Below, in pieces: positions 1-64,000 of a DNA stretch of 64,000 nucleotides (its first letter is position 1; each line of letters starts with the position of its first letter). The translations under genes were made by a program, and so were the position numbers. The notes under the pieces were generated by a model. It was not told the DNA's origin. It did no database searches and saw nothing but the letters and a program-made list of their open reading frames with translations. The stretch comes from Trichopria drosophilae (taxonomy: Eukaryota; Arthropoda; Insecta; Hymenoptera; Diapriidae): contig CM059582.1 in NCBI GenBank assembly GCA_030407085.1, forward strand, positions 1,116,001 to 1,180,000, written 5' to 3'.

Positions 1-1839
1 GTTATCGCCATCGATGGATTAAAGATAGAACCTTTGATTGATCATTTCCAGTTAATTAAAGATTTCGAGCATGAAAAACCAAGTGAACGCATAGCTGGCG
101 GATTTGGTGGAGTAGCAGAGTATGGCATAACTTCCAGATGGGACAAAAATTACCTAAAAATTATCAGACTGTTACTGGAAAGACGTGAGAATTTCGCACT
201 TTATGGAGGAATTCGTTTTGGAGGTACGATAACTGTTGATGACTCGTTCAACTTGGGTTTTGATCACATTTCCTTGGCACTTGGCTCTGGTAAGCCACGA
301 ATGATCAAAATAAAAAACATACTAGCTCGTGGAGTGCGCATGGCATCCGACTTTCTCATGTCGTTACAACTAACAGGTGCTCTTAAGTGTGATTCTATAG
401 CAAATCTGCAAGTTCGCATGCCGATAGTTGTCATAGGTGCAGGACTCACGGCAATTGATACTGCTACTGAAGCTTTAGCTTACTATCCTATTCAAGTGGA
501 AAAATTTCTTCTTCGTTATGAAATATTGGTTGATAAGTATGGAAAGAAATATGTCGAAAAAGATTGGACAGAAGAAGAATATGAAATTGCAAATGAGCTC
601 ATATCACACGCAAAATTGATCCAAGCAGAGCAAGCACTAGCAAAAAAAGAAAACAGAGAAATAAAAATATTAGAGTTAATGCAGAGTCTTGGGGGAGTGA
701 AAATTGTATATAGAAAAGATCTAAAAAATTCACCAAGTTATCGATTAAATAGCGAAGAGGTGCAAAATGCACTATCAGAAGGGATTTACTTTATTGAAAA
801 CTTAGAGCCGATTGAATTTATTACAGACAAATATAATCATGCTGAGTTGATAAAACTGATTGATACAAAATCCCACGAAATTAAATATATCAAAGCACGT
901 TCTATTCTCATAGCAGCAGGCACTGAACCAAACACGGCTATTGCAACAGAAGATAAAAAGCATTTTCAACTAAGTAATGGATATTTTATTCATTTAAACT
1001 CATTGGGAAAAGAAATAGATTCAGTATTTTCTCCTAAAATGCAGGATAAAGACAGAATATTAGTGCATAAGCAAAGCAATAAAACAATTAGCTTTTTTGG
1101 TGATCTTCATCCTTCGTATAGCGGCAGCGTCGTGAAAGCTATGGCAAGCGCTAAGAATGGTTACCCTATCATTTCTCAGCTTTTGAATAGAGTTAATAGC
1201 TTCATTTATGTCACTCCGGCTAGAATCTCGGAGTCATATGCACAATTATACGAATGTTGTAATATAAGAGTAACTTTCACCAAAAAAGATGTCATTCCAG
1301 TGCCCAGACACTGGAATCCAGAAAACTTAATTTTGAATGAGTACACCAGATGGTTGTATAGTCAGAACTGGATTCCAGTGTCAGCTATTTGCACGACACC
1401 ACCTGCTATGCAAATTACCTACAAATTGCAGCATTTGTACGCTAAAGCGTCACGCGCTGGAATAATATCAGAACACCTAGCTAACAAAGAATTTTTCAAT
1501 AAAATCAAAGAGCAATTCACTGCAAAGGTTATAAAAGTTCAATATTTAACAAACAAAGTTGTGGAAATAGTGATCAAAGCACCTCTTGCGGCAAAGAATT
1601 TTAAACCTGGACAATTCTTTAGGTTGCAAAATTTTGAAACCAATAACAGAAAAGCCAATAATACAAACCTTGCTATGGAAGGTATAGCTGTAACCGGCAC
1701 TGAAGTAGACAAAAAAAAAGGAATTATTTCCACTATTGTACTTGAAACTGGTGGCTCCACTAATTTGTGCGGAGGCTTAAGAGAAGGAGAGCAAATAATC
1801 CTTATGGGTCCAACTGGTAAACCTACTGAGGTTGATTAA
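1..1839 (+). pseudogene. FAD-dependent pyridine nucleotide oxidoreductase, truncated, with in-frame palindromic element
   Basis: The frame is open from base 1, so the start lies upstream of the window. A dinucleotide-binding fold is visible as VVIGAGLTAIDTATEA (about 110 codons after the first in-window Met-like codon) and a second as ILIAAGTEPNTA, as in GltD-like amidotransferase/flavoprotein oxidoreductases. The C-terminal part (from about base 1500) looks like the FAD-binding half of a ferredoxin-reductase domain (FKPGQFFRLQNF). The frame stops just after MGPTGKPTEVD, where the NAD-binding half would be expected, so the 3' end appears lost. Bases 1291-1385 encode an inserted palindromic element (PVPRHWNPENLILNEY) that keeps the frame open. 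Function in the cell is not established; the family transfers electrons from NAD(P)H. The family call is good and the truncation is inferred from domain completeness. Confidence 0.7.
1291..1385. repeat. Wolbachia palindromic element inside a coding sequence
   Basis: The element begins gtcattccagtgcccagaca and ends with the complementary motif ctggattccagtg. It is nearly the same sequence as the copy at 45645-45756. The insertion keeps the reading frame of the oxidoreductase and adds roughly 31 residues containing PENLILNEY. It resembles the protein-invading palindromic elements known from Rickettsia and reported in Wolbachia. Confidence 0.75.
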
Positions 1840-1924
1840 ACCCCCTTCGTACTAATTATGCTACAGTATATATTATTTATTAATAGATCTATGCTACAAT
1901 AGCATTTTTTATTAAGGTAGCATT

Positions 1925-2326
1925 ATGACACATCAGTTAATATTCACACTTCCAAAAGAAAGCTACTCTATAGCTATAGGACCGTGTTCTGCAAAAAGTA
2001 GAAAGTGTAAGGAGTTTGTAGCAAAAAACGAAGACGTAGGTATGAAATTTCTTATTTCTACTAAAGATGATACTAGCAAAACAGGAAAAATGTCCCTTTG
2101 TAAAGATAATAACGGTCAAGATGAGTGTACAACATCCTACACAGTTCAATTTCCAGTAATTTATAATGATCTTTTTAATGATAGCTTGAGCTACGTAAGT
2201 GTTCTTTTGGATCATGATAAAGGACATTTAACTAGGATGCACAATGAATTCGATAAATATAATATTGATTACACAGTTATGGACAATGGTACAACACAGA
2301 ATGTGTTGTCAGAGGTTTTTATATAA
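1925..2326 (+). CDS. hypothetical protein, 133 aa
   Basis: This complete small ORF starts with ATG after a purine-rich stretch (attaaggtagcatt), which can serve as a ribosome binding site. The protein is soluble-looking, with no signal peptide or membrane segment. It carries four cysteines in the first half, two of them in PCSAKSRKC and two flanking KDNNGQDEC. I recognise no family. It lies between a truncated oxidoreductase and an insertion element, so it may be an accessory gene or the surviving part of a longer gene. The coding call rests on length, start signal and the absence of any better frame. Confidence 0.5.
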   Translation: MTHQLIFTLPKESYSIAIGPCSAKSRKCKEFVAKNEDVGMKFLISTKDDTSKTGKMSLCKDNNGQDECTTSYTVQFPVIYNDLFNDSLSYVSVLLDHDKGHLTRMHNEFDKYNIDYTVMDNGTTQNVLSEVFI

Positions 2327-2374
2327 TCTAATTTTCATTATACAGCTACTCAGAGCTCTCTTGGTTCCATTGTC

Positions 2375-3564
2375 TGTAATAGTTTAGACTTGATCTGACA
2401 AATTAACAAAGCAAGATAAAAATATAAATAAATTTCAAAGGAGTGTCAGATATGAGTACAACACAAGAAAAAATACTAAAACCAAAGTTGGGGTTGCTAG
2501 AACTTGCAAAGCAATTAGGAAATGTATCACAGGCGTATGGGATATTCAAGGGATACATTTTACCGCTTCAAAGAGCTGTATGAAACAGGAGGGGAAAAAG
2601 CATTATATGAGATAAACAAAAGCAAACCATTACTTGCCAATAGAGTACCAAAGGATACAGAAAAAGCAGTAGTTAAAATAACAGTGAGTTTCCAGCATAT
2701 GGACAAGAAAGAGCAGCTAATGAGTTAAAGAAAAAAGGAATTCTAATATCTGCTAGCGGGATAAGGTCAATATGGCAAAGAAACAACCTCGAAAATTTTA
2801 AAAAGAGATTGAAAGCTCTGGAAGCGAAGATGGTCCAAGACGGTATAATTTTACAGAGGAGCAAGTTGCTGCTTTAGAAAAAACTAAGGAACAAAAAGAG
2901 GCCAATGGCGAAATTGAGACACAATACCCTGGATACTTAGGTAGTCAAGATACCTATTATGTAGGTAATATCAAAGGTATTGGACGAATTTATCAACAAA
3001 CTTTTATTGACACCTACTCTAGAGTGGCCTTTGCTAAACTTTATACGGAGAAAACTGCCATCACAGCTGCAGATCTTCTCAACGATAGAGTTATACCATT
3101 TTTTGACGAACAGAAAGTTCCATTGCTACGCATTTTAACTGATCGTGGTACAGAGTATTGTGGCAAGCCAAGAAATCATGCGTACCAGTTATATTTGGGA
3201 GTAGAAAATATTGATCATTCTAGAACCAAAGCTTACTCTCCACAAACTAATGGTATATGTGAAAGGCTTCATAGAACTATGCAAGATGAATGTTATAATA
3301 TTATCTTTAGGAAAAAGATTTATAGTACTTTGGAAGAACTCCAGTTAGATGTCGATCATTGGTTGCATTCTTACAATAGAGCTAGACCTCATTCCGGTAA
3401 GTATTGCTATGGTAAGGCTCCTATGCAGACCTTTTTTGATAGTATGCATATTGCTTACCAAAAAAATATTGATAACATTAAAACAGATTCTGACATCGGT
3501 TTTGACTTCGTCGATTCTTCTGTCAGATAATTCATGCTTGTCAGATCAAGTCTAAACTATTACA
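2375..3564 (+). mobile_element. IS481-type insertion sequence, degraded
   Basis: Perfect 26-bp terminal inverted repeats bound the element: the left end (2375-2400) starts TGTAATAGTTTAGACTTGAT and the right end (3539-3564) is its exact reverse complement. Total length is 1190 bp, normal for IS481-group elements. It holds a single transposase gene with DDE integrase core, broken by frameshifts. I see no clear target-site duplication: the flanks are ccattgtc on the left and caactcta on the right. The ends are intact, so it could be mobilised in trans by a functional relative elsewhere in the genome. Confidence 0.85.
2452..3530 (+). pseudogene. IS481 family transposase, frameshifted
   Basis: The coding sequence starts at ATG 2452 (MSTTQEKILKPKLG) behind an aaaggag site. 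Translation shows one protein spread over the three forward frames. The helix-turn-helix part changes frame near 2535 ([18 protein letters not shown]), again near 2688 ([16 protein letters not shown]), and again near 2857 (TEEQVAALEKTKEQKEANGE). The catalytic core from about 2900 is open to the stop and retains the integrase features LRILTDRGTEYCG, AYSPQTNGICERLHRTMQ and YNRARPHSG. Aspartate and glutamate of the DDE triad are visible in the C-terminal part. At least three frameshifts make an active enzyme unlikely. Confidence 0.85.
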
Positions 3565-3580
3565 CAACTCTACTCGAATG

Positions 3581-3882
3581 CCGTCATTACAGTGCTTGAT
3601 ACAGGGATCTATAGATAAACAATTTAATATTCCACTACGTGTTAGCGGAACCTATCTATATCATTATCCAAAAAACATAAAAAACTAAATTAACGAAGAA
3701 TTCTTTAATAGAATCAGATATTGCGAAGAGCATAAAAGTCGAATGAGTGCATTAAAAACTGGCAGCTCCATTATATTTATGCAAATACTGAAGAGAAAGC
3801 GAGTAAATAACTCTCAACTGACAGACTTAATGAAGTTCTAGATATCAAAGTGATGCCAAACTTTATTTCAAAAAGTAAATAA
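3581..3882 (+). pseudogene. palindromic-element remnant and C-terminal fragment of an unrecognised gene
   Basis: Just right of the IS481 end, gtcattacagtgcttgatac is a decayed copy of the palindromic element seen elsewhere in the window. It is followed by a broken frame. From about 3690, NEEFFNRIRYCEEHKSRMSA and SIIFMQILKRKRVNNSQLTD can be read, followed after a one-base shift by DIKVMPNFISKSK and a stop at 3880-3882. This looks like the tail of a once longer protein. I do not recognise the family. Confidence 0.4.
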
Positions 3883-4134
3883 TTTGCTAATGCTCGTGCA
3901 CAAATTAAAAATAAATTATGCACGAGTGTAGCACTGTGAATTAGGAGTGCTATATTAAAGATTACCTCACTATTAAAGCTATCGGTCAGATTAGAAAACC
4001 TAATCTGACCGGTTTCTCTATAACCTTCTAAACCCTGGTATAATTATATAGTAATTAGCTTAACTAGTGGTTAATATGCAAATTGATTCTATTTGTATGT
4101 TGAGGTAGCATAAACCATACTGTTTTACATCGTT
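3883..4134. other. intergenic, no gene seen
   Basis: This AT-rich spacer lies between the relic and the antiporter-subunit gene. Apart from the hairpin at 3983-4011 I see no ORF of note, RNA gene or repeat. The promoter of the following gene should lie in its right half, but I could not place boxes with confidence. Confidence 0.4.
3983..4011 (+). terminator. perfect 12-bp stem hairpin, terminator-like
   Basis: CGGTCAGATTAG, a five-base loop (AAAAC) and CTAATCTGACCG form a perfect stem, followed by ggtttctct. The trailing T-run is weak, so a terminator is likely but not certain. The sequence gtcagatta resembles part of the IS481 terminal repeat (gtcagatcaag), so it could also be a derivative of such an end. 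Confidence 0.45.
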
Positions 4135-5694
4135 GTGCAACTTTATAAATTTTTATTGCTATTTCTATTGACTACATTAATAGTGATAGTCCTAATATTA
4201 CCTGAAAATTTAGGTACTACACTGAATTGCTCTCATCCAGTTCTAAATTTTGATTTATCTTTTCGTATCGTACTAATATCTTTTTTATCAGTTGCATTTT
4301 TAGCTGTTCTACCAGCACAAAATTTGACTTTTTCAGAGATGCTATCTTTTGCTGCTTACACTATTAGTTCACTTTATGCAGTTTTATCTGAACATATGAT
4401 ATTGGTTATAATATTCTGTGAATTAATGACTGTCAGTGCATTTTTTACTATCGCAGCTGGCTGTAGAGATAGTGGACCTGCAATAAGGTACGCTTGTGTA
4501 CACTTTTTCGTTGGAGTTATATTAATAGCAGGATTGGCACTTCAAAGCACTAACCTGATAATTTTGGGTTTATTGATAAACTGCGCTTGTTTTCCTTTTT
4601 CGTTTTGGATTGTTGATGCATATCCTGCTGCATCGCTACATGGCACCACATATCTCTCTTTATTTACCACTAAAGCCTCTTTTTTAGTGATGCTTTTACA
4701 CACTTATAACCTATGGCAAGATTGTACTGAAATATTAGCGCTTGTAGGCGCCATCACTGCAATTTACAGCATTATATTTGCTTCTCTTGAGCAAAATATT
4801 CGCAGATTTTTATGCTATAACGTTGTAGGACAAATGGGCTTGCTGATTATTGCAGGAAGTTTGCTCAGTCCTTCAGAAAAAGCAATACCAATTTTGATAC
4901 TGCATATAATCTTCTCTCTTGTTTATCAATCATTATTGTTTGTGGTCAGTAATTCGATTATTTTACAAACAAAAACAATTAGTTTTAATGGAGTGGGTAA
5001 ACTGATGTCAGTGGAAGGCATGTGTGCTATAATCGCAATACTTACAATGGCTGCATTTCCTGGAACCGTTGGATTTATCAGTAAATCATATATCACAGCT
5101 GAAATTGAAATGAACACTGTTGCCTTAAAAGGGTATAAAAATTTATATAAGCTTCTAAATTTGCTGCTTCATTTAAGCGTGGGGCTAAAGTTTCTTTATT
5201 ACTTATTTATTGCAAAAAGTAAGTCAAAACCTTTAGCAGAGAGGGGAGGCAAAATTACTATGATTATTTTAACATTTATATGCGTAATCGCTGGCAATCC
5301 TTACTTACCTATTTACAATAAACCTTCGATTTTCGATTTTGTGTACAACACAAAAAATGTTTTGTCGCAATTTAATTTATTACTATGTACCACTTTATTG
5401 TTTATTCCTTTACGCAAGTTATTTTACCCGAGAGTAAATTTTAAAATGGATGTTGATTGGATTTTTAGAGTTTTCATATCCTATATTGTCTTGTCGTTCA
5501 ATCAGTTAGTCTCTAAAACTAGAGAAATGTTTGCCAATGTACTGCAAAACTTGACTAATTCACTTGCTAGTTTATACTTTGATAATATTACCAAACTTAA
5601 AGAAGTGCTGAGTTATAACTCAGTGAGTTTTGTTTCAGCTTCTTCTCTCTTTTTAATGAGTATTCTACTAATGCTGTTATGTTTAAATCGTTAA
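4135..5694 (+). CDS. Mrp/NuoN-type proton antiporter subunit (MrpD-like)
   Basis: This is a very hydrophobic protein of about 519 residues with roughly fourteen membrane segments, in the family shared by complex I subunits NuoL/M/N and Mrp Na+/H+ antiporter subunits. The conserved core is visible as SLFTTKASFLVMLLHTYNLW, with the lysine usual in this position, and AAFPGTVGFISKSYI with a second lysine. The start used is GTG 4135 and no strong ribosome binding site precedes it. It overlaps the ffh start by 16 bp, so the two are probably co-transcribed. Wolbachia carries several such proteins. Whether this one works with complex I or as a separate cation/proton exchanger cannot be told from sequence alone. 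Confidence 0.75.
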   Translation: MQLYKFLLLFLLTTLIVIVLILPENLGTTLNCSHPVLNFDLSFRIVLISFLSVAFLAVLPAQNLTFSEMLSFAAYTISSLYAVLSEHMILVIIFCELMTVSAFFTIAAGCRDSGPAIRYACVHFFVGVILIAGLALQSTNLIILGLLINCACFPFSFWIVDAYPAASLHGTTYLSLFTTKASFLVMLLHTYNLWQDCTEILALVGAITAIYSIIFASLEQNIRRFLCYNVVGQMGLLIIAGSLLSPSEKAIPILILHIIFSLVYQSLLFVVSNSIILQTKTISFNGVGKLMSVEGMCAIIAILTMAAFPGTVGFISKSYITAEIEMNTVALKGYKNLYKLLNLLLHLSVGLKFLYYLFIAKSKSKPLAERGGKITMIILTFICVIAGNPYLPIYNKPSIFDFVYNTKNVLSQFNLLLCTTLLFIPLRKLFYPRVNFKMDVDWIFRVFISYIVLSFNQLVSKTREMFANVLQNLTNSLASLYFDNITKLKEVLSYNSVSFVSASSLFLMSILLMLLCLNR

Positions 5695-7022
5695 CCGAAA
5701 GTTTAAATTCCGTATTTAGTAGACTGAGAGGAAAGTCAATCATTTCTGAAGATGATTTTAATCTTGCCATGCGTGAAATACGTATAGCTTTAATTGAAGC
5801 TGACGTTTCACTTGAAGTTGCGAAAAAATTCATCAATGACATTAAAGATAAAGTGATCGGGGAAAAAGTCATAAAAAGTGTTTCCCCAGCGCAAATGATA
5901 ATCAAAATTGTGCAGGATAATTTAGTTGCAGTTCTCGGATCAGAGAAAAGCGACTTAAACCTAGCAACTAAACCCCCTGCTGTGATTATGATGGTGGGCT
6001 TACAAGGTGCAGGTAAAACAACTACCTCAGGAAAGCTTGCTTTAAAACTAAAAAAGCAAAAGAAAAAAGTGATGCTTGCCTCTTTAGACATTTATAGGCC
6101 TGCTGCCCAGAAACAACTTGAGGTGCTGGGTAAACAAATAGACGTACAAACTTTATCTATAGTAATAAATGAAGGGCCTATTGCAATTACAAAAAGGGCA
6201 CTAGCAGCAGCAAAGAACGATAATTATGATGTATTAATACTAGACACCGCAGGCAGGCTTCATATTGACAATAATATGATGAATGAGTTGAAAGTCGTAA
6301 AGGAAATAGCTTCACCTACAGAAGTTATTTTAGTAGCCGACGCAATGATAGGCCAGGATGCGGTCAACATTGCCAAATCATTCAATGAGGTAATAGGTGT
6401 AACCGGCATTATTCTCACCCGTGTTGATGGTGATGCACGTGGTGGTGCTGCTCTTTCTATGAAAATGATCGCCAATTGTCCAATTAAATTTATTGCTTGT
6501 GGTGAAAAATTAAGTGACCTCGATGACTTTTATCCCGATAGAATTGCAAAAAGGATACTTAGCATGGGTGATGTTGTATCATTGGTTGAAAAAGCTGCTG
6601 AGATTGTTGGTCAGGAAGAAATTGATAAGTTACAAAAGAAAGTAAAAAAGGGTAAATTCGACCTAAACGACCTAGTGGGAATGTTAAAAACTCTGAGTAA
6701 AATGGATGGCATTAGCAACATAATGAAATTCATCCCTAGTTCATTCACAAAAAAGCTAAGTAGCAGTATGCCAGATGACAATAAAGTGAAAAAATATATA
6801 GCCATCATAAACTCAATGACCGAAAAAGAAAGGCAAAATCCAGATATTTTAAATGGCAAAAGAAGACTTAGAATTTCTAAGGGGTCCGGAACAAGTGTAA
6901 CTGACGTTAATCTTCTAATTAAGCAGTATAATCAAATGAGCTCTATGGTGAATAAGTTCAGTAAAGTTGACCATAGTAAACTCAAAGAATCTGATTTGAT
7001 GGATATGCTAAGCAGAAAGTAA
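5679..7022 (+). CDS. ffh: signal recognition particle protein Ffh (SRP54)
   Basis: Ffh is the GTPase that, with 4.5S RNA, binds signal sequences emerging from the ribosome and docks at FtsY to deliver inner-membrane proteins. The 447 residues match the usual length. The N domain occupies about residues 1-95. The G domain follows with P-loop GLQGAGKTTTSGK at about 107, DTAGRLHID near 190 and TRVDGDARGGAALS near 245. The M domain (about 325-435) keeps the RRLRISKGSG helix that contacts the RNA. The ATG start lies inside the end of the upstream antiporter gene. The 4.5S RNA gene itself was not seen in this window. Confidence 0.97.
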   Translation: MFKSLTESLNSVFSRLRGKSIISEDDFNLAMREIRIALIEADVSLEVAKKFINDIKDKVIGEKVIKSVSPAQMIIKIVQDNLVAVLGSEKSDLNLATKPPAVIMMVGLQGAGKTTTSGKLALKLKKQKKKVMLASLDIYRPAAQKQLEVLGKQIDVQTLSIVINEGPIAITKRALAAAKNDNYDVLILDTAGRLHIDNNMMNELKVVKEIASPTEVILVADAMIGQDAVNIAKSFNEVIGVTGIILTRVDGDARGGAALSMKMIANCPIKFIACGEKLSDLDDFYPDRIAKRILSMGDVVSLVEKAAEIVGQEEIDKLQKKVKKGKFDLNDLVGMLKTLSKMDGISNIMKFIPSSFTKKLSSSMPDDNKVKKYIAIINSMTEKERQNPDILNGKRRLRISKGSGTSVTDVNLLIKQYNQMSSMVNKFSKVDHSKLKESDLMDMLSRK

Positions 7023-7301
7023 GTCAGCAGGTAGTGGAATGAAATAAAATCATCAGTTGTAATTGCTGTTGAATAGTAAAGTATATTATTTTAGCGTGAA
7101 GTAATAAATTCAATAAATTTCTTCAGTTGGAATTGGCATGATAACAAAAATTGATACAAGTTACTTTATCTATATTTAATGCGCTATTTTATAGCTAACA
7201 CACCATACCACCGTAGCACTACACTAGTAACAGACCGAAGGTTGTCGATATCTCAAGTTAGGCTAGTTACAGCATCCACAATATCGTTTGTAAACCTGTA
7301 G
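7023..7301. other. intergenic between convergent genes, no gene seen
   Basis: This spacer lies between the end of ffh and the end of the mlaF gene on the other strand. It is AT-rich, without an ORF, repeat or RNA gene that I can support. A loose inverted repeat around 7098-7126 (gaagtaataa and aaatttcttc) might help termination, but the evidence is weak. Confidence 0.35.
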
Positions 7302-8003
7302 CTATATACAATAAATGAACTTTTTTATATATTCGTTGTTAGTATTTTGTATTTCCTGAACAGTTCCGTGAGAAATGATCCCCCCTTCATATAATACTGC
7401 TATTTTGTCAGCTATTTTAAATGCACTATGAATATCATGTGTAATCGTGATAATTGTAGGACGAAGATCTTGAGATAATTTTATTATTATCTCGTTTACT
7501 ACATCTGACATGATTGGGTCTAATCCTGAAGTTGGCTCATCCAATACAATAATTTCTGGGTTGTGTGCAATTGCTCTTGCAAGTGCCACTCTTTTCTTCA
7601 TTCCACCTGATAGTTCTACTGGAAACATGTCCGCTATGTTTTCTTCCAGTCCGACGTCATTTAACTTCTCGATTGCTAGGCGTTTTGCCTCCTTTATGCT
7701 GATATTAAAGCGTTTTTTATAATTAAAAGATATATTTTCCCACACTGTAACATGGTCAAACAAAGCGGAATTTTGAAATAAGACTCCAAATTTATTTTTG
7801 CTTTTACTATTTATTTTAATAGACCCTGAGTCTGGCGTCAGTAATCCAATAATTATTTTTGTTAATACAGATTTACCACTTCCTGAACCGCCAAGTATGA
7901 CTAATGATTCTCCTTTCGATATATTGAAAGTTATGTTGTTTAATATCGTTCTATCATCAAAGGATAAGCTTAGATTCAATATTGATATTATGGGGCTATG
8001 CAT
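7302..8003 (-). CDS. mlaF: phospholipid transport ABC ATPase MlaF
   Basis: This is the ATP-binding subunit of the Mla-type ABC importer that moves phospholipids between outer and inner membrane. The 233 residues hold Walker A GGSGSGKSVLT (near 38), Q-loop LFQNSALFDHVTVWEN, signature LSGGMKKRVALARA, Walker B IIVLDEPTSGLDP and the switch histidine in ITHDIHSA. The LFDxxTVxEN form after the Q-loop is typical of MlaF and its plastid TGD3 relatives. It starts 8 bp inside the 3' end of the permease gene, so the pair is translationally coupled. The partner mlaC lies far away at 49320. Confidence 0.9.
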   Translation of the reverse strand: MHSPIISILNLSLSFDDRTILNNITFNISKGESLVILGGSGSGKSVLTKIIIGLLTPDSGSIKINSKSKNKFGVLFQNSALFDHVTVWENISFNYKKRFNISIKEAKRLAIEKLNDVGLEENIADMFPVELSGGMKKRVALARAIAHNPEIIVLDEPTSGLDPIMSDVVNEIIIKLSQDLRPTIITITHDIHSAFKIADKIAVLYEGGIISHGTVQEIQNTNNEYIKKFIYCI

Positions 8004-8778
8004 GTATTAAAGTAATTAAGTAATTTGCTAAAATTATCAATATAGAGGATATAACAACAGTTGATGTTGTTGCAATACCTACCCCTCGTGCACCTTCCCT
8101 ACAATGGTAACCGTAATAACAACTTGAAACAGAAATTATGGCGCCAAAAGCAGTCGCTTTCATCAGCCCAACAATCAAATCGTACATATTAAAGAATTGA
8201 GCTGTATATTTTATGTATATATTTAAATTGTGGTTAAATTCAAAGACTGCGGTGACATACCCTCCAAATATTCCTATTAGATCTGCACATACTGTAAGTA
8301 TTGGAAATACTATAACTGACGCTAGAATTCTTGGTACAATTAAATATTTGAAAGGATTGATGTCCAAAGTTGTAAGTGCATCTATTTGTTCAGTGATGCG
8401 CATCGTGCCAATTTCTGCTGCAATTGAGGACCCAACCTTTCCTACCATTATTAAGCCGATCAAAACTGGCCCTAACTCTTTAATGATAGTGATCGTAACA
8501 AGTTTAGGTACTACTTGTTCTTGATTAATCAATATACCACTTAAGCTACTCTGTAAAACTATCACTGCTCCTATAAAAACTCCAGTGAGCCCAACAATTG
8601 GCAAAGAGAAAAAGCCTATCTCTATAATTTGTCTTGCCACATTGCTAAAATAATATGGAGGAATAAAGCAGTGGTATAGAGATTGAATAAAAAATACAAA
8701 TGCGTTACCAATCCTCAACAGAAAGTTCATAAAGCATCTACCGATTATTCTAACGCTGTCTATATTCAAGGAACTCAC
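7996..8778 (-). CDS. mlaE: phospholipid transport permease MlaE
   Basis: MlaE is the membrane subunit of the Mla lipid transporter. The 260 residues contain about five to six hydrophobic segments. Conserved stretches of the family are clear: VKKLGP-like TIIKELGPVLIGLIMVGKVG, SSIAAEIGTMRITEQIDAL and TSTVVISSILIILANYLIT at the C-terminus. It is the first gene of the mlaE-mlaF pair, transcribed leftward. The 230-bp spacer to the right separates it from the divergent rpmF operon and should contain both promoters. Confidence 0.92.
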   Translation of the reverse strand: MSSLNIDSVRIIGRCFMNFLLRIGNAFVFFIQSLYHCFIPPYYFSNVARQIIEIGFFSLPIVGLTGVFIGAVIVLQSSLSGILINQEQVVPKLVTITIIKELGPVLIGLIMVGKVGSSIAAEIGTMRITEQIDALTTLDINPFKYLIVPRILASVIVFPILTVCADLIGIFGGYVTAVFEFNHNLNIYIKYTAQFFNMYDLIVGLMKATAFGAIISVSSCYYGYHCREGARGVGIATTSTVVISSILIILANYLITLIHA

Positions 8779-9008
8779 TTTACATTTATCTTAGCTAAAA
8801 TTAGTTTTACTGATTTTATTAAATTTTTATTAACTTCGCCAGAGTATAGTCAAGATATGTCTTAAGTTCAATATACTTTGATCAAAATGCTTGAGTTTAA
8901 GTTTATAAGACTGAATTGTATAAGAAAACCTTACTTATTTCGCTATTTACTTCTTGTAAAAAACATGCTACTAATAAATCGTGTTATATAATTGAATTGG
9001 AGTAAGTT

Positions 9009-9191
9009 TTGGCAGTTCCGAAGAGAAAAAAGTCAAAGTCAAGGCGTAATATGCATCGTTCTCATCATGCTGTTAAGCCTAAGAATATTGTGGTATGCGC
9101 AACAACTGGAGAGTTCATGTTGCCTCACAACATAGCAGTTGACAATAGTTACAAAGGAAAACGTGTTTTCATTAAACAAAAGGCGGAGTAA
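9009..9191 (+). CDS. rpmF: 50S ribosomal protein L32
   Basis: This is a 60-residue basic protein beginning MAVPKRKKSKSRRNMHRSHH, the signature of L32 in the large ribosomal subunit. The start is TTG at 9009 preceded by ttggagtaag, a good ribosome binding site; no ATG is available in frame. As in many bacteria it heads an operon with plsX and fabH (gap of 8 bp to plsX), linking ribosome and membrane lipid synthesis. Confidence 0.95.
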   Translation: MAVPKRKKSKSRRNMHRSHHAVKPKNIVVCATTGEFMLPHNIAVDNSYKGKRVFIKQKAE

Positions 9192-9199
9192 CTCATGAT

Positions 9200-10237
9200 A
9201 TGTTACCCACGGTTAACAACAACATAGTTATCGCACTTGATGCTATGGGAGGGGATTTTGCACCCCTTTCCGTAATTCAGGGTGCTAGTTTTTTCTTGGA
9301 TAATCTTGTTGACCCAGGTGTTGAAGTTTTTTTTCATATTTATGGAGATCAGGAAGAAATATCTCCTTTGCTTTCAAAATACAAAAAAGTAAGCGATAAC
9401 TCCGAATTTACCCATTGCTCTGATAATGTTCTTCCAAGTGATAAACCCTCTTTTGCACTGAGACATCGCAAAGATTCAAGTATGAAGGCAGCTGTTGAAG
9501 CAGTGAAAAAAGGTAAAGCTTTTGGGATGGTGTCTTCAGGCAACACTGGAGCATTGATGGCTATCTCCAGATTTATTTTAGGAACATTACCCAATATCTA
9601 TCGTCCTGCTATTGCATCTATCTGTCCAACTAAGACAAAAAGCTTTGCATTGCTTGATCTTGGTGCAAATGTTGACTGTGATACTGACTCATTATTTCAA
9701 TTTGCATTAATGGGGAGTATATTTGTAAAAATAGCATTAAAAGTTGAAAATCCTGAAGTCGCTTTGCTAAACATTGGTACAGAAGAAGTGAAAGGTACTG
9801 ACTCAGTAAGAGGAGCTTTTGAGTTACTCAAAAATGCTCCAAGTATTAACTTCAAAGGATATATAGAGGCAAGTGAATTTTTAGATGGTAATATAGACGT
9901 AATTGTTGCTGATGGTTTTGTTGGTAATGTAATGCTCAAGACAGCTGAGGCAACTGCTGGTACTTTTATCAGTCTAATAAAACAGGAAGTATTTAATTCA
10001 TGGATGACAAAAATGCTTGTCGGCATATTGTTGAAACCCAAGCTAAATAAAGCATTAGAGCGTTTTAATCCTAAAATTAGAAGTGGAGCTATGTTTTTAG
10101 GGCTAAATGGTATCATTATAAAGAGCCATGGAAATTCTGATGCTATTTCTTTTGCTCACGCTATAAAATTTGCAGTAAATGCAATCAGTGAAAATTTAAA
10201 CCAGAAGATAATTAACGGGGTAAGTCATATTGAATAA
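9200..10237 (+). CDS. plsX: phosphate acyltransferase PlsX
   Basis: PlsX converts acyl-ACP to acyl-phosphate, the first step of phosphatidic acid synthesis by the PlsX/PlsY route. The protein has 345 residues and the N-terminal family signature IALDAMGGDFAP. Further conserved segments are MVSSGNTGALMAIS, LLDLGANVDC and DVIVADGFVGNVMLKT. The ATG at 9200 follows the rpmF stop closely (an out-of-frame ATG lies at 9195). It is the second gene of rpmF-plsX-fabH and overlaps fabH by 8 bp. Confidence 0.95.
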   Translation: MLPTVNNNIVIALDAMGGDFAPLSVIQGASFFLDNLVDPGVEVFFHIYGDQEEISPLLSKYKKVSDNSEFTHCSDNVLPSDKPSFALRHRKDSSMKAAVEAVKKGKAFGMVSSGNTGALMAISRFILGTLPNIYRPAIASICPTKTKSFALLDLGANVDCDTDSLFQFALMGSIFVKIALKVENPEVALLNIGTEEVKGTDSVRGAFELLKNAPSINFKGYIEASEFLDGNIDVIVADGFVGNVMLKTAEATAGTFISLIKQEVFNSWMTKMLVGILLKPKLNKALERFNPKIRSGAMFLGLNGIIIKSHGNSDAISFAHAIKFAVNAISENLNQKIINGVSHIE

Positions 10238-11186
10238 AAGTTTCATATTGAGCACTGGTTCTTACCTGCCAAAAAAAATTTTGAGTAATAACGAAATTGC
10301 ATCGACGGTTGAAACAAACGATAAATGGATAAGGCAAAGAACAGGAATAGTTCAAAGACATATAGCAGATGAAGGAGAACTAACGTCAGATTTAGCTGTT
10401 AATGCAGCGAAAAATGCTATAGAAAAAGCGAAAATTTCAATAGATGAAATTGGTTTGATCGTAGTTGCAACAACAACACCTGACAAAACTTTTCCTAGCT
10501 GTGCAACGATTATACAAAGTAAATTAAAGTGTAAAAACGCATTTGCTTTTGATGTACAGGCAGCATGCTCCGGTTTTATATATGCAGTTACAGTTGCTGA
10601 TTCACTTATAAAGTCTAACGATAGAATTAAATACGCGCTTGTTATTGGTGCTGAAATAATGTCTAGGATTGTTGATTGGGAAGATAGGTCAACTTGTGTA
10701 CTCTTTGGTGATGGTGCTGGTGCAGTGATAATGAAATCAGAAATGAGTAGCAGTAGCATTATATCAACAAACTTACACTCTGATGGCAATGTGGACTTAT
10801 TATGTACAAACGGAGGAATATCCTCTACTCGTGATTCTGGAAAGATACTTATGAATGGAAGAGAAGTGTTTAAACATGCAGTAGAGAAATTAACAGCCTC
10901 AGTAGAGGAAACTCTAAAATGCAATAGTTTGAAGATTACTGATATTGACTGGTTAATTCCCCATCAAGCAAACATTCGCATTATTGAAGCAGTAGTAAAG
11001 AAATTAGACTTTCCTATAGAAAAAGCAATTAATACAGTTGATAAGCATGCAAACACCTCAGCAGCGTCAATTCCACTAGCCTTGGACTATGCAGTACAAG
11101 AATCAAAAATAAAGTCGGGAAATCTGATATTGCTGATTTCAATAGGTGCAGGTTTAGCCTGGGGTTCTGTGTTACTGCGCTATTAG
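10230..11186 (+). CDS. fabH: beta-ketoacyl-ACP synthase III FabH
   Basis: FabH condenses acetyl-CoA with malonyl-ACP to start type II fatty acid synthesis. The 318 residues contain the catalytic cysteine in DVQAACSGFIYA (near residue 110), the active histidine in WLIPHQANIRI and the asparagine in HANTSAASIP, completing the Cys-His-Asn triad. The start is TTG 10230, which overlaps the plsX stop; acggggtaag upstream is a plausible ribosome binding site. It ends the rpmF-plsX-fabH operon and is followed by tRNA-Arg. Confidence 0.95.
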   Translation: MNKSFILSTGSYLPKKILSNNEIASTVETNDKWIRQRTGIVQRHIADEGELTSDLAVNAAKNAIEKAKISIDEIGLIVVATTTPDKTFPSCATIIQSKLKCKNAFAFDVQAACSGFIYAVTVADSLIKSNDRIKYALVIGAEIMSRIVDWEDRSTCVLFGDGAGAVIMKSEMSSSSIISTNLHSDGNVDLLCTNGGISSTRDSGKILMNGREVFKHAVEKLTASVEETLKCNSLKITDIDWLIPHQANIRIIEAVVKKLDFPIEKAINTVDKHANTSAASIPLALDYAVQESKIKSGNLILLISIGAGLAWGSVLLRY

Positions 11187-11328
11187 ACTTCCTATTACCC
11201 ATGCTTCTTTTTTCTCAGTTTTATCGTTACATGCCGTACTGACAAAGTTTTGAGATATTATCACAAACATTATATTCACAAGAAATACTTGACTTCACGT
11301 GTACTAAGAAGCATTTTATATATGATGT

Positions 11329-11402
11329 GTGCCCGTAGCTCAGTTGGATAGAGCAACAGCCTTCTAAGCTGTGGGTCGTGGGTTCGAATCCTACCGGGCA
11401 CA
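11329..11402 (+). tRNA. tRNA-Arg (anticodon TCT)
   Basis: The 74-nt cloverleaf has acceptor stem GTGCCCG paired with CGGGCAC plus discriminator A, D-arm GCTCAGTTGGATAGAGC, anticodon stem ACAGC/GCTGT around loop CTTCTAA, and T-arm with GTTCGAATC. The anticodon TCT reads AGA and AGG, common arginine codons in AT-rich genomes. The CCA end is not encoded. Confidence 0.95.
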
Positions 11403-11410
11403 TTCTTCTA

Positions 11411-12361
11411 TCAATGCTTTCTATAAATTTTCAAGTATTCTGGTACCACATTTTCAATTGCTAGTGGTCTAATTTTCATTGTTCCGAGATCATCTGACTT
11501 TTCGATTGAACTATTCATCATAACTTTCACCTGATCTCGAGTAAGTATAGGGCTTGCATCTCCGGTTATAGGTTTTAACAGCACAGAAACAACTTTACTT
11601 TCTAAGAAAAAGGCTATCAATCTTGCCATTGGAAAAGGTACATTGATCAGTAGACACTTTCTGTTAGTCACATTCAGAATAAACTTTAATAAGCTTTTAA
11701 AAGAGTAAACTTTTGGTCCACCTATATTATAAATTTTTTTATCTTGCTTGTTAAAGCTGATAATACGATATACCACTTCAGCTAAGTTTGTTACACATAT
11801 CGGCTGAAATTTCGTTATTCCACTACCGATTAACGGCAAAAAAGGAAGAATTGTTGCTAATCTTGCAAATTTATTGAAGAAACTATCTTCTTTACCGAAT
11901 ACAAGACTTGGCTTAATTATTATTGCCCCCTGAAATGCTGAAGTTACAGCTTTTTCACCTTCTAATTTACTTTGGGCGTATCTTGACAGCTTACTATTTT
12001 CTATTCCCATGGCAGAAAAATGTATCATCATGTATACACTTTTTATTTGCGCAGCTTTTGCTATTCTTTCAGCTACTCCAACATGAACATCATAGAAATC
12101 GTGCTTTCTTGTCTCATATAGTATTCCTACTAAATTTATAACAACATCACACCCCTCCATACTTTCTAAAATTGATTTTTCATTAAAAAAATCTCCTTCA
12201 ATTATTGATATTTGTCCTAAATTTCCACATAACTTCAGACAAGCAGCTTTTTCCTGATCACGAGTAAATATTCTTATTAAATAACCCACCGCTGCCAAGC
12301 GTCTTACGATGTGTTTTCCTATAAATCCCGTTCCACCAAAAATAACTATACGTTTTATCAC
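11411..12361 (-). CDS. NDUFA9-like NAD-binding complex I-associated protein (SDR family)
   Basis: This is an atypical short-chain dehydrogenase fold with N-terminal Rossmann motif IVIFGGTGFIGKHIVRRL and the NDUFA9-type segments VINLVGILYE, YAQSKLEGE and IIIKPSLVFGKEDSFFNKFA. Relatives in mitochondria are the 39-kDa accessory subunit of complex I; alphaproteobacterial copies are usually annotated as complex I NDUFA9 subunit family. I prefer GTG 12361 because ggaag precedes it at the right distance; an upstream TTG (12376) would add five residues. It lies 48 bp downstream of murF on the same strand. Enzymatic activity is unlikely, and a structural or assembly role is inferred from the family. 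Confidence 0.85.
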   Translation of the reverse strand: MIKRIVIFGGTGFIGKHIVRRLAAVGYLIRIFTRDQEKAACLKLCGNLGQISIIEGDFFNEKSILESMEGCDVVINLVGILYETRKHDFYDVHVGVAERIAKAAQIKSVYMMIHFSAMGIENSKLSRYAQSKLEGEKAVTSAFQGAIIIKPSLVFGKEDSFFNKFARLATILPFLPLIGSGITKFQPICVTNLAEVVYRIISFNKQDKKIYNIGGPKVYSFKSLLKFILNVTNRKCLLINVPFPMARLIAFFLESKVVSVLLKPITGDASPILTRDQVKVMMNSSIEKSDDLGTMKIRPLAIENVVPEYLKIYRKH

Positions 12362-12409
12362 AGTTAAAACTTCCAATAACTTAACTTTAAATTAATACAA
12401 TAGTTTTAT

Positions 12410-13786
12410 TTAATATTCTATTGTGAATTTCTGCATTATAAGGTCCATTCTCATTCCATGAGAACCTTTAACTAAAATTACATCATTACCTTGAACAATA
12501 TTAGCTAAATTACTTTTCAATTTGTTAGAATCATCGAAATGCATGCCTTTTATATTCTCCGGTAAAAGTTTATTCAATTCTAACATAAATTTACCAACCG
12601 TATGAACTTTATTCACATTTTGTTCTACTATAGAGTCAAGCAATTCTGTATGAAATACTATGCTTTCATTACCAAGTTCTAACATATCGCCAAGTAGTGC
12701 CACTTTTCTTAAATTAGAATATGCACCTAAAGTTCTTATTGCAGCCTTCATTGAAGTAGGGTTAGCATTATAGGAGTCGTTAATCAAATGTACTAATTTT
12801 CCATTGTATTTAGCTTGATGAACATTACCTCTACCTTCTGTTACAGTAAAATTCTCAAGTGCTAGTGGTAATTTAGATAAATCAAGTTCGAGACTTTGCA
12901 AAACTGCTGTAACAACTAATGCAGAGTATGCAAAATGTTCGCCTTTTACAGGTAAATTACAGTTCATAATTTGACCACTGTTCAGTTTGATTTTTAAATT
13001 TAGACCGTTATCGTCTCTTATTAGGTCTAACAAACAAACAGTAGCACTTTCATTCTTACCAAAGCTTACTACATTTCTGTTAGCATTTGATAAGAGATAA
13101 TCATAATGTTCATTATCCTTATTCAAAACCAAAGTACCATTATTTTTCATACCATGTAGAATTTCTAATTTCGCTTGCGCAATATCAAGTAGAGATGAAA
13201 AATTTTCAACATGCGCAGGTTCAATGTTGGTAATAACTGCAATATCCGGATTGCTAATCTCCGATAACTCTTTTATTTCACCAGCTCTACTCATTCCTAT
13301 TTCAAGGATTAAGTACTGGCAGTCTTCTGGCGCTTTTAGAATCGTAAAAGGCAATCCTATATTATTATTCAAGTTACCTTCATTTACATGAGATACTCCA
13401 TAATGCAACAAAACAGTGTTAAGCATATCTTTTGTAGTGGTTTTCCCAACACTACCTGTAATTGTGATAACTTTAGCATTAACAAGAATATTTCTAATGT
13501 AATATGATGCCATATTATGCAAAGCTTTTAGAGTATCTTGCACAATAATTAGAGGAAAATTTCTATATTTATCTTCGCTTACTACCGCAGCAACAGCTCC
13601 TTTTAAAAATGCTTCATGTAGAAAATCATGCCCATCAAATTTCTTTCCCTTGAGAGCAATAAATAAATCACCTTTTTTTATGCTTCTTGTATCCGTTGAA
13701 ATATTTGAGCTATATACCGAATTACAAACACCCTCCCCTCTTCCGCCAGTAGCATCGATAATATTATTTGCGTTCCATTTTAACAT
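12410..13786 (-). CDS. murF: UDP-N-acetylmuramoyl-tripeptide--D-alanyl-D-alanine ligase MurF
   Basis: MurF adds the D-Ala-D-Ala dipeptide to the cytoplasmic peptidoglycan precursor. The protein has 458 residues with the Mur ligase order: N-terminal substrate domain (IKKGDLFIALKGKKFDGHDF), central ATPase with VITITGSVGKTTTKDML near residue 108, LEIGMSRAGEI and VITNIEPAHVE, and the C-terminal ligase domain with HLINDSYNANPTSM. Wolbachia keeps lipid II synthesis, so an intact murF is expected. It is probably first in a leftward pair with the NDUFA9-like gene. Confidence 0.95.
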   Translation of the reverse strand: MLKWNANNIIDATGGRGEGVCNSVYSSNISTDTRSIKKGDLFIALKGKKFDGHDFLHEAFLKGAVAAVVSEDKYRNFPLIIVQDTLKALHNMASYYIRNILVNAKVITITGSVGKTTTKDMLNTVLLHYGVSHVNEGNLNNNIGLPFTILKAPEDCQYLILEIGMSRAGEIKELSEISNPDIAVITNIEPAHVENFSSLLDIAQAKLEILHGMKNNGTLVLNKDNEHYDYLLSNANRNVVSFGKNESATVCLLDLIRDDNGLNLKIKLNSGQIMNCNLPVKGEHFAYSALVVTAVLQSLELDLSKLPLALENFTVTEGRGNVHQAKYNGKLVHLINDSYNANPTSMKAAIRTLGAYSNLRKVALLGDMLELGNESIVFHTELLDSIVEQNVNKVHTVGKFMLELNKLLPENIKGMHFDDSNKLKSNLANIVQGNDVILVKGSHGMRMDLIMQKFTIEY

Positions 13787-13970
13787 AATTTATCTTTAAA
13801 GGTAATTTGAACAAGAAAAGCAGCAAAAATACTACATACTTTGGTAATGTACAAATAATGATTGCTATTTCTATAATTTCATCTTATAATAGATATACAA
13901 ACTTAAATATTTTCGTCTATAATTGGGTGTATTTTACTATCTGATTGTAGAAAGTGACTTGGAGGTGTGT

Positions 13971-14705
13971 ATGGCAAAAGATGAGTCAAATAAAAAGTCT
14001 ATTTTGGCTAAGATAAAAGGCGTGTTTTTCCTTGTGCCTAAAGCACTTATTTATCCTATAAAGAAACCGTTTGCTTCACTTCATCAATTGAAGCATGATG
14101 CTAAAGTTTCATTAAAAAACGCTGTGAGTGATGTGCCTAAAGAAGAAGAGAAATATGACCCACCTATAAAAACCACAGAAGCTAGCAAGTACCTTGGCAT
14201 ACAAATAACAAAACAAGAAAAAGGTAAGGTAAGTTTTTTAGCGTCAAGAACTTTAACGGGGGATATACCTTACTTGAGTCCAGAGAAATTAGATAAAATA
14301 AGGGAAGATCTGCCCAATATAACTATTTTTAGAGAAGAAAACAAAATTGTAATTGAAGTTGATGTTGAAAAGATTATCCAAGAAATAAAAGATAAAAATC
14401 TAGGTATGGATGAAAAAGTAATGAAAAAGTACGCTCTTGAAGGAATTTATAATAAGATTAATTGTGATCTTAAAAATTTGGCAAAAATTACTGGTGGAGA
14501 GTTTAAAGTTCACACAGATCGGAAATTGCTGTATGGTATTGCAGAAAAGTTGTATAGTGGATATGATAGTAAAAAGCAGAAGTCACAGGAAGTTGCAAGG
14601 CGTATGGATAAAGAAAAGTCATCAGAGAGAATTTTAAATAATTGGCAAAAAGCTATTAGACAAGATTTTGAAAGTTGTGAAAGCATAAGAGGTAAGGGGA
14701 AATAA
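13971..14705 (+). CDS. hypothetical protein, lysine-rich, 244 aa
   Basis: I place the start at ATG 13971 (MAKDESNKKSILAKIKG) because a strong ggaggtgtgt site stands directly before it; the frame is open about 48 bp further upstream without such a signal. The protein is hydrophilic and charged, with a modestly hydrophobic patch near residues 15-30 (GVFFLVPKALIYPI) and many lysines. I recognise no family. The next ORF begins 3 bp after its stop, so the two appear to form an operon that continues into the HIT and nuoA genes. Coding seems secure; function unknown. Confidence 0.7.
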   Translation: MAKDESNKKSILAKIKGVFFLVPKALIYPIKKPFASLHQLKHDAKVSLKNAVSDVPKEEEKYDPPIKTTEASKYLGIQITKQEKGKVSFLASRTLTGDIPYLSPEKLDKIREDLPNITIFREENKIVIEVDVEKIIQEIKDKNLGMDEKVMKKYALEGIYNKINCDLKNLAKITGGEFKVHTDRKLLYGIAEKLYSGYDSKKQKSQEVARRMDKEKSSERILNNWQKAIRQDFESCESIRGKGK

Positions 14706-14708
14706 ATT

Positions 14709-14990
14709 ATGGAGAGTGTTATGAAAGAAGTTCAAATAGAGGAAAGGTATCATAGTCTAACTGTTCCTGGAGATATGTATCATTTACAACCAGAAGTTAT
14801 TGCTGCAAGAAGGGCAAATAGAATAGAAACGTTTTCAAAAAAACACCAAATGGACTATGGGTCAGTTTTGCGTGGACAAGATATACAGCTAAAAGACGTT
14901 TCAAGTCTTGAAGATGCTTCTAGCGAAGCAGCAATAAGCTCACCTTCTACACCAAATCATAAGCAAAATAGAAGAGGACCAGGAATTTAA
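14709..14990 (+). CDS. hypothetical protein, 93 aa
   Basis: This small hydrophilic protein begins MESVMKEVQIEERYHSL, with a second possible start at ATG 14721. The tail is rich in serine, proline and asparagine (SSPSTPNHKQNRRGPG), as in unstructured regions. It begins 3 bp after the preceding hypothetical gene and ends 7 bp before the HIT gene. This compact spacing supports translation as part of one transcript. I recognise no family. Confidence 0.6.
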   Translation: MESVMKEVQIEERYHSLTVPGDMYHLQPEVIAARRANRIETFSKKHQMDYGSVLRGQDIQLKDVSSLEDASSEAAISSPSTPNHKQNRRGPGI

Positions 14991-14997
14991 TTAAAGT

Positions 14998-15366
14998 ATG
15001 GGTAGTACAGCTTATGATGACACTAATGTTTTTGCTAAGATATTAAGAGGTGAGTTGTCTTATGAGGAAATACATAAAAATGAAAATGTCCTAGCTTTTC
15101 GTGATAAGTATCCTGATGCACCAGTTCATATTCTAGTTATACCAAAAGCTCAATACATTTCATACGATGATTTTGTTCTGAAAGCTTCCGAAGAGGAAAT
15201 AGTAAGTTTTTTTAAAACTGTTAGAGAAATAGCACATAAATATAACTTAGAAAAAACAGGATATAGATTAGTTACTAATCACGGTAAAGATGGAGAGCAA
15301 GTTATACCGCACTTTCACATACATATTTTAGGTGGTAAAAGATTAGGAAAGCATGTAAATTCATAG
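14998..15366 (+). CDS. HIT family nucleotide-binding hydrolase (HinT-like)
   Basis: At 122 residues this matches the HinT branch of the histidine triad superfamily. The N-terminal DTNVFAKILRGELSYEEIHK and VLAFRDKYPDAPVHILVIPK segments are typical. The catalytic triad is visible as VIPHFHIHILGGKRLG near the C-terminus. HinT proteins hydrolyse nucleoside phosphoramidates and aminoacyl-adenylates in the cytoplasm. It sits 17 bp upstream of nuoA in the same direction, so it is likely in that transcript. Confidence 0.9.
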   Translation: MGSTAYDDTNVFAKILRGELSYEEIHKNENVLAFRDKYPDAPVHILVIPKAQYISYDDFVLKASEEEIVSFFKTVREIAHKYNLEKTGYRLVTNHGKDGEQVIPHFHIHILGGKRLGKHVNS

Positions 15367-15383
15367 TGTTATATGTTTTTTAA

Positions 15384-15737
15384 ATGAGTGAATATTTAAC
15401 CATATTAATTTTTATCTGTGTATCAATTGTAGTATCCTTTACTTTAGGTGTATTACCTATGTTTCTTGCAGTCAGTAACCCAGATGGTGAAAAGCTTTCT
15501 ACATATGAGTGTGGCTTTAATCCTTTATCAAGAGCCAGAAAAAGTTTCGACATAAAATTTTACTTAGTTGCAATATTGTTCATAATATTCGATTTAGAAA
15601 TTGCTTTTCTTTTTCCTTGGGCCGTTTCTTTATCTAAAATAAGCTATTACGGATTTTGGTCTATGATGATATTCCTTGCAATACTTACTATAGGCTTTAT
15701 TTATGAGTGGTGTAAAGGTGCGTTGGAATGGGAGTAA
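15384..15737 (+). CDS. nuoA: NADH-quinone oxidoreductase subunit A
   Basis: NuoA is a small membrane subunit of respiratory complex I. It has 117 residues with three hydrophobic helices. The family signature is [19 protein letters not shown] followed by [15 protein letters not shown], which carries conserved acidic residues. It overlaps nuoB by 10 bp in a nuoA-nuoB-nuoC cluster. The other complex I genes are not in this window, apart from accessory-type homologues. Confidence 0.95.
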
Positions 15738-16231
15738 ATTTATCTAATAGCGACTGGAATCGTTACAAAAAAGAAGGTTTTCTTATCACTAAATTTGGCG
15801 ATTTAATAGATTATATAATGAACTGGGCAAGGTCTGGTTCATTGTGGCCAATGACATTTGGTCTTGCATGTTGCGCAGTAGAGATGATGCACACTGCATC
15901 CAGTCGTTATGATCTTGATAGATATGGCATAATCTTTCGTGCAAGCCCAAGGCAAGCAGATGTTATGATTGTTGCTGGCACGTTAACTAATAAAATGGCA
16001 GCAGCATTGCGAAAAGTTTATGATCAAATGGCAGATCCCAAATACGTCGTTTCTATGGGAAGTTGTGCAAATGGCGGTGGCTATTATCATTATTCTTACT
16101 CAGTAGTCCGTGGTTGCGATAGAATTGTGCCAGTTGATGTGTATGTTCCTGGATGCCCTCCAACTGCTGAGGCTTTGCTATATGGAATGCTATGTCTACA
16201 AAATAAAATAAAACGAACTAAAAATATATAG
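15728..16231 (+). CDS. nuoB: NADH-quinone oxidoreductase subunit B
   Basis: NuoB holds iron-sulfur cluster N2, which passes electrons to quinone. The 167 residues show all cluster ligands: the adjacent cysteine pair in [12 protein letters not shown], a third in [15 protein letters not shown] and a fourth in [15 protein letters not shown]. The start ATG 15728 overlaps the end of nuoA, which indicates translational coupling, and nuoC begins 1 bp after its stop. Confidence 0.97.
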
Positions 16232-16232
16232 C

Positions 16233-16808
16233 ATGGATAAAACTGCAAAATACATACAAAAAAAGACTAAATGTGAATGTATTCAGAAAAATGATGGCAC
16301 TATTGTAATATATTCAGCTTTGAATGACATTGAAAATCACTTACTCTTTCTACGTGATGATAAAAAGTGTAGGCTGGAATTATTAGTTGACGTTTTTGGA
16401 GTTGATTACCCAGATAGAGAAAAACGTTTCGAGCTAATATACAATTTACTCAGCGTTGTACACAATATCAGAGTGCACATAAAGCTTCAGTTATGTGAAG
16501 GTGATATACCTCTAAGTGTAGCAAAAATATTTAACTCAGCTTCGTGGTTTGAGCGTGAAGTATTTGATATGTATGGAATAGAGTTTTCTGATCACCCAGA
16601 TTTACGTAGGATTTTAACGGATTATGGATTCAAAGGTCATTCAATGTTAAAAGATTTTCCTCTCACTGGCTACGAGGAAGTAAGATACGATATAGAGGCA
16701 AAAAAGGTTGTATATAATCCTATAGACTTACCACAAGATTTTCGTATGTTTGACAGCTTATCCCCTTGGGAAGGTAGGAAAGCCACAAAAGTAAATATAA
16801 AGGAGTAG
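16233..16808 (+). CDS. nuoC: NADH-quinone oxidoreductase subunit C
   Basis: NuoC is a peripheral-arm subunit (30-kDa homologue) of complex I, here 191 residues as a separate protein and not a NuoCD fusion. Conserved parts are LELLVDVFGVDYPDREKRFE, SASWFEREVFDMYGIEFSDH and RRILTDYGFKGHSMLKDFPL. It follows nuoB with a 1-bp gap and precedes mdh by 3 bp. A typical nuoD does not follow, so the rest of the complex is encoded elsewhere. Confidence 0.95.
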   Translation: MDKTAKYIQKKTKCECIQKNDGTIVIYSALNDIENHLLFLRDDKKCRLELLVDVFGVDYPDREKRFELIYNLLSVVHNIRVHIKLQLCEGDIPLSVAKIFNSASWFEREVFDMYGIEFSDHPDLRRILTDYGFKGHSMLKDFPLTGYEEVRYDIEAKKVVYNPIDLPQDFRMFDSLSPWEGRKATKVNIKE

Positions 16809-17762
<954 letters not shown>

Positions 17763-17787
17763 TAATCATTTTTAAGAGAAATTTATA

Positions 17788-18837
17788 ATGAAAGTTTATA
17801 GACACAATGCATCTGTAATAAGAGAAGCATTGAACTTCTGGAAGACAGAGAATTTTATAACAGAAGACCAAGCTGACAAATTAAGTAATAGTATAGAAAT
17901 CATTGGATTCGATTGGAGAAAACTTAGCGTATTGATTACACTATCTTCAATATTCTTCTTTTTCGTTGCATCAACTGGGTTTATAACAGAGCTAATAAAG
18001 TACTTTGAAAGTAATAAATAATGGTGAGCTTAGTTGTGGCAGCGGTAGATATTTTGTTTTATGGATTAGGAGCATACAGTAAAATAAAGTGGCCAAAAAA
18101 AATTTTATAGCAATAACGGATTGCTTTTCTTAGGAGTTTTATTTACCCCTTGTGCAATTCTAATATTTTTTGCTGCACTACATGGGAATGAAATTGAATT
18201 TAATGTTATAGGTAATTATTTTCCTAATGTGGTTTTTATCTCATGTATGCTATATGCTTTATTAGGTATTCTATTCAAGTCCGAATTAATTTGGTGTTTT
18301 GCGTTGGTCGCTCTTGTATGTTGGATAGGTACTAAAATAGATTATTATCTCGCATATATTGGTTTTCCATTAATATTTGTATTGTTTGGAAGTATTTTGG
18401 TTGGTATATCTGAGTTTTTGATAAAACAATGTTCAAAAATCACATTTTTATATAGAGTTACGTTGGTTGTTGGGTTATTTTATGTATTCACTGCTTTATT
18501 TATTATGTCAATAATTGGTAATTATGCCGACCTCAATTTAGAGTTTGAAATTAAACAATGTGAACTACTACATTGGCTATTAATTTTTACTGCAGCTACT
18601 TTAAGAGCAATTTATTATGGAATTAAATACAACAATCACGTTGTGTATAACTTTGGCGTGACTTTTTTGATAGTCAATCTGTACACTAAATATTTTGAAT
18701 ATTTCTGGAACAACACTCATATGTCGGTATTTTTCGCAATTCTAGGTATAAGTTTATGGATTATAGCTATAAAAGCTGAGAAAATTTTTAATATTAACTT
18801 AATTTATAACAAAGCTAATATAACAAAAGTGACTTAG
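17788..18837 (+). pseudogene. DUF2157-type membrane protein gene, frameshifted
   Basis: Three overlapping pieces form one former gene. Piece one (17788-18021) encodes an N-terminal cytoplasmic helix (FWKTENFITEDQADKL) and one membrane span and stops at TAA 18019-18021. Piece two continues in the -1 frame from ATG 18021 (MVSLVVAAVDILFYGLGAYS) and stops just after a run of eight A at about 18095-18102. Removing one A would join it to piece three (18121-18837), which encodes several more membrane spans. The N-terminal pattern followed by many helices fits the DUF2157 family of unknown function. The stop at 18837 overlaps the convergent tatD stop. Confidence 0.7.
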
Positions 18838-19616
18838 AATTTATAATCTAGTTTTGTAAACAGCCTAAAAAAATTATTTGTAGTTGTTTTTGCTACTTGT
18901 TTCGGCGATTCATTCCATAATTCTGCTAAACAATTCACAACATATTTCACCATTGCCGGTTCATTTTTTCTTCCTCTGTAAGGCTCAGGAGATAGATAAG
19001 GTGCATCAGTTTCAACTAAAACACGTTCACGTGGTACATTTTGTGCAATTTCTCTGAGTAAGCTCGCATTTTTAAAAGTAATAATTCCAGAAAATGAAAT
19101 GTATAATCCTAAGTCCATAGCTTTATAAGCAAGCTCCCTAGAAGAAGCAAAGCAATGCATTACTCCACTAAAAGCGTCTTTCTTCATTTCTGAATTTAAC
19201 ATATCAATCATCTCACTATCAGCATTTCTAGTGTGAATAACTAAAGGTAATCTCGTTACTCTTGCTGTTTCTATGTGTGATACAAAACTTTCTTTCTGAT
19301 AACTTTTGTTATCAGATTTATAAAAATCTAATCCGGTTTCACCGATACTAATTACCTTTTTGCCCTTAGTAAATTCAATCAATTCATCAACATTTATACA
19401 CTCACCTTTTTCCACAGTAGTATCAAGCGGATGTATACCAACGGAGCAGTAGACTTGATCATAGGATGAAGAGATTTTTAATAATTTAGGGATATCATTA
19501 ATGCTTATACATATGTTATGCAAAATTCTCACACCATCTTGCTCTGCTCTTGAAATTACCTTTGGTATTTCATCACCAGAAAAATAAATTAGATGACAAT
19601 GAGAATCAACTATCAT
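18834..19616 (-). CDS. tatD: TatD family metal-dependent hydrolase (deoxyribonuclease)
   Basis: The TatD family is made of metal-dependent TIM-barrel nucleases with 3'-5' exonuclease activity. At 260 residues the length is standard. Metal ligands and signatures are visible as IVDSHCHLIYF at the N-terminus, ISIGETGLDFY, LPLVIHTRNAD, GVMHCFASS and VLVETDAPYLSPEP. Its start overlaps the end of rppH by 11 bp, so the pair is coupled. Confidence 0.92.
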   Translation of the reverse strand: MIVDSHCHLIYFSGDEIPKVISRAEQDGVRILHNICISINDIPKLLKISSSYDQVYCSVGIHPLDTTVEKGECINVDELIEFTKGKKVISIGETGLDFYKSDNKSYQKESFVSHIETARVTRLPLVIHTRNADSEMIDMLNSEMKKDAFSGVMHCFASSRELAYKAMDLGLYISFSGIITFKNASLLREIAQNVPRERVLVETDAPYLSPEPYRGRKNEPAMVKYVVNCLAELWNESPKQVAKTTTNNFFRLFTKLDYKF

Positions 19617-20094
19617 AAATAGATCCTTTTATGATAGAAGAAAACTCTTCTATCACTTTTTTATAAACTTCTTTTTTGAACGGTATGGCGCTGGCTACCA
19701 AATCATCCACATTTTGCCAACGCCACTCTTTGAACTCTGGATGATCAGTATAGTTAATATTAATATCCTTATCCTTCCCACAAAATTTCATTAAGAACCA
19801 CCTTTGCTTTTGGCCAGAATACTTCCCATTCCAGCATGTTGGTATAACTTCCTCAGGTAAGTTATAGTATATCCAATCTTTATTTTGAGCCACAACTTCT
19901 GCTTTATCAGTACCAACTTCCTCCAATAGCTCACGTAGCGCTGCCTGCTCTAGCTCTTCACCATCATCAATTCCACCTTGTGGCATCTGCCAATAAGAGT
20001 CACTATCAAAGCGTTTTCCAATAAAAACATCTCCCTGTTTGTTAAATAATATTATGCCAACACAAGGGCGATACTCTTTCTCTTCACTAATCAC
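19606..20094 (-). CDS. rppH: RNA pyrophosphohydrolase (Nudix hydrolase)
   Basis: RppH removes pyrophosphate from the 5' end of mRNA and starts its decay; the rickettsial homologue has also been called an invasion protein. The protein has 162 residues. It begins RPCVGIILFNKQGDVFIGKR and WQMPQGGIDDGEE, and the complete Nudix box ends in LRELLEEVGT. The later YNLPEEVIPTCWNGKYSGQK stretch is specific for RppH. The start is GTG 20094. It is the first gene of the rppH-tatD pair. Confidence 0.93.
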   Translation of the reverse strand: MISEEKEYRPCVGIILFNKQGDVFIGKRFDSDSYWQMPQGGIDDGEELEQAALRELLEEVGTDKAEVVAQNKDWIYYNLPEEVIPTCWNGKYSGQKQRWFLMKFCGKDKDININYTDHPEFKEWRWQNVDDLVASAIPFKKEVYKKVIEEFSSIIKGSIYDS

Positions 20095-20424
20095 AAATAC
20101 TCTCTTTTGCTAAATTATCTATCATAGAAGTTCCAACTACTTTTTTACTATTCATTTTTTCAATAAATTCTTTCCAACTTCCTTTCATTTATAAATATAT
20201 AAAGCTTTATGGTATTTTTCCAATATTGCTAACATATTCTCTCTAATCACAAAAATTTTTTCTCATATTTCACTTGTAACCTCAACGTTTCTGAAATCAA
20301 TAATATCAAATATGATATTATTAAACAGGTTATTGTCTACTATCACCCCATCAATAATATTACATAGCTCTTTTGCAATCGTAAGTTTGCCACTACCAGG
20401 AAATCCGATTAAGTGAATGATCAT
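20095..20424 (-). pseudogene. P-loop ATP-binding protein relic
   Basis: Reading leftward from ATG 20422-20424 gives MIIHLIGFPGSGKLTIAKEL, a nucleotide-kinase-like Walker A motif, then DGVIVDNNLFNNIIFDIIDF and a stop about 54 codons in. A continuation (EKIFVIRENMLAILEKYHKA) can be read in the same frame after the stop. A final short frame, MKGSWKEFIEKMNSKKVVGT, ends at the start of rppH. This looks like a small AAA/kinase-like ATP-binding gene broken by a stop and a deletion. The target of the parent protein is unknown. Confidence 0.55.
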
Positions 20425-20551
20425 ACCATCAGAAAACTATCATATATTACAAATATATGTATTATAAACGTTACACTAGAAGCATATCAAAATAATTCAT
20501 ATTCAGAAATTTTGAGTGTATAATTACAGATAAATTATATAATTTAGAATA

Positions 20552-20869
20552 ATGAATGGTAATACAGAATCAATAAAAAATACAATTGTAGATGTAATAG
20601 ATCAAAACAAAGGTCAAGATATAGTTACTTTTGATGTGCAGAATAAAACTGTCATTGCAAAATATATGATCATTGCATCCGGTGATTCGAGCCGCCATGT
20701 AAAAGCATTAGCTGAGCACGTGATGAAAAATCTCAAGCAATATGATAAAATAGATGTAGAAGGTATGGATGAAGGTAACTGGGTGATTGTGAATTTTCAA
20801 GGTATAATGGTTCACCTATTCAGGCCAGAAGTAAGAGAATATTATAAGATAGAAGAGTTATGGAGTTGA
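20552..20869 (+). CDS. rsfS: ribosomal silencing factor RsfS
   Basis: RsfS binds L14 on the large subunit and blocks subunit joining when nutrients are scarce. The 105-residue protein shows the family core: DIVTFDVQNKTVIAKYMIIA, SGDSSRHVKALAEHVM and EGMDEGNWVIVNFQGIMVHL, ending FRPEVREYYKIEELW. It stands alone between a relic and a palindromic element, so its promoter should be in the AT-rich bases before 20552. Confidence 0.95.
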   Translation: MNGNTESIKNTIVDVIDQNKGQDIVTFDVQNKTVIAKYMIIASGDSSRHVKALAEHVMKNLKQYDKIDVEGMDEGNWVIVNFQGIMVHLFRPEVREYYKIEELWS

Positions 20870-20941
20870 CTAATCCAGGTAGCTGGTATATCCTTGCTCA
20901 AATGTTGTAATTTTGAAGGCAACCCTTATGAAGTTGGTGGT

Positions 20942-21033
20942 GTTATTCCAGTGTTTGACACTGGAATCTAGAAAACTTAATCATAAACGAGCACACTATA
21001 CAACATTTTTAGCGTCAAGCACTGGAATGACGC
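20942..21033. repeat. Wolbachia palindromic element, intergenic
   Basis: The element reads gttattccagtgtttgacac at its left end and aagcactggaatgacgcc at its right end. The inner part, ctagaaaacttaatcataaa, is related to the copies at 1291 and 45645. It lies between rsfS and tyrS, outside any gene. Confidence 0.7.
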
Positions 21034-21072
21034 CATCGTTAACAACACCGTTTACACACAAAATAACATATT

Positions 21073-22335
21073 ATGAAACATAAATCCGAGTTTTTAAACT
21101 TCATTCAAGAAAGAGGATACCTATATCAATGTACAAACATTGATAGGTTAGACCAGCTATTATCACAAGATAATCATATAATTGCATACATTGGGTTTGA
21201 TTGTACGGCACCAAGTTTGCATATTGGCGGTCTCATTCAAATCATGATGCTCCGTCACCTACAAAAATTCGGTTATAAGCCAATAGTTCTACTTGGAGGT
21301 GGCACAACAAAAATTGGTGACCCATCTGGTAAAGACAAAGCAAGAAGCGTCTTGCCGATAGAAGATATCAATCAAAATATACTTGGTATAAAGAAAACCC
21401 TCGAGAAGATGATATCTTTCGATTATGGAAAAACTGGTGCAATCATAGTAAACAACGCAGATTGGTTAGATAACATAAAATATATAGACTTTTTGCGTGA
21501 TATAGGGACACATCTTTCTGTAAATCGCATGTTAGGCTTTGATAGTGTGAAAATTAGGCTAGATAGGGAGCAAAATCTAAGCTTTCTCGAGTTTAATTAC
21601 ATGTTGTTACAAGCCTATGATTTTGTCGAGTTGAATAAAAAATATGGCTGTTGTCTGCAAATTGGAGGGTCGGACCAATGGGGAAATATAGTAAACGGAA
21701 TTGAACTTGGCAAAAAGTTAAATTTACCTGAGCTATTTGGTCTTACCACACCTCTTTTATTAAACGCACAAGGAAAAAAGATGGGCAAAACTGAAAATGG
21801 GGCAGTATGGCTTGATGGCAGTATGCTAAATTCTTATGACTACTGGCAATATTTTCGCGATGTTGATGATCAAGATGTTGGTCGTTTCTTGAGACTTTTC
21901 ACTGATTTACCAATTGATGAAATTAAAAAATTAGAGTCCTTGAAGGATCAAGAAATAAATGAAGCAAAAAAGGTCTTGGCAACAGAAGTAACAAGAATAT
22001 GTCATGGTGATAAAGAAGCAGAAATTGCACAACTTACTGCAATCTCTGCTTTTGAAAATCAAGACAGTTCATTGCTTTCTAGTTACATTATAGCAAAAGA
22101 ACAAGTCGAAAATGGTATACCCTTGATAGACTTGCTATACAACACCGGTTTTGAATCTTCAAAAGGCGCGGCAAAGCGTTTAATACAGAGCAATGGGTGC
22201 AAAGTTAATGATAATACTATAAATGATAGTAACTATATAATAAACTCTGAAAGCTTTAAAGGTCAGCCATTTATCAAATTATCTGCAGGAAAGAAACGTC
22301 ATATTAGAGTTATGGTGGGTGAAGTAAGAAAGTAA
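21073..22335 (+). CDS. tyrS: tyrosyl-tRNA synthetase
   Basis: This class I synthetase charges tRNA-Tyr. It has 420 residues, the usual bacterial TyrRS length. The HIGH-type motif is GFDCTAPSLHIGGLIQIMML, the tyrosine-binding region is FLEFNYMLLQAYDF with QIGGSDQWGNIVNG, and the KMSKS loop reads KKMGKTENGAVWLD. The C-terminal S4-like RNA-binding domain includes AAKRLIQSNGCKVND. It is a single gene with no co-oriented partner. Confidence 0.97.
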   Translation: MKHKSEFLNFIQERGYLYQCTNIDRLDQLLSQDNHIIAYIGFDCTAPSLHIGGLIQIMMLRHLQKFGYKPIVLLGGGTTKIGDPSGKDKARSVLPIEDINQNILGIKKTLEKMISFDYGKTGAIIVNNADWLDNIKYIDFLRDIGTHLSVNRMLGFDSVKIRLDREQNLSFLEFNYMLLQAYDFVELNKKYGCCLQIGGSDQWGNIVNGIELGKKLNLPELFGLTTPLLLNAQGKKMGKTENGAVWLDGSMLNSYDYWQYFRDVDDQDVGRFLRLFTDLPIDEIKKLESLKDQEINEAKKVLATEVTRICHGDKEAEIAQLTAISAFENQDSSLLSSYIIAKEQVENGIPLIDLLYNTGFESSKGAAKRLIQSNGCKVNDNTINDSNYIINSESFKGQPFIKLSAGKKRHIRVMVGEVRK

Positions 22336-22437
22336 ATTTGTCTCTGTTCAGCAGAGTGGTAAAGTAAGGCAGGCGAGAAAAGACAATTATAGGGACAAAT
22401 GGATGTCATTGAAGCAGCTGACACTGTAGCAGAATCG

Positions 22438-23068
22438 CTAGGCAACCCTACTATTGTTAGCAGTTTCTTGTGCTAAGATTGGTTTATCAACTTGAGTATC
22501 AGGCTTTGACAATTTATATATAGCATTGCCAACTATTAGTGCTGTTGCTGTAATTGCAACTACTGCTATAACTATAGGTATTAACTCAGCTGTAATTGCC
22601 TCCGGCTGTAAAAAGTGCTATAGATATAGCAGTGCCTAATAATGCAGTTGCTCCACCGGCAATCCACCCTTTCTTAATTGCTGAACGATTAAGATAGTGT
22701 AAAGGAGTCTCTCCCCACATATCTACTGAATTAACATCGGCACCTTCTTTTATTAGAGCATCTACCATGACCATGTTGTCACATAAAACAGCACCACATA
22801 AAGGAGTCTTTCCTCCTGCACCTTTTTCTATGAGAGCGTTCACTATATTTTCTAGGTTACAGGAAGCAGCTAAATGCAAAAGAGTCACTTTTTCACCATC
22901 TTTAAACACATAATTTATATCAAAGCCAGACTTTTCCCACTCTTCATATTCCTTTGAATATCTTTTCAGCTCATTTTGTATTTTTTCAATTACGTTATCT
23001 TTGCTTAAATCTTTGTCAACATTAACTAAACTCAATAATTCGTGCCAATTTGAAATTTCCATTGCCAT
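22438..23068 (-). pseudogene. ankyrin repeat protein with C-terminal membrane segment, frameshifted
   Basis: ATG 23068 (MAMEISNWHELLSLVN) is preceded by aaaggtaagg, a good ribosome binding site. After a charged N-terminal domain come ankyrin repeats (KVTLLHLAASCNLENIVNAL, KTPLCGAVLCDNMVMVDALI, WGETPLHYLNRSA) and a hydrophobic segment (GATALLGTAISIALFTAGG). The frame then stops at about 22586, but the next frame continues coherently as AITAELIPIVIAVVAITATA and LSKPDTQVDKPILAQETANN to a stop at 22438-22440. A single-base frameshift near 22590 therefore removes a second membrane helix and tail. Ankyrin proteins are common in arthropod Wolbachia and often contact host proteins; no specific target is known here. 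Confidence 0.75.
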
Positions 23069-23184
23069 AACCTTACCTTTAATTTTCAATAATATATTTA
23101 ATTATATGATAAGAAGTCAATTAAAATAAATTACACATACATGGAACTTATCAGATAAATATATAATATGAACTAGATTCCAGC

Positions 23185-23497
23185 GGGCTTTGTTGCATCA
23201 CTATCTATGAAAGGCTAACTATACAAGCAGCTTATTGAAAATCTTATTTTTTGCAATCAATCTGATCAAATTTAAGAATAGTAATTTATTGTTTGTACTA
23301 GTAAATTTAATTCTACTTAAAATAGCTAAAGCATTGAAATTCTTGAATTCTAGCTAGATTAGTGAATGATAGTAAAACTTCTTTTACTTAAATTTAGATA
23401 TTTACTGACTGTCCTTACTATAAATGCTAGAATAATAAGCTATTGATATTCTGCATTTTATCTTTTATTCAACGTAGATAGCGATGCAACAAAGCCC
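23185..23497. mobile_element. 313-bp inverted-repeat (MITE-like) element
   Basis: The left end GGGCTTTGTTGCATCACTAT (23185 on) and the right end ATAGCGATGCAACAAAGCCC (to 23497) are inverted repeats over 23 bp with one mismatch. The interior is AT-rich and has no transposase frame. The GGGCTTTGTTGCATC-type ends are those of IS5-group elements. It is best described as an internally deleted IS or a non-autonomous MITE. No target duplication is visible. Confidence 0.7.
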
Positions 23498-23539
23498 AAT
23501 AGCGTCAACTTAAGGCAAGATGTTAAGGAGTAACATACT

Positions 23540-23960
23540 GTAAAAAATAGGACCTTTGGTTTCTATTTTATTTCAATACTGAAGATATCAGTAAAGCTTA
23601 TCTATTAAGGTGTCACATAGAGGAGTGCTATAAACGACTCAAAGTAGAAGCAGAATTAGAGAATTTTTCTGGGATAAATTTAGAAACAAGAATTTTGTGC
23701 AAACTTGGTCATGTGCAATACTTCATATGTGTGATGCACAAGAACCTTGGAACCCAGATCAAATTGCTGAGTATCGTTTAAATTTTTCAGTTTTATTTGG
23801 TGTAATGAGACAGAAACTTTATCAGGTGCTTATTAGCACCAAAAACTTTCAAGCCCTTTTTAAAATACGCACTAAAGTTAACGTGAAGATTGTATAGCCG
23901 CAATAAAGTAGATAAGCCTAAACGCCATAATGTCTTTAGGAGAGCTTGCTAATTTATTCT
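23540..23960 (+). pseudogene. IS4 family transposase 3' fragment
   Basis: Pieces of the C-terminal part of an IS4-type transposase are spread over two or more frames. SYLLRCHIEECYKRLK-like text is found near 23600, with the YREK-region lysine/arginine pattern. ELENFSGINLETRILCKLGH follows, and then, in another frame, HMCDAQEPWNPDQIAEYRLN with NFSVLFGVMRQKLYQVL. The N-terminal two thirds are absent and there are several frame changes and stops. It is a dead remnant adjoining the 313-bp element. Confidence 0.65.
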
Positions 23961-24031
23961 CTTAAGTTAACGCCATTGCCTGAACCGATACATAAAAAAG
24001 TAGTACTTGCAAGAAAGAGTTGCTTAAGAAA

Positions 24032-24727
24032 TTAATTAACTTTGCTATTTTCTCTAACATACCTAGAAGAAATAGATACATTATCTAATGCACTACTAAT
24101 CCTAGTATTCCTTTCATTAATCGCCGCAGTTGCTTGAAAAGTGGTATAGATATATTGTGGCATGTCATTAATTCGTACTATAATAGAATTAATACATTCA
24201 ATATTACCTTTATGTATAGCGATGCCAAGTGGCGTTAAGCTATACGTCCAACCACCTGGAGAATACAAAGTATTTTTAGCAGTAAGAACTTCTTGCAGCT
24301 TACCATTATTTTGAGCTTGCCTTAAAATAGAATTAACATATTCATTGTTATTTCTATATATAGCAAGGCTAAGCAATGTTAAAATGTATGTCCAATTATT
24401 CAGAATATCTTGCGATATAACATTATTTTGAATCATTGTTGAAATGTAGTTACAAAATTCCTTATTATTTTCATATATGGCAAAGCTAATTGATGTTAAA
24501 ATATGCGTCAGACCATCTTGATAGTTTATAATATTTTCAGTATTAATAATCTCTTGCAGTGTACCGTTATTTTGAGAATATATTAAAATAGAATTAACGC
24601 ATTCGTCATTACATTTGAATATGGCGAGGCTAAGTAGTGTTAAAGTGCGTTCCCCACCTCTTGGAAATCGTGTGGTATATCCTATTGTAAGAACTTTTAG
24701 TAAATCATTTCCTGAAACTGCTTCCAA
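24032..24727 (-). CDS. divergent ankyrin-like repeat protein
   Basis: The 231-residue product consists of four imperfect repeats of about 40-55 residues, each with a core like LTLLSLAIFKCNDECVNSIL, LTSISFAIYENNKEFCNYIS, LTLLSLAIYRNNNEYVNSIL or LTPLGIAIHKGNIECINSII. The TPLxxAIxxGN pattern is that of ankyrin repeats with unusual spacing. The frame begins at a TTG (24727) without a clear ribosome binding site and an in-frame stop lies not far upstream. The 5' end may therefore be lost, or the true start may differ. It may be a host-interacting effector, as proposed for the Wolbachia ankyrin class; that is inference only. Confidence 0.6.
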   Translation of the reverse strand: MEAVSGNDLLKVLTIGYTTRFPRGGERTLTLLSLAIFKCNDECVNSILIYSQNNGTLQEIINTENIINYQDGLTHILTSISFAIYENNKEFCNYISTMIQNNVISQDILNNWTYILTLLSLAIYRNNNEYVNSILRQAQNNGKLQEVLTAKNTLYSPGGWTYSLTPLGIAIHKGNIECINSIIVRINDMPQYIYTTFQATAAINERNTRISSALDNVSISSRYVRENSKVN

Positions 24728-24899
24728 GATATCGCTGATGCTCCTTCCATTCCATATGGATCTTTTTAGCTAAAAATACAAATCTTTTTGTTTTCGTGTT
24801 AAATTTTGATGATTTAGCATATTCTTGTAACCTCGTTTTAAAGTCAGTGCAGTTTAATTATTCTATGTTAGTATAAACCAATAGAAAAAATTTCATCAT

Positions 24900-25919
24900 A
24901 TGTTCTGGAAAAAATTTACACAGGTTAATGAGGAAATCGTAAGAGAGAGCCTAAAAAAGGTTATAGAGAAGAAAAGTGGCAAGAATGTTGGTGTAGTATC
25001 CTCAATTGTTATTAAGGGTAAAGATGTTGCTTTTGCTCTTGAAGTTACTGAGCCAAATGAAGAATTAAGAAAAATTTGTGAGCAAGCTGTTAAGGCGATA
25101 CCGGGAGTAGGAAAGGTTACTGTAGTTGCTACTGGTCAAAAACAAGCTAGGCAACAAAAAGCTAAACTTCATATCGAAGGAGTGAAAAATATAATTGTCG
25201 TTGCTTCTGGTAAAGGAGGTGTGGGTAAGTCGACAGTTGCACTAAATCTAGCTCTTTCGTTAGCAGAATTAAAACATAAAGTTGCGCTAGTTGATGCAGA
25301 TATATATGGTCCTTCGATTCCTAAAATGTTGGGCACTGAGAAATTAAAACCAGAAATACAGAGTGGTAAAGCAATGCCTATAGAGAAACATGGTCTCTAT
25401 ACTATTTCAATTGGCTATTTTATTGATAAGGACCGCGCAGCAATATGGCGTGGACCTATGATCACAAAAGCACTTTACAATTTGCTAATGGAAACAAGGT
25501 GGTCTGATATAGAATATTTAATCATTGATACACCGCCTGGCACTGGCGATGTACATTTAAGTCTGATGGAGAATTTTAGTTTAACTGGAGCAATAATAGT
25601 TTCAACTCCACAGGAGCTTGCTTTAGTCGATGCACAAAAAATTTATGATATGTTCACAAAGCTCAGCGTGCCAATTATCGGCATTGTGGAAAATATGAGC
25701 TATTTTGTTCAAGATAATTCAAAAATACACATATTTGGAAAAGGTGGTGCAAAAAAAATGTCTGAAGAGCTGGGAGTCAAACTCTTGAGCAGAATTCCTC
25801 TAGATCCGCAAATATGTAGTGCTTCTGATTGTGGAAATCCTTCAATACTAAGTGAGGATTTAGTAAGGATTTATGAAGGCATTGCTAAAGATGTTAGGTC
25901 TTTTGTATGCAATCTATAA
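24900..25919 (+). CDS. mrp: iron-sulfur cluster carrier protein Mrp/ApbC
   Basis: This P-loop ATPase of the Mrp/NBP35 family transfers Fe-S clusters to apo-proteins. The 339 residues comprise an N-terminal MIP18-like domain (about 1-85) and the ATPase with deviant Walker A ASGKGGVGKSTVALNLALSL near residue 105. It also has LVDADIYGPSIPKML and YLIIDTPPGTGDVHLSLM. The CxxC ligand pair common in the family is not seen in this copy, whose C-terminal part reads VENMSYFVQDNSKIHIFGKG. Some alphaproteobacterial Mrp proteins also lack the pair. It stands alone between ankyrin and IS relics. Confidence 0.9.
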   Translation: MFWKKFTQVNEEIVRESLKKVIEKKSGKNVGVVSSIVIKGKDVAFALEVTEPNEELRKICEQAVKAIPGVGKVTVVATGQKQARQQKAKLHIEGVKNIIVVASGKGGVGKSTVALNLALSLAELKHKVALVDADIYGPSIPKMLGTEKLKPEIQSGKAMPIEKHGLYTISIGYFIDKDRAAIWRGPMITKALYNLLMETRWSDIEYLIIDTPPGTGDVHLSLMENFSLTGAIIVSTPQELALVDAQKIYDMFTKLSVPIIGIVENMSYFVQDNSKIHIFGKGGAKKMSEELGVKLLSRIPLDPQICSASDCGNPSILSEDLVRIYEGIAKDVRSFVCNL

Positions 25920-26010
25920 AGTTTTTTAAACTACTTTTAAAATAGGTAGAATGTAATTTTAGGTGAATAAAATATTTCAAATGGCAGCAGCTACCTCGTA
26001 TCTGAACAGA

Positions 26011-26462
26011 CAATAGACTTCTTGGATAACTTAAGAAACAAGTAGTAGAAGCAATATTAGAGAAGGTATAAATTTTGAGCAGGTAAGTAAACTTGATGAA
26101 GAGAAGCTTCGAAGACTAAGAGGAGTAAAAAGAAAAATATTGGAAAAATAATAGAAATTTTAATAGAGGAAGAGGCCAAGAAAAAGGCAAGAGGAGGAAA
26201 ACCAAACAATGCATATTTATTAATAGCACTCGAATATTCGTGTAAATACCGTACATATTTCCATATAGCGCAAAGCTATGGAATAAGTGAAAGTTCTTGC
26301 TAACGGCTGAATAGAAGATGCATTGATAAAACATCCAGATTTCAGGAAGATAAAGAGCTATTAAAATTAAATAGGAGTATGCAAAAGTTTTATAAAAAGG
26401 GAATGTTCAACTCCCCCATAGAAGATCAAAAAATATCCTTAGGTTATCCAAGAAGTCTATTG
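26011..26462 (+). mobile_element. IS5-family remnant with inverted repeats
   Basis: CAATAGACTTCTTGGATAAC (26011-26030) is repeated in exact inverted form at 26443-26462, with further imperfect matching on both sides. Between them is the N-terminal part of an IS5-group transposase: DEEKLRRLRGVKRKILEKII, ILIEEEAKKKARGGKPNNAY and YRTYFHIAQSYGISESSC. Stops and shifts follow, and the catalytic half is missing. At about 452 bp this is roughly half of a complete element, so it is an internally deleted, inactive copy. Confidence 0.75.
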
Positions 26463-26470
26463 TTAGTAAA

Positions 26471-26495
26471 CATAAAAGGCTATTTGCCTTTTTAT
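26471..26495 (-). terminator. hairpin terminator downstream of the DNA glycosylase gene
   Basis: CATAAAAGGC, loop TATTT, then GCCTTTTTATG form a stem with A and T runs on both sides. On the leftward strand the A-run on the left becomes a T-run after the stem, so this can terminate the 3-methyladenine glycosylase transcript, which ends at 26505. Confidence 0.6.
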
Positions 26496-26504
26496 GCAGG
26501 AGGT

Positions 26505-27059
26505 CTAATATTTATTGTTGAGTGTGATTTTAGGCATTTCTGCTAAAACGCAACTTTTAAATCGCCAAAATTTCTCCTTGCCTTTACTAATTCCGATTCT
26601 TGGAGTGCACACATAATCTGGTTTGAGGTGATATTCATAGAGACAAAATTCATGACTTATAGTAAGGTCTTGTTTATTATGTTCTTTTGTAATGTTTAAT
26701 TTTTTGCACAGTATGCCTGGCCCGCCTAAATTTGCTTCAAGCGGTTCAGTGAGCTTTAATCCTCGTATTAACGCTGCTGCTGGGAATCCTTCTGCTTCTG
26801 TTACAATATTTAGACAATAGTACATTCCATATATAAAATATACGTACGAAAACCCTGGCGTACCAAACATTACTGAGGTTCGATTAGTATAGCCCCTTGC
26901 TGCATGACAAGCTGGGTCATCCATTCCTATATACGCTTCAACTTCAGTTATTATTCCACTAAAATTAGAAAATTTCAGCATCTTCCCTAGCAGCTCCCCA
27001 GCTACGGTTAAAGTTGGCCGTTCATAGAAATTTCTTGGTAATATTGTGTTATTCATCAT
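26505..27059 (-). CDS. 3-methyladenine DNA glycosylase (AAG/MPG family)
   Basis: This monofunctional glycosylase removes alkylated purines to start base excision repair. The 184 residues match the bacterial AAG family: FYERPTLTVAGELLGKML, the catalytic-region glutamate in GIITEVEAYIGMDDPACHA, RTSVMFGTPGFSYVYFIYGM and the ending RIGISKGKEKFWRF. Two adjacent ATG codons serve as possible starts. The gene is flanked by an IS5 relic on one side and an IS110 region on the other but is itself intact. Confidence 0.93.
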   Translation of the reverse strand: MMNNTILPRNFYERPTLTVAGELLGKMLKFSNFSGIITEVEAYIGMDDPACHAARGYTNRTSVMFGTPGFSYVYFIYGMYYCLNIVTEAEGFPAAALIRGLKLTEPLEANLGGPGILCKKLNITKEHNKQDLTISHEFCLYEYHLKPDYVCTPRIGISKGKEKFWRFKSCVLAEMPKITLNNKY

Positions 27060-27124
27060 AGAAGTACAAGTTACTTACATTTGTAAGCAAGTTATACTAT
27101 TTTTGCTTTTTCTTATTTATTTAG

Positions 27125-27586
27125 TCAAGAGCATCTCTGAGAAGTAGAAGTTGGTGTTGTTGTCACATTTGTTACATCCGTTGAAGGCTGCTGTAAAACC
27201 TTGACTGATTCAGAGCTCTTTTGTTGCAATTGCGGTACTAACGCTTCATATAAAGATTTTGGCTCACGTCTCTTACCTATTTTGACTTCTTTATTTGCAT
27301 GCAACTGCTCTGCAGTAACACCGTTGCCTTCAAGGAGAGTTACACCATTCTTACCATCAATGTTAACTTTAATTTTGCATTCTCTTCCATCAACATACCA
27401 CTTTAAAGTCATTTCATATAACCCGCTAATTATTTCATAAACTCTTTCCTGATTATCACTATTATTATTAATATAGCAACATGCCCCTCTCTTTTTTTCT
27501 TGATTAGGATGACAAAATGTAATTGTTCTTACACCATACTCTTTACATATACTACCACCTAGCATCGAACAAAATGAATCTGTCAA
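27125..27586 (-). CDS. hypothetical protein, probably 5'-truncated by IS110
   Basis: The frame (153 codons from a TTG at 27586) encodes a cysteine-containing N-terminal part (SFCSMLGGSICKEYG, RGACCYINNN). A lysine-rich middle follows, and then a Thr/Ser-rich tail (TDVTNVTTTPTSTSQ). No ATG start with a ribosome binding site is visible, and the IS110-type sequence begins immediately upstream, so the original 5' end may have been removed by the insertion. I recognise no family. Confidence 0.45.
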   Translation of the reverse strand: MTDSFCSMLGGSICKEYGVRTITFCHPNQEKKRGACCYINNNSDNQERVYEIISGLYEMTLKWYVDGRECKIKVNIDGKNGVTLLEGNGVTAEQLHANKEVKIGKRREPKSLYEALVPQLQQKSSESVKVLQQPSTDVTNVTTTPTSTSQRCS

Positions 27587-27589
27587 ACC

Positions 27590-29205
27590 AGGAAGAAACT
27601 CATCAATTTAAGTTTCTAGTAGTTTTAAGTAAGGTTGTGAAGGAAGCGCCTCATGCAGTTATAACCGGAATCTTCACTGGTGCCATAAGTGCCCGTCGTT
27701 TAGCATGGTTTTGGAGGAACGGTCAAATCATTGATGGAGTCCTTAGACTACCTAGGTTAGGAGATTGTATTATATCAACCGTCCCAAGCTGAAGCGTTTC
27801 CCTGCTATAAATTATATGAAGGAGTTACCATAAAAAAACAAAAAGTAAATTAGAAATAATGAACCCTAACGCAGCAGGAATAGATGTTGGTTCAGCTATA
27901 CATTATGTGTGTGTGCCAGAAGGAAGTGATGAACAGCATATACAAAAATTTAGCTGTTTTACAGAGGATCTTCATAACATAGCAAAATGGCTAAAAAAGT
28001 GTGAAGTTACTACAGTAGCCATGGAGTCAACCGGAGTGTACTGGATTCCTTTGTTTCAAGTACTTGAATCATATGGACTTGAAGTAAAACTTGCAAATGC
28101 AAGACATGTAAAAAATGTACCTGGAAGAAAGTCAGACGTCCAGGACTGCCAATGGCTTCAACAACTACACAGTTATGGGTTAATCGAAGGATCATTTAGG
28201 CCAGATAATCAAATGTGTGTATTGCGTAGTTATGTGCGGCAACGTAAAAACTTAATTGAAAATGCTGCTACACATATTAATCGTATGCAAAAGGTGTTGG
28301 TACAAATGAATATTCATTTACATAAAGTAATAAGCGATATCACTGGCGTCACAGGAATGCAAATTATTAAAGCAATAGTAGAAGGTGAAAAGAATCCCGA
28401 GAAGCTAGCTGAATTCAGAAGTGTGAATATGAAGAACGATAAAGCTACTATAGCAAAAGCATTAACAGGCGATTATAGAGAAGAACATTTATTTGTACTG
28501 AAACAAGAATATACAGCATATACTTTTTTTTCAAGAGCAAATAACTGAATGTGATAAAAGCATAGAAAATTACTATAAAACATTTGAAACAAAGTCCGAT
28601 GAGAGTAAAGAGTTAGGTAAGGAAAAAACAAGTCTAGAAGAGGCAGACCAAACTTCACCCTGCGTAAGAAATTGTATAGGATAACCGAAATAGATTTTAC
28701 TAAAATTCCTGGATTTGATATACTAACTGTACAAACTATTATTTCAGAAGTTGGCATTAACCATAATAAGTGGCAATCAGAAAAGCACTTTACTTCATGG
28801 TTAGGACTTAGCCCTGCTAACAAGATCACAGGAGAAAAAGTATTTGGGACAAAAACTCGTAAAGTCATTAATCGCGCTACAAATGCCCTGCAAATGGCTG
28901 CTTATGCTGTGGGAAATAGCAAAAGTGCATTAGGTGCATATTGTAGGAGATTAAAAAGACGGCTAGGAGCAATAAAAGCAATTACTGCCACAGCAAGAAA
29001 ATTAGCATGTATTTTTTACCAAATGTTGAAATATGGACAAGAGTATGTGGAAAAAGGAATGAGTTATTATGAAACACGCTACAAAGAGAAATTTGTGAAA
29101 AATTTGATCAAAAAAGCGCAGGAGTTTGGCTACACACTAGTTCAACAAGAAGAGTTGATTAATGGAGTTTCTTAGGAGTAGATTTTTTAATATTTAATTC
29201 AATTA
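27590..29205 (+). mobile_element. IS110-type insertion sequence, degraded
   Basis: The element is recognised from its transposase (27859-29175) and a 5' leader of about 260 bp without a gene of its own. IS110 elements lack terminal inverted repeats, so the limits given here are approximate. The left limit is set by the break in the neighbouring hypothetical gene and the right limit lies just before the udg gene. Confidence 0.65.
27859..29175 (+). pseudogene. IS110 family DEDD transposase, frameshifted
   Basis: The N-terminal RuvC-like catalytic domain is intact, with the acidic residues in AAGIDVGSAIHYVCVPEG, TVAMESTGVYWIPLFQ and GRKSDVQDCQWLQQLHSYGL. The frame breaks at a run of eight T near 28527-28534. 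It resumes in another frame (QEQITECDKSIENYYKTFE) and shifts again near 28660. The C-terminal transposase domain, with FTSWLGLSPANKITGEKVFG and ALQMAAYAVGNSKSALGAYC, then runs to the stop at 29175. Two frameshifts in an otherwise full-length gene suggest recent inactivation. Confidence 0.85.
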
Positions 29206-29235
29206 GCCGGTACTAAGATGATAACGAGTATTAAG

Positions 29236-30018
29236 CTAAACATCCGTGTAGTTATTGGTATTATCAAGATATTCCCTAATCTTCTTCAAATCTTCCCAAA
29301 CTAAGCGTTTTTGTGCTGGTTGACGAAGTAGATAAGCTGGATGAAATATAGCGGCTGTAGTAATTGAATGAGATAAATATTGGTTAGTATAAGTATGAAA
29401 TCTGCCACGCAAGTTCGATATAGTCTTTGTGTTATCAAGAAGGCTATAACATGCAATTCCTCCGACAAAAATCAGAATTTGCGGCAAAATAAGAGCAATG
29501 TGCTTCTCAACAAATGGTCTGCACATATCAAGCTCCAGATCAGTTGGCTTTCTGTTACCAGGTGGACGCCAAAACACGGTGTTGCTTATATATACCTTAG
29601 TGCGGTCCAGATTAATTGCACCGAGCATCTTATCGAGCAGCATTCCGCTTGCACCACAAAATGGTATGCTTTTCAGGTCTTCATTTGCTCCTGGTGCTTC
29701 ACCAATAAGCATGATTTTTGCATTCGGATTACCATCAGAAAAAACAGTATTAGTTGCAGTTTTTTTTATTTCACAACCCTCAAATGACTTAACTGCACTT
29801 CTTAGTTCGTCTACACTACTACATTCACTTGCAAGCTTCCTTGCTTCAATGATCCAGTCACTTGGGAACATAGTTTGTTGTTCTTTTTTCTGCTCGATGA
29901 CAGAAGATTGTGCAGCTCTCTCACTTTCCATTTTTTTTTCCTCTTCACTTTCAGTTAGTGTGCAATCAACTCCCACTTCATGATAGAACTTCAACAATTC
30001 TAGATCTTCATTGCTCAT
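29236..30018 (-). CDS. uracil-DNA glycosylase family 4-like protein
   Basis: The protein has 260 residues, with a charged N-terminal extension of about 75 residues before the glycosylase domain. The domain shows the family motif A, KIMLIGEAPGANEDLKSIPF with CGASGMLLDKML, then YISNTVFWRPPGNRKPT, and motif B-like ATTAAIFHPAYLLRQPAQKR. Cysteines at GCEIKKTATN and DMCRPF could belong to the [4Fe-4S] site of this family, though a full set of four is not obvious. Its start overlaps the end of def by 11 bp. It removes uracil from DNA in base excision repair. Confidence 0.88.
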   Translation of the reverse strand: MSNEDLELLKFYHEVGVDCTLTESEEEKKMESERAAQSSVIEQKKEQQTMFPSDWIIEARKLASECSSVDELRSAVKSFEGCEIKKTATNTVFSDGNPNAKIMLIGEAPGANEDLKSIPFCGASGMLLDKMLGAINLDRTKVYISNTVFWRPPGNRKPTDLELDMCRPFVEKHIALILPQILIFVGGIACYSLLDNTKTISNLRGRFHTYTNQYLSHSITTAAIFHPAYLLRQPAQKRLVWEDLKKIREYLDNTNNYTDV

Positions 30019-30547
30019 AGCGCCTCTTAACCTTTTGTGCTTTTTTCATAGCCAAATCATACTTCAACTTAGATAAATGTCTAATGTATAATATACCATT
30101 TAAGTGATCCAATTCATGCTGAATACACCTTGCAAGCCAACCACTAGCTTTTAGCGTCTGTTCTTCGTTGTTTAAGTTTTTATATTTTACAGTTAAATAT
30201 TTTGGACGCTTGATTTCATGGCTTTGCTCCGGAATTGAAAGACATCCTTCACTCATAATGACTTGTTCATCAGATAATTCCTTAATTTTAGGGTTAATCA
30301 TACAAAACTTGCCAACTGAGTCATACCCTGCTAGCTCATCTCCAGCCTCTTCTGGCTGAACGTCCATGACAAAAATTCTCTTCAGCACTCCGACTTGTAC
30401 TGCAGCAAGACCAAGACCTTCTGCATCGTACATAGTTTCGAACATGTCGTTTGCTAATTCTTTAATTTTATCGGTTATATCTATTACTTCACTGGCGTGT
30501 GTAGTTAATCTTTCATCAGGAGCAATTACAATTGGTAACTTAGACAT
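30008..30547 (-). CDS. def: peptide deformylase
   Basis: This metallo-enzyme removes the formyl group from nascent proteins. In its 179 residues all three motifs are present: GLGLAAVQVGV (motif 1), EGCLSIPEQ with the metal cysteine (motif 2) and CIQHELDHLNG with the HExxH histidines (motif 3). It is the first gene of a pair with the uracil glycosylase. Methionine aminopeptidase, which acts next on the same substrates, is encoded nearby at 32035 on the other strand. Confidence 0.96.
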   Translation of the reverse strand: MSKLPIVIAPDERLTTHASEVIDITDKIKELANDMFETMYDAEGLGLAAVQVGVLKRIFVMDVQPEEAGDELAGYDSVGKFCMINPKIKELSDEQVIMSEGCLSIPEQSHEIKRPKYLTVKYKNLNNEEQTLKASGWLARCIQHELDHLNGILYIRHLSKLKYDLAMKKAQKVKRRYEQ

Positions 30548-30678
30548 AAAAATTGTAATTCTGTGTTTTATTTTTCTTTTTGTCTAGGTATATTAAAATG
30601 TTGCTACATTTATGATAGAAATATAAATTCATTCAGGGAAGCTACAATTTAAATGGAATCGCATAATAAGGTCAACTA

Positions 30679-31917
30679 ATGTACTCTGCAGTAATAACAA
30701 AACCAAAGCAGAATGTTTTTGCTGTTTTAGACGTAGGTACAACAAAAATTATCTGCCTCATCGTTAAGATCAATAGCAATTTCAGCTATAAAATAATAGG
30801 AACGGGTTATAAAAGTGCAGAAGGTATAAGTGGCGGATTAATAACTGACGCAAAGCATGCAAGTTACTCTATTTCATCAACTGTAGGTTTAGCTGAACAA
30901 GTATCAGAAGAGACTATAGACCAGATATATGTGAATGTAGCCGGATGTGGAATCTCATCTTTTTACGTACATAACGAAATAATTGCAGCTAATCACGAAA
31001 TTTCAGACCGAGACATAAAACGTGTAGTCTTTCAGACATTTGAGAAATATATCGAAGAAAATGTTATCATTCACAATATACCACTGAAATATCACTTAGA
31101 TGATATGACTGACATAAAGGAAGTCAGTGGATTATATGGAAAAAGATTATCTGCTGATGTTAATGTTGTCACTGCTTCGCGTCCAGCGCTTACCAATATC
31201 GAAAATTGTATAACTAATAATAGTGGGATAAGTATGGCTGGTTGTGTTGCTTCTGCATATTCTGCAGGCCTTGCCTGTCTAAGTAAAGATGAAAAAGAGC
31301 TAGGAACTGCCGTTGTTGACATAGGAGGTGGATGCACTGCAATTGGAATTTTTAAGAGAGGAAAGCTTGTGTACACAAGCAGCATTCCAATTGGTGGCAT
31401 TCACATTACCCGAGATATAGCTTATGGACTATGCACAAGTATAGAGCATGCTGAACGCATAAAAATACTATACGGTAGCACTATTGTAACTTCAATAGAT
31501 GAAAATGAACGTATTGCAGTGCAAAGTAATGAAAGCGATGAACCAACTCAAGTGTTTAAGTCTGAACTTGTTAACGTCATAAGACCAAGGATTGAGGAAA
31601 TACTTGAGCTGATAAGAGAACACTTTCAAGAACAGAAAGATCCAATTAATAAAGTAGTGATCACAGGTGGAACCAGTCAACTCACAAGCATTAAAGAGAT
31701 TGCTAGCCATATATTTAATAAACAGGTCCGTATTGGGTATCCTGAGTCGTGTAGTGGTCTTGATGGCGAATACGACAAAAACCCTGTATTTTCTGCTGCT
31801 TTAGGCTCTATAAAGCTAATAGTTGACACCTTTTATAGAAATAATTCTGGAATGCTTGGTCACGATGGCAAAATAAGTAAGTTATACCATTGGGTTAAAT
31901 CAAAAGTCACAGTCTAG
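30679..31917 (+). CDS. ftsA: cell division protein FtsA
   Basis: FtsA is the actin-like ATPase that tethers FtsZ to the membrane. The 412 residues include phosphate-1 motif FAVLDVGTTKIICLIV, the 1C domain (EQVSEETIDQIYVNVAGCGI), phosphate-2 TAVVDIGGGCTAIGIFKRG and the adenosine motif VVITGGTSQLTSI. The usual C-terminal amphipathic helix may be the ending LYHWVKSKVTV. In many bacteria ftsA follows ftsQ, but here it is isolated, reflecting the scattered dcw genes of Rickettsiales. Confidence 0.95.
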   Translation: MYSAVITKPKQNVFAVLDVGTTKIICLIVKINSNFSYKIIGTGYKSAEGISGGLITDAKHASYSISSTVGLAEQVSEETIDQIYVNVAGCGISSFYVHNEIIAANHEISDRDIKRVVFQTFEKYIEENVIIHNIPLKYHLDDMTDIKEVSGLYGKRLSADVNVVTASRPALTNIENCITNNSGISMAGCVASAYSAGLACLSKDEKELGTAVVDIGGGCTAIGIFKRGKLVYTSSIPIGGIHITRDIAYGLCTSIEHAERIKILYGSTIVTSIDENERIAVQSNESDEPTQVFKSELVNVIRPRIEEILELIREHFQEQKDPINKVVITGGTSQLTSIKEIASHIFNKQVRIGYPESCSGLDGEYDKNPVFSAALGSIKLIVDTFYRNNSGMLGHDGKISKLYHWVKSKVTV

Positions 31918-32034
31918 ATTTTTGTCTTTATCTCTTAATATACAAATGGCTTGATGTAGGAGCTTATTTTATAGTATTATTACACTGATGTATCCGCAAG
32001 AGAAGCAGAAAATTACAATAAAAACGTAAGAAGC

Positions 32035-32817
32035 ATGAACATAACTATACATTCACAAGAAAATTTTGACTTTATGCATAAAGCTGGCAGGCTTGCAGCT
32101 GAAACCCTTGATTTTATTGCACCATACGTCAAAGTAGGCGTAACAACTAATGAATTAAATGATCTATGTCATGATTTTATAATCAATGCAGGTGCAATTC
32201 CAGCACCACTGAATTATAAGGGATATCCGAAATCAATTTGTACTTCGAAAAATGCTGTTGTATGTCATGGTATTCCTGATGACAAACCTCTTAAAGATGG
32301 AGATATTTTAAATATTGACGTTACAGTGATTTTAAATGGCTGGTATGGTGATACAAGTCGCATGTTTTGGATTGGTAAACCCTCAATAAAAGCAAAGCGT
32401 TTGTGTAATGCTGCCTACAATGCGCTAATGGAAGCGATAAAACAAGTTAAGCCCGGTAATAAGTTAAATGAAATAGGATTTGCTATAGAAAAATATATTG
32501 AAGATTTTGGATATTCTATCGTACGCAATTATTGTGGACATGGCATAGGAAAGGTTTTTCATGCTCCACCAAATGTTGTACATTTTTATGATGAAGGTGA
32601 GGATCTTATCTTAAAAGAAGGCATGTTTTTTACGATAGAACCAATGATCAATGCTGGAAAACATGAAACTCTTCTCAGCAAGCTAGATAGCTGGACAGTG
32701 ACAACACGTGATCTTTCACTTTCTGCACAGTTTGAGCATACGCTTGGAGTCACAAAAGATGGAGTTGAAATATTTACACTATCACCTAAAAATTGGCATT
32801 TTCCACCTTATGATTAG
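32035..32817 (+). CDS. map: methionine aminopeptidase type I
   Basis: This enzyme removes the initiator methionine after deformylation. The 260 residues carry the five metal ligands: two aspartates in NIDVTVILNGWYGDTSRMF, a histidine in NYCGHGIGKVFHAPP, a glutamate in MFFTIEPMINAG and a second glutamate in SAQFEHTLGVT. The gene ends in a hairpin shared with the convergent transporter gene. Confidence 0.96.
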   Translation: MNITIHSQENFDFMHKAGRLAAETLDFIAPYVKVGVTTNELNDLCHDFIINAGAIPAPLNYKGYPKSICTSKNAVVCHGIPDDKPLKDGDILNIDVTVILNGWYGDTSRMFWIGKPSIKAKRLCNAAYNALMEAIKQVKPGNKLNEIGFAIEKYIEDFGYSIVRNYCGHGIGKVFHAPPNVVHFYDEGEDLILKEGMFFTIEPMINAGKHETLLSKLDSWTVTTRDLSLSAQFEHTLGVTKDGVEIFTLSPKNWHFPPYD

Positions 32818-32851
32818 ATTTTTAAAACACTTGGTTTTTGAAAAAATCTAA
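32814..32851. terminator. bidirectional terminator between map and the MFS gene
   Basis: TTAGATTTTTAAAAC on the left pairs with GTTTTTGAAAAAATCTAA on the right with one or two bulges, giving a stem flanked by T- and A-rich tracts in both directions. It lies exactly between two convergent genes and includes the map stop codon. Confidence 0.55.
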
Positions 32852-34059
32852 CTCTTAACTTGTGATATAGCAACTAACCCAATTAGTGCACAGAAAATCA
32901 TGTAAAAACTTGCTAAAGTTCCTTGTCCTGTAACTTTGATAATAGTTGTGCATATAAATGGTGCAAGACCACCAAAAAATCCTGAAGCTATATTTCTTGA
33001 TAAACCAAATCCACTATATCGTACCTTTATTGGGAATAATTCGCACATAAACGCGCTAACAGGACCAAGAGAAGCAGCTATTGGGATTATAAAAAGAACG
33101 TGCGCCATTATGGTGAGCAAATTATTACCACTTAGTATTATTGAAAAAACTGGATAACTTACTACTATAAAAGTCACAAATGCAAATTTCATGACTCTTT
33201 CTCTCCCTACCTTATCAGAAAGTATTGCAAATAGTATAGTCAATCCTCCAAGTGCAACCTGATTCAATATTTCTACTGCGTGATTAAAGTGAGTGTTTAT
33301 TGTTGATGCAAGTAGATTAAAAAACACTAAATATATGTAAAGAGATGCATTCTCAACTATGTCAACTCCAATTGATATTAGAAAAGGTTTTTTATAGCCA
33401 TTTAACAGTTCTTTTAACGGTAATTCATGTGGCTTTTCCTGCTTTTTATATTCTGGGCTTTCATCGAGTATATATCTCATATATATACTGATTAATCCTA
33501 TTACAAAACTGAAAATAAAAGGCAATCTCCATCCCCAAGATTCAAAATCGGATACTTTTTTGCATATAAGCACCACTATAAGACTTAATATTGAGCCAAG
33601 AATTGCGCTCAATACTTCAATGCTGCCAAAGAATCCTCTTTTATTTTTAGGAGCATGCTCTATTAAAAATGGGGCATTTCCTGCCTCTCCTCCAAGAGAT
33701 ATACCCTGCAATAATCTTAAACATACCACCAGTACTGATGCGAGTACCCCAATGTTCTGATACCCTGGAACAAATGCAATAAGTACGGTTGATAGAGTCA
33801 TCAATATGATAGAGAGAAATAGAGCAATCCTTCTTCCATATTTATCGCCAATGTGGCCAAATATAGCAGCACCAATTGGTCTTATTAAGAAACCCACTGC
33901 AAACACTCCAAAAGCTTTAAGTATGCTGACTAATTTGTCGTCTGATGGAAAAAACACACCTCCAATTATGCTTATTAGATGGCTGAAAAGCATGTGATCA
34001 TACCACAACAAAGTGTTACAAATTAAACTTGATAGTATTACTTTTGTTATTTGTTGCAC
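32848..34059 (-). CDS. MFS transporter, ProP-like (metabolite:H+ symporter family)
   Basis: This is a 403-residue membrane protein with about twelve helices. The MFS motif between helices 2 and 3 is clear as FGHIGDKYGRRIALFLSI, and LRLLQGISLGGEAGNAPFLI matches the MHS family that contains ProP. A second loop motif is LSDKVGRERVMKF. Rickettsiales carry many ProP-like carriers, with substrates such as proline, betaine or other host metabolites mostly unproven. No operon partner is present. Confidence 0.88.
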   Translation of the reverse strand: MQQITKVILSSLICNTLLWYDHMLFSHLISIIGGVFFPSDDKLVSILKAFGVFAVGFLIRPIGAAIFGHIGDKYGRRIALFLSIILMTLSTVLIAFVPGYQNIGVLASVLVVCLRLLQGISLGGEAGNAPFLIEHAPKNKRGFFGSIEVLSAILGSILSLIVVLICKKVSDFESWGWRLPFIFSFVIGLISIYMRYILDESPEYKKQEKPHELPLKELLNGYKKPFLISIGVDIVENASLYIYLVFFNLLASTINTHFNHAVEILNQVALGGLTILFAILSDKVGRERVMKFAFVTFIVVSYPVFSIILSGNNLLTIMAHVLFIIPIAASLGPVSAFMCELFPIKVRYSGFGLSRNIASGFFGGLAPFICTTIIKVTGQGTLASFYMIFCALIGLVAISQVKS

Positions 34060-34264
34060 GAAATCTTCCGTAATTTGTTTTATATTATAGTAATATTACT
34101 TACTTTTTCAAACGTGAATTATGTAAATGTTATATTAATAATATTATCTTATTAAATTTTTATATCGTTGATTATATTTAAATATTCTTATACTATACCT
34201 ATATATTTCCATATATTTTTTGGCGAGAAAGTTATTTTAATTTAAGTGCACAAAGTCTCTTGAT

Positions 34265-35149
34265 ATGACACATATTCCAGTTTTGTTAAAAGAGATGATA
34301 CTGCAATTGTCACCACATAGTGGTGGTATATATGTGGATGCCACGTTTGGAGCTGGAGGATATAGCAAAGCAATATTGGAATCCGCTGATTGCAAAGTGT
34401 ATGCAATTGATAGGGATGAAACAGTTACCAAATTTTATGATGATCTGAACGTTAAATACCCTGATAGAATAAATCTATTTATTGAGAAATTTAGTAATAT
34501 TAAAAATTTATTAGATAGTAATAATATTAAAGGTATCAATGGAATAGTTTTCGACGTTGGAGTTTCATCTATGCAGCTTGATAATGGAGATAGAGGATTC
34601 TCATTTCTACGTGATGGCACACTTAACATGAGAATGGATAACTATTCTCATATGAATGCTTCGACGTTTGTTAACGCTTTACGTGAAGAAGAGATTGCGA
34701 ACACTATATATAATTATGGGGGTGAGCGTCATTCTCGTAAAATCGCAAGAGCGGTAGTAAATGCACGGAAGAAGAAAATTATCAAAACTACATTTGAACT
34801 TGCGGATATTGTACGTTCTGTAGTGTTTCGTGGAAAAAGCAAGATTGACCCTGTAACTAAAACATTTCAGGCAATCAGAATATGGGTAAATGATGAGCTA
34901 GGAGAGCTTGAAAAGGGTATTAAAGCTGCATCTGAGATTTTAAGTGAAAACGGCAAATTAATTGTAGTTACCTTTCATTCTCTAGAAGATCGTATAGTTA
35001 AAACCCTTTTTAAAGATTTATGTGAACCAGGACCTACCAAGACATTCTCCCTTTTAAACAAAAAAGTGATTAAAGCAAGTGCGGAAGAAATAAATGCAAA
35101 TCCGCGTGCGCGTTCAGCAAAATTAAGAGCTATACAGAGGTTGTCATGA
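34265..35149 (+). CDS. rsmH: 16S rRNA (cytosine1402-N4)-methyltransferase RsmH
   Basis: RsmH (MraW) methylates C1402 in the ribosomal P-site. It has 294 residues, slightly shorter than many. It starts HIPVLLKEMILQLSP and YVDATFGAGGYSKAILE, the SAM-binding motif. FDVGVSSMQLDNGDRGFSF, the long helical insertion and VTFHSLEDRIVKTLFK follow, and the end is NPRARSAKLRAI. In the usual dcw order ftsL follows; here the stop overlaps the start of a decayed ftsL. Confidence 0.96.
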   Translation: MTHIPVLLKEMILQLSPHSGGIYVDATFGAGGYSKAILESADCKVYAIDRDETVTKFYDDLNVKYPDRINLFIEKFSNIKNLLDSNNIKGINGIVFDVGVSSMQLDNGDRGFSFLRDGTLNMRMDNYSHMNASTFVNALREEEIANTIYNYGGERHSRKIARAVVNARKKKIIKTTFELADIVRSVVFRGKSKIDPVTKTFQAIRIWVNDELGELEKGIKAASEILSENGKLIVVTFHSLEDRIVKTLFKDLCEPGPTKTFSLLNKKVIKASAEEINANPRARSAKLRAIQRLS

Positions 35150-35473
35150 GAACCTTCTCTATTATTTCAATAACTATGTTTTTATTATAGGGTTATTTAA
35201 GGTAAAATTACATGTCCACTCACTAAATAAATAGCTAACACAAATAAAACGTGAAATTAATTTAGTGCAAAGCAACATAAAAGTTCTTCAAGCAGAATGA
35301 AGTTATTTGAGCAATCCAAAAGGGGCTTGTAAAGCTTATGGAGAAATATATAAAAAATAACTCTTTGATACTAGCTAGCCAGGTTCAACTCTCTAAATAG
35401 CCGTAGTGCGTTAGCACAATTTAAAACCTAGAGTAACAATTAGAGCCTATCTTGAAAGGGAAATTTGAAATAT
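35146..35473 (+). pseudogene. ftsL: ftsL, decayed
   Basis: An ATG at 35146 overlaps the rsmH stop and opens a short hydrophobic stretch (MRTFSIISITMFLL) that hits a stop. The next frame gives IGLFKVKLHVHSLNK, a stop, then REINLVQSNIKVLQAE, a TGA and SYLSNPK. After a further shift it reads LVKLMEKYIKNNSLILASQV. The coiled-coil followed by AEWSYLSNP-like text and the position directly after rsmH are those of FtsL, a small bitopic division protein. The TGA stands where alphaproteobacterial FtsL has Trp. At least three stops and two shifts make it nonfunctional. Confidence 0.75.
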
Positions 35474-35978
35474 TAACGTAAAAAATTGCTTCCATATATT
35501 TTAAATCTGATTATAATTACAGCTAGAGATGTTTTAAGAGCTCAAAATCTATCTTTGTCTGCAGGCTTTTCAGTCAAAATTTTAATTAAAAAGCGTAGCG
35601 TATCTTCTTCAGAGCATGTAAGTGTGCTTAATTTCTGTCATATGTGCGCTGCACTTTTTTCTAATCTTTTTTACACAGGAGGATTTTATGTCCAGAATTC
35701 CAGATACTTGACCTTTACTTTAGCTAAAAACCAATAGGCACCTATGGCTAATTAAAATAAAAATTTTTCTAATATATAGAAGAATTACAAAATCACTGTT
35801 ACTGAAAACGGTGCAAGAAAACTGCTAATGTCAAAGAATTTTAGGTAAACATTATTTGCTTGACGTATGAGCGTGCTCTCCTTACTTCAAGAACTCTTTA
35901 ATATATGCTTAACCACTTAAGTCCTTTCAAGATATGTTCTTAAATTTAGGCTTTTAGATAAACACACTACGATAAAAC
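35474..35978. other. gene-poor stretch, no supported gene
   Basis: About 500 bp of AT-rich sequence lie between the ftsL relic and the NDUFS4-like gene. An 83-codon frame at 35486-35737 has no ribosome binding site, no recognisable domain and ordinary spacer composition, so I do not call it. Another relic may be hidden here but I cannot name it. Confidence 0.4.
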
Positions 35979-36278
35979 TTACTTTGATACGAAATTATTC
36001 GCATAAGATTTTGGCAGTCTTTTAACATCTTTTGGTATTTTAATTGTGTACTTTGTGTTGTGTTTCTTTGCGTAAGATACTGCTTTTTCAAGAGAATCAA
36101 ACTTTAATATAATCTGTTTTTGGGGATCTTTTGATCCAAACCACCCCATCAAAGGTTCAATATAGTAAGAACAAGGCTCAATTTTTAGGTGCCAGAATTT
36201 TGTATTACCTAAACCAGATTGTGTTGCAGTTTTTGTTGGCTTATAAATCTTAAAAACTACTTGATCGTCAATACTCAT
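35979..36278 (-). CDS. ETC complex I subunit, NDUFS4-like
   Basis: At 99 residues this matches the conserved region of the 18-kDa (NDUFS4/AQDQ) accessory subunit of complex I: VVFKIYKPTKTATQSGLGNT, FWHLKIEPCSYYIEPLMGW and LKFDSLEKAVSYAKKHN with the ending YANNF. Alphaproteobacterial complex I is known to contain this mitochondrial-type subunit, where it stabilises the NADH-binding arm. It is monocistronic here, away from nuoABC at 15384. Confidence 0.92.
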   Translation of the reverse strand: MSIDDQVVFKIYKPTKTATQSGLGNTKFWHLKIEPCSYYIEPLMGWFGSKDPQKQIILKFDSLEKAVSYAKKHNTKYTIKIPKDVKRLPKSYANNFVSK

Positions 36279-36420
36279 AGTCCTTACTACGTAATCTTAA
36301 GTATATATCTAAATAAATTTTTCCACAAAGAATTAGTGTGAAAGAATGAAGTTTGAAATAAATATTTTTATGTTATATTATTAAATTATATAAAAAGGAC
36401 TAGCTGAATAGGAGTAATCA

Positions 36421-37029
36421 ATGGCACAGCAAGAAATGGTAACAATTAATGCAGAGTTACGTGATGTAAAAAAAAAGAAAGCGATGCAGGCTCTGAGGGA
36501 GAAGGGAAGTATACCTGCAGTTATATATGGTAAAGGGCATGATAACGTAAATTTGACATTGTCTGCAAAGGAATTTACTAAACAATATAAATCAGGTGCT
36601 CTTTCTGCACATTTAATAGAACTAGATATTTCGGGGAAAAAAGAATATGCTCTTGTTCGTGATATTCAATGGCATGTAGTAAAGGATACTGTGCAACATG
36701 TTGATTTTCAGTTTGTTGATAAAGGTAGTGAAATTAAAATAGATATACCTTTATCATTCATCAATGAAAGTAAATCACCAGGAATCAAATTAAGTGGAGT
36801 GCTTAATGTTTTGTGCCGTTCTATTACTGTCAAATGCTCTCCTGAGAAAATACCTCAAGTCATAGAAATTGATTTGTCTGGCAAAATGATTGGTCAGTCT
36901 ATACATATCAATGATGTAAAATTGCCAGAAGGTGTTAAATTTGTAGCTCATGAGGAAGAAAATTTCACCATTGTAACAATCTCTGCTGCTGATAGTGATG
37001 TTGAAGAGCCTCAAACAAAAACAGAGTAG
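36421..37029 (+). CDS. rplY: 50S ribosomal protein L25 (long CTC form)
   Basis: L25 binds 5S rRNA. The 202-residue length is the two-domain TL5/CTC type. The N-terminal domain shows RDVKKKKAMQALREKGSIPA and VIYGKGHDNVNLTLSAKEF, and the C-terminal beta domain covers about residues 95-185 (HVDFQFVDKGSEIKIDIPLS). A gagtaatcaATG start is clear. It is followed by pth after 2 bp, a widely conserved gene pair. Confidence 0.95.
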   Translation: MAQQEMVTINAELRDVKKKKAMQALREKGSIPAVIYGKGHDNVNLTLSAKEFTKQYKSGALSAHLIELDISGKKEYALVRDIQWHVVKDTVQHVDFQFVDKGSEIKIDIPLSFINESKSPGIKLSGVLNVLCRSITVKCSPEKIPQVIEIDLSGKMIGQSIHINDVKLPEGVKFVAHEEENFTIVTISAADSDVEEPQTKTE

Positions 37030-37031
37030 TA

Positions 37032-37595
37032 GTGCATTTAATAGCTGGGCTTGGTAATCCTGGTAGTAAATATGAATTAACTCACCATAATATTGGCTTC
37101 ATAGTTATTGACGCAATTCACAAATATTGGAATTTTCATTTGTTTTCTAATAAAGCTGATTACTTGATAACCTCTGGCATAATTAATAATAATAAAATCA
37201 TGCTGATAAAACCTTATTCATTTATGAATAATTCAGGTATTCCCATTGCAAAAATAAAAAATTTTTACAAATTATCGCTAGACAATATTGTTGTCATACA
37301 TGATGATGCTGACTTAAAATTCGGAAGAATAAAAGTAAAAAAAGGCGGTAGCTCTGCTGGACACAATGGACTTAAGTCTATAGATAGCTTTATTGGTAAC
37401 GATTATTGGCGTTTGAGATTTGGAGTAGGTAGTCCTGAAAATCAGAAAAGCTTAGCAAATTATGTGTTATCAAAATTTGAAAATTTTGATAACGCTATCC
37501 TCTTAGTGGAAAAAATAGCAAAGAATATACACCTAATGCTGCAAGGAGATAACGCAGCTTTCATCAACTCGGTTAAGAGTGAAACTTTAGTATAG
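37032..37595 (+). CDS. pth: peptidyl-tRNA hydrolase
   Basis: Pth frees tRNA from prematurely released peptidyl-tRNA. The 187 residues show IAGLGNPGSKYELTHHNIGF with the catalytic histidine, KPYSFMNNSGIPIA, VVIHDDADLKFGRIKVKKGG and SSAGHNGLKSID. The start codon is GTG 37032, two bases after the rplY stop, so translation is coupled. Confidence 0.95.
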   Translation: MHLIAGLGNPGSKYELTHHNIGFIVIDAIHKYWNFHLFSNKADYLITSGIINNNKIMLIKPYSFMNNSGIPIAKIKNFYKLSLDNIVVIHDDADLKFGRIKVKKGGSSAGHNGLKSIDSFIGNDYWRLRFGVGSPENQKSLANYVLSKFENFDNAILLVEKIAKNIHLMLQGDNAAFINSVKSETLV

Positions 37596-37629
37596 CAAAC
37601 GAATACTGCCCAATACAAACTAATTTAGA

Positions 37630-38697
37630 TTAGAATACTGATTCTTCTAGAAGTTGTTCGCGTTCCTCTTCTATTGCAATAGAATTATCATGATTTTTAA
37701 ATAAATCTCTGATTTTTGTTTCTATTTCATTTGCAATTTCTTTGTTTGCCTTGAGGTAACTTTTTACATTTTCTCTTCCTTGACCAAGACGCGTATTGTT
37801 ATATGAATAATAAGCACCTGCCTTTTCAAGCACACCAAGCTTTGCTCCTATATCTATTATTTCTCCAAATTTTGATATGCCTTCATTGTACATTATATCG
37901 AATTTTGCTTCTCTAAATGGAGAAGCAACTTTATTTTTTACAACTTTAACTCTCGTTTCATTACCCGTAATATTCTCCTTATCCTTTATCACACCAACTT
38001 TTCTTATATCAAGTCTTATAGAAGTATAGAATTTTAACGCATTCCCACCAGTGGTAGTTTCAGGATTTCCATATACTACTCCTATTTTCATACGAATTTG
38101 GTTAATAAATATCAATATACAGTTTGCTTTTGAAACTGCAGAGGTGAGCTTTCGTAGCCCATGACTTAGAAGTCTTGCTTGTAGTCCCATGTGCTGGTCG
38201 CCCATATCTCCTTCAATTTCAGCTCTTGGAGTTAGTGCTGCAACAGAGTCAATAACTATTACATCAACTGCACCAGAACATACTAAATACTCAACGATAT
38301 GCAACGCTTGTTCTCCAGTGTCTGGTTGTGAAATCACTAAATCATCGGTGTTTACTCCAATTTTACAAGCATATATAACATCCAGTGCGTGCTCCGCATC
38401 GATAAATGCACATAAACCTCCTTTTTTCTGTGCTTCAGCAATTACATGCAAAGCAAGGGTAGTTTTACCAGAACTCTCAGGGCCAAATATCTCAATTATA
38501 CGTCCTTTTGGCAATCCCCCAACACCCAGAGCTGAATCAAGTGCAATCGACCCTGTAGATATCGTGTCTATTTTTTCTACAGGGTTTTGCTTTAGCTTCA
38601 TTATTGCACCTTTACCGAATGCTTTTTCAATTTGACTTATTGCATTATCTAGTGCTTTTTGCTTATCATTATTTCTTTCTTCTGGATTATGTGCCAT
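37630..38697 (-). CDS. recA: recombinase RecA
   Basis: RecA is the DNA strand-exchange ATPase for recombinational repair. The 355 residues include Walker [24 protein letters not shown] and [20 protein letters not shown], loop L1/L2 regions ([40 protein letters not shown]) and an acidic C-terminus ([13 protein letters not shown]). It is complete and monocistronic, with a presumed promoter in the 110-bp spacer to truA. Confidence 0.98.
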
Positions 38698-38807
38698 GGA
38701 TCATTTATTAACTTGTATAGTCTCCATGGTAATTGAACGCAACCAATCTGCCAAGGGTTTTTTAATAACGAAGAACGTTAGCTACCTCAAATTAGATAGA
38801 CTTTGTA

Positions 38808-39545
38808 GTGCGATACAAAATAACGATAGAATACAATGGTAGTGGTTTCTCTGGCTGGCAAAAGCAACAACACTCTGCTAACTCAATCCAGGAAACCATA
38901 GAAAACGCTATATTTAATTTCAGTGGCGAGAGAGTCTCTTTGCATTGTGGTGGCAGAACTGACACAGGGGTTCATGCTTTAGGGCAAGTTGCTCATTTCA
39001 ATATGGAAAGGCAATTTGAGCTTTACAGAATAAGAAATGGAATAAACTATCACTTAAAAGCGATTCCTATAGTTGTGCTTAGTGCAGAAGCTGTAGATGA
39101 TGCATTTCATGCACGATTTTCAGCAAAAAAAAGATATTATGAATATAGAATAATTAATCGCTACGCTCCTGCGGCTCTGGAAATCGGTTATGTGTGGCAA
39201 GTATTTAACCCACTTGACGTAAACATCATGCGTGAAGCTGCTAGACACCTGCTTGGAAAACATAATCTTTCAAGCTTCCGCTCAAAAGATTGTCAAGCTA
39301 CAAATCCGGTCAGAACAATCGATGATATTGATATAGTACAAAACGGAAGTCACATATACATCAAAATATCTGCGATTTCCTTTTTACATAACCAGGTGAG
39401 GATTATTGTTGGTACTTTAGTTGAATTTGGAAAAAATAGAACTAATCCACAAGAAATGCTAAACATATTAAGTCAATGTAAAAGAAACGCCGCTGGGGTT
39501 ACTGCGCCGTCTCACGGCTTATACTTAGTAAAGATAGATTACTAG
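38808..39545 (+). CDS. truA: tRNA pseudouridine(38-40) synthase TruA
   Basis: TruA isomerises uridines in the anticodon arm of tRNAs. The 245 residues start YKITIEYNGSGFSGWQKQQH. The catalytic aspartate is in LHCGGRTDTGVHALGQVAHF. ARFSAKKRYYEYRI and FLHNQVRIIVGTLVEFG also match. The start is GTG 38808. It ends one base before the convergent dnaN stop. Confidence 0.95.
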   Translation: MRYKITIEYNGSGFSGWQKQQHSANSIQETIENAIFNFSGERVSLHCGGRTDTGVHALGQVAHFNMERQFELYRIRNGINYHLKAIPIVVLSAEAVDDAFHARFSAKKRYYEYRIINRYAPAALEIGYVWQVFNPLDVNIMREAARHLLGKHNLSSFRSKDCQATNPVRTIDDIDIVQNGSHIYIKISAISFLHNQVRIIVGTLVEFGKNRTNPQEMLNILSQCKRNAAGVTAPSHGLYLVKIDY

Positions 39546-39546
39546 C

Positions 39547-40698
39547 TTAAGTCCTCATTGGCATTACTATATATAGTGCACTTGGATCATCTTCATCAGT
39601 GATAATTGTAGCGCTATTACCATCTGATAGGCTGATCTTACATTTGTTTTTTATACAAGATAAAGCATCAAGCAAATAACGAGAATTAAATCCTACTTTC
39701 ATAAGAGCTCCATCGTAATCCACCTCTATAGACTCAGTCGCATCACTGCACTCTTGGGAATTTGAATGTAGAGTTAATAAATTCTCTTGCAATGAAAATT
39801 TAATTGATTTTATTTTATCGGACACAACAACGGAAACTCGGTCTATAACACTAGCAAGTTTGCTACTCTCAACAATCATTTGTTTATCTTGAGACGTTGG
39901 AATGACAGCTCTGTAATCTGGAAAAGTCCCATCTATCAATTTTGATATTAGAATATACTCACCACATGTAAATTTGATTTTTCTATCTGAAAGTTTTATA
40001 TTTATCTCATTACAATCACCCAATACTTTCAACAGTTCCATGATAGTTTTACGTGGAATGATCACCCCAAATTCTCCGTTGATATTTTTAGGTTTAGGCC
40101 TTTTTGTACATGATAAACGGTGGCCATCAGTTGCAACGCAGCACAGAAATTGCTCATCTGTATGCAGATATATCCCGTTTAAATTATACCTTGTATCATC
40201 CAGCGACACAGCAAACTTCGTTTTAGTCAACAAGTCTACCAAATCTGCACTTAGTAGAGTGAAATCATATTGATGATCACCTTCTTCAAGAACAGGGAAG
40301 TTATTTGAAACTACGTTCGGTAAAGAAAAATTTGCATTTCCACAGGATATCAATAATTTTCCTTGATTATTCATTTCGAAATTGACATCCAAATTAGTTG
40401 GCAATTTTTTCACTATGTCATGTAAAGTATGTGCTGAGATTTTCACTTCTCCTTCTGCTGATACATTTGCAGTAAGTGAGGCAAATATTGAAATGTCAAG
40501 ATCAGTAGCCTTCAATTTTATGCTACCATATTGTGCTTTGATATTTATACACGCTAAAACATCTATCGCGTTGCGCCTTTCAACCACTCCACTTACCCTG
40601 GATAGCGTATTTAAAAGGCTTGCACGACTTACACTAAAACGCATTTGTTCACACACAGAACTTTGTTCTTTGATTCCTATATCTACAATTTTTGACAT
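39547..40698 (-). CDS. dnaN: DNA polymerase III beta sliding clamp
   Basis: The beta clamp is a ring that tethers polymerase III to DNA. I start at ATG 40698 (MSKIVDIGIKEQ); a TTG four codons upstream is less likely. The three clamp domains are recognisable: FSVSRASLLNTLSRVSGVVE (I), DFTLLSADLVDLLTKTKFAV (II) and VIPTSQDKQMIVESSKLASV (III), ending with LYIVMPMRT, the clamp-typical PMR end. It is not next to dnaA here, consistent with scrambled gene order in Wolbachia. Confidence 0.95.
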   Translation of the reverse strand: MSKIVDIGIKEQSSVCEQMRFSVSRASLLNTLSRVSGVVERRNAIDVLACINIKAQYGSIKLKATDLDISIFASLTANVSAEGEVKISAHTLHDIVKKLPTNLDVNFEMNNQGKLLISCGNANFSLPNVVSNNFPVLEEGDHQYDFTLLSADLVDLLTKTKFAVSLDDTRYNLNGIYLHTDEQFLCCVATDGHRLSCTKRPKPKNINGEFGVIIPRKTIMELLKVLGDCNEINIKLSDRKIKFTCGEYILISKLIDGTFPDYRAVIPTSQDKQMIVESSKLASVIDRVSVVVSDKIKSIKFSLQENLLTLHSNSQECSDATESIEVDYDGALMKVGFNSRYLLDALSCIKNKCKISLSDGNSATIITDEDDPSALYIVMPMRT

Positions 40699-40809
40699 AT
40701 TAATTCTCAAAAATATATTTTAAATGATATTCATATTCTATGTAAAGTGATATCCATATTTTTGTCTGAGAGACAAAACAGCCTATCTTATACTTTAGTG
40801 ATCAATAAT

Positions 40810-41307
40810 TTACTTTGTATGGCATAAGTCATGCATTTTTTGGTACGCTTTTTGAAAGCCAAGCAAGGAATAAGTATCATCAACATTTGCTGTTTTTACT
40901 TTTCCATTAACTACCATTGATAATCCCTGCTTCATTTTTAGAATCAAATCTTGGTCCATTTTTGTATCATCTGTCCACGCAAGACTTCCCTGTATTATTG
41001 GCAATTGATATTTAATTTTTTTATCGATATTGAGAACTACAGGCTCATTATTATACTGAAAGCCAGAAGTGACGCTCACCTCATCTGCTTTTTTATCAAC
41101 GTAACTGACCATTACATACGGCTTGCGGTCAGCTGTATAATGTTCACTTTTTTTCTTAGGATGAGATACAATGTAACACACTTTTTCACCATCTTCCAAT
41201 GCAGTATACACAAGCCAATCTTTATATTTTTCGTTCAGCTGTACGTTACTAACCGATGCAAGAGTACCTATTGAAAAAAATATTAGAAATACAAAAAGAC
41301 TACGCAT
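40810..41307 (-). CDS. invasion-associated locus B (IalB)-like secreted protein
   Basis: ATG 41307 gives a clear signal peptide (MRSLFVFLIFFSIGTLASVS); an upstream TTG is less likely. The mature part has the IalB pattern: YKDWLVYTALEDGEKVCYIV, YVMVSYVDKKADEVSVTSGF and a late cysteine in MHDLCHTK that could pair with the first. IalB was named in Bartonella for a role in erythrocyte entry, and homologues are widespread in Alphaproteobacteria. The start overlaps the rpoH stop by 8 bp, so expression may follow the heat-shock sigma factor. A periplasmic or secreted location is inferred. Confidence 0.8.
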   Translation of the reverse strand: MRSLFVFLIFFSIGTLASVSNVQLNEKYKDWLVYTALEDGEKVCYIVSHPKKKSEHYTADRKPYVMVSYVDKKADEVSVTSGFQYNNEPVVLNIDKKIKYQLPIIQGSLAWTDDTKMDQDLILKMKQGLSMVVNGKVKTANVDDTYSLLGFQKAYQKMHDLCHTK

Positions 41308-42193
41308 GTAAACCAAGTTTCAAACTCTCTGATTTTACATGTTGTTTCACCTTACTCATTGCTTGCTCAGCCAACTGTCTTATTCTTTCTCTTGAGACAC
41401 AATATTTTTTGCTAAGCTCATCCAAAGTCTGAGTACTTTCAGATAAATATCTGCTAATGAAAATGTCTCTTGATCTTTCATTAAGACTTGCCAGCGCATT
41501 GCTTAAAATTGTTTCTTTTAATGCCTTTTCTTCATGATTCTGGTAAGCTACTTCTTGACTAACTAAATTACACGGAATCATATCTTGTAACTCCTTTTTA
41601 GAGTCATCACCTATTTTTATATAATTATTTAACGACTGATCCTTACAAGCCAGACGATAGCTCATCTGTACAACATCTTCTTCAGATACAGAAAGCTCAT
41701 TTGATATTGCTTTTATTTCTTCTTTACTCAAAGTTTCTCTGTTTGTGTATTGTAAAATTCTTTTTTTTATTTTACGTAAACTAAAAAACAATCTCCTTTG
41801 TGCTTGCGTTGTACCTATTTTTACAAGTGACCAAGATTTTAATATAAAGTCTCTCATTGAAGCTTCAATCCACCATACTGCATAAGTTGAAAAACGAAAT
41901 CCCAAGTTAGGATTGAACTTTTTCACTGCATGCATTAAACCCATATTTCCTTCCATGACCAGGTCCATCAACAATAGACCGTAATTCTTAAATTTCATTG
42001 CAATTTTTACTACCAAATTCAAATGGCTAGCAATCAACCTGTGAGCAGAAGAAATATCCTGGTATTCTTGCCAATTTTTTGCTAATCGCACTTCCTCTTC
42101 TTGGGAAAGCATAGGAAATTTTCGCACTTCAGCAATATATTGCATGAGATTAGTGCTACTATTAACACACAAATTTGCTACTGGGGTCAACAT
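41300..42193 (-). CDS. rpoH: RNA polymerase sigma-32 factor RpoH
   Basis: RpoH is the heat-shock sigma factor. The 297 residues show region 1.2/2.1 (LSQEEEVRLAKNWQEYQD), region 2.2 (DLVMEGNMGLMHAVKKFNP), region 2.3-2.4 (FRFSTYAVWWIEASMRDFIL), an RpoH-box-like segment (SWSLVKIGTTQAQRRLFFSL) and region 4.2 (DELSKKYCVSRERIRQLAEQ). It is complete. The short leader contains AT-rich sequence only. The IalB-like gene begins within its 3' end. Confidence 0.95.
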   Translation of the reverse strand: MLTPVANLCVNSSTNLMQYIAEVRKFPMLSQEEEVRLAKNWQEYQDISSAHRLIASHLNLVVKIAMKFKNYGLLLMDLVMEGNMGLMHAVKKFNPNLGFRFSTYAVWWIEASMRDFILKSWSLVKIGTTQAQRRLFFSLRKIKKRILQYTNRETLSKEEIKAISNELSVSEEDVVQMSYRLACKDQSLNNYIKIGDDSKKELQDMIPCNLVSQEVAYQNHEEKALKETILSNALASLNERSRDIFISRYLSESTQTLDELSKKYCVSRERIRQLAEQAMSKVKQHVKSESLKLGLHA

Positions 42194-42360
42194 AACAATT
42201 TAAATTAAAACTCCATAATATATTGATTTTCAGTGAAAAATTCAAGCTTTAATTAAAAAAGCACAATTTTACATCTAATTGAGATCTTAACAACATCTAC
42301 CTAAATATATCATTAAAATTGCTAGCGTATAACTATAAAAACTACATTAAATAAATAATG

Positions 42361-42434
42361 TGTTATTCCAGTGCTCAAACACTGGAATTCACATTTCTTT
42401 TTTCTAGATCCCAGTGTCATGCTACTTGAATGAC
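42361..42434. repeat. Wolbachia palindromic element, short copy
   Basis: The element begins tgttattccagtgctcaaac and ends ctagatcccagtgtcatgct, with the ccagtg/cactgg inverted motifs at both ends. It is intergenic, between rpoH and wsp, just downstream of the wsp stop. Confidence 0.65.
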
Positions 42435-42469
42435 AAGAAAAACCCACTGGGATAATAAGACAAAGATGA

Positions 42470-43153
42470 CTAGAAATTAAACGCTACTCCAGCTTCTGTA
42501 CCAACAGTACTGTAAAGAACATTTTTGATACCAGTATCACCCTTAGCTGCCTTATCAAAACTAGCACCATAAGAACCGAAGTAACGAGCTCCAGCAAAGA
42601 GTTTGATTTCTGGGGTTACATCATAACTAACACCAGCTTTTGCTTGATAAGCAAAACCAAATCCTTTTTGATCTTTAACTGCATCAACTTTTGAAGGATT
42701 GCTGATATATGCTGCACCAACACCAATACCAACGTATGGAGTGATAGGCATATCTTCAATCGCTATATCGTAATAAACGTTAACCAACCCTGAAAATGCT
42801 GTTAAACTGTCTGCAACATTTGTTTCAGAAGTATTTACTACAGCTGCATCTTTAGCCAATTGTGAGTAAAGCCCTTCAACATCAACTCTAATGTCATCCA
42901 TTTTATAACCAAATGCACCACCACCAGCTATAAAAGATCTTGTTAAGGGACTATCCTTTTCTTTGCCTGTTGCATTTGCAATACCATCAACTTTTGTATA
43001 AAAAGGTAAAATTTCACCGTTGTGTTGTAAACGAACGTAGTAACTAGTTTCTTCATCACTTATTGGACCAATAGGGTCTGATGAAAAAGCAGAGTTTGAT
43101 AGGCTTAGCAACGTCACTAAAGCAGCTGCCGAAAAAAACTTTTTATAATGCAT
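42470..43153 (-). CDS. wsp: Wolbachia surface protein WSP
   Basis: WSP is the major outer-membrane beta-barrel antigen of Wolbachia, used as a strain marker. The 227-residue precursor has a signal peptide (FFSAAALVTLLSLSNSAFSS) followed by the invariant DPIGPISDEETSYYVRLQ. Conserved blocks SFIAGGGAFGYKMDDIRVDV, LVNVYYDIAIEDMPITPYVG and GVSYDVTPEIKLFAGARYFG alternate with four hypervariable regions. It ends with GTEAGVAFNF. The variable regions look like supergroup B types (judgement from memory). The ribosome binding site is cgagggcaatt. It has its own 335-bp upstream region. Confidence 0.98.
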   Translation of the reverse strand: MHYKKFFSAAALVTLLSLSNSAFSSDPIGPISDEETSYYVRLQHNGEILPFYTKVDGIANATGKEKDSPLTRSFIAGGGAFGYKMDDIRVDVEGLYSQLAKDAAVVNTSETNVADSLTAFSGLVNVYYDIAIEDMPITPYVGIGVGAAYISNPSKVDAVKDQKGFGFAYQAKAGVSYDVTPEIKLFAGARYFGSYGASFDKAAKGDTGIKNVLYSTVGTEAGVAFNF

Positions 43154-43489
43154 AATTGCCCTCGTTAAAAAAATTAAAATTCCACTTTAGCAGTCTAAAT
43201 AATAACTAAAGTTAAGTCAAGTGCTAACTTAATAACACAAAACCTTCTGTATCTTAACTGACTTTTAGGAAAATACAAAGATTTTATTAATTAATAAATA
43301 GAGTTACTCTACTTTTTTTACTCTTGATCTTCTGACACCTATTTCACTAATGTCTTTTTATCTTCTGATCTGCATTCATCGTTGTGAATTGCTTCATATT
43401 TATGCAGTAATATGAATGCACTTCATGGAAGCACTAGTATAAAAGGCAAACACTTAGTTACTGCATTAAGGCAAACTTCAGTAGTAAAT
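43154..43489. other. intergenic upstream of wsp
   Basis: This AT-rich region separates wsp from ybaB, with all genes transcribed leftward. It should contain the strong wsp promoter. I could not assign boxes with certainty and see no ORF or repeat. Confidence 0.4.
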
Positions 43490-43822
43490 TTAAAAAGGAA
43501 GCTTAAATCCAGGTGGTAAACCCATCATACCTGCAAGATCAGAAGTTGCATTTGCCATATCTTCTTCTGCTTTTTTGATGGCATCATTGAATGCTGCTGT
43601 CACTAAATCTTCTACTATATCTTTTTCTTCATTTCTCATAAGCTCTAAGTCTATATTTACCTTTTTAGCTTTATAGCTACCTATTTTTATCACTTCCACT
43701 AATACAGAAACCTTACCACCACCAGAAATACCTTGAAACTCTTTTCCAGTATACTTTTCTTGAGCTTCCGCAAGCTTTTTTTGCATTTCCTGCGCTTGCT
43801 TCATTATTTGACTGAAATCCAC
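43490..43822 (-). CDS. ybaB: YbaB/EbfC family nucleoid-associated protein
   Basis: This is a small DNA-binding protein of 110 residues that usually follows dnaX, as it does here with a 3-bp gap. It begins with a coiled helix (MDFSQIMKQAQEMQKKLAEA) and contains EFQGISGGGKVSVLVE and DLVTAAFNDAIKKAEED, ending in MMGLPPGFKLPF. The family forms dimers that bind DNA; the precise role is uncertain. Confidence 0.95.
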   Translation of the reverse strand: MDFSQIMKQAQEMQKKLAEAQEKYTGKEFQGISGGGKVSVLVEVIKIGSYKAKKVNIDLELMRNEEKDIVEDLVTAAFNDAIKKAEEDMANATSDLAGMMGLPPGFKLPF

Positions 43823-43825
43823 AAC

Positions 43826-45409
43826 CTACTCCTTATTTTCTATATTAACTACCTTTGCACCTTTAAACGTATTTAATATATCCTTAACTGCAGGTGCATA
43901 ATTTAAATTACTCACTTCCCTATTCATATAACTCGTATCAACTATAATAGCCCACTCCCGATTAGTAGCTTGATTTAAGTAACTTTTTAAGTCATTACAA
44001 AAATTACTGTTCAAGTTAGATACAGCTTTTAATTTTAAATACCCAAATTTACAATCTATTAATTGTAGATTACTACACAGTTGTTTGTAAAGATAAATTT
44101 GGTTACTCCGCCTTAATAGTTGCAAAATCTTATCAAAATCGTAATTTTGTTGTTTATTTTTCACATGGATCCCAGTGTCACGCACTGGGATGACAGAGTG
44201 GGGTTTTTCCACATATTTTTTTGGATCCGAGTAGTCAGCTACTTGGATGACAGGGGGGGAAGGTGCAACAGGTCTGCCCTGTCTATTTCCTTGCTCTACA
44301 TTCTGTGAAAGAATTTTTTTGATCACCTGTTCCGGAGAAGGTAAATCAGAAAGATAACAAAGGCTAATTAATATCATTTCAGCAGCAATTTCATTGCATG
44401 TTGAAACCTTTATATCTTGAATACCCTTAAGCAGCACCTTCCACAATCTCGAAAAAAACATTAAAGACTTTTTTGTACTCAAATCTTTTACTCTGCTCTT
44501 CTCATATTCTGTATCAATCTCTTTTGTAATTAAAAAACGGCATATTAACTGGATTGTTTGCAGTAGATCTTCAAAAATATTGAGCGGATTTGCTGTTTTT
44601 ACCACATTGTCGAATACTAACAAAGCCTTCTGTAAATCACTATCTAATACTGCTTCCAGTAGATCAAATATAACGTTTCTATCTACTAGACCAAGTATGT
44701 CTGTAACACTTTGAGTGGATATTGTACCATCTTTGCTATATAGCACTGCTTGATTCATCAAAAATAAAGCGTTACGCATTGAATTGCTACAGTGGTGCGC
44801 AATTAATTCCGATGCTTCTTTTTCAATAAAATAATTTTCTTTTTGTGCAATATCATTTAAACGCTCCATTATCTTAGCTGAAGAAATGTTATGTAAGTCA
44901 AACCTTTGACAACGTGCAATAACAGTTATTGGTATCTTTTTTATTTCTGTAGTTGCTAGAATAAACTTTACGCTAGATGGTGGCTCTTCTAGAGTTTTAA
45001 GTAATGCATTAAATGCATTACTGGATAACATGTGCACTTCATCTATAATGTAAACTTTAAATTTAGAACTTATTGGTAAATAGCAAATATCTCCCAAGAT
45101 CGCCCTAACATCCTCAACACTAGTGTGACTTGCCGCATCGATTTCAACTACATCTGGATGGCTTGAATTTTTTATTGCCAGACAACTTGTACATGATCCA
45201 CAAGGTTCAAAAGTTGGCCCCAATAAGCAGTTCAAACATAAAGCTATTATTCTTGCAGTGGTGGTTTTACCAACTCCACTACTACCAGAAAGCAGTATAG
45301 ATTGTGGAATTTTATTGAGAGTAAAAGCATTTTTTAGTATACGCACCAATATATCTTGACCTACTAAATCTTTAAAGCTACTAGGACGATATTTTAATGC
45401 TATGTTCAT
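43826..45409 (-). CDS. dnaX: DNA polymerase III subunit gamma/tau, with inserted palindromic element
   Basis: DnaX is the clamp-loader ATPase. The 527 residues begin with PSSFKDLVGQDILVRILKNA and Walker A SGSSGVGKTTTARIIAL. The zinc module has cysteines in FEPCGSCTSC plus one upstream, Walker B is VYIIDEVHMLS, and FILATTEIKKIPITVIARC carries sensor 1. Domain III ends near residue 360. Residues about 385-415 (VEKPHSVIPVRDTGIHVKNK) come from a palindromic element inserted in frame in the linker before the short tau-type C-terminal region. The insertion lies outside the ATPase, so function is probably kept. It heads a dnaX-ybaB operon. Confidence 0.95.
   Translation of the reverse strand: MNIALKYRPSSFKDLVGQDILVRILKNAFTLNKIPQSILLSGSSGVGKTTTARIIALCLNCLLGPTFEPCGSCTSCLAIKNSSHPDVVEIDAASHTSVEDVRAILGDICYLPISSKFKVYIIDEVHMLSSNAFNALLKTLEEPPSSVKFILATTEIKKIPITVIARCQRFDLHNISSAKIMERLNDIAQKENYFIEKEASELIAHHCSNSMRNALFLMNQAVLYSKDGTISTQSVTDILGLVDRNVIFDLLEAVLDSDLQKALLVFDNVVKTANPLNIFEDLLQTIQLICRFLITKEIDTEYEKSRVKDLSTKKSLMFFSRLWKVLLKGIQDIKVSTCNEIAAEMILISLCYLSDLPSPEQVIKKILSQNVEQGNRQGRPVAPSPPVIQVADYSDPKKYVEKPHSVIPVRDTGIHVKNKQQNYDFDKILQLLRRSNQIYLYKQLCSNLQLIDCKFGYLKLKAVSNLNSNFCNDLKSYLNQATNREWAIIVDTSYMNREVSNLNYAPAVKDILNTFKGAKVVNIENKE
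44164..44255. repeat. Wolbachia palindromic element inside dnaX
   Basis: The text catggatcccagtgtcacgc followed by actgggatgacagagtgggg, and the second arm gcagctacttggatgacagg-like sequence, contain the same ccagtg/cactgg palindrome as the other copies. On the gene strand it is open and encodes residues such as HSVIPVRDTGIHV. It adds about 30 codons to dnaX without changing the frame. Confidence 0.7.
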
Positions 45410-45644
45410 AGCCTAGATAAAACAAATAGTACAAATAGGTATGCAACCCAAAAAGATTCTGATATGGTTGCTTCATTTCTGACCTGACCAAGTTACAGAA
45501 TTTTTGCCTGCATACCTTATAAAAGGTTATACTTTTTTTTTTTTTTAGCAAGGTATATTCTATATTAATCTTATAATTTATATGTTAGACCTTTTGCAAC
45601 ATTACTTTGGAGTAAACAGCTGTTACCTAAAATACTCTTCTTCT

Positions 45645-45756
45645 GTCATCCCAGTGCCCAGACACTGGGATCCAGAAAACTTAATTTTAAATGAATACAT
45701 TAGGCTGTTGTATAATAAGAACTGGATTCCAGTTTCAATCACTGAAATGACACCCT
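45645..45756. repeat. Wolbachia palindromic element, long copy
   Basis: It begins gtcatcccagtgcccagaca and continues ctgggatccagaaaacttaa, ending aactggattccagtttcaat. It matches the copy inside the oxidoreductase (1291-1385) almost base for base, including the inner ttaattttraatgartacay section. It is intergenic between dnaX and the GST gene, within a composite stretch of such elements. Confidence 0.75.
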
Positions 45757-45793
45757 TCCGGCGGGGATTGCTCTCAAACTACAATGTTCGTAC

Positions 45794-45924
45794 AGTTGTA
45801 CTGGGATCCAAGTATAAAAATATTTGGAAATTATACAATGGACAATGGATTCTAGGAGTATACGTTAAAAGTAATGTCCATAATGAAATAAGCTGGATTC
45901 CAATGTCACGTACTGGAATGACAA
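45794..45924. repeat. Wolbachia palindromic element, diverged copy
   Basis: The left arm gtactgggatccaagtataa and the right arm caatgtcacgtactggaatg share the palindromic ends of the family, but the inner sequence has diverged. Together with the previous copy it fills most of the spacer before the GST gene and keeps a frame open from 45582 to 45962 by chance. Confidence 0.55.
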
Positions 45925-45958
45925 CATATAGGCGTTGGAATAACAAAAGAGGAATATT

Positions 45959-46612
45959 ATGATTTTATATCATTTTCCTCTTTGTCCGTTTTCACGAAAA
46001 GTTAGAGCTCTTCTCAAGGAAAAAAAGCTGATTTGTGATTTGGTATATGAAAATCCATGGGAAAAGCGGAATGAATTCATGGAGATCAATCCAATCGGAC
46101 AAGTACCAGTATTAATAGATAATAACTTTGTAATAGCGGATAGTAATGCCATTTGTGAATATATAGAAGAGACTTACAATAGCGATGTCAAATTACTTGG
46201 TTCATCCACTATTATTAAGTCTAAAATACGCGCTTTAATCAATTGGTTCGATAGCAAATTTTACAATGAAATTACTAAGTATATTATGAATGAAAAAGTA
46301 ATTACTAACCGCAGCCCTGACTCTAGATTTCTTCATGCAGCTCAGCATAACCTGCCTTACCATATGGAATACATCGAACACTTAATTAACAAGAACGTTT
46401 GGCTTGCAACCGATAAGTTCACTCTAGCCGATATTACCTTAGCATCACATATTTCTATAATAGACTACGTAAATAGTTTTCCATGGGAAAAAAGTAAGAT
46501 TTTAAAAGAATGGTACTCCATTGTTAAATCAAGGCCTTGTTTTCGCGAAATATTATTAGAGAGAGTTTTTGGCTTAACTCCCCCTAGACATTACGCTGAC
46601 CTTGATTTTTAA
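45959..46612 (+). CDS. glutathione S-transferase family protein
   Basis: The protein has 217 residues, with an N-terminal thioredoxin-like GST domain (MILYHFPLCPFSRKVRALLK, MEINPIGQVPVLIDNNFVI, ADSNAICEYIEETY) and a C-terminal helical domain (WLATDKFTLADITLASHISI). The cysteine in CPFSRKVR is where glutaredoxin-like and SspA-like members carry their active residue. It may detoxify or act as a regulator; the substrate is unknown. The ATG at 45959 is preceded by aagaggaatatt. It converges on, and overlaps, the O-methyltransferase gene by 29 bp at the 3' ends. Confidence 0.85.
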   Translation: MILYHFPLCPFSRKVRALLKEKKLICDLVYENPWEKRNEFMEINPIGQVPVLIDNNFVIADSNAICEYIEETYNSDVKLLGSSTIIKSKIRALINWFDSKFYNEITKYIMNEKVITNRSPDSRFLHAAQHNLPYHMEYIEHLINKNVWLATDKFTLADITLASHISIIDYVNSFPWEKSKILKEWYSIVKSRPCFREILLERVFGLTPPRHYADLDF

Positions 46613-47261
46613 CTTGCGTTAGTTTTAAAGCTACAGTCATTCCTTCGTCAGTAGGAATCAATATGGAGAAATATTTTTTTTCATCTGACAATCTATCGTT
46701 AAACTCTCTCATAGCATGCCATGACTTTTCTGATACTCCTTTTGGAGGCGATTCTAAAAATACTGTATCAAATAATAGAGTGTTATCTGCAACGATTAGC
46801 CCATCTTGTTTAATGTATGACTCTGCCCAATCCAAATACTGAGGATAACTACTTTTGTCAGCATCGATGAATATCATGTCAAATGGTGCCTTTGCTGATA
46901 ATTCATTAATTTTTTCCAGCGCATCACCTTCTATTAGAGTAATTTTATCACTTAGATTAAAAGCACTAAAATTTTTTTTTGCTATTCTTGAGTGTTGAGG
47001 ATTATTTTCTATTGTATATATATGACCATCTTTCGGTAAAGCTTTTACCATACAAATTGACGAATAACCATATAACGTGCCAATTTCAACTATGCTTTTA
47101 ACTTTATGGATTTTGATAAATAAATCTAATAATTTTCCTTCTTCAGGAGTGATTTGAATACGTTGTTTCTTATCAAGAGTACAATGTTCTTCTATTTTTT
47201 TATACTCTTTTGCAAATAAGCTTCTTATGTACAACGATTTTCTGCTAAAGTTATGACGCAT
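46584..47261 (-). CDS. SAM-dependent O-methyltransferase (CCoAOMT-like)
   Basis: The 225 residues have the fold of caffeoyl-CoA/catechol O-methyltransferases: KSIVEIGTLYGYSSICMVKA (SAM motif I), GHIYTIENNPQHSRIAKKNF, APFDMIFIDADKSSYPQYLD with the metal-binding aspartates, and GLIVADNTLLFDTVF. The natural substrate in bacteria of this kind is unknown. It is monocistronic, and a 250-bp spacer with a weak AT-rich promoter region separates it from the rightward gene at 47511. Confidence 0.9.
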   Translation of the reverse strand: MRHNFSRKSLYIRSLFAKEYKKIEEHCTLDKKQRIQITPEEGKLLDLFIKIHKVKSIVEIGTLYGYSSICMVKALPKDGHIYTIENNPQHSRIAKKNFSAFNLSDKITLIEGDALEKINELSAKAPFDMIFIDADKSSYPQYLDWAESYIKQDGLIVADNTLLFDTVFLESPPKGVSEKSWHAMREFNDRLSDEKKYFSILIPTDEGMTVALKLTQVKNQGQRNV

Positions 47262-47510
47262 TAAGTTTTATAATATAAACTAAGGAGGTTTAATCTACAT
47301 AAGATTTATAAAGATAACAATAGAGTTAAGAATAATAAAATTTTTTATTTTAAGTTGTTATTTTATAAAGTAAAATTTTAAGTGACAAAGATTATTATAT
47401 ATTTTACTATGATTAGCTAGTATAATAATCAATTGTTATGCTAGAATTAAGGGATCGCTTATTTGCATCTCTCTTAAAATGTAATTTTTATAATCAATTA
47501 GAGGGGTTAT

Positions 47511-47789
47511 ATGTCTTATAACACTACTAACGAAGTTGAAACGTCAAGCAAGAAATCTAATAATAATGAAGGAGTGAAATTACTGCACAATCCAGCTTAT
47601 CGCGAGAAGTACAAAGAACGCTTTAACGAAGCTCAGAAAAAAGTTATGGATATGGTCCAATTTTATGATGGAACGATAGTATTAATAGAGAATAAAATTG
47701 CTATGTATTATTATGCTTGGCACAGTAAAAAAAGAGAGTTTGAGCGTAAAAAGCAACAAACACTATCAAAAAATACTGATTCAGCATAG
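47511..47789 (+). CDS. hypothetical protein, 92 aa
   Basis: ATG 47511 is preceded by gaggggttat, a strong ribosome binding site. The protein is hydrophilic, with a Ser/Asn-rich N-terminus (ETSSKKSNNNEG) and a charged helical middle (NPAYREKYKERFNEAQKKVM). A tyrosine- and lysine-rich end follows (AMYYYAWHSKKREFERKKQQ). I recognise no family. Good start signals and isolation in its own transcription unit support it as a real gene. Confidence 0.65.
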   Translation: MSYNTTNEVETSSKKSNNNEGVKLLHNPAYREKYKERFNEAQKKVMDMVQFYDGTIVLIENKIAMYYYAWHSKKREFERKKQQTLSKNTDSA

Positions 47790-47817
47790 GGTTTTTATAT
47801 GGTAAGCTACAGTGTTA

Positions 47818-48549
47818 TTACTTCACTATAGCTTTTCTATATAACTCATCTATTACATTAGTGAAGTATTCCAGCTCTCTATATCCTTCATGTTTGATTT
47901 TACCATTCTCTATGTATGATTTGTCATCGTTAAGCTTGATGATGAATACAGGAGTAGCTGTGATATCAAGTTTATTAATTGCAAGTGATTTATCATTTAT
48001 AATTTTGTCCATCATCTTTTTATCATTAATGCATTGGTTAAATATATCTTGCTTCAAATTGCTTAGTGAAGCAATTTTTTGCAGTATAGTTAAATCACTA
48101 AAATCATAGTAGTTCCACGAGTCTATTGCATTAAACACAGCTTTGTTAAAATTAAAATAGTCTTCTTCTTTTTCATAGCAATAACTTAGCATTGCAGCTT
48201 TTAATCCTCTGTAATCTAGAGGAAAATGACGGAATATGTATAACATCTTACCTGTATCTATGTACTTCTCTTTGATTTTAGGAAAAACTTTCTTATGAAA
48301 AAGAGAACAGTGATAACAAGTGAGCGAGGCGTATTCTATCATTAAAATTGGTGCTTTTCGACCTCCTAATAATTTATCATCAGACAATAGCGACAGTAGT
48401 TCTTTTGGCGTTATTTCATCAGTTTTTTGAGTGTTGGGTAAGTTTTGTTCAATAGCTGCATAAGAACTAACACTTATAAAAATTAGTAAAAACAATAATC
48501 TAAAGATCATTATAATAGAAACACTTAACTTATTAAAAAAATAATGCAT
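47818..48549 (-). CDS. DsbA-like thiol:disulfide oxidoreductase
   Basis: This thioredoxin-fold protein of the DsbA/BdbD type has 243 residues. It has a signal sequence (IIMIFRLLFLLIFISVSSYA; the true start may be the later Met of MIFRLL) and active site SLTCYHCSLFHKKVF (CYHC). A cis-proline-like TATPVFIIKL follows near residue 200. It probably introduces or shuffles disulfides in periplasmic proteins such as WSP and IalB-like proteins; that link is inference. It precedes no other gene closely, and ratA lies 14 bp upstream on the same strand. Confidence 0.88.
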   Translation of the reverse strand: MHYFFNKLSVSIIMIFRLLFLLIFISVSSYAAIEQNLPNTQKTDEITPKELLSLLSDDKLLGGRKAPILMIEYASLTCYHCSLFHKKVFPKIKEKYIDTGKMLYIFRHFPLDYRGLKAAMLSYCYEKEEDYFNFNKAVFNAIDSWNYYDFSDLTILQKIASLSNLKQDIFNQCINDKKMMDKIINDKSLAINKLDITATPVFIIKLNDDKSYIENGKIKHEGYRELEYFTNVIDELYRKAIVK

Positions 48550-48563
48550 TTATATGAATAATG

Positions 48564-49025
48564 TCAAGATAACTTTTTCTCGGTAACGCTTTCTACTCTA
48601 TCTTTGAATGCAGCAATTATTCTGCTTTGTGTGTATTTATACACTGAGTTTAATAAAGTGGAAAACAAGTTGGATTTAAATTCAAACTCTATATAGAACT
48701 CTACCATAGTTTTACTTTCGTTCATAGAAGTGAATTTCCACTCGTTGTATAAATGTTTAAATATTCCATTTGACGACACAGCTTTTATCCAACCTTCATT
48801 TATTCCATTTGGAGCAAGGGAGGTCACTTCTGATGTGTAACTTCCTTTAATGCCATGAAAAGCTGCAAGGAGATCCACAATCATTTGGCTATCGGTTTTT
48901 TCTTTTATATAAACAGCTTTGCACCAAGGAACGAAATCAGGATATTTTTTAACGTCAATTACAACTTGAAATATCTCACGAGATGAACAGAAAAAAACAC
49001 CTTGTTCTTTATATTGGTGTAACAT
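48564..49025 (-). CDS. ratA: RatA/COQ10-like SRPBCC protein
   Basis: The family is START-like and includes Coq10 (ubiquinone binding) and E. coli RatA. The 153 residues show FFCSSREIFQVVIDVKKYPD, FVPWCKAVYIKEK, LLAAFHGIKGSYTSEV and FKSNLFSTLLNSVYKYTQSR. In Alphaproteobacteria the gene is generally thought to act in ubiquinone function. It is 14 bp upstream of the DsbA-like gene, possibly co-transcribed. Confidence 0.88.
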   Translation of the reverse strand: MLHQYKEQGVFFCSSREIFQVVIDVKKYPDFVPWCKAVYIKEKTDSQMIVDLLAAFHGIKGSYTSEVTSLAPNGINEGWIKAVSSNGIFKHLYNEWKFTSMNESKTMVEFYIEFEFKSNLFSTLLNSVYKYTQSRIIAAFKDRVESVTEKKLS

Positions 49026-49319
49026 AAATCTGAATAATAAAAATGGGATCCATATCTACCGTCAGTCTTAGTAGATTCCTGAGACCTCAAGTTAAGGTGG
49101 GTATCACATACTAATTTCAATGAAATTAACAGAGGCAATCCCCTTGATCAGAAATTATCGCTCGGGAAATTTAACTTAACTCATAACGCATAGCATAGAC
49201 CCCTATTAATTATAGATTATTTATATAGAGTATGTCTATAGGTATGTTAGAGCTAGCGACTATTATTTTGCCTTTGTTAAATTTTGCATTTTAAGTATCA
49301 TAGCCAATAAATACATCTT
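49026..49319. other. intergenic between divergent genes
   Basis: This spacer separates leftward ratA from rightward mlaC. I see no ORF or RNA gene. AT-rich stretches near 49205-49300 could hold the mlaC promoter, but boxes are not clear. Confidence 0.35.
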
Positions 49320-49904
49320 ATGAATGTTATTAAGCTCTTAACCATTTTTATTTTAATATCCTCAAGTGCTTACGCGAGTTGTATAGGTCACAAAACTTTT
49401 GTGCTTGCCATGAAGCAGCAAGTAGATAATACGTCTATGAAAGGGAATAGAAAAAATTCAGAACATATACACGAAAAGCTTCAGAAGATCATTCAGAATA
49501 ATGTTAACCTCAAAGAAATATCTCGATTTGTAATAGGGAAATATTGGAATTTATCTACTCAGAAAGAAAAAGAAGAGTTTCTAAAAGAATATGAAGTATA
49601 TCTCGTACGTTTGTGCGCTAAAATTTTGTATAAATACATAAATAATAGTGAAATGATCATAATGAGTACAAGAGCAGTTGACGATGAAACTTGTCTGATA
49701 GGAACAAGATTTTCTTATGGTGATGAGGAATTTACAAATATTGACTTTAAAGTTACTAAAAGTGACAGTTCTTTCTTAATAAACGATGTTGTAATGAGTG
49801 GAATAAGTATTGCTATTAATCAACGTTCTCAATTTAGTAAAAAGATCGACACGAATGGCATGGCAAGTGTAATAGATGAATTAAAACGTAACAATAATTT
49901 ATGA
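49320..49904 (+). CDS. mlaC: phospholipid-binding periplasmic protein MlaC
   Basis: MlaC shuttles phospholipids across the periplasm to the MlaFEDB transporter. The 194-residue precursor has a signal peptide (MNVIKLLTIFILISSSAYAS). It keeps NLKEISRFVIGKYWNLSTQK and EEFLKEYEVYLVRLCAKIL, typical of the Ttg2D/MlaC family, and FKVTKSDSSFLINDVVMSGI. The stop overlaps the folC start by 4 bp (ATGA). It is separated by about 40 kb from mlaE-mlaF, the membrane part of the same pathway. Confidence 0.88.
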   Translation: MNVIKLLTIFILISSSAYASCIGHKTFVLAMKQQVDNTSMKGNRKNSEHIHEKLQKIIQNNVNLKEISRFVIGKYWNLSTQKEKEEFLKEYEVYLVRLCAKILYKYINNSEMIIMSTRAVDDETCLIGTRFSYGDEEFTNIDFKVTKSDSSFLINDVVMSGISIAINQRSQFSKKIDTNGMASVIDELKRNNNL

Positions 49905-51211
49905 TATACATGCCCCATTGGCCTAAGCCGATTGGCAGTAGGCCAAAGGATTTTTCTCTTGATCGCATAAAAAGTTTTCTAAATAAACTGGGTAATCCCG
50001 AGAAAAAAATACCGCCAATAATTCACATAGCTGGCACTAATGGCAAAGGATCAACACTATCATTTATAAGATATATAATGCAAGCAGCAGGGTATAAAGT
50101 TCATACGTACACTTCTCCACATTTAGTGAATTTTAATGAGAGAATAGTTATTGCAGGCAATGATGTCGATGATAGTGAATTACATAACTCACTGGAAGAA
50201 TGCCGTATAGCAGTTGCAGAACAACCTATCACTCTATTTGAGGCCACAACAATTGCAGCTTTCTTAGCTTTTGCTCGTCATAAAGCGGATATTACTTTAG
50301 TTGAGGTGGGTATGGGTGGAAGGCTTGATGCAACAAATGTTATAGATAATCCGATCCTAACGATCATCACTTCCATTGCACTTGACCATACAGAATATCT
50401 TGGTCCTACCGTAAAAACCATAGCAGGTGAAAAGGCTGGAATAATGAAACCTAATGTTCCTTGCGTAATAGCACCACAAGAAAAATCTATAACGAACACA
50501 TTAGAACATCATGCAATAAATAAGAAATCTCCTCTGTATAGAGGAGGACTTGAATGGAATTGCGAAAAACAGAATAACAGGATGGTCTTTCAATCGACTA
50601 TTCAATCAATAGAATTTTCTTTGCCATCTTTAAAAGGAGATCATCAAATAATCAATTCAGGAAACGCAATTGCAGCATGTAGCATTTTGAGTGGGAAGTA
50701 TGGATTTAATATTGGAGAAGAGGACATTGCTTCAGGTTTACAGAGCACTTATTGGCCTGCGCGGCTAGAGTCTATAAAAGAAGGTAATTTAATTTCTTTA
50801 TTACCAAAAGATTGGCAATTATTTCTAGATGGCGCGCACAACAATGATGGTGCCAGAGTGTTAGCTAAGTGGGTAAGAGACAATTTTGCTGAAGGTATCT
50901 ATATGATCTTTGGTGTTACTCGTAACAGAAACGTCGCAGAGTTCTTAGAGCACTTAAAGCCATACATCAAACTACTATGCGCCGTTTGTGTTAAATCTGA
51001 ACCTAAAGCAACAAGTACAGATTTAATCAGAGAAGGAGCTCATAATATAGGAATCAATACTATCGAATGTAAATCAATCAGTGATGCAATATCAAATTAC
51101 ATATTGAAAGCCTCTATTCAAAACGTCAAAACCATACTAATTTGCGGCTCGTTATTTTTAGCCAGAGATTTGAGTATGGAGAATAGCTATCAATTAACCC
51201 AAGAACAATAA
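49901..51211 (+). CDS. folC: bifunctional folylpolyglutamate synthase/dihydrofolate synthase
   Basis: FolC attaches glutamate to dihydropteroate and folates. The 436 residues open with the FolC-specific KSFLNKLGNPEKKIPPIIHI and the ATP loop AGTNGKGSTLSFIRYIM. TSPHLVNFNERIVIAG, FLAFARHKADITLVEVGMGG-type text and GRLDATNVI follow. Later come TSIALDHTEYLGPTVKTIAG and LFLDGAHNNDGARVLAKWV. It is coupled to mlaC by a 4-bp overlap. The 3' end converges on the J-domain gene. Confidence 0.95.
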   Translation: MIYMPHWPKPIGSRPKDFSLDRIKSFLNKLGNPEKKIPPIIHIAGTNGKGSTLSFIRYIMQAAGYKVHTYTSPHLVNFNERIVIAGNDVDDSELHNSLEECRIAVAEQPITLFEATTIAAFLAFARHKADITLVEVGMGGRLDATNVIDNPILTIITSIALDHTEYLGPTVKTIAGEKAGIMKPNVPCVIAPQEKSITNTLEHHAINKKSPLYRGGLEWNCEKQNNRMVFQSTIQSIEFSLPSLKGDHQIINSGNAIAACSILSGKYGFNIGEEDIASGLQSTYWPARLESIKEGNLISLLPKDWQLFLDGAHNNDGARVLAKWVRDNFAEGIYMIFGVTRNRNVAEFLEHLKPYIKLLCAVCVKSEPKATSTDLIREGAHNIGINTIECKSISDAISNYILKASIQNVKTILICGSLFLARDLSMENSYQLTQEQ

Positions 51212-51216
51212 ATGCA

Positions 51217-52204
51217 CTATACAACTTGCTCTCTTCCACGAGCGTGAACACTATCGCTATCTGGCTGTTCTACAAGTGGATCACTACCTTTAAATTGCTC
51301 CTCAATTGAATTTATGGCTGTCTTTTTGAGAATATACTCACTTGCAGCATTTAAAAATAGGTGAAGTAACAATTAAAAGCATGAATGGTAATGAAAGTAA
51401 TAATCCGGATAACATCATAGAGTTAGTTATACCAAAGCCGTTGGCAACTAAATCTAATCCCACACCGAAAAACATTAAAGATGTATAGATTATGTTGCTC
51501 AAAATAAGTGAATTTTTTAGCCACTTTAATTTAGTCCTATCGCTTTCTGAAAAATCTTTGCATTCTTGGTCAAAGTCAAACAATAATGAAATATTAGTCC
51601 GATTATTAAACTCTTTTCCATTTCTAACATAAATGCTCGCGATAGCTGAACTCAAAACAAGTCCTGCTAACCAGGGAGCAAAGAAACCTACTACTAAGGG
51701 GACATTATAGGTAACACCATTGCTTATAAAAAATGCAATGGATGTGAAGAATACTAAAAGATTTCCTAAGAGATGTGAATAAGAAGAATATTTTGAATAA
51801 GCAATTATATTATTGTTAATTGACTGCTGCTTATTCAAGATTCTATTTCTACTCTCATCATCTTGATATTTTTGCAATTCCTCATAACTATGGTTCCATA
51901 ACTTACCACGTAATTCTTTCATTAAATTATTCCCTTTGTTTAAACCCTTCTCCAACGGCTCTATTACAAATTCTCCAAAAAATAATTTATTTTGTGCAAT
52001 AACCTTAAATTGCTCCTCTGCTTCTTTATTGCCTGGATTTTTATCTGGGTGACATTTTAACGATAATTCACGATATTGTTTACTAAACTTTTTCTTAATA
52101 TTCTCAATATCAGAATTTACCACATCCTCCTTTTGAATATTAAATATTAAAAACAACTGCTTTAAAGCGTGGTACTCATTTTCATTCAAAACATTTCTAG
52201 CCAT
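51217..52204 (-). pseudogene. J-domain membrane protein, 3' frameshift
   Basis: The N-terminus is a J domain (ENEYHALKQLFLIFNI, then QYRELSLKCHPDKNPGNKEA with the HPD motif), followed by a charged helical region and two pairs of membrane segments (SHLLGNLLVFFTSIAFFISN, VGFFAPWLAGLVLSSAIASI, LSGLLLSLPFMLLIVTSPIF). The main frame stops at 51338. The next frame continues as LNAASEYILKKTAINSIEEQ and KGSDPLVEQPDSDSVHARGR to a stop at 51217-51219, so a single frameshift near 51345 appears to remove a 45-residue tail. J domains recruit DnaK; the membrane anchor suggests a specialised site. The truncated form (51338-52204) may still be made. Confidence 0.65.
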
Positions 52205-52810
52205 ATTACACCCACAAATTAACTAACTATTAATACTTTATAATATATAAATTTCCAAATCATGTCATTTATTTCATTCATGCTGATTGTATGAATTATT
52301 TCTTTCACGACTACCATGACAAGTGTATGAAAGTTATTATTTAGTGCATAATAGTGCTTCAATGTTTAGGGTTACAGTTTTCATTGGTCATTTGAGTTAC
52401 TCAAATCCAATTCATGCCAGTTCTATCTATCTTGTCACTTAAGTAGCCCTTTTTGTGTAATCCCAGTACCCTCTCTTTGATTTCATCCAAGTAGCTAACA
52501 CTGGGATCCAGTTAAATTTACGAGTATAAAAGCAATCAATGTTTTGATGATTATGAAAAAGCTGGATTCCCGTGACCACCTACTATATAAATAACAAACG
52601 TTAGTGCGGTTGTGTGTCCCACGCTGAATTACTTTAGCTACAAATATTAAGAAATTTACTAAGTAAAAAAAAGACAAAAGAACCCCCGTATAGCGAGTTT
52701 TGACCCTATAATAATTTAAATTGGCGTTGTAATAATGTGCTAACGCTTATTTTAAGCGCGATTTGGCTGAATGTAGAAAAAATTAAAAAGACATGCAGCC
52801 GCTATAATTT
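52205..52810. other. gene-free stretch with palindromic element
   Basis: About 600 bp of AT-rich sequence between two leftward genes. Apart from the palindromic element at 52458-52577 no ORF, RNA gene or further repeat can be supported. Confidence 0.45.
52458..52577. repeat. Wolbachia palindromic element, diverged copy
   Basis: The outer arms gtaatcccagtaccctctct and gctggattcccgtgaccacc, with the internal caagtagctaacactgggat, belong to the same family as the other copies. The inner half has diverged and includes acttgg-type motifs shared with the dnaX copy. Confidence 0.55.
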
Positions 52811-53278
52811 TTATGTAATTTGTGAGATTTCAGTTCCATCTATTTGCGGCTGACTAATCATAGTTCTAATGAATTTGGTTGCCACAAAGGTACAGCCTAG
52901 AATAAAAAAAGCAACGGAAATAAAGGGGATAATAGGAAATTCAAGAGGTAATATAGATGTAATTCCTCCTATTAAAAATGAAACGTTAGATGCAATGTCG
53001 AGGCAGATCTTCATTAATTTCTCTTGCCGAGAAGTATCGAGTTGCTTATTAAGGCCACACCACCTAAAATGATCAGTTAATGACCATATATTTAAAGCAA
53101 GCGAAAGTGCACTCAGTATAGTGCTGACAATAGTAAAATAAAAGCTTAAGGAAGAAATATTTAGGGCTAATTCTGCTGTATACCCCATCAAAGAAGCAAT
53201 AGATAGTGCAGTAACTAAGCGTTTTGAATAAGTTCGTATTTTTTTTCTGTAAATAAGCCCCTCTTTCTCATAACTCAT
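52811..53278 (-). CDS. hypothetical membrane protein, 155 aa
   Basis: After a basic N-terminus (YEKEGLIYRKKIRTYSKRL) the protein has about four hydrophobic segments (LSIASLMGYTAELALNISSL, YFTIVSTILSALSLALNIWS, SFLIGGITSILPLEFPIIPF and SVAFFILGCTFVATKFI). The positive N-terminus suggests it faces the cytoplasm. I recognise no family. It is upstream of the J-domain gene on the same strand but separated by 600 bp. Confidence 0.6.
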   Translation of the reverse strand: MSYEKEGLIYRKKIRTYSKRLVTALSIASLMGYTAELALNISSLSFYFTIVSTILSALSLALNIWSLTDHFRWCGLNKQLDTSRQEKLMKICLDIASNVSFLIGGITSILPLEFPIIPFISVAFFILGCTFVATKFIRTMISQPQIDGTEISQIT

Positions 53279-53341
53279 AAACTTAACAGTAAATACATAT
53301 TATGTCATAACATTAATTGACTTGAAAATCAATACAGAGTG

Positions 53342-53424
53342 CCCGGGAGAAGACTTGAACTTCCACAACTTGAAAAGTTACTAGCACCTGAAGCTAGCGC
53401 GTCTACCAATTCCGCCACCCGGGC
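53342..53424 (-). tRNA. tRNA-Leu (anticodon CAG)
   Basis: On the minus strand the acceptor GCCCGGG pairs with CCCGGGC plus discriminator A. The D-arm is GGCGGAATTGGTAGACGCGC, the anticodon stem CTAGC/GCTAG encloses TTCAGGT with anticodon CAG, a long variable arm (AACTTTTCAAGTT) marks it as class II, and GTTCAAGTC is the T-loop. It reads CTG. Confidence 0.93.
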
Positions 53425-53486
53425 TTTTTGTGATTTACTATGTTAAAATAAAATAATATATTCAAATAGTTTTTAGCTCAAAGGTA

Positions 53487-54917
53487 ATGCCAAATCTAGA
53501 TCAAATATTTTTTGCTCAGAACAATGTTAATATTAATAATGTATATAAAATAGTCAACAACGCTTTGAGCAATAGTGATGGTGGTGAGCTATTTTTAGAG
53601 TTTTGCCAATCAGAATCCCTAATTTTTGATGATAATATATTAAAACATATGGATTTAAATATCAGAAGAGGATTTGGTCTAAGGTCTTTTTGTGAAGATA
53701 GTACGTCTTTTGTTTGCTCTTCTGAGATTAGCGAAAAAGAAATTAGTAAAGCTGCTTCTATGGTAAAAAGTTCAGCATCTTTAAGCAAAACAAATTCAGT
53801 AAACTTAAATGAGGAGGCAAAAAGCCTGTATTCAACGATTAATCCCATAAATGAAATGGATCTGAGCTCAAAAATTAAACTACTCAATGAGATTAATGAG
53901 TATGTAAGGTCGAAGAATAACTGCGTGAAGCAGGTAAAAATAACTCTAAATGGAGAATGGCAAGTTGTACAAATAATAAAAGATGATCACAGGTTAAGCG
54001 ATATTAGGCCTTTGGTACGTTTTAATGTACTAGTCATCGTAGAGAAAAATGGCCGAGCTGAGAGAGGTTCTGCAGGGCACGGTGGAAGAGACTCTTATAG
54101 TAAATTTGTTTCTGAGAAGAAGTGGAAAGAAGTTGCAAACCAAGCGTTAGAGCAAGCGCTAGTAAATCTTGAGGCAATTCCAGCTCCGGCTGGAGAGATG
54201 ACAGTTGTTTTAGGTTCAGGTTGGCCAGGAATATTATTGCATGAAGCTGTAGGTCATGGACTTGAAGGTGATTTTAACCGCAAAGGAATCTCGGCATTTT
54301 CAAATTCTATGGGTAAACAAGTGGCAGCCAGTAAAATTACTGTAATTGATGATGGAACTCTACCTAATTTGCGTGGTTCTATTAGCATAGACGATGAGGG
54401 TACTTTACCTGGCTATAATGTGCTTATAGAAGATGGAATTCTAAAAGGATATATGCAAGATCATATGAACGCTAAACTTATGGGTGTAAATCCAACTGGT
54501 AATGGTAGAAGAGAAAGTTACAAAGAAGTTACTATGCCACGCATGACAAACACCTATATGTTGCCAGGAAAATATACACCAGAAGAAATAATATCCAGTG
54601 TAAAGAGAGGCCTATATGCAGTAAATTTTGGTGGTGGACAAGTTGATATAACATCAGGAAAATTTGTTTTCTCATCTTCGGAAGCTTACCTAATAAAAAA
54701 TGGTAAAATTACACAACCAGTCAAAGGAGCAACGCTAATTGGTGATGGGCCAACAGTGCTAAAAAAAGTATCAATGATTGGTAATGATCTAAAGTTAGAT
54801 CCTGGTGTTGGTACGTGCTCAAAAGACGGGCAAAATGTACCTGTTGGAGTTGGCCAGCCAACACTCAAGGTCGATGCAATAACTGTTGGTGGAACTGAAT
54901 ATGTAGATAAGGGCTAA
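53487..54917 (+). CDS. tldD: metalloprotease TldD
   Basis: TldD is a zinc-dependent protease that works with TldE/PmbA on unfolded or modified peptides. The 476 residues match the family length. The metal site is ILLHEAVGHGLEGDFNRKG (HExxxH). The conserved end reads LIKNGKITQPVKGATLIGDG, MIGNDLKLDPGVGTCSKDGQ and VPVGVGQPTLKVDAITVGGT. It is intact and monocistronic; tRNA-Leu lies divergently upstream. Confidence 0.95.
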   Translation: MPNLDQIFFAQNNVNINNVYKIVNNALSNSDGGELFLEFCQSESLIFDDNILKHMDLNIRRGFGLRSFCEDSTSFVCSSEISEKEISKAASMVKSSASLSKTNSVNLNEEAKSLYSTINPINEMDLSSKIKLLNEINEYVRSKNNCVKQVKITLNGEWQVVQIIKDDHRLSDIRPLVRFNVLVIVEKNGRAERGSAGHGGRDSYSKFVSEKKWKEVANQALEQALVNLEAIPAPAGEMTVVLGSGWPGILLHEAVGHGLEGDFNRKGISAFSNSMGKQVAASKITVIDDGTLPNLRGSISIDDEGTLPGYNVLIEDGILKGYMQDHMNAKLMGVNPTGNGRRESYKEVTMPRMTNTYMLPGKYTPEEIISSVKRGLYAVNFGGGQVDITSGKFVFSSSEAYLIKNGKITQPVKGATLIGDGPTVLKKVSMIGNDLKLDPGVGTCSKDGQNVPVGVGQPTLKVDAITVGGTEYVDKG

Positions 54918-55205
54918 GCGAACTCAGCTCATGCTGTACAATTGTACAAATATTGTAACCATTATTCAAGTAGCTCATATAGATGCAAAAACTACTTAAC
55001 AAATTTCTCCACCTTCCTTGCCATAACGTGTATAACAATCTCACAAAAAATAATATCATAGAATTCAATAGGTGGTCTTTAAAAATCCTTAAGGAAAGTA
55101 CAATACTGTTTAAATAGGCCGATATAGATGGTTTTACGATATAATAAAATTATTATAAACAAGAACTTATAAACTCTAGCAAATGAATTTGTGAGTTTAG
55201 TGGTG
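54918..55205. other. gene-free stretch after tldD
   Basis: This AT-rich spacer contains no supportable gene; the short frame at 54865-55068 on the minus strand mostly overlaps tldD and has no start signal. Confidence 0.4.
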
Positions 55206-55526
55206 TTAGGAATACCTGGCTCTTTTATGTGGATTGACATTCTCAATAACCTGCTCTAGAGATAGATTATATAATTTTGACAAGGTTCTTGGCATGTGAT
55301 ATTTTTCTCGAATATAGGGAATGGTATAAATGACTTTATATCTATATCCAGCTCTAGGGGAAGATCTTCAATATTTACGTCCATCCCTGATAAAGGATAT
55401 TCTATGTCCATGTGCAGCTTTGGGGGATAGTTCTACTTTGAAGATTTCTTTCACTTTTACTATTGCGACTCCCGATTCCACTAAAATCACTCTTTCCCTT
55501 AATTCATATTGATATGGTGACTCCAT
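55206..55526 (-). pseudogene. small gene with one internal stop, unrecognised
   Basis: Reading leftward from ATG 55526 behind gagggaataa (a good ribosome binding site) gives MESPYQYELRERVILVESGV, IVKVKEIFKVELSPKAAHGH and ISFIRDGRKY, then a TGA at 55368-55370. The same frame continues as RSSPRAGYRYKVIYTIPYIR, EKYHMPRTLSKLYNLSLEQV and IENVNPHKRARYS to a stop at 55206. One in-frame stop in a 106-codon gene with good signals suggests a recent nonsense mutation. No family is recognised. Confidence 0.5.
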
Positions 55527-55625
55527 TTATTCCCTCACTTTCAACTTTTTCTTGCTTTACCATATCTCTTCCTCTCTTGTCTCTATCTTTATGTATTAAG
55601 CTATATAACTCAAAATCTTGATAAA

Positions 55626-55799
55626 ATGCAGAAAAGTTTTTTTAATTTCAGCTCCATCCTCGAAGAGTTAGAAAATAACTTTAAGCAAGTTAGTCAGCAT
55701 TTTTCTGACGCAAAGGAACAAGTTTTAAATTTAGCTATCAACTCTGAAGATTTGGCAGGCAAGTTTCTTAATTATCACCCGAATATGTGCATAGTATAA
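55626..55799 (+). CDS. small hypothetical protein, 57 aa
   Basis: ATG 55626 opens a 57-codon frame, MQKSFFNFSSILEELENNFK then QVSQHFSDAKEQVLNLAINS and EDLAGKFLNYHPNMCIV, with helical and charged character. There is no strong ribosome binding site. It could be the start of a gene shortened at its 3' end. The call is tentative. Confidence 0.35.
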   Translation: MQKSFFNFSSILEELENNFKQVSQHFSDAKEQVLNLAINSEDLAGKFLNYHPNMCIV

Positions 55800-55892
55800 A
55801 ATCAGCTTGATAGACTTCAAGAGCTTTGCCTATGAAGTCAGTGTGCTTCTTGAAATGGAATATACTTTTATTACTTTAATTATAAAAATCCG

Positions 55893-56492
55893 TTAAGCCT
55901 TCTTGCCAATTACTACAATATTTTCACTTGGAAAAAAGTAGTCAGGTATAGCCATGTTTTTTGGTGCAGGACCGCCAATTACTCGGCCTGATGTGTCATA
56001 ATATGAACCGTGACAAGGGCAGAACCAACCGTTGCCGTCTTTTGTAGCGTGATCAACTGGTACACATCCAAGATGGGTGCATATTCCAATCATAATTAAC
56101 CATTCATCTTTCCCTTTGTATACTCTTTTTTCATCTGATTCAGGATCTCTCAAATTTTCTACATTTATGGCTCTTGCAACCTTAATCTCTTGTTTTGTGC
56201 GCTTGCGGATAAATACTGGCTTACCTTGCCATTTTACCTTTTTTCCTTGTCCTTCTTGAATATCAGATAGATTAACCTCAACCGTAGACATCGCTAAAAC
56301 CTCAGCAGAAGGACTCATAGACTTAACCAATGGCCAAAGACCGCTTGCAGCTCCTATACCTGCCATGGCACACGTAGTTAATGTGATAAAATCTCTTCTA
56401 CTCTTATTTTTGGCAAAATCTTTAACAAGAGATGTTTTTTTATTCTTCTCATTCGTCAATGATTTTTCATTTTTAGTTAACTTCTTATCCAT
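55893..56492 (-). CDS. petA: ubiquinol-cytochrome c reductase iron-sulfur (Rieske) subunit
   Basis: This is the Rieske protein of the cytochrome bc1 complex. ATG 56492 (MDKKLTKNEK) is preferred over a TTG just before. An extended basic N-terminus with SRRDFITLTTCAMAGI resembles a twin-arginine-type membrane anchor. The [2Fe-2S] ligands are in GICTHLGCVPVDH and FCPCHGSYYDTSGR. Cytochrome b (petB) and c1 (petC) do not follow on this strand, as only spacer and relic are downstream, so the bc1 genes are split in this strain. Confidence 0.95.
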   Translation of the reverse strand: MDKKLTKNEKSLTNEKNKKTSLVKDFAKNKSRRDFITLTTCAMAGIGAASGLWPLVKSMSPSAEVLAMSTVEVNLSDIQEGQGKKVKWQGKPVFIRKRTKQEIKVARAINVENLRDPESDEKRVYKGKDEWLIMIGICTHLGCVPVDHATKDGNGWFCPCHGSYYDTSGRVIGGPAPKNMAIPDYFFPSENIVVIGKKA

Positions 56493-56586
56493 CAATCTCT
56501 ACTTGAACATAGACATATATTTTAATTTAAATACTATAGATTAATCAATAGAAATTTGCACTATTTGCTTAACCTTTGCTATACAG

Positions 56587-58916
56587 TTAAGAAGAAACAG
56601 AGTTTTCAATTTCGGAAATACTATCTTCAGTGGAATCAGGATCCTCAATTTTCGCTACTGACACCACCTTTTCTCTACTCTCTGTTTTAAACAGAGTGAC
56701 TCCTTGAGTGCTACGTCCTGCAATTCTGATATCATTTACTGAAATACGAATTAACTTTCCTTTATCTGTAATAAGCATGATATTATCACCCTGTTCAACC
56801 GGAAAGCTAGCAACAACATTACCGTTTCTATCGGTAGTAAGGATATTTGTAATACCAACACCACCTCTATTTGTTACCCTATACTCATATGCAGAAGTTC
56901 TTTTACCAAAGCCATTTTCGGTAATAGTTAATATAAACTCCTCACTCACTGCAAGTTTTAAGAATAATTCGTTATCTATTCCTAAATCATTCAAAGTCTT
57001 TTCCAATTTAGAATCAATAGAGTTATTAATCGCAGCCCCCAGTCTTTTTGCAAGTGGAACTTTTAAGTAAAGTTCTTTTGTTTCTGTTGCTACACCTATC
57101 CCATTTAATATGGTCATGGATATCACGCTGTCATTCTTTACAAGTTTGATACCTCTTACGCCATCTGAATTGCGACTTTTAAATTGACGCACATCACTTA
57201 CAACAAATCTGATACTTTTGCCGAATCTTGTTGAAAGAAAAACATGATCAATTTCATTGCATACTTTAACTGATATTAACTTATCTCCTTCATCGAGCTT
57301 GATTGCTATTTTTCCATTGCTTGGAATATAGTGAAAATCCGCTAAAGAATTGCGCCTTATGTTCCCATGAGCAGTAGCAAAAATTATGTTTTGATTTTCA
57401 TCATTTTCACTTGGTAATGGCATTATATTAGTTATAGTTTCACCATCGCTAAGCGGGAATATATTAACAAGTGCTCTTCCACGTGCAGTTGGCTCTGCAA
57501 GAGGTAACTTATAAACTTTTAATCTATAAACTCGGCCAATATTAGAAAAGAATAAAAGGCTAGTATGGGTATTCCCAACAAATAATTTTGTGGTTACATC
57601 CTCTTCTTTTAATCCTTGTCCTAGCTTTCCTTTTCCACCACGACGCTGAGTTCTATAATGAGAAAGCTTCACACGCTTAATATAACCATTCATAGTTACG
57701 GTTATCACCATATCCTCTTGTGGAATTAGATCTTCAGCTTCAATGTCCGTATCTGATTCCTCTATTGAAGTTTTTCGCGGCACAGCAAATCTGTTCTTTA
57801 TTTCTTGTAGATTGTTTTTTATTTCTTTCACCAACTTCTCTCCTGAGCCAAGAAAAGCGATATATTCTTTTATCAGGTTGATCATTGAACTTAGCTCAGC
57901 TTCTAATTTGTCTTTTTCAAGGCCTGTTAAACGTTGCAATTTCATATCAAGAATAGCTTTCGTTTGCAGCTCAGTTAATCTATACACTCCGTCTTTCAAA
58001 AAGCTCGTGCTGTCTGAGATTAATCCAATAATTGTGCTTATCTCAGCTGAAGTTTTCCATTCTTTATTTAAAAGTTCTCTACTTGCTTCCGCAGGATCTT
58101 TTGCACCACGGATGATTTTTATCACTTCATCTATGCTCAAGACCGCAATGTAGAGCCCTATATATATATGAGCTTTTTCCCTCGTTTTTCTTAGACGAAA
58201 CTCTGTTCTCCTGATTAATACTTCTTTTCTAAAATCAATAAAAGCAGCTATAATTTCTTTCAACGACATCAAAGCAGGCCTGTTGTTGTTGAGGACTAAA
58301 GTGTTAACACTAAAACTACTTCTTAGTGGAGTTAGTCCCAATATTTGATTAAGTATAAAACTTGCTTCAGCATTTCTTCTGAGGTCAATTACTACCCTAA
58401 TACCAGACTTATCAGATTCATCCCTAATTTCTGTTATGCCATCAATTCTTTTTTCTTTTACAAGCTCACCTATCTTCTCAATTAATTTTACTTTATTTAC
58501 CTGGTAAGGTATTTCATCAATCACTATTGCTTGCCTATCTTGTGGCAGGTCTTCCATGTGAATCTTGCCTTGCACAACAATTGATCCACGACCCGTTGCA
58601 AATGCCGATCTTATTCCAGACCTTCCAAGAATCGTTCCCCCAGTTGGGAAATCCGGTCCTGGCATCACTTCAAGTAACTCATCCAAAGTAACCTCAGGAT
58701 TATCTATATATAACATACAAGCATCTATTATTTCTCCAAGGTTGTGAGAAGGAATATTGGTTGCCATACCAACTGCAACACCGCTTGCACCATTTACCAA
58801 TAGATTCGGAAATTCTGCAGGCAGTACAACAGGCTCTGTTTCATTTCCATCATAGTTTGGCCTAAAATCAACTGTATCTTCGTCAATATCATTTAGTAAA
58901 AAATGCGACACTCTGT
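56587..58916 (-). pseudogene. gyrA: DNA gyrase subunit A, 5' end missing at the junction
   Basis: GyrA is the DNA-cleaving subunit of gyrase. About 775 residues are present in one open frame, from HFLLNDIDEDTVDFRPNYDG through PNLLVNGASGVAVGMATNIP and PGPDFPTGGTILGRSG to a normal end (SISEIENSVSS, stop at 56587). The C-terminal beta-pinwheel repeats are intact and the GyrA-box is in HYRTQRRGGKGKLGQGL. The first about 140-150 residues, with the catalytic tyrosine and the winged helix, are absent. Upstream of about 58916 the sequence becomes pure C/A repeat. Whether the truncation is real or an assembly join is uncertain. Confidence 0.95.
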
Positions 58917-59416
58917 CCCCCCCCCCCACCCCCCCCCCCCCCCACCCCCCCCCCCCCCCACCCCCCCCCCCCCCCACCCCCCCCCCCCCCCACCCCCCCC
59001 CCCCCCCACCCCCCCCCCCCCCCACCCCCCCCCCCCCCCACCCCCCCCCCCCCCCACCCCCCCCCCCCCCCACCCCCCCCCCCCCCCACCCCCCCCCCCC
59101 CCCACCCCCCCCCCCCCCCACCCCCCCCCCCCCCCACCCCCCCCCCCCCCCACCCCCCCCCCCCCCCACCCCCCCCCCCCCCCACCCCCCCCCCCCCCCA
59201 CCCCCCCCCCCCCCCACCCCCCCCCCCCCCCACCCCCCCCCCCCCCCACCCCCCCCCCCCCCCACCCCCCCCCCCCCCCACCCCCCCCCCCCCCCACCCC
59301 CCCCCCCCCCCACCCCCCCCCCCCCCCACCCCCCCCCCCCCCCACCCCCCCCCCCCCCCACCCCCCCCCCCCCCCACCCCCCCCCCCCCCCACCCCCCCC
59401 CCCCCCCACCCCCCCA
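58917..59416. repeat. perfect C15A microsatellite
   Basis: From 58917 the strand is C only, except for a single A every 16 bases (first at 58928, last regular one at 59408, 31 in all), with no error in about 480 bp. The unit is fifteen C and one A. A shorter final run of 7 C and an A at 59416 leads into the satellite. The frame is open on every side only because glycine or proline codons repeat. Its perfection suggests an assembler cycle or other artefact, but a real G/C-rich simple repeat in host DNA is possible. Confidence 0.9.
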
Positions 59417-62400
59417 TCTCTTTTAGGGGGTGGGGGGGGGGGCTGTAGTGTGTATTCCGCAAGTCCAATGACATAAAAACGTCTTTCTACCATGTTAGTT
59501 AACTTGACGAAAAAACGAAATACATTAGAATTTTCTCTTTTAGGGGTGGGGGGTGCGGTAGTGTGTATCCCGCGAGACCAATGACATCACTTCATCTCTC
59601 TACCGCTATAAAGAATATTTTAAGATATTTTTGAAAAATCTTTGTGTTGGTTAAATTGACCAAAAAACGAAATAAAGTGGATTTTTCACTTTTAGGGAGT
59701 GGGGGCTAGTCTAGGGTGTATTCCGCGAGTCCAATGAAGTCATATCGTATTTCTACCATTACAAAGAAAATTTTAAGATACTTTTGATAAATATTTGTGT
59801 TGGTTAAATTGACCAAAAAACGAAATAAAGTGGATTTTTCACTTTTAGGGAGTGGGGGCTAGTCTAGGGTGTATTCCGCGAGTCCAATGAAGTCATATCG
59901 TATTTCTACCATTACAAAGAAAATTTTAAGATACTTTTGATAAATATTTGTGTTGGTTAAATTGACCAAAAAACGAAATACATTAGAATTTTCTCTTTTA
60001 GGGGGTGGGGCGTGCTGTAGTGTGTATTCCGCGAGTCCAATGATGTCATATCGTATTTCTACCATTTTAAAGAAAATTTGAAGGTATTTTTGAAAAATAT
60101 TTGTGTTGGTTAAATTGACCAGAAAACGAAATAAAGTGGATTTTTCACTTTTAGGGGGTGGGGGCTAGTCTAGGGTGTATTTCGCGAGTCCAATGAAGTC
60201 ATATCGTCTTTCTACCATTTTAAAAAAAATTTGAAGGTATTTTTGAAAAATATTTGTGTTGGTTAACTTGGCGAAAGAACGAAATACATTAGTATTTTCT
60301 CTTTTAGGGGGTGGGGGGTGCTGTAGTGTGTATTCCGCGAGTCTGATGACGTCATATCGTCTTTCTACCATTATAAAGAAAATTTTAAGATATTTTTGAA
60401 AAATATTTGTGTTGGTTAACTTGACGAAAAAACGAAATACATTAGAATTTTTTCTTTTAGGGGGTGGGGGGTGCTGTAGTGTGTATTCCGCGAGTCCAAT
60501 GATGTCATATCGTCTTTCTACCATTATAAAGAAAATTTTAAGACATTTTTGAAAAATATTTGTATTGGTTAACTTGACGAAAGAACGAAATACATTAGAA
60601 TTTTCTCTTTTAGGGAGTGGGGGGTGCTGTAGTGTGTTTTCCGCGAATCCAATGACATAAAAACGTCTTTCTACCATCGTAAAGAAAATTTTAAGAGATG
60701 TTTGAAAAATATTTGTGTTGGTTAAATTGACCAGAAAACGAAATAAAGTGGATTTTTCACTTTTATGGGGTGGGGGCTAGTCTAGGGTGTATTCCGCGAG
60801 TCCAATGAAGTCATATCGTCTTTCTACCACTATAAAGAAAATTTTAAGATATTTTTGAAAAATATTTGTGTTGGTTAACTTGACGAAAAAACGAAATACA
60901 TTAGAATTTTCTCTTTTAGGGGGTGGGGCGTGCTGTAGTGTGTATTCCGCGAGTCCAATGACATAATAACGTCTTTCTACCATTGTAAAGAAAATTTTAA
61001 GATCTTTTTGAAAAATATTTGTGTTGGTTAAATTGACCAAAAAACAAAATACAGTGGATTTTTCACTTTTATGGGGTGGGGGCTAGTCTAGGGTGTATTC
61101 CGCGAGTCCAATGAAGTCATATCGTCTTTCTACCACTATAAAGAATATTTTAAGATATTTTTGAAAAATATTTGTGTTGGTTAACTTGACGAAAGAACGA
61201 AATACATTAGAATTTTCTCTTTTAGGGGGTGGGGGGTGCTGTAGTGTGTATCCCGCGAGACCAATGACATCAATTCATCTCTCTACCACTATAAAGAATA
61301 TTTTAAGATATTTTTGAAAAATATTTGTGTTGGTTAACTCGACGAAAAAACGAAATACATTAGAATTTTCTCTTTTAGGGGGTGGGGGGTGCTGTAGTGT
61401 GTATTCCGCGAGTCTGATGACGTCATATCGTCTTTCTACCATTATAAAGAAAATTTTAAGATATTTTTGATAAATATTTGTGTTGGTTAACTTGACGAAA
61501 AAACAAAATACATTAGAATTTTCTCTTTTAGAGGGTGGGGCGTGCTGTAGTGTGTATTCCGCGAGACCAATGACATCAATTCATCTCTCTACCACTATAA
61601 AGAATATTTTAAGACATTTTTGAAAAATATTTGTATTGGTTAACTCGACGAAAAAACGAAATACATTAGAATTTGCTCTTTTAGGGGGGGGCTGTAGCCT
61701 GTATTCCGCGAGTCCAATGACATAATAACGTCTTTCTACCATTGTAAAGAAAATTTTAAGAGATGTTTGAAAAATATTTGTGTTGGTTAACTTGACGAAA
61801 AAACGAAATACATTAGAATTTTCTCTTTTAGGGGTTGGGGGGTGCTGTAGTGTGTATTCCGCGAGTCCAATGACATAAAAACGTCTTTCTACCATTGTAA
61901 AGAAAATTTGAAGGTATTTTTGAAAAATATTTGTGTTCGTTAACTGGACGAAAGAACGAAATACATTACAATTTTCTCTTTTAGGGGGTGGGGGGTGCTG
62001 TAGTGTGTATTCCGCGAGTCCAATGACATAATAACGTCTTTCTACCATTGTAAAGAAAATTTTAAGAGATGTTTGAAAAATATTTGTGTTGGTTAACTTG
62101 ACGAAAAAACGAAATACATTAGAATTTTCTCTTTTAGGGGTTGGGGGTGCTGTAGTGTGTATTCCGCGAGTCCAATGACATAATAACGTCTTTCTACCAT
62201 TGTAAAGAAAATTTTAAGAGATGTTTGAAAAATATTTGTGTTGGTTAACTTGACGAAAGAACGAAATACATTAGAATTTTCTCTTTTAGGGGGTAGGGGT
62301 GCTGTAGTGTGTATTCCCCGAGACCAATGACGTCATATCATCTTTCTACCACTATAAAGAAAATTTTAAGATATTTTTGAAAAATATTTGTGTTGGTTAA

Positions 62401-64000
62401 ATTGACCAAAAAACGAAATAAAGTGGATTTTTCACTTTTAGGGAGTGGGGGCTAGTCTAGGGTGTATTCCGCGAGTCCAATGAAGTCATATCGTATTTCT
62501 ACCATTAGAAAGAAAATTTTAAGATATTTTTGAAAAATATTTGTGTTGGTTAAATTGACGAAAAAACGAAATACATTAGAATTTTCTCTTTTAGGGGGTA
62601 GGGGTGCTGTAGTGTGTATTCCCCGAGACCAATGACGTCATATCATCTTTCTACCACTATAAAGAAAATTTTAAGACATTTTTGAAAAATATTTGTGTTG
62701 GTTAAATTGACCAAAAAACGAAATACATTAGAATTTTCTCTTTTAGGGGTTGGGGGGTGCTGTAGTGTGTATTCCGCGAGTCCAATGACATAATAACCTC
62801 TTTCTACCATTGTAAAGAAAATTTTAAGAGATGTTTGAAAAATATTTGTGTTGGTTAACTTGACGAAAAAACGAAATACATTAGAATTTTTTCTTTTAGG
62901 GGGTGGGGGTGCTGTAGTGTGTATTCCGCGAGTCCAATGATGTCATATCGTCTTTCTACCATTATAAAAAAAATTTTAAGACATTTTTGAAAAATATTTG
63001 TATTGGTTAACTCGACGAAAAAACGAAATACATTAGAATTTTTCACTTTTATGGGGTGGGGGCTAGTCTAGGGTGTATTCCGCGAGTCCAATGAAGTCAT
63101 ATCGTCTTTCTACCACTATAAAGAAAATTTTAAGATATTTTTGAAAAATATTTGTGTTGGTTAACTTGACGAAAAAACGAAATACATTAGAATTTTCTCT
63201 TTTAGAGTGTGGGGCGTGCTGTAGTGTGTATTCCGCGAGTCCAATGATGTCATATCGTATTTCTACCATTTTAAAGAAAATTTGAAGGAATTTTTGAAAA
63301 ATATTTGTGTTGGTTAACTTGACGAAAAAACAAAATACATTAGAATTTTCTCTTTTAGGGGGTGGGGCGTGCTGTAGTGTGTATTCCGCGAGTCCAGTGA
63401 TGTCATATCGTATTTCGTCCATTTTAAAGAAAATTTTAAGGTGTTTGTGAAAAATATTTGCGTTGGTTAACTTGACGAAAGAACGAAATAAAGTGGATTT
63501 TTCACTTTTAGGGGGTGGGGACTAGTCTAGGGTGTATTCCGCGAGTCCAATGAAGTCATATCGTATTTCTACCATCACAAAGAAAATTTTAAGATATTTT
63601 TGAAAAATATTTGTGTTGGTTAACTTGACGAAAAAACGAAATAAATTAGAATTTTCTCTTTTAGGGGGTAGGGGTGCTGTAGTGTGTATTCCGCGAGTCC
63701 AATGATGTCATATCGTCTTTCCACCATTATAAAAAAAATTTTAAGACATTTTTGAAAAATATTTGTATTGGTTAACTCGACGAAAAAACGAAATACATTA
63801 GAATTTTTCACTTTTATGGGGTGGGGGCTAGTCTAGGGTGTATTCCGCGAGTCCAATGAAGTCATATCGTCTTTCTACCATTGTAAAGAGAATTTTAAGA
63901 TATTTTTGAAAATTATTTGTGTTTGTTAACTTAACGAAAAAACGAAATACATTAGAATTTTTTACTTTTATGGGGTGGGGGCTAGTCTAGTTTGTATTCC
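59416..64000. repeat. 153-bp tandem satellite array, about 31 monomers
   Basis: The motif attccgcgagtccaatga recurs about every 153 bp from about 59453 to the window end, where the array is still running. Each monomer has a G-rich tract (ttttagggggtgggg), the attccgcgag block, a tcatatcgtctttctacca block and an AT-rich part with gaaaaatatttgtgttggtt. Class A has cattagaattttctctttta before the G-tract and tgctgtagtgtg after it. Class B has aagtggatttttcactttta and gctagtctaggg, and three late monomers are hybrids. Bases 59688-59840 are duplicated exactly at 59841-59993. A segment near 62895-63110 returns 765 bp (five units) later. This is eukaryotic satellite-like DNA. Confidence 0.9.

Follow-up and report, generated by a model that had tools for sequence, protein, structure and literature searches.

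A constant filler string between Wolbachia DNA and host satellite at the start of a Trichopria drosophilae pseudochromosome

Wolbachia contigs are known in eukaryote assemblies as a form of cobiont contamination, as described in two published accounts (PMC11016177, PMC9894559). In Drosophila ananassae, much of a Wolbachia genome has been assigned to host chromosome 4 as a nuclear copy (nuwt), and the large nuclear copies are reported to carry numerous host retrotransposons and duplications (PMC4299567). Fixed scaffold gaps of 500 Ns, set between contigs after 3D-DNA, are described in two further reports (PMC10320752; PMC12879420).

The locus described here shares features with all three. As in the contamination cases, a Wolbachia contig stands in a eukaryote assembly, but it lies within a chromosome-size scaffold and is not a loose contig. 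As in the D. ananassae nuwt, much of a Wolbachia genome is assigned to a host chromosome, but in our case there is no sequenced junction and no host transposon was recognised in the parts read. As in the 3D-DNA gaps, a string of about 500 bp, identical at each measured place, stands between contigs, but it consists of (C15A)n where those gaps consist of N. The window, that is the whole stretch of 64,000 nucleotides analysed, corresponds to positions 1,116,001-1,180,000 of the + strand of C1 and thus sits on a host pseudochromosome. The assembly comprises 936,140,536 bases in 509 contigs, the first six of which, C1 to C6, measure 218.7, 210.9, 146.9, 120.9, 112.0, and 108.2 Mb; these sizes mark it as the assembly of a eukaryotic host.

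A constant string in place of N

The block at 58917..59415 of the window is a perfect repeat of 16-bp period, C15A, in 31.2 copies at 100% match. A search of the whole assembly for exact (C15A)3 returned 22,206 matches, all of them on the + strand and none on the other, so that the string occurs in many copies but in a single orientation, the places listed being on C1 only. A control pattern read backward returned 22,145 forward and 0 reverse matches, but this control is uninformative, since a periodic string must match its own reversal too. Three blocks were seen whole among the matches listed, all of them on C1, and contained 28, 28, and 29 overlapping (C15A)3 matches each; the listed matches also take in the beginning of a fourth block. 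At 28-29 matches per block, we estimate that there are some 770-790 blocks assembly-wide, if blocks elsewhere are alike.

We measured four blocks, which begin at C1:1,174,917 (the block of the window), 1,197,420, 5,578,092, and 5,621,261. Their lengths are 499, 500, 499, and 500 bp, respectively, differing by one base, so that all four fall within 499-500 bp. The sequences beside them vary: the 60-base flanks are Wolbachia/satellite, satellite/other, other/other, and other/other, where "other" is taken as host from position and not from homology. No N letters occur in the window or in the further assembly stretches checked for N.

Given the strand bias of 22,206 to 0, the length of 499-500 bp, and the unlike flanks, the C15A stretch is a fixed-length scaffold gap of about 500 bp, filled with a constant string in place of N and set between two scaffolded contigs. 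Chance cannot produce such a block. It is not a biological repeat either: a real repeat would occupy both strands, and one orientation combined with one length is hardly what a genomic repeat would show. The original prediction had taken the C-rich stretch as real DNA, a view that the strand counts (22,206/0) and the four blocks of about 500 bp overturn.

Because the block is gap filler, no sequence links gyrA to the satellite, and the assembly asserts an order of pieces, not a join. Hunting for reads that span gyrA and the satellite, as had been proposed, would thus probe a connection for which the assembly makes no claim. The earlier preference for a bad join as the leading explanation holds up, but not the idea of a junction in the sequence, whether misassembled at a repeat or real, since with gap filler in between none was ever assembled.

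Two other candidates for the block, a C/G hairpin at 59397-59442 (z -3.45) and G-tract sequencing artefacts, were dropped because the string is frequent and keeps to one orientation. Viral contigs contained no exact match to the filler triplet (C15A)3 or to a 22-mer of the satellite, and phage records gave no match. Among the papers listed on Wolbachia-satellite chimeras and homopolymer artefacts, none concerned such filler.

The Wolbachia contig and its truncated gyrA

With positions 1..58916, the window holds the right end of a Wolbachia contig that spans C1:1-1,174,916. The (C15A)3 matches on C1, listed in ascending order, start with the block of the window; as this block at 1,174,917 is the first listed on C1, no such gap lies in C1:1-1,174,916, and we read that interval as one contig with no filler block inside. 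The start of C1 comprises, in order, a Wolbachia contig of about 1.175 Mb, a gap, a satellite contig of about 22 kb, a gap, and a 4.38-Mb host contig. At base 1, C1 begins partway through a bacterial purC, which covers positions 98-274 of a profile of 279 and is followed by purM. The Wolbachia contig thus ends inside purC on the left and inside gyrA on the right, and neither end shows host DNA.

The gyrA gene (56587..58916, - strand) is truncated at its 5' end, where it is cut by the contig end. Its reading frame is open from the stop at 56587 to the edge of the C-rich block at about 58916, and the last codons before the block read R-V-S-H-F-L-L-N-D-I-D-E-D. The predicted succession of a gyrA frame up to HFLLNDIDED, C15A repeats, and a 153-bp satellite is thus present as described. 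Aligned with a 902-aa GyrA of group A Wolbachia, the translation matches residues 126-898 at 96% identity, and residues 126-902 of about 902 are present in all. In the two best GyrA profile models, the translation covers positions 122-123 to the model end and scores under both whole-protein cut-offs, as expected of a truncated gene. About 125 N-terminal residues are absent, fewer than the 140-150 claimed before. Among them is the RYTEAR tyrosine (Tyr119 in protein P0002), the catalytic one in E. coli GyrA, in line with the claimed loss of the catalytic tyrosine.

A second, intact gyrA contig had been suggested as something to look for. Residues 1-125 of GyrA, searched in all 509 contigs of the assembly, had no close match. 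This 5' part had a single, weak match, which lies on C2, covers residues 29-134 at 33% identity (E 9.9e-4), and is interrupted by one stop. A nucleotide comparison that included 917 gyrA bases gave none among the matches listed, but with 6 of 85 candidates scored and the window itself unlisted, it says nothing about copies. With no close match to residues 1-125, the other parts of this Wolbachia genome seem to be missing from the assembly; by this measure, the other Wolbachia contigs that would be expected of a symbiont, though they do not define one because loose contigs may be filtered, were not found.

The content of the contig is bacterial wherever it was scanned. From the 70 window ORFs of at least 120 aa, we picked 20, all of which (20/20) match NCBIfam families, and 16 of the 20 pass the curated NCBIfam cut-off of at least one model. 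The four that pass no cut-off shown lie at 34-1839 (at the window edge), 7302-8003, 11411-12376, and 24900-25919. RNA matches in the window are to Wolbachia sRNA, 6S, and SRP RNA. Places farther to the left are assigned to Wolbachia by virtue of sharing a contig with the window. Bacterial families were found at 9/9 scanned places on the contig, namely C1:1-3000 and eight of ten 1.5-kb samples from between 0.1 and 1.0 Mb; those in the eight samples, each represented by its longest ORF, include recJ, rplA, proS, and virB9. The ten samples have open frames of at least 170 aa, but some host samples have equally long ones, so frame length alone does not discriminate. None of the ten contains the satellite.

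Four ORFs of 260 aa in the window were considered as copies of one insertion sequence and rejected: their initial sequences differ, and BLAST of one found no second copy in the window. The observed-to-expected CpG ratio exceeds 1 in 20 contig starts of C2-C21, compared with 0.49 in C1:1-3000, a contrast that fits two DNA sources but names neither.

No host elements were recognised in the 58.9 kb of Wolbachia sequence in the window or in the eight scanned samples, and the Wolbachia side of the window looks healthy, with little sign of decay in the parts read. This view covers the window and the scanned samples, a small part of the 1.17 Mb, and a very recent insertion would look alike. We weighed the possibility that about 1.17 Mb of Wolbachia DNA is genuinely inserted in the nuclear genome at one end of host chromosome 1, correctly placed by Hi-C, with only its junction to the satellite left unassembled. 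The piece does lie on C1 with a host satellite contig adjoining, but that placement comes from scaffolding only. The missing 5' end of gyrA, with no close match elsewhere, is what a truncated insertion would give, yet host DNA appears at neither contig end: the contig starts at base 1 of C1 and runs into a gap on the right, so that no sequenced Wolbachia-host junction was found. Near-whole-genome insertions exist in D. ananassae, but the insertion there is reported to hold numerous host retrotransposons (PMC4299567), whereas no host element turned up here in 58.9 kb and eight samples, and the 16/20 scanned ORFs that pass curated cut-offs also speak against an insertion. Overall, we regard such an insertion as improbable, and it is unlikely that the Wolbachia contig truly belongs on C1. 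A nearly complete and still intact Wolbachia genome of about 1.17 Mb at the end of chromosome 1, adjoining satellite, would be a very young whole-genome transfer, caught before decay, which we consider a shade less probable again.

The satellite, and two improbable readings of the block as genomic DNA

To the right of the gap, positions 59416..64000 (+ strand) form the left end of a host contig of about 22 kb (C1:1,175,416-1,197,419; 22,004 bp), which consists of a 153-bp satellite wherever it was read and has both ends inside the satellite. By reading the sequence, we located a shortened monomer from about 59416 that precedes the array proper. The array runs from 59493 to the window end at 64000 with 29.5 copies at 88%, and its 29 monomers are pairwise 78-100% alike (mean 88%). 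Past the window, the satellite fills C1:1,180,001-1,186,000 and 1,190,001-1,191,500 entirely and extends to 1,197,419; it is absent at C1:1,200,001. Farther along C1, an ORF at 1.23 Mb, in host sequence, had 18 protein matches, the named ones being from Haematobia, Vollenhovia, Rhagoletis, and Musca at 25-32% identity.

Further satellite copies lie on C1 (near 98.8 and 135.05 Mb), on C2 (near 29.9 Mb), and on the loose contigs C171 and C295, with at least 38 satellite matches among the 39 matches listed, a lower bound as 6 of 85 candidates were scored. Where read, these other copies have non-satellite flanks. Because it is found on C1, C2, C171, and C295 as well, we take the satellite to be host DNA. 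The original assignment of the two sides to Wolbachia and to host satellite is thereby upheld, by the 96% identity of gyrA to Wolbachia on one side and by the satellite copies in other parts of the host assembly on the other.

Two readings would make the block itself genomic. In a chimeric contig, reads would truly pass from gyrA through the C15A repeat into the satellite; the window has no N, the block is continuous with both flanks, and a long run of G in the first piece of satellite is complementary to the C tract. The same string nevertheless occurs 22,206 times in one orientation, and four blocks of about 500 bp lie between unlike sequences, so that the strand counts and block measurements already refute a chimera in practice and leave it a very slight probability. 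Least probable of all is a true host minisatellite sitting at contig ends: its 16-bp periodicity is perfect, G-rich tracts with interrupting bases also border the satellite arrays on C2 and C171, and the one match of the 39 listed that fell outside the satellite aligned 43 block bases at 91% to the irregular G tract bordering the C2 array, but on both C2 and C171 such tracts are short and lack regularity, reverse matches number 0 against 22,206 forward, and length is constant in 4/4 blocks.

Origin and placement of the contig

The locus is very probably an assembly gap next to a misplaced contig from a live Wolbachia symbiont inside a host pseudochromosome, where the symbiont origin and the placement are the parts that we infer. 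The Wolbachia contig would come from a live symbiont in the sample. A scaffolder working with Hi-C or similar data would have put it at the chromosome end because it had no true neighbour; its position, at the very tip of the largest scaffold and next to a repeat contig, is one where scaffolders may tend to place neighbourless pieces. Being part of a chromosome, it would then have slipped through the removal of contaminants.

The absence of host DNA at the contig ends, the scant sign of decay, the position on the scaffold, and the lack of recognised host elements in the parts read argue for a symbiont contig. Against this account, four of the 20 scanned ORFs pass no cut-off shown, block length varies by one base, the contig does not close into a circle, and the rest of the Wolbachia genome, which seems absent, must be supposed unassembled or filtered out; filtering of loose contigs, if supposed, would explain the missing remainder. 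In sum, the sequence is real and the join artificial: an assembly gap stands beside what is in all likelihood a misplaced symbiont contig.

These findings bear on data hygiene. A bacterial contig of more than 1 Mb that sits within a host pseudochromosome would be mistaken for a horizontal transfer, and sequence-like filler conceals scaffold gaps from readers and from tools that search for N.

A small RNA match over a palindromic element

At the left edge of the window, an Rfam match to the Wolbachia small RNA WsnRNA46 (1270-1416) was located inside ORF 34-1839. Residues 420-455 of this reading frame, which encode a WPE palindromic-element domain, lie within the match, and the small RNA family and the palindromic repeat may therefore be a single sequence. 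The ORF that holds it is glutamate-synthase-like.

Flanks of the satellite arrays on C2 and C171

We compared arrays of the host 153-bp satellite on two other contigs of the assembly, C2 and C171. The two arrays have a common left flank, with 89.5% identity over 793 columns, satellite included, between positions 208-1000 of a stretch extracted from C2 (L103, starting at 29,894,431) and 1-733 of one from C171 (L107). The right flank, compared by reading, is likewise common to both. Numerous small insertions lie in the C2 left flank, beside a G tract, as would be expected if the consensus is poor close to G-rich DNA or if this copy has diverged.

Contig ends and gap filler in the assembly

Base 1 of the host pseudochromosome C1 falls within a bacterial purC gene (C1:1-3000, positions 1-3000 of stretch L081). 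Among 20 contig starts (C2-C21), the first 10,000 bases of C9 (C9:1-10000, L089), a loose contig of 253 kb, ranked highest in both GC content (51%) and ORF cover (94%); this start possibly represents another organism or a repeat. The C15A filler, a constant string of about 500 bp, has many matches in the assembly (G000), so that scaffold gaps written in this way may be taken for sequence.
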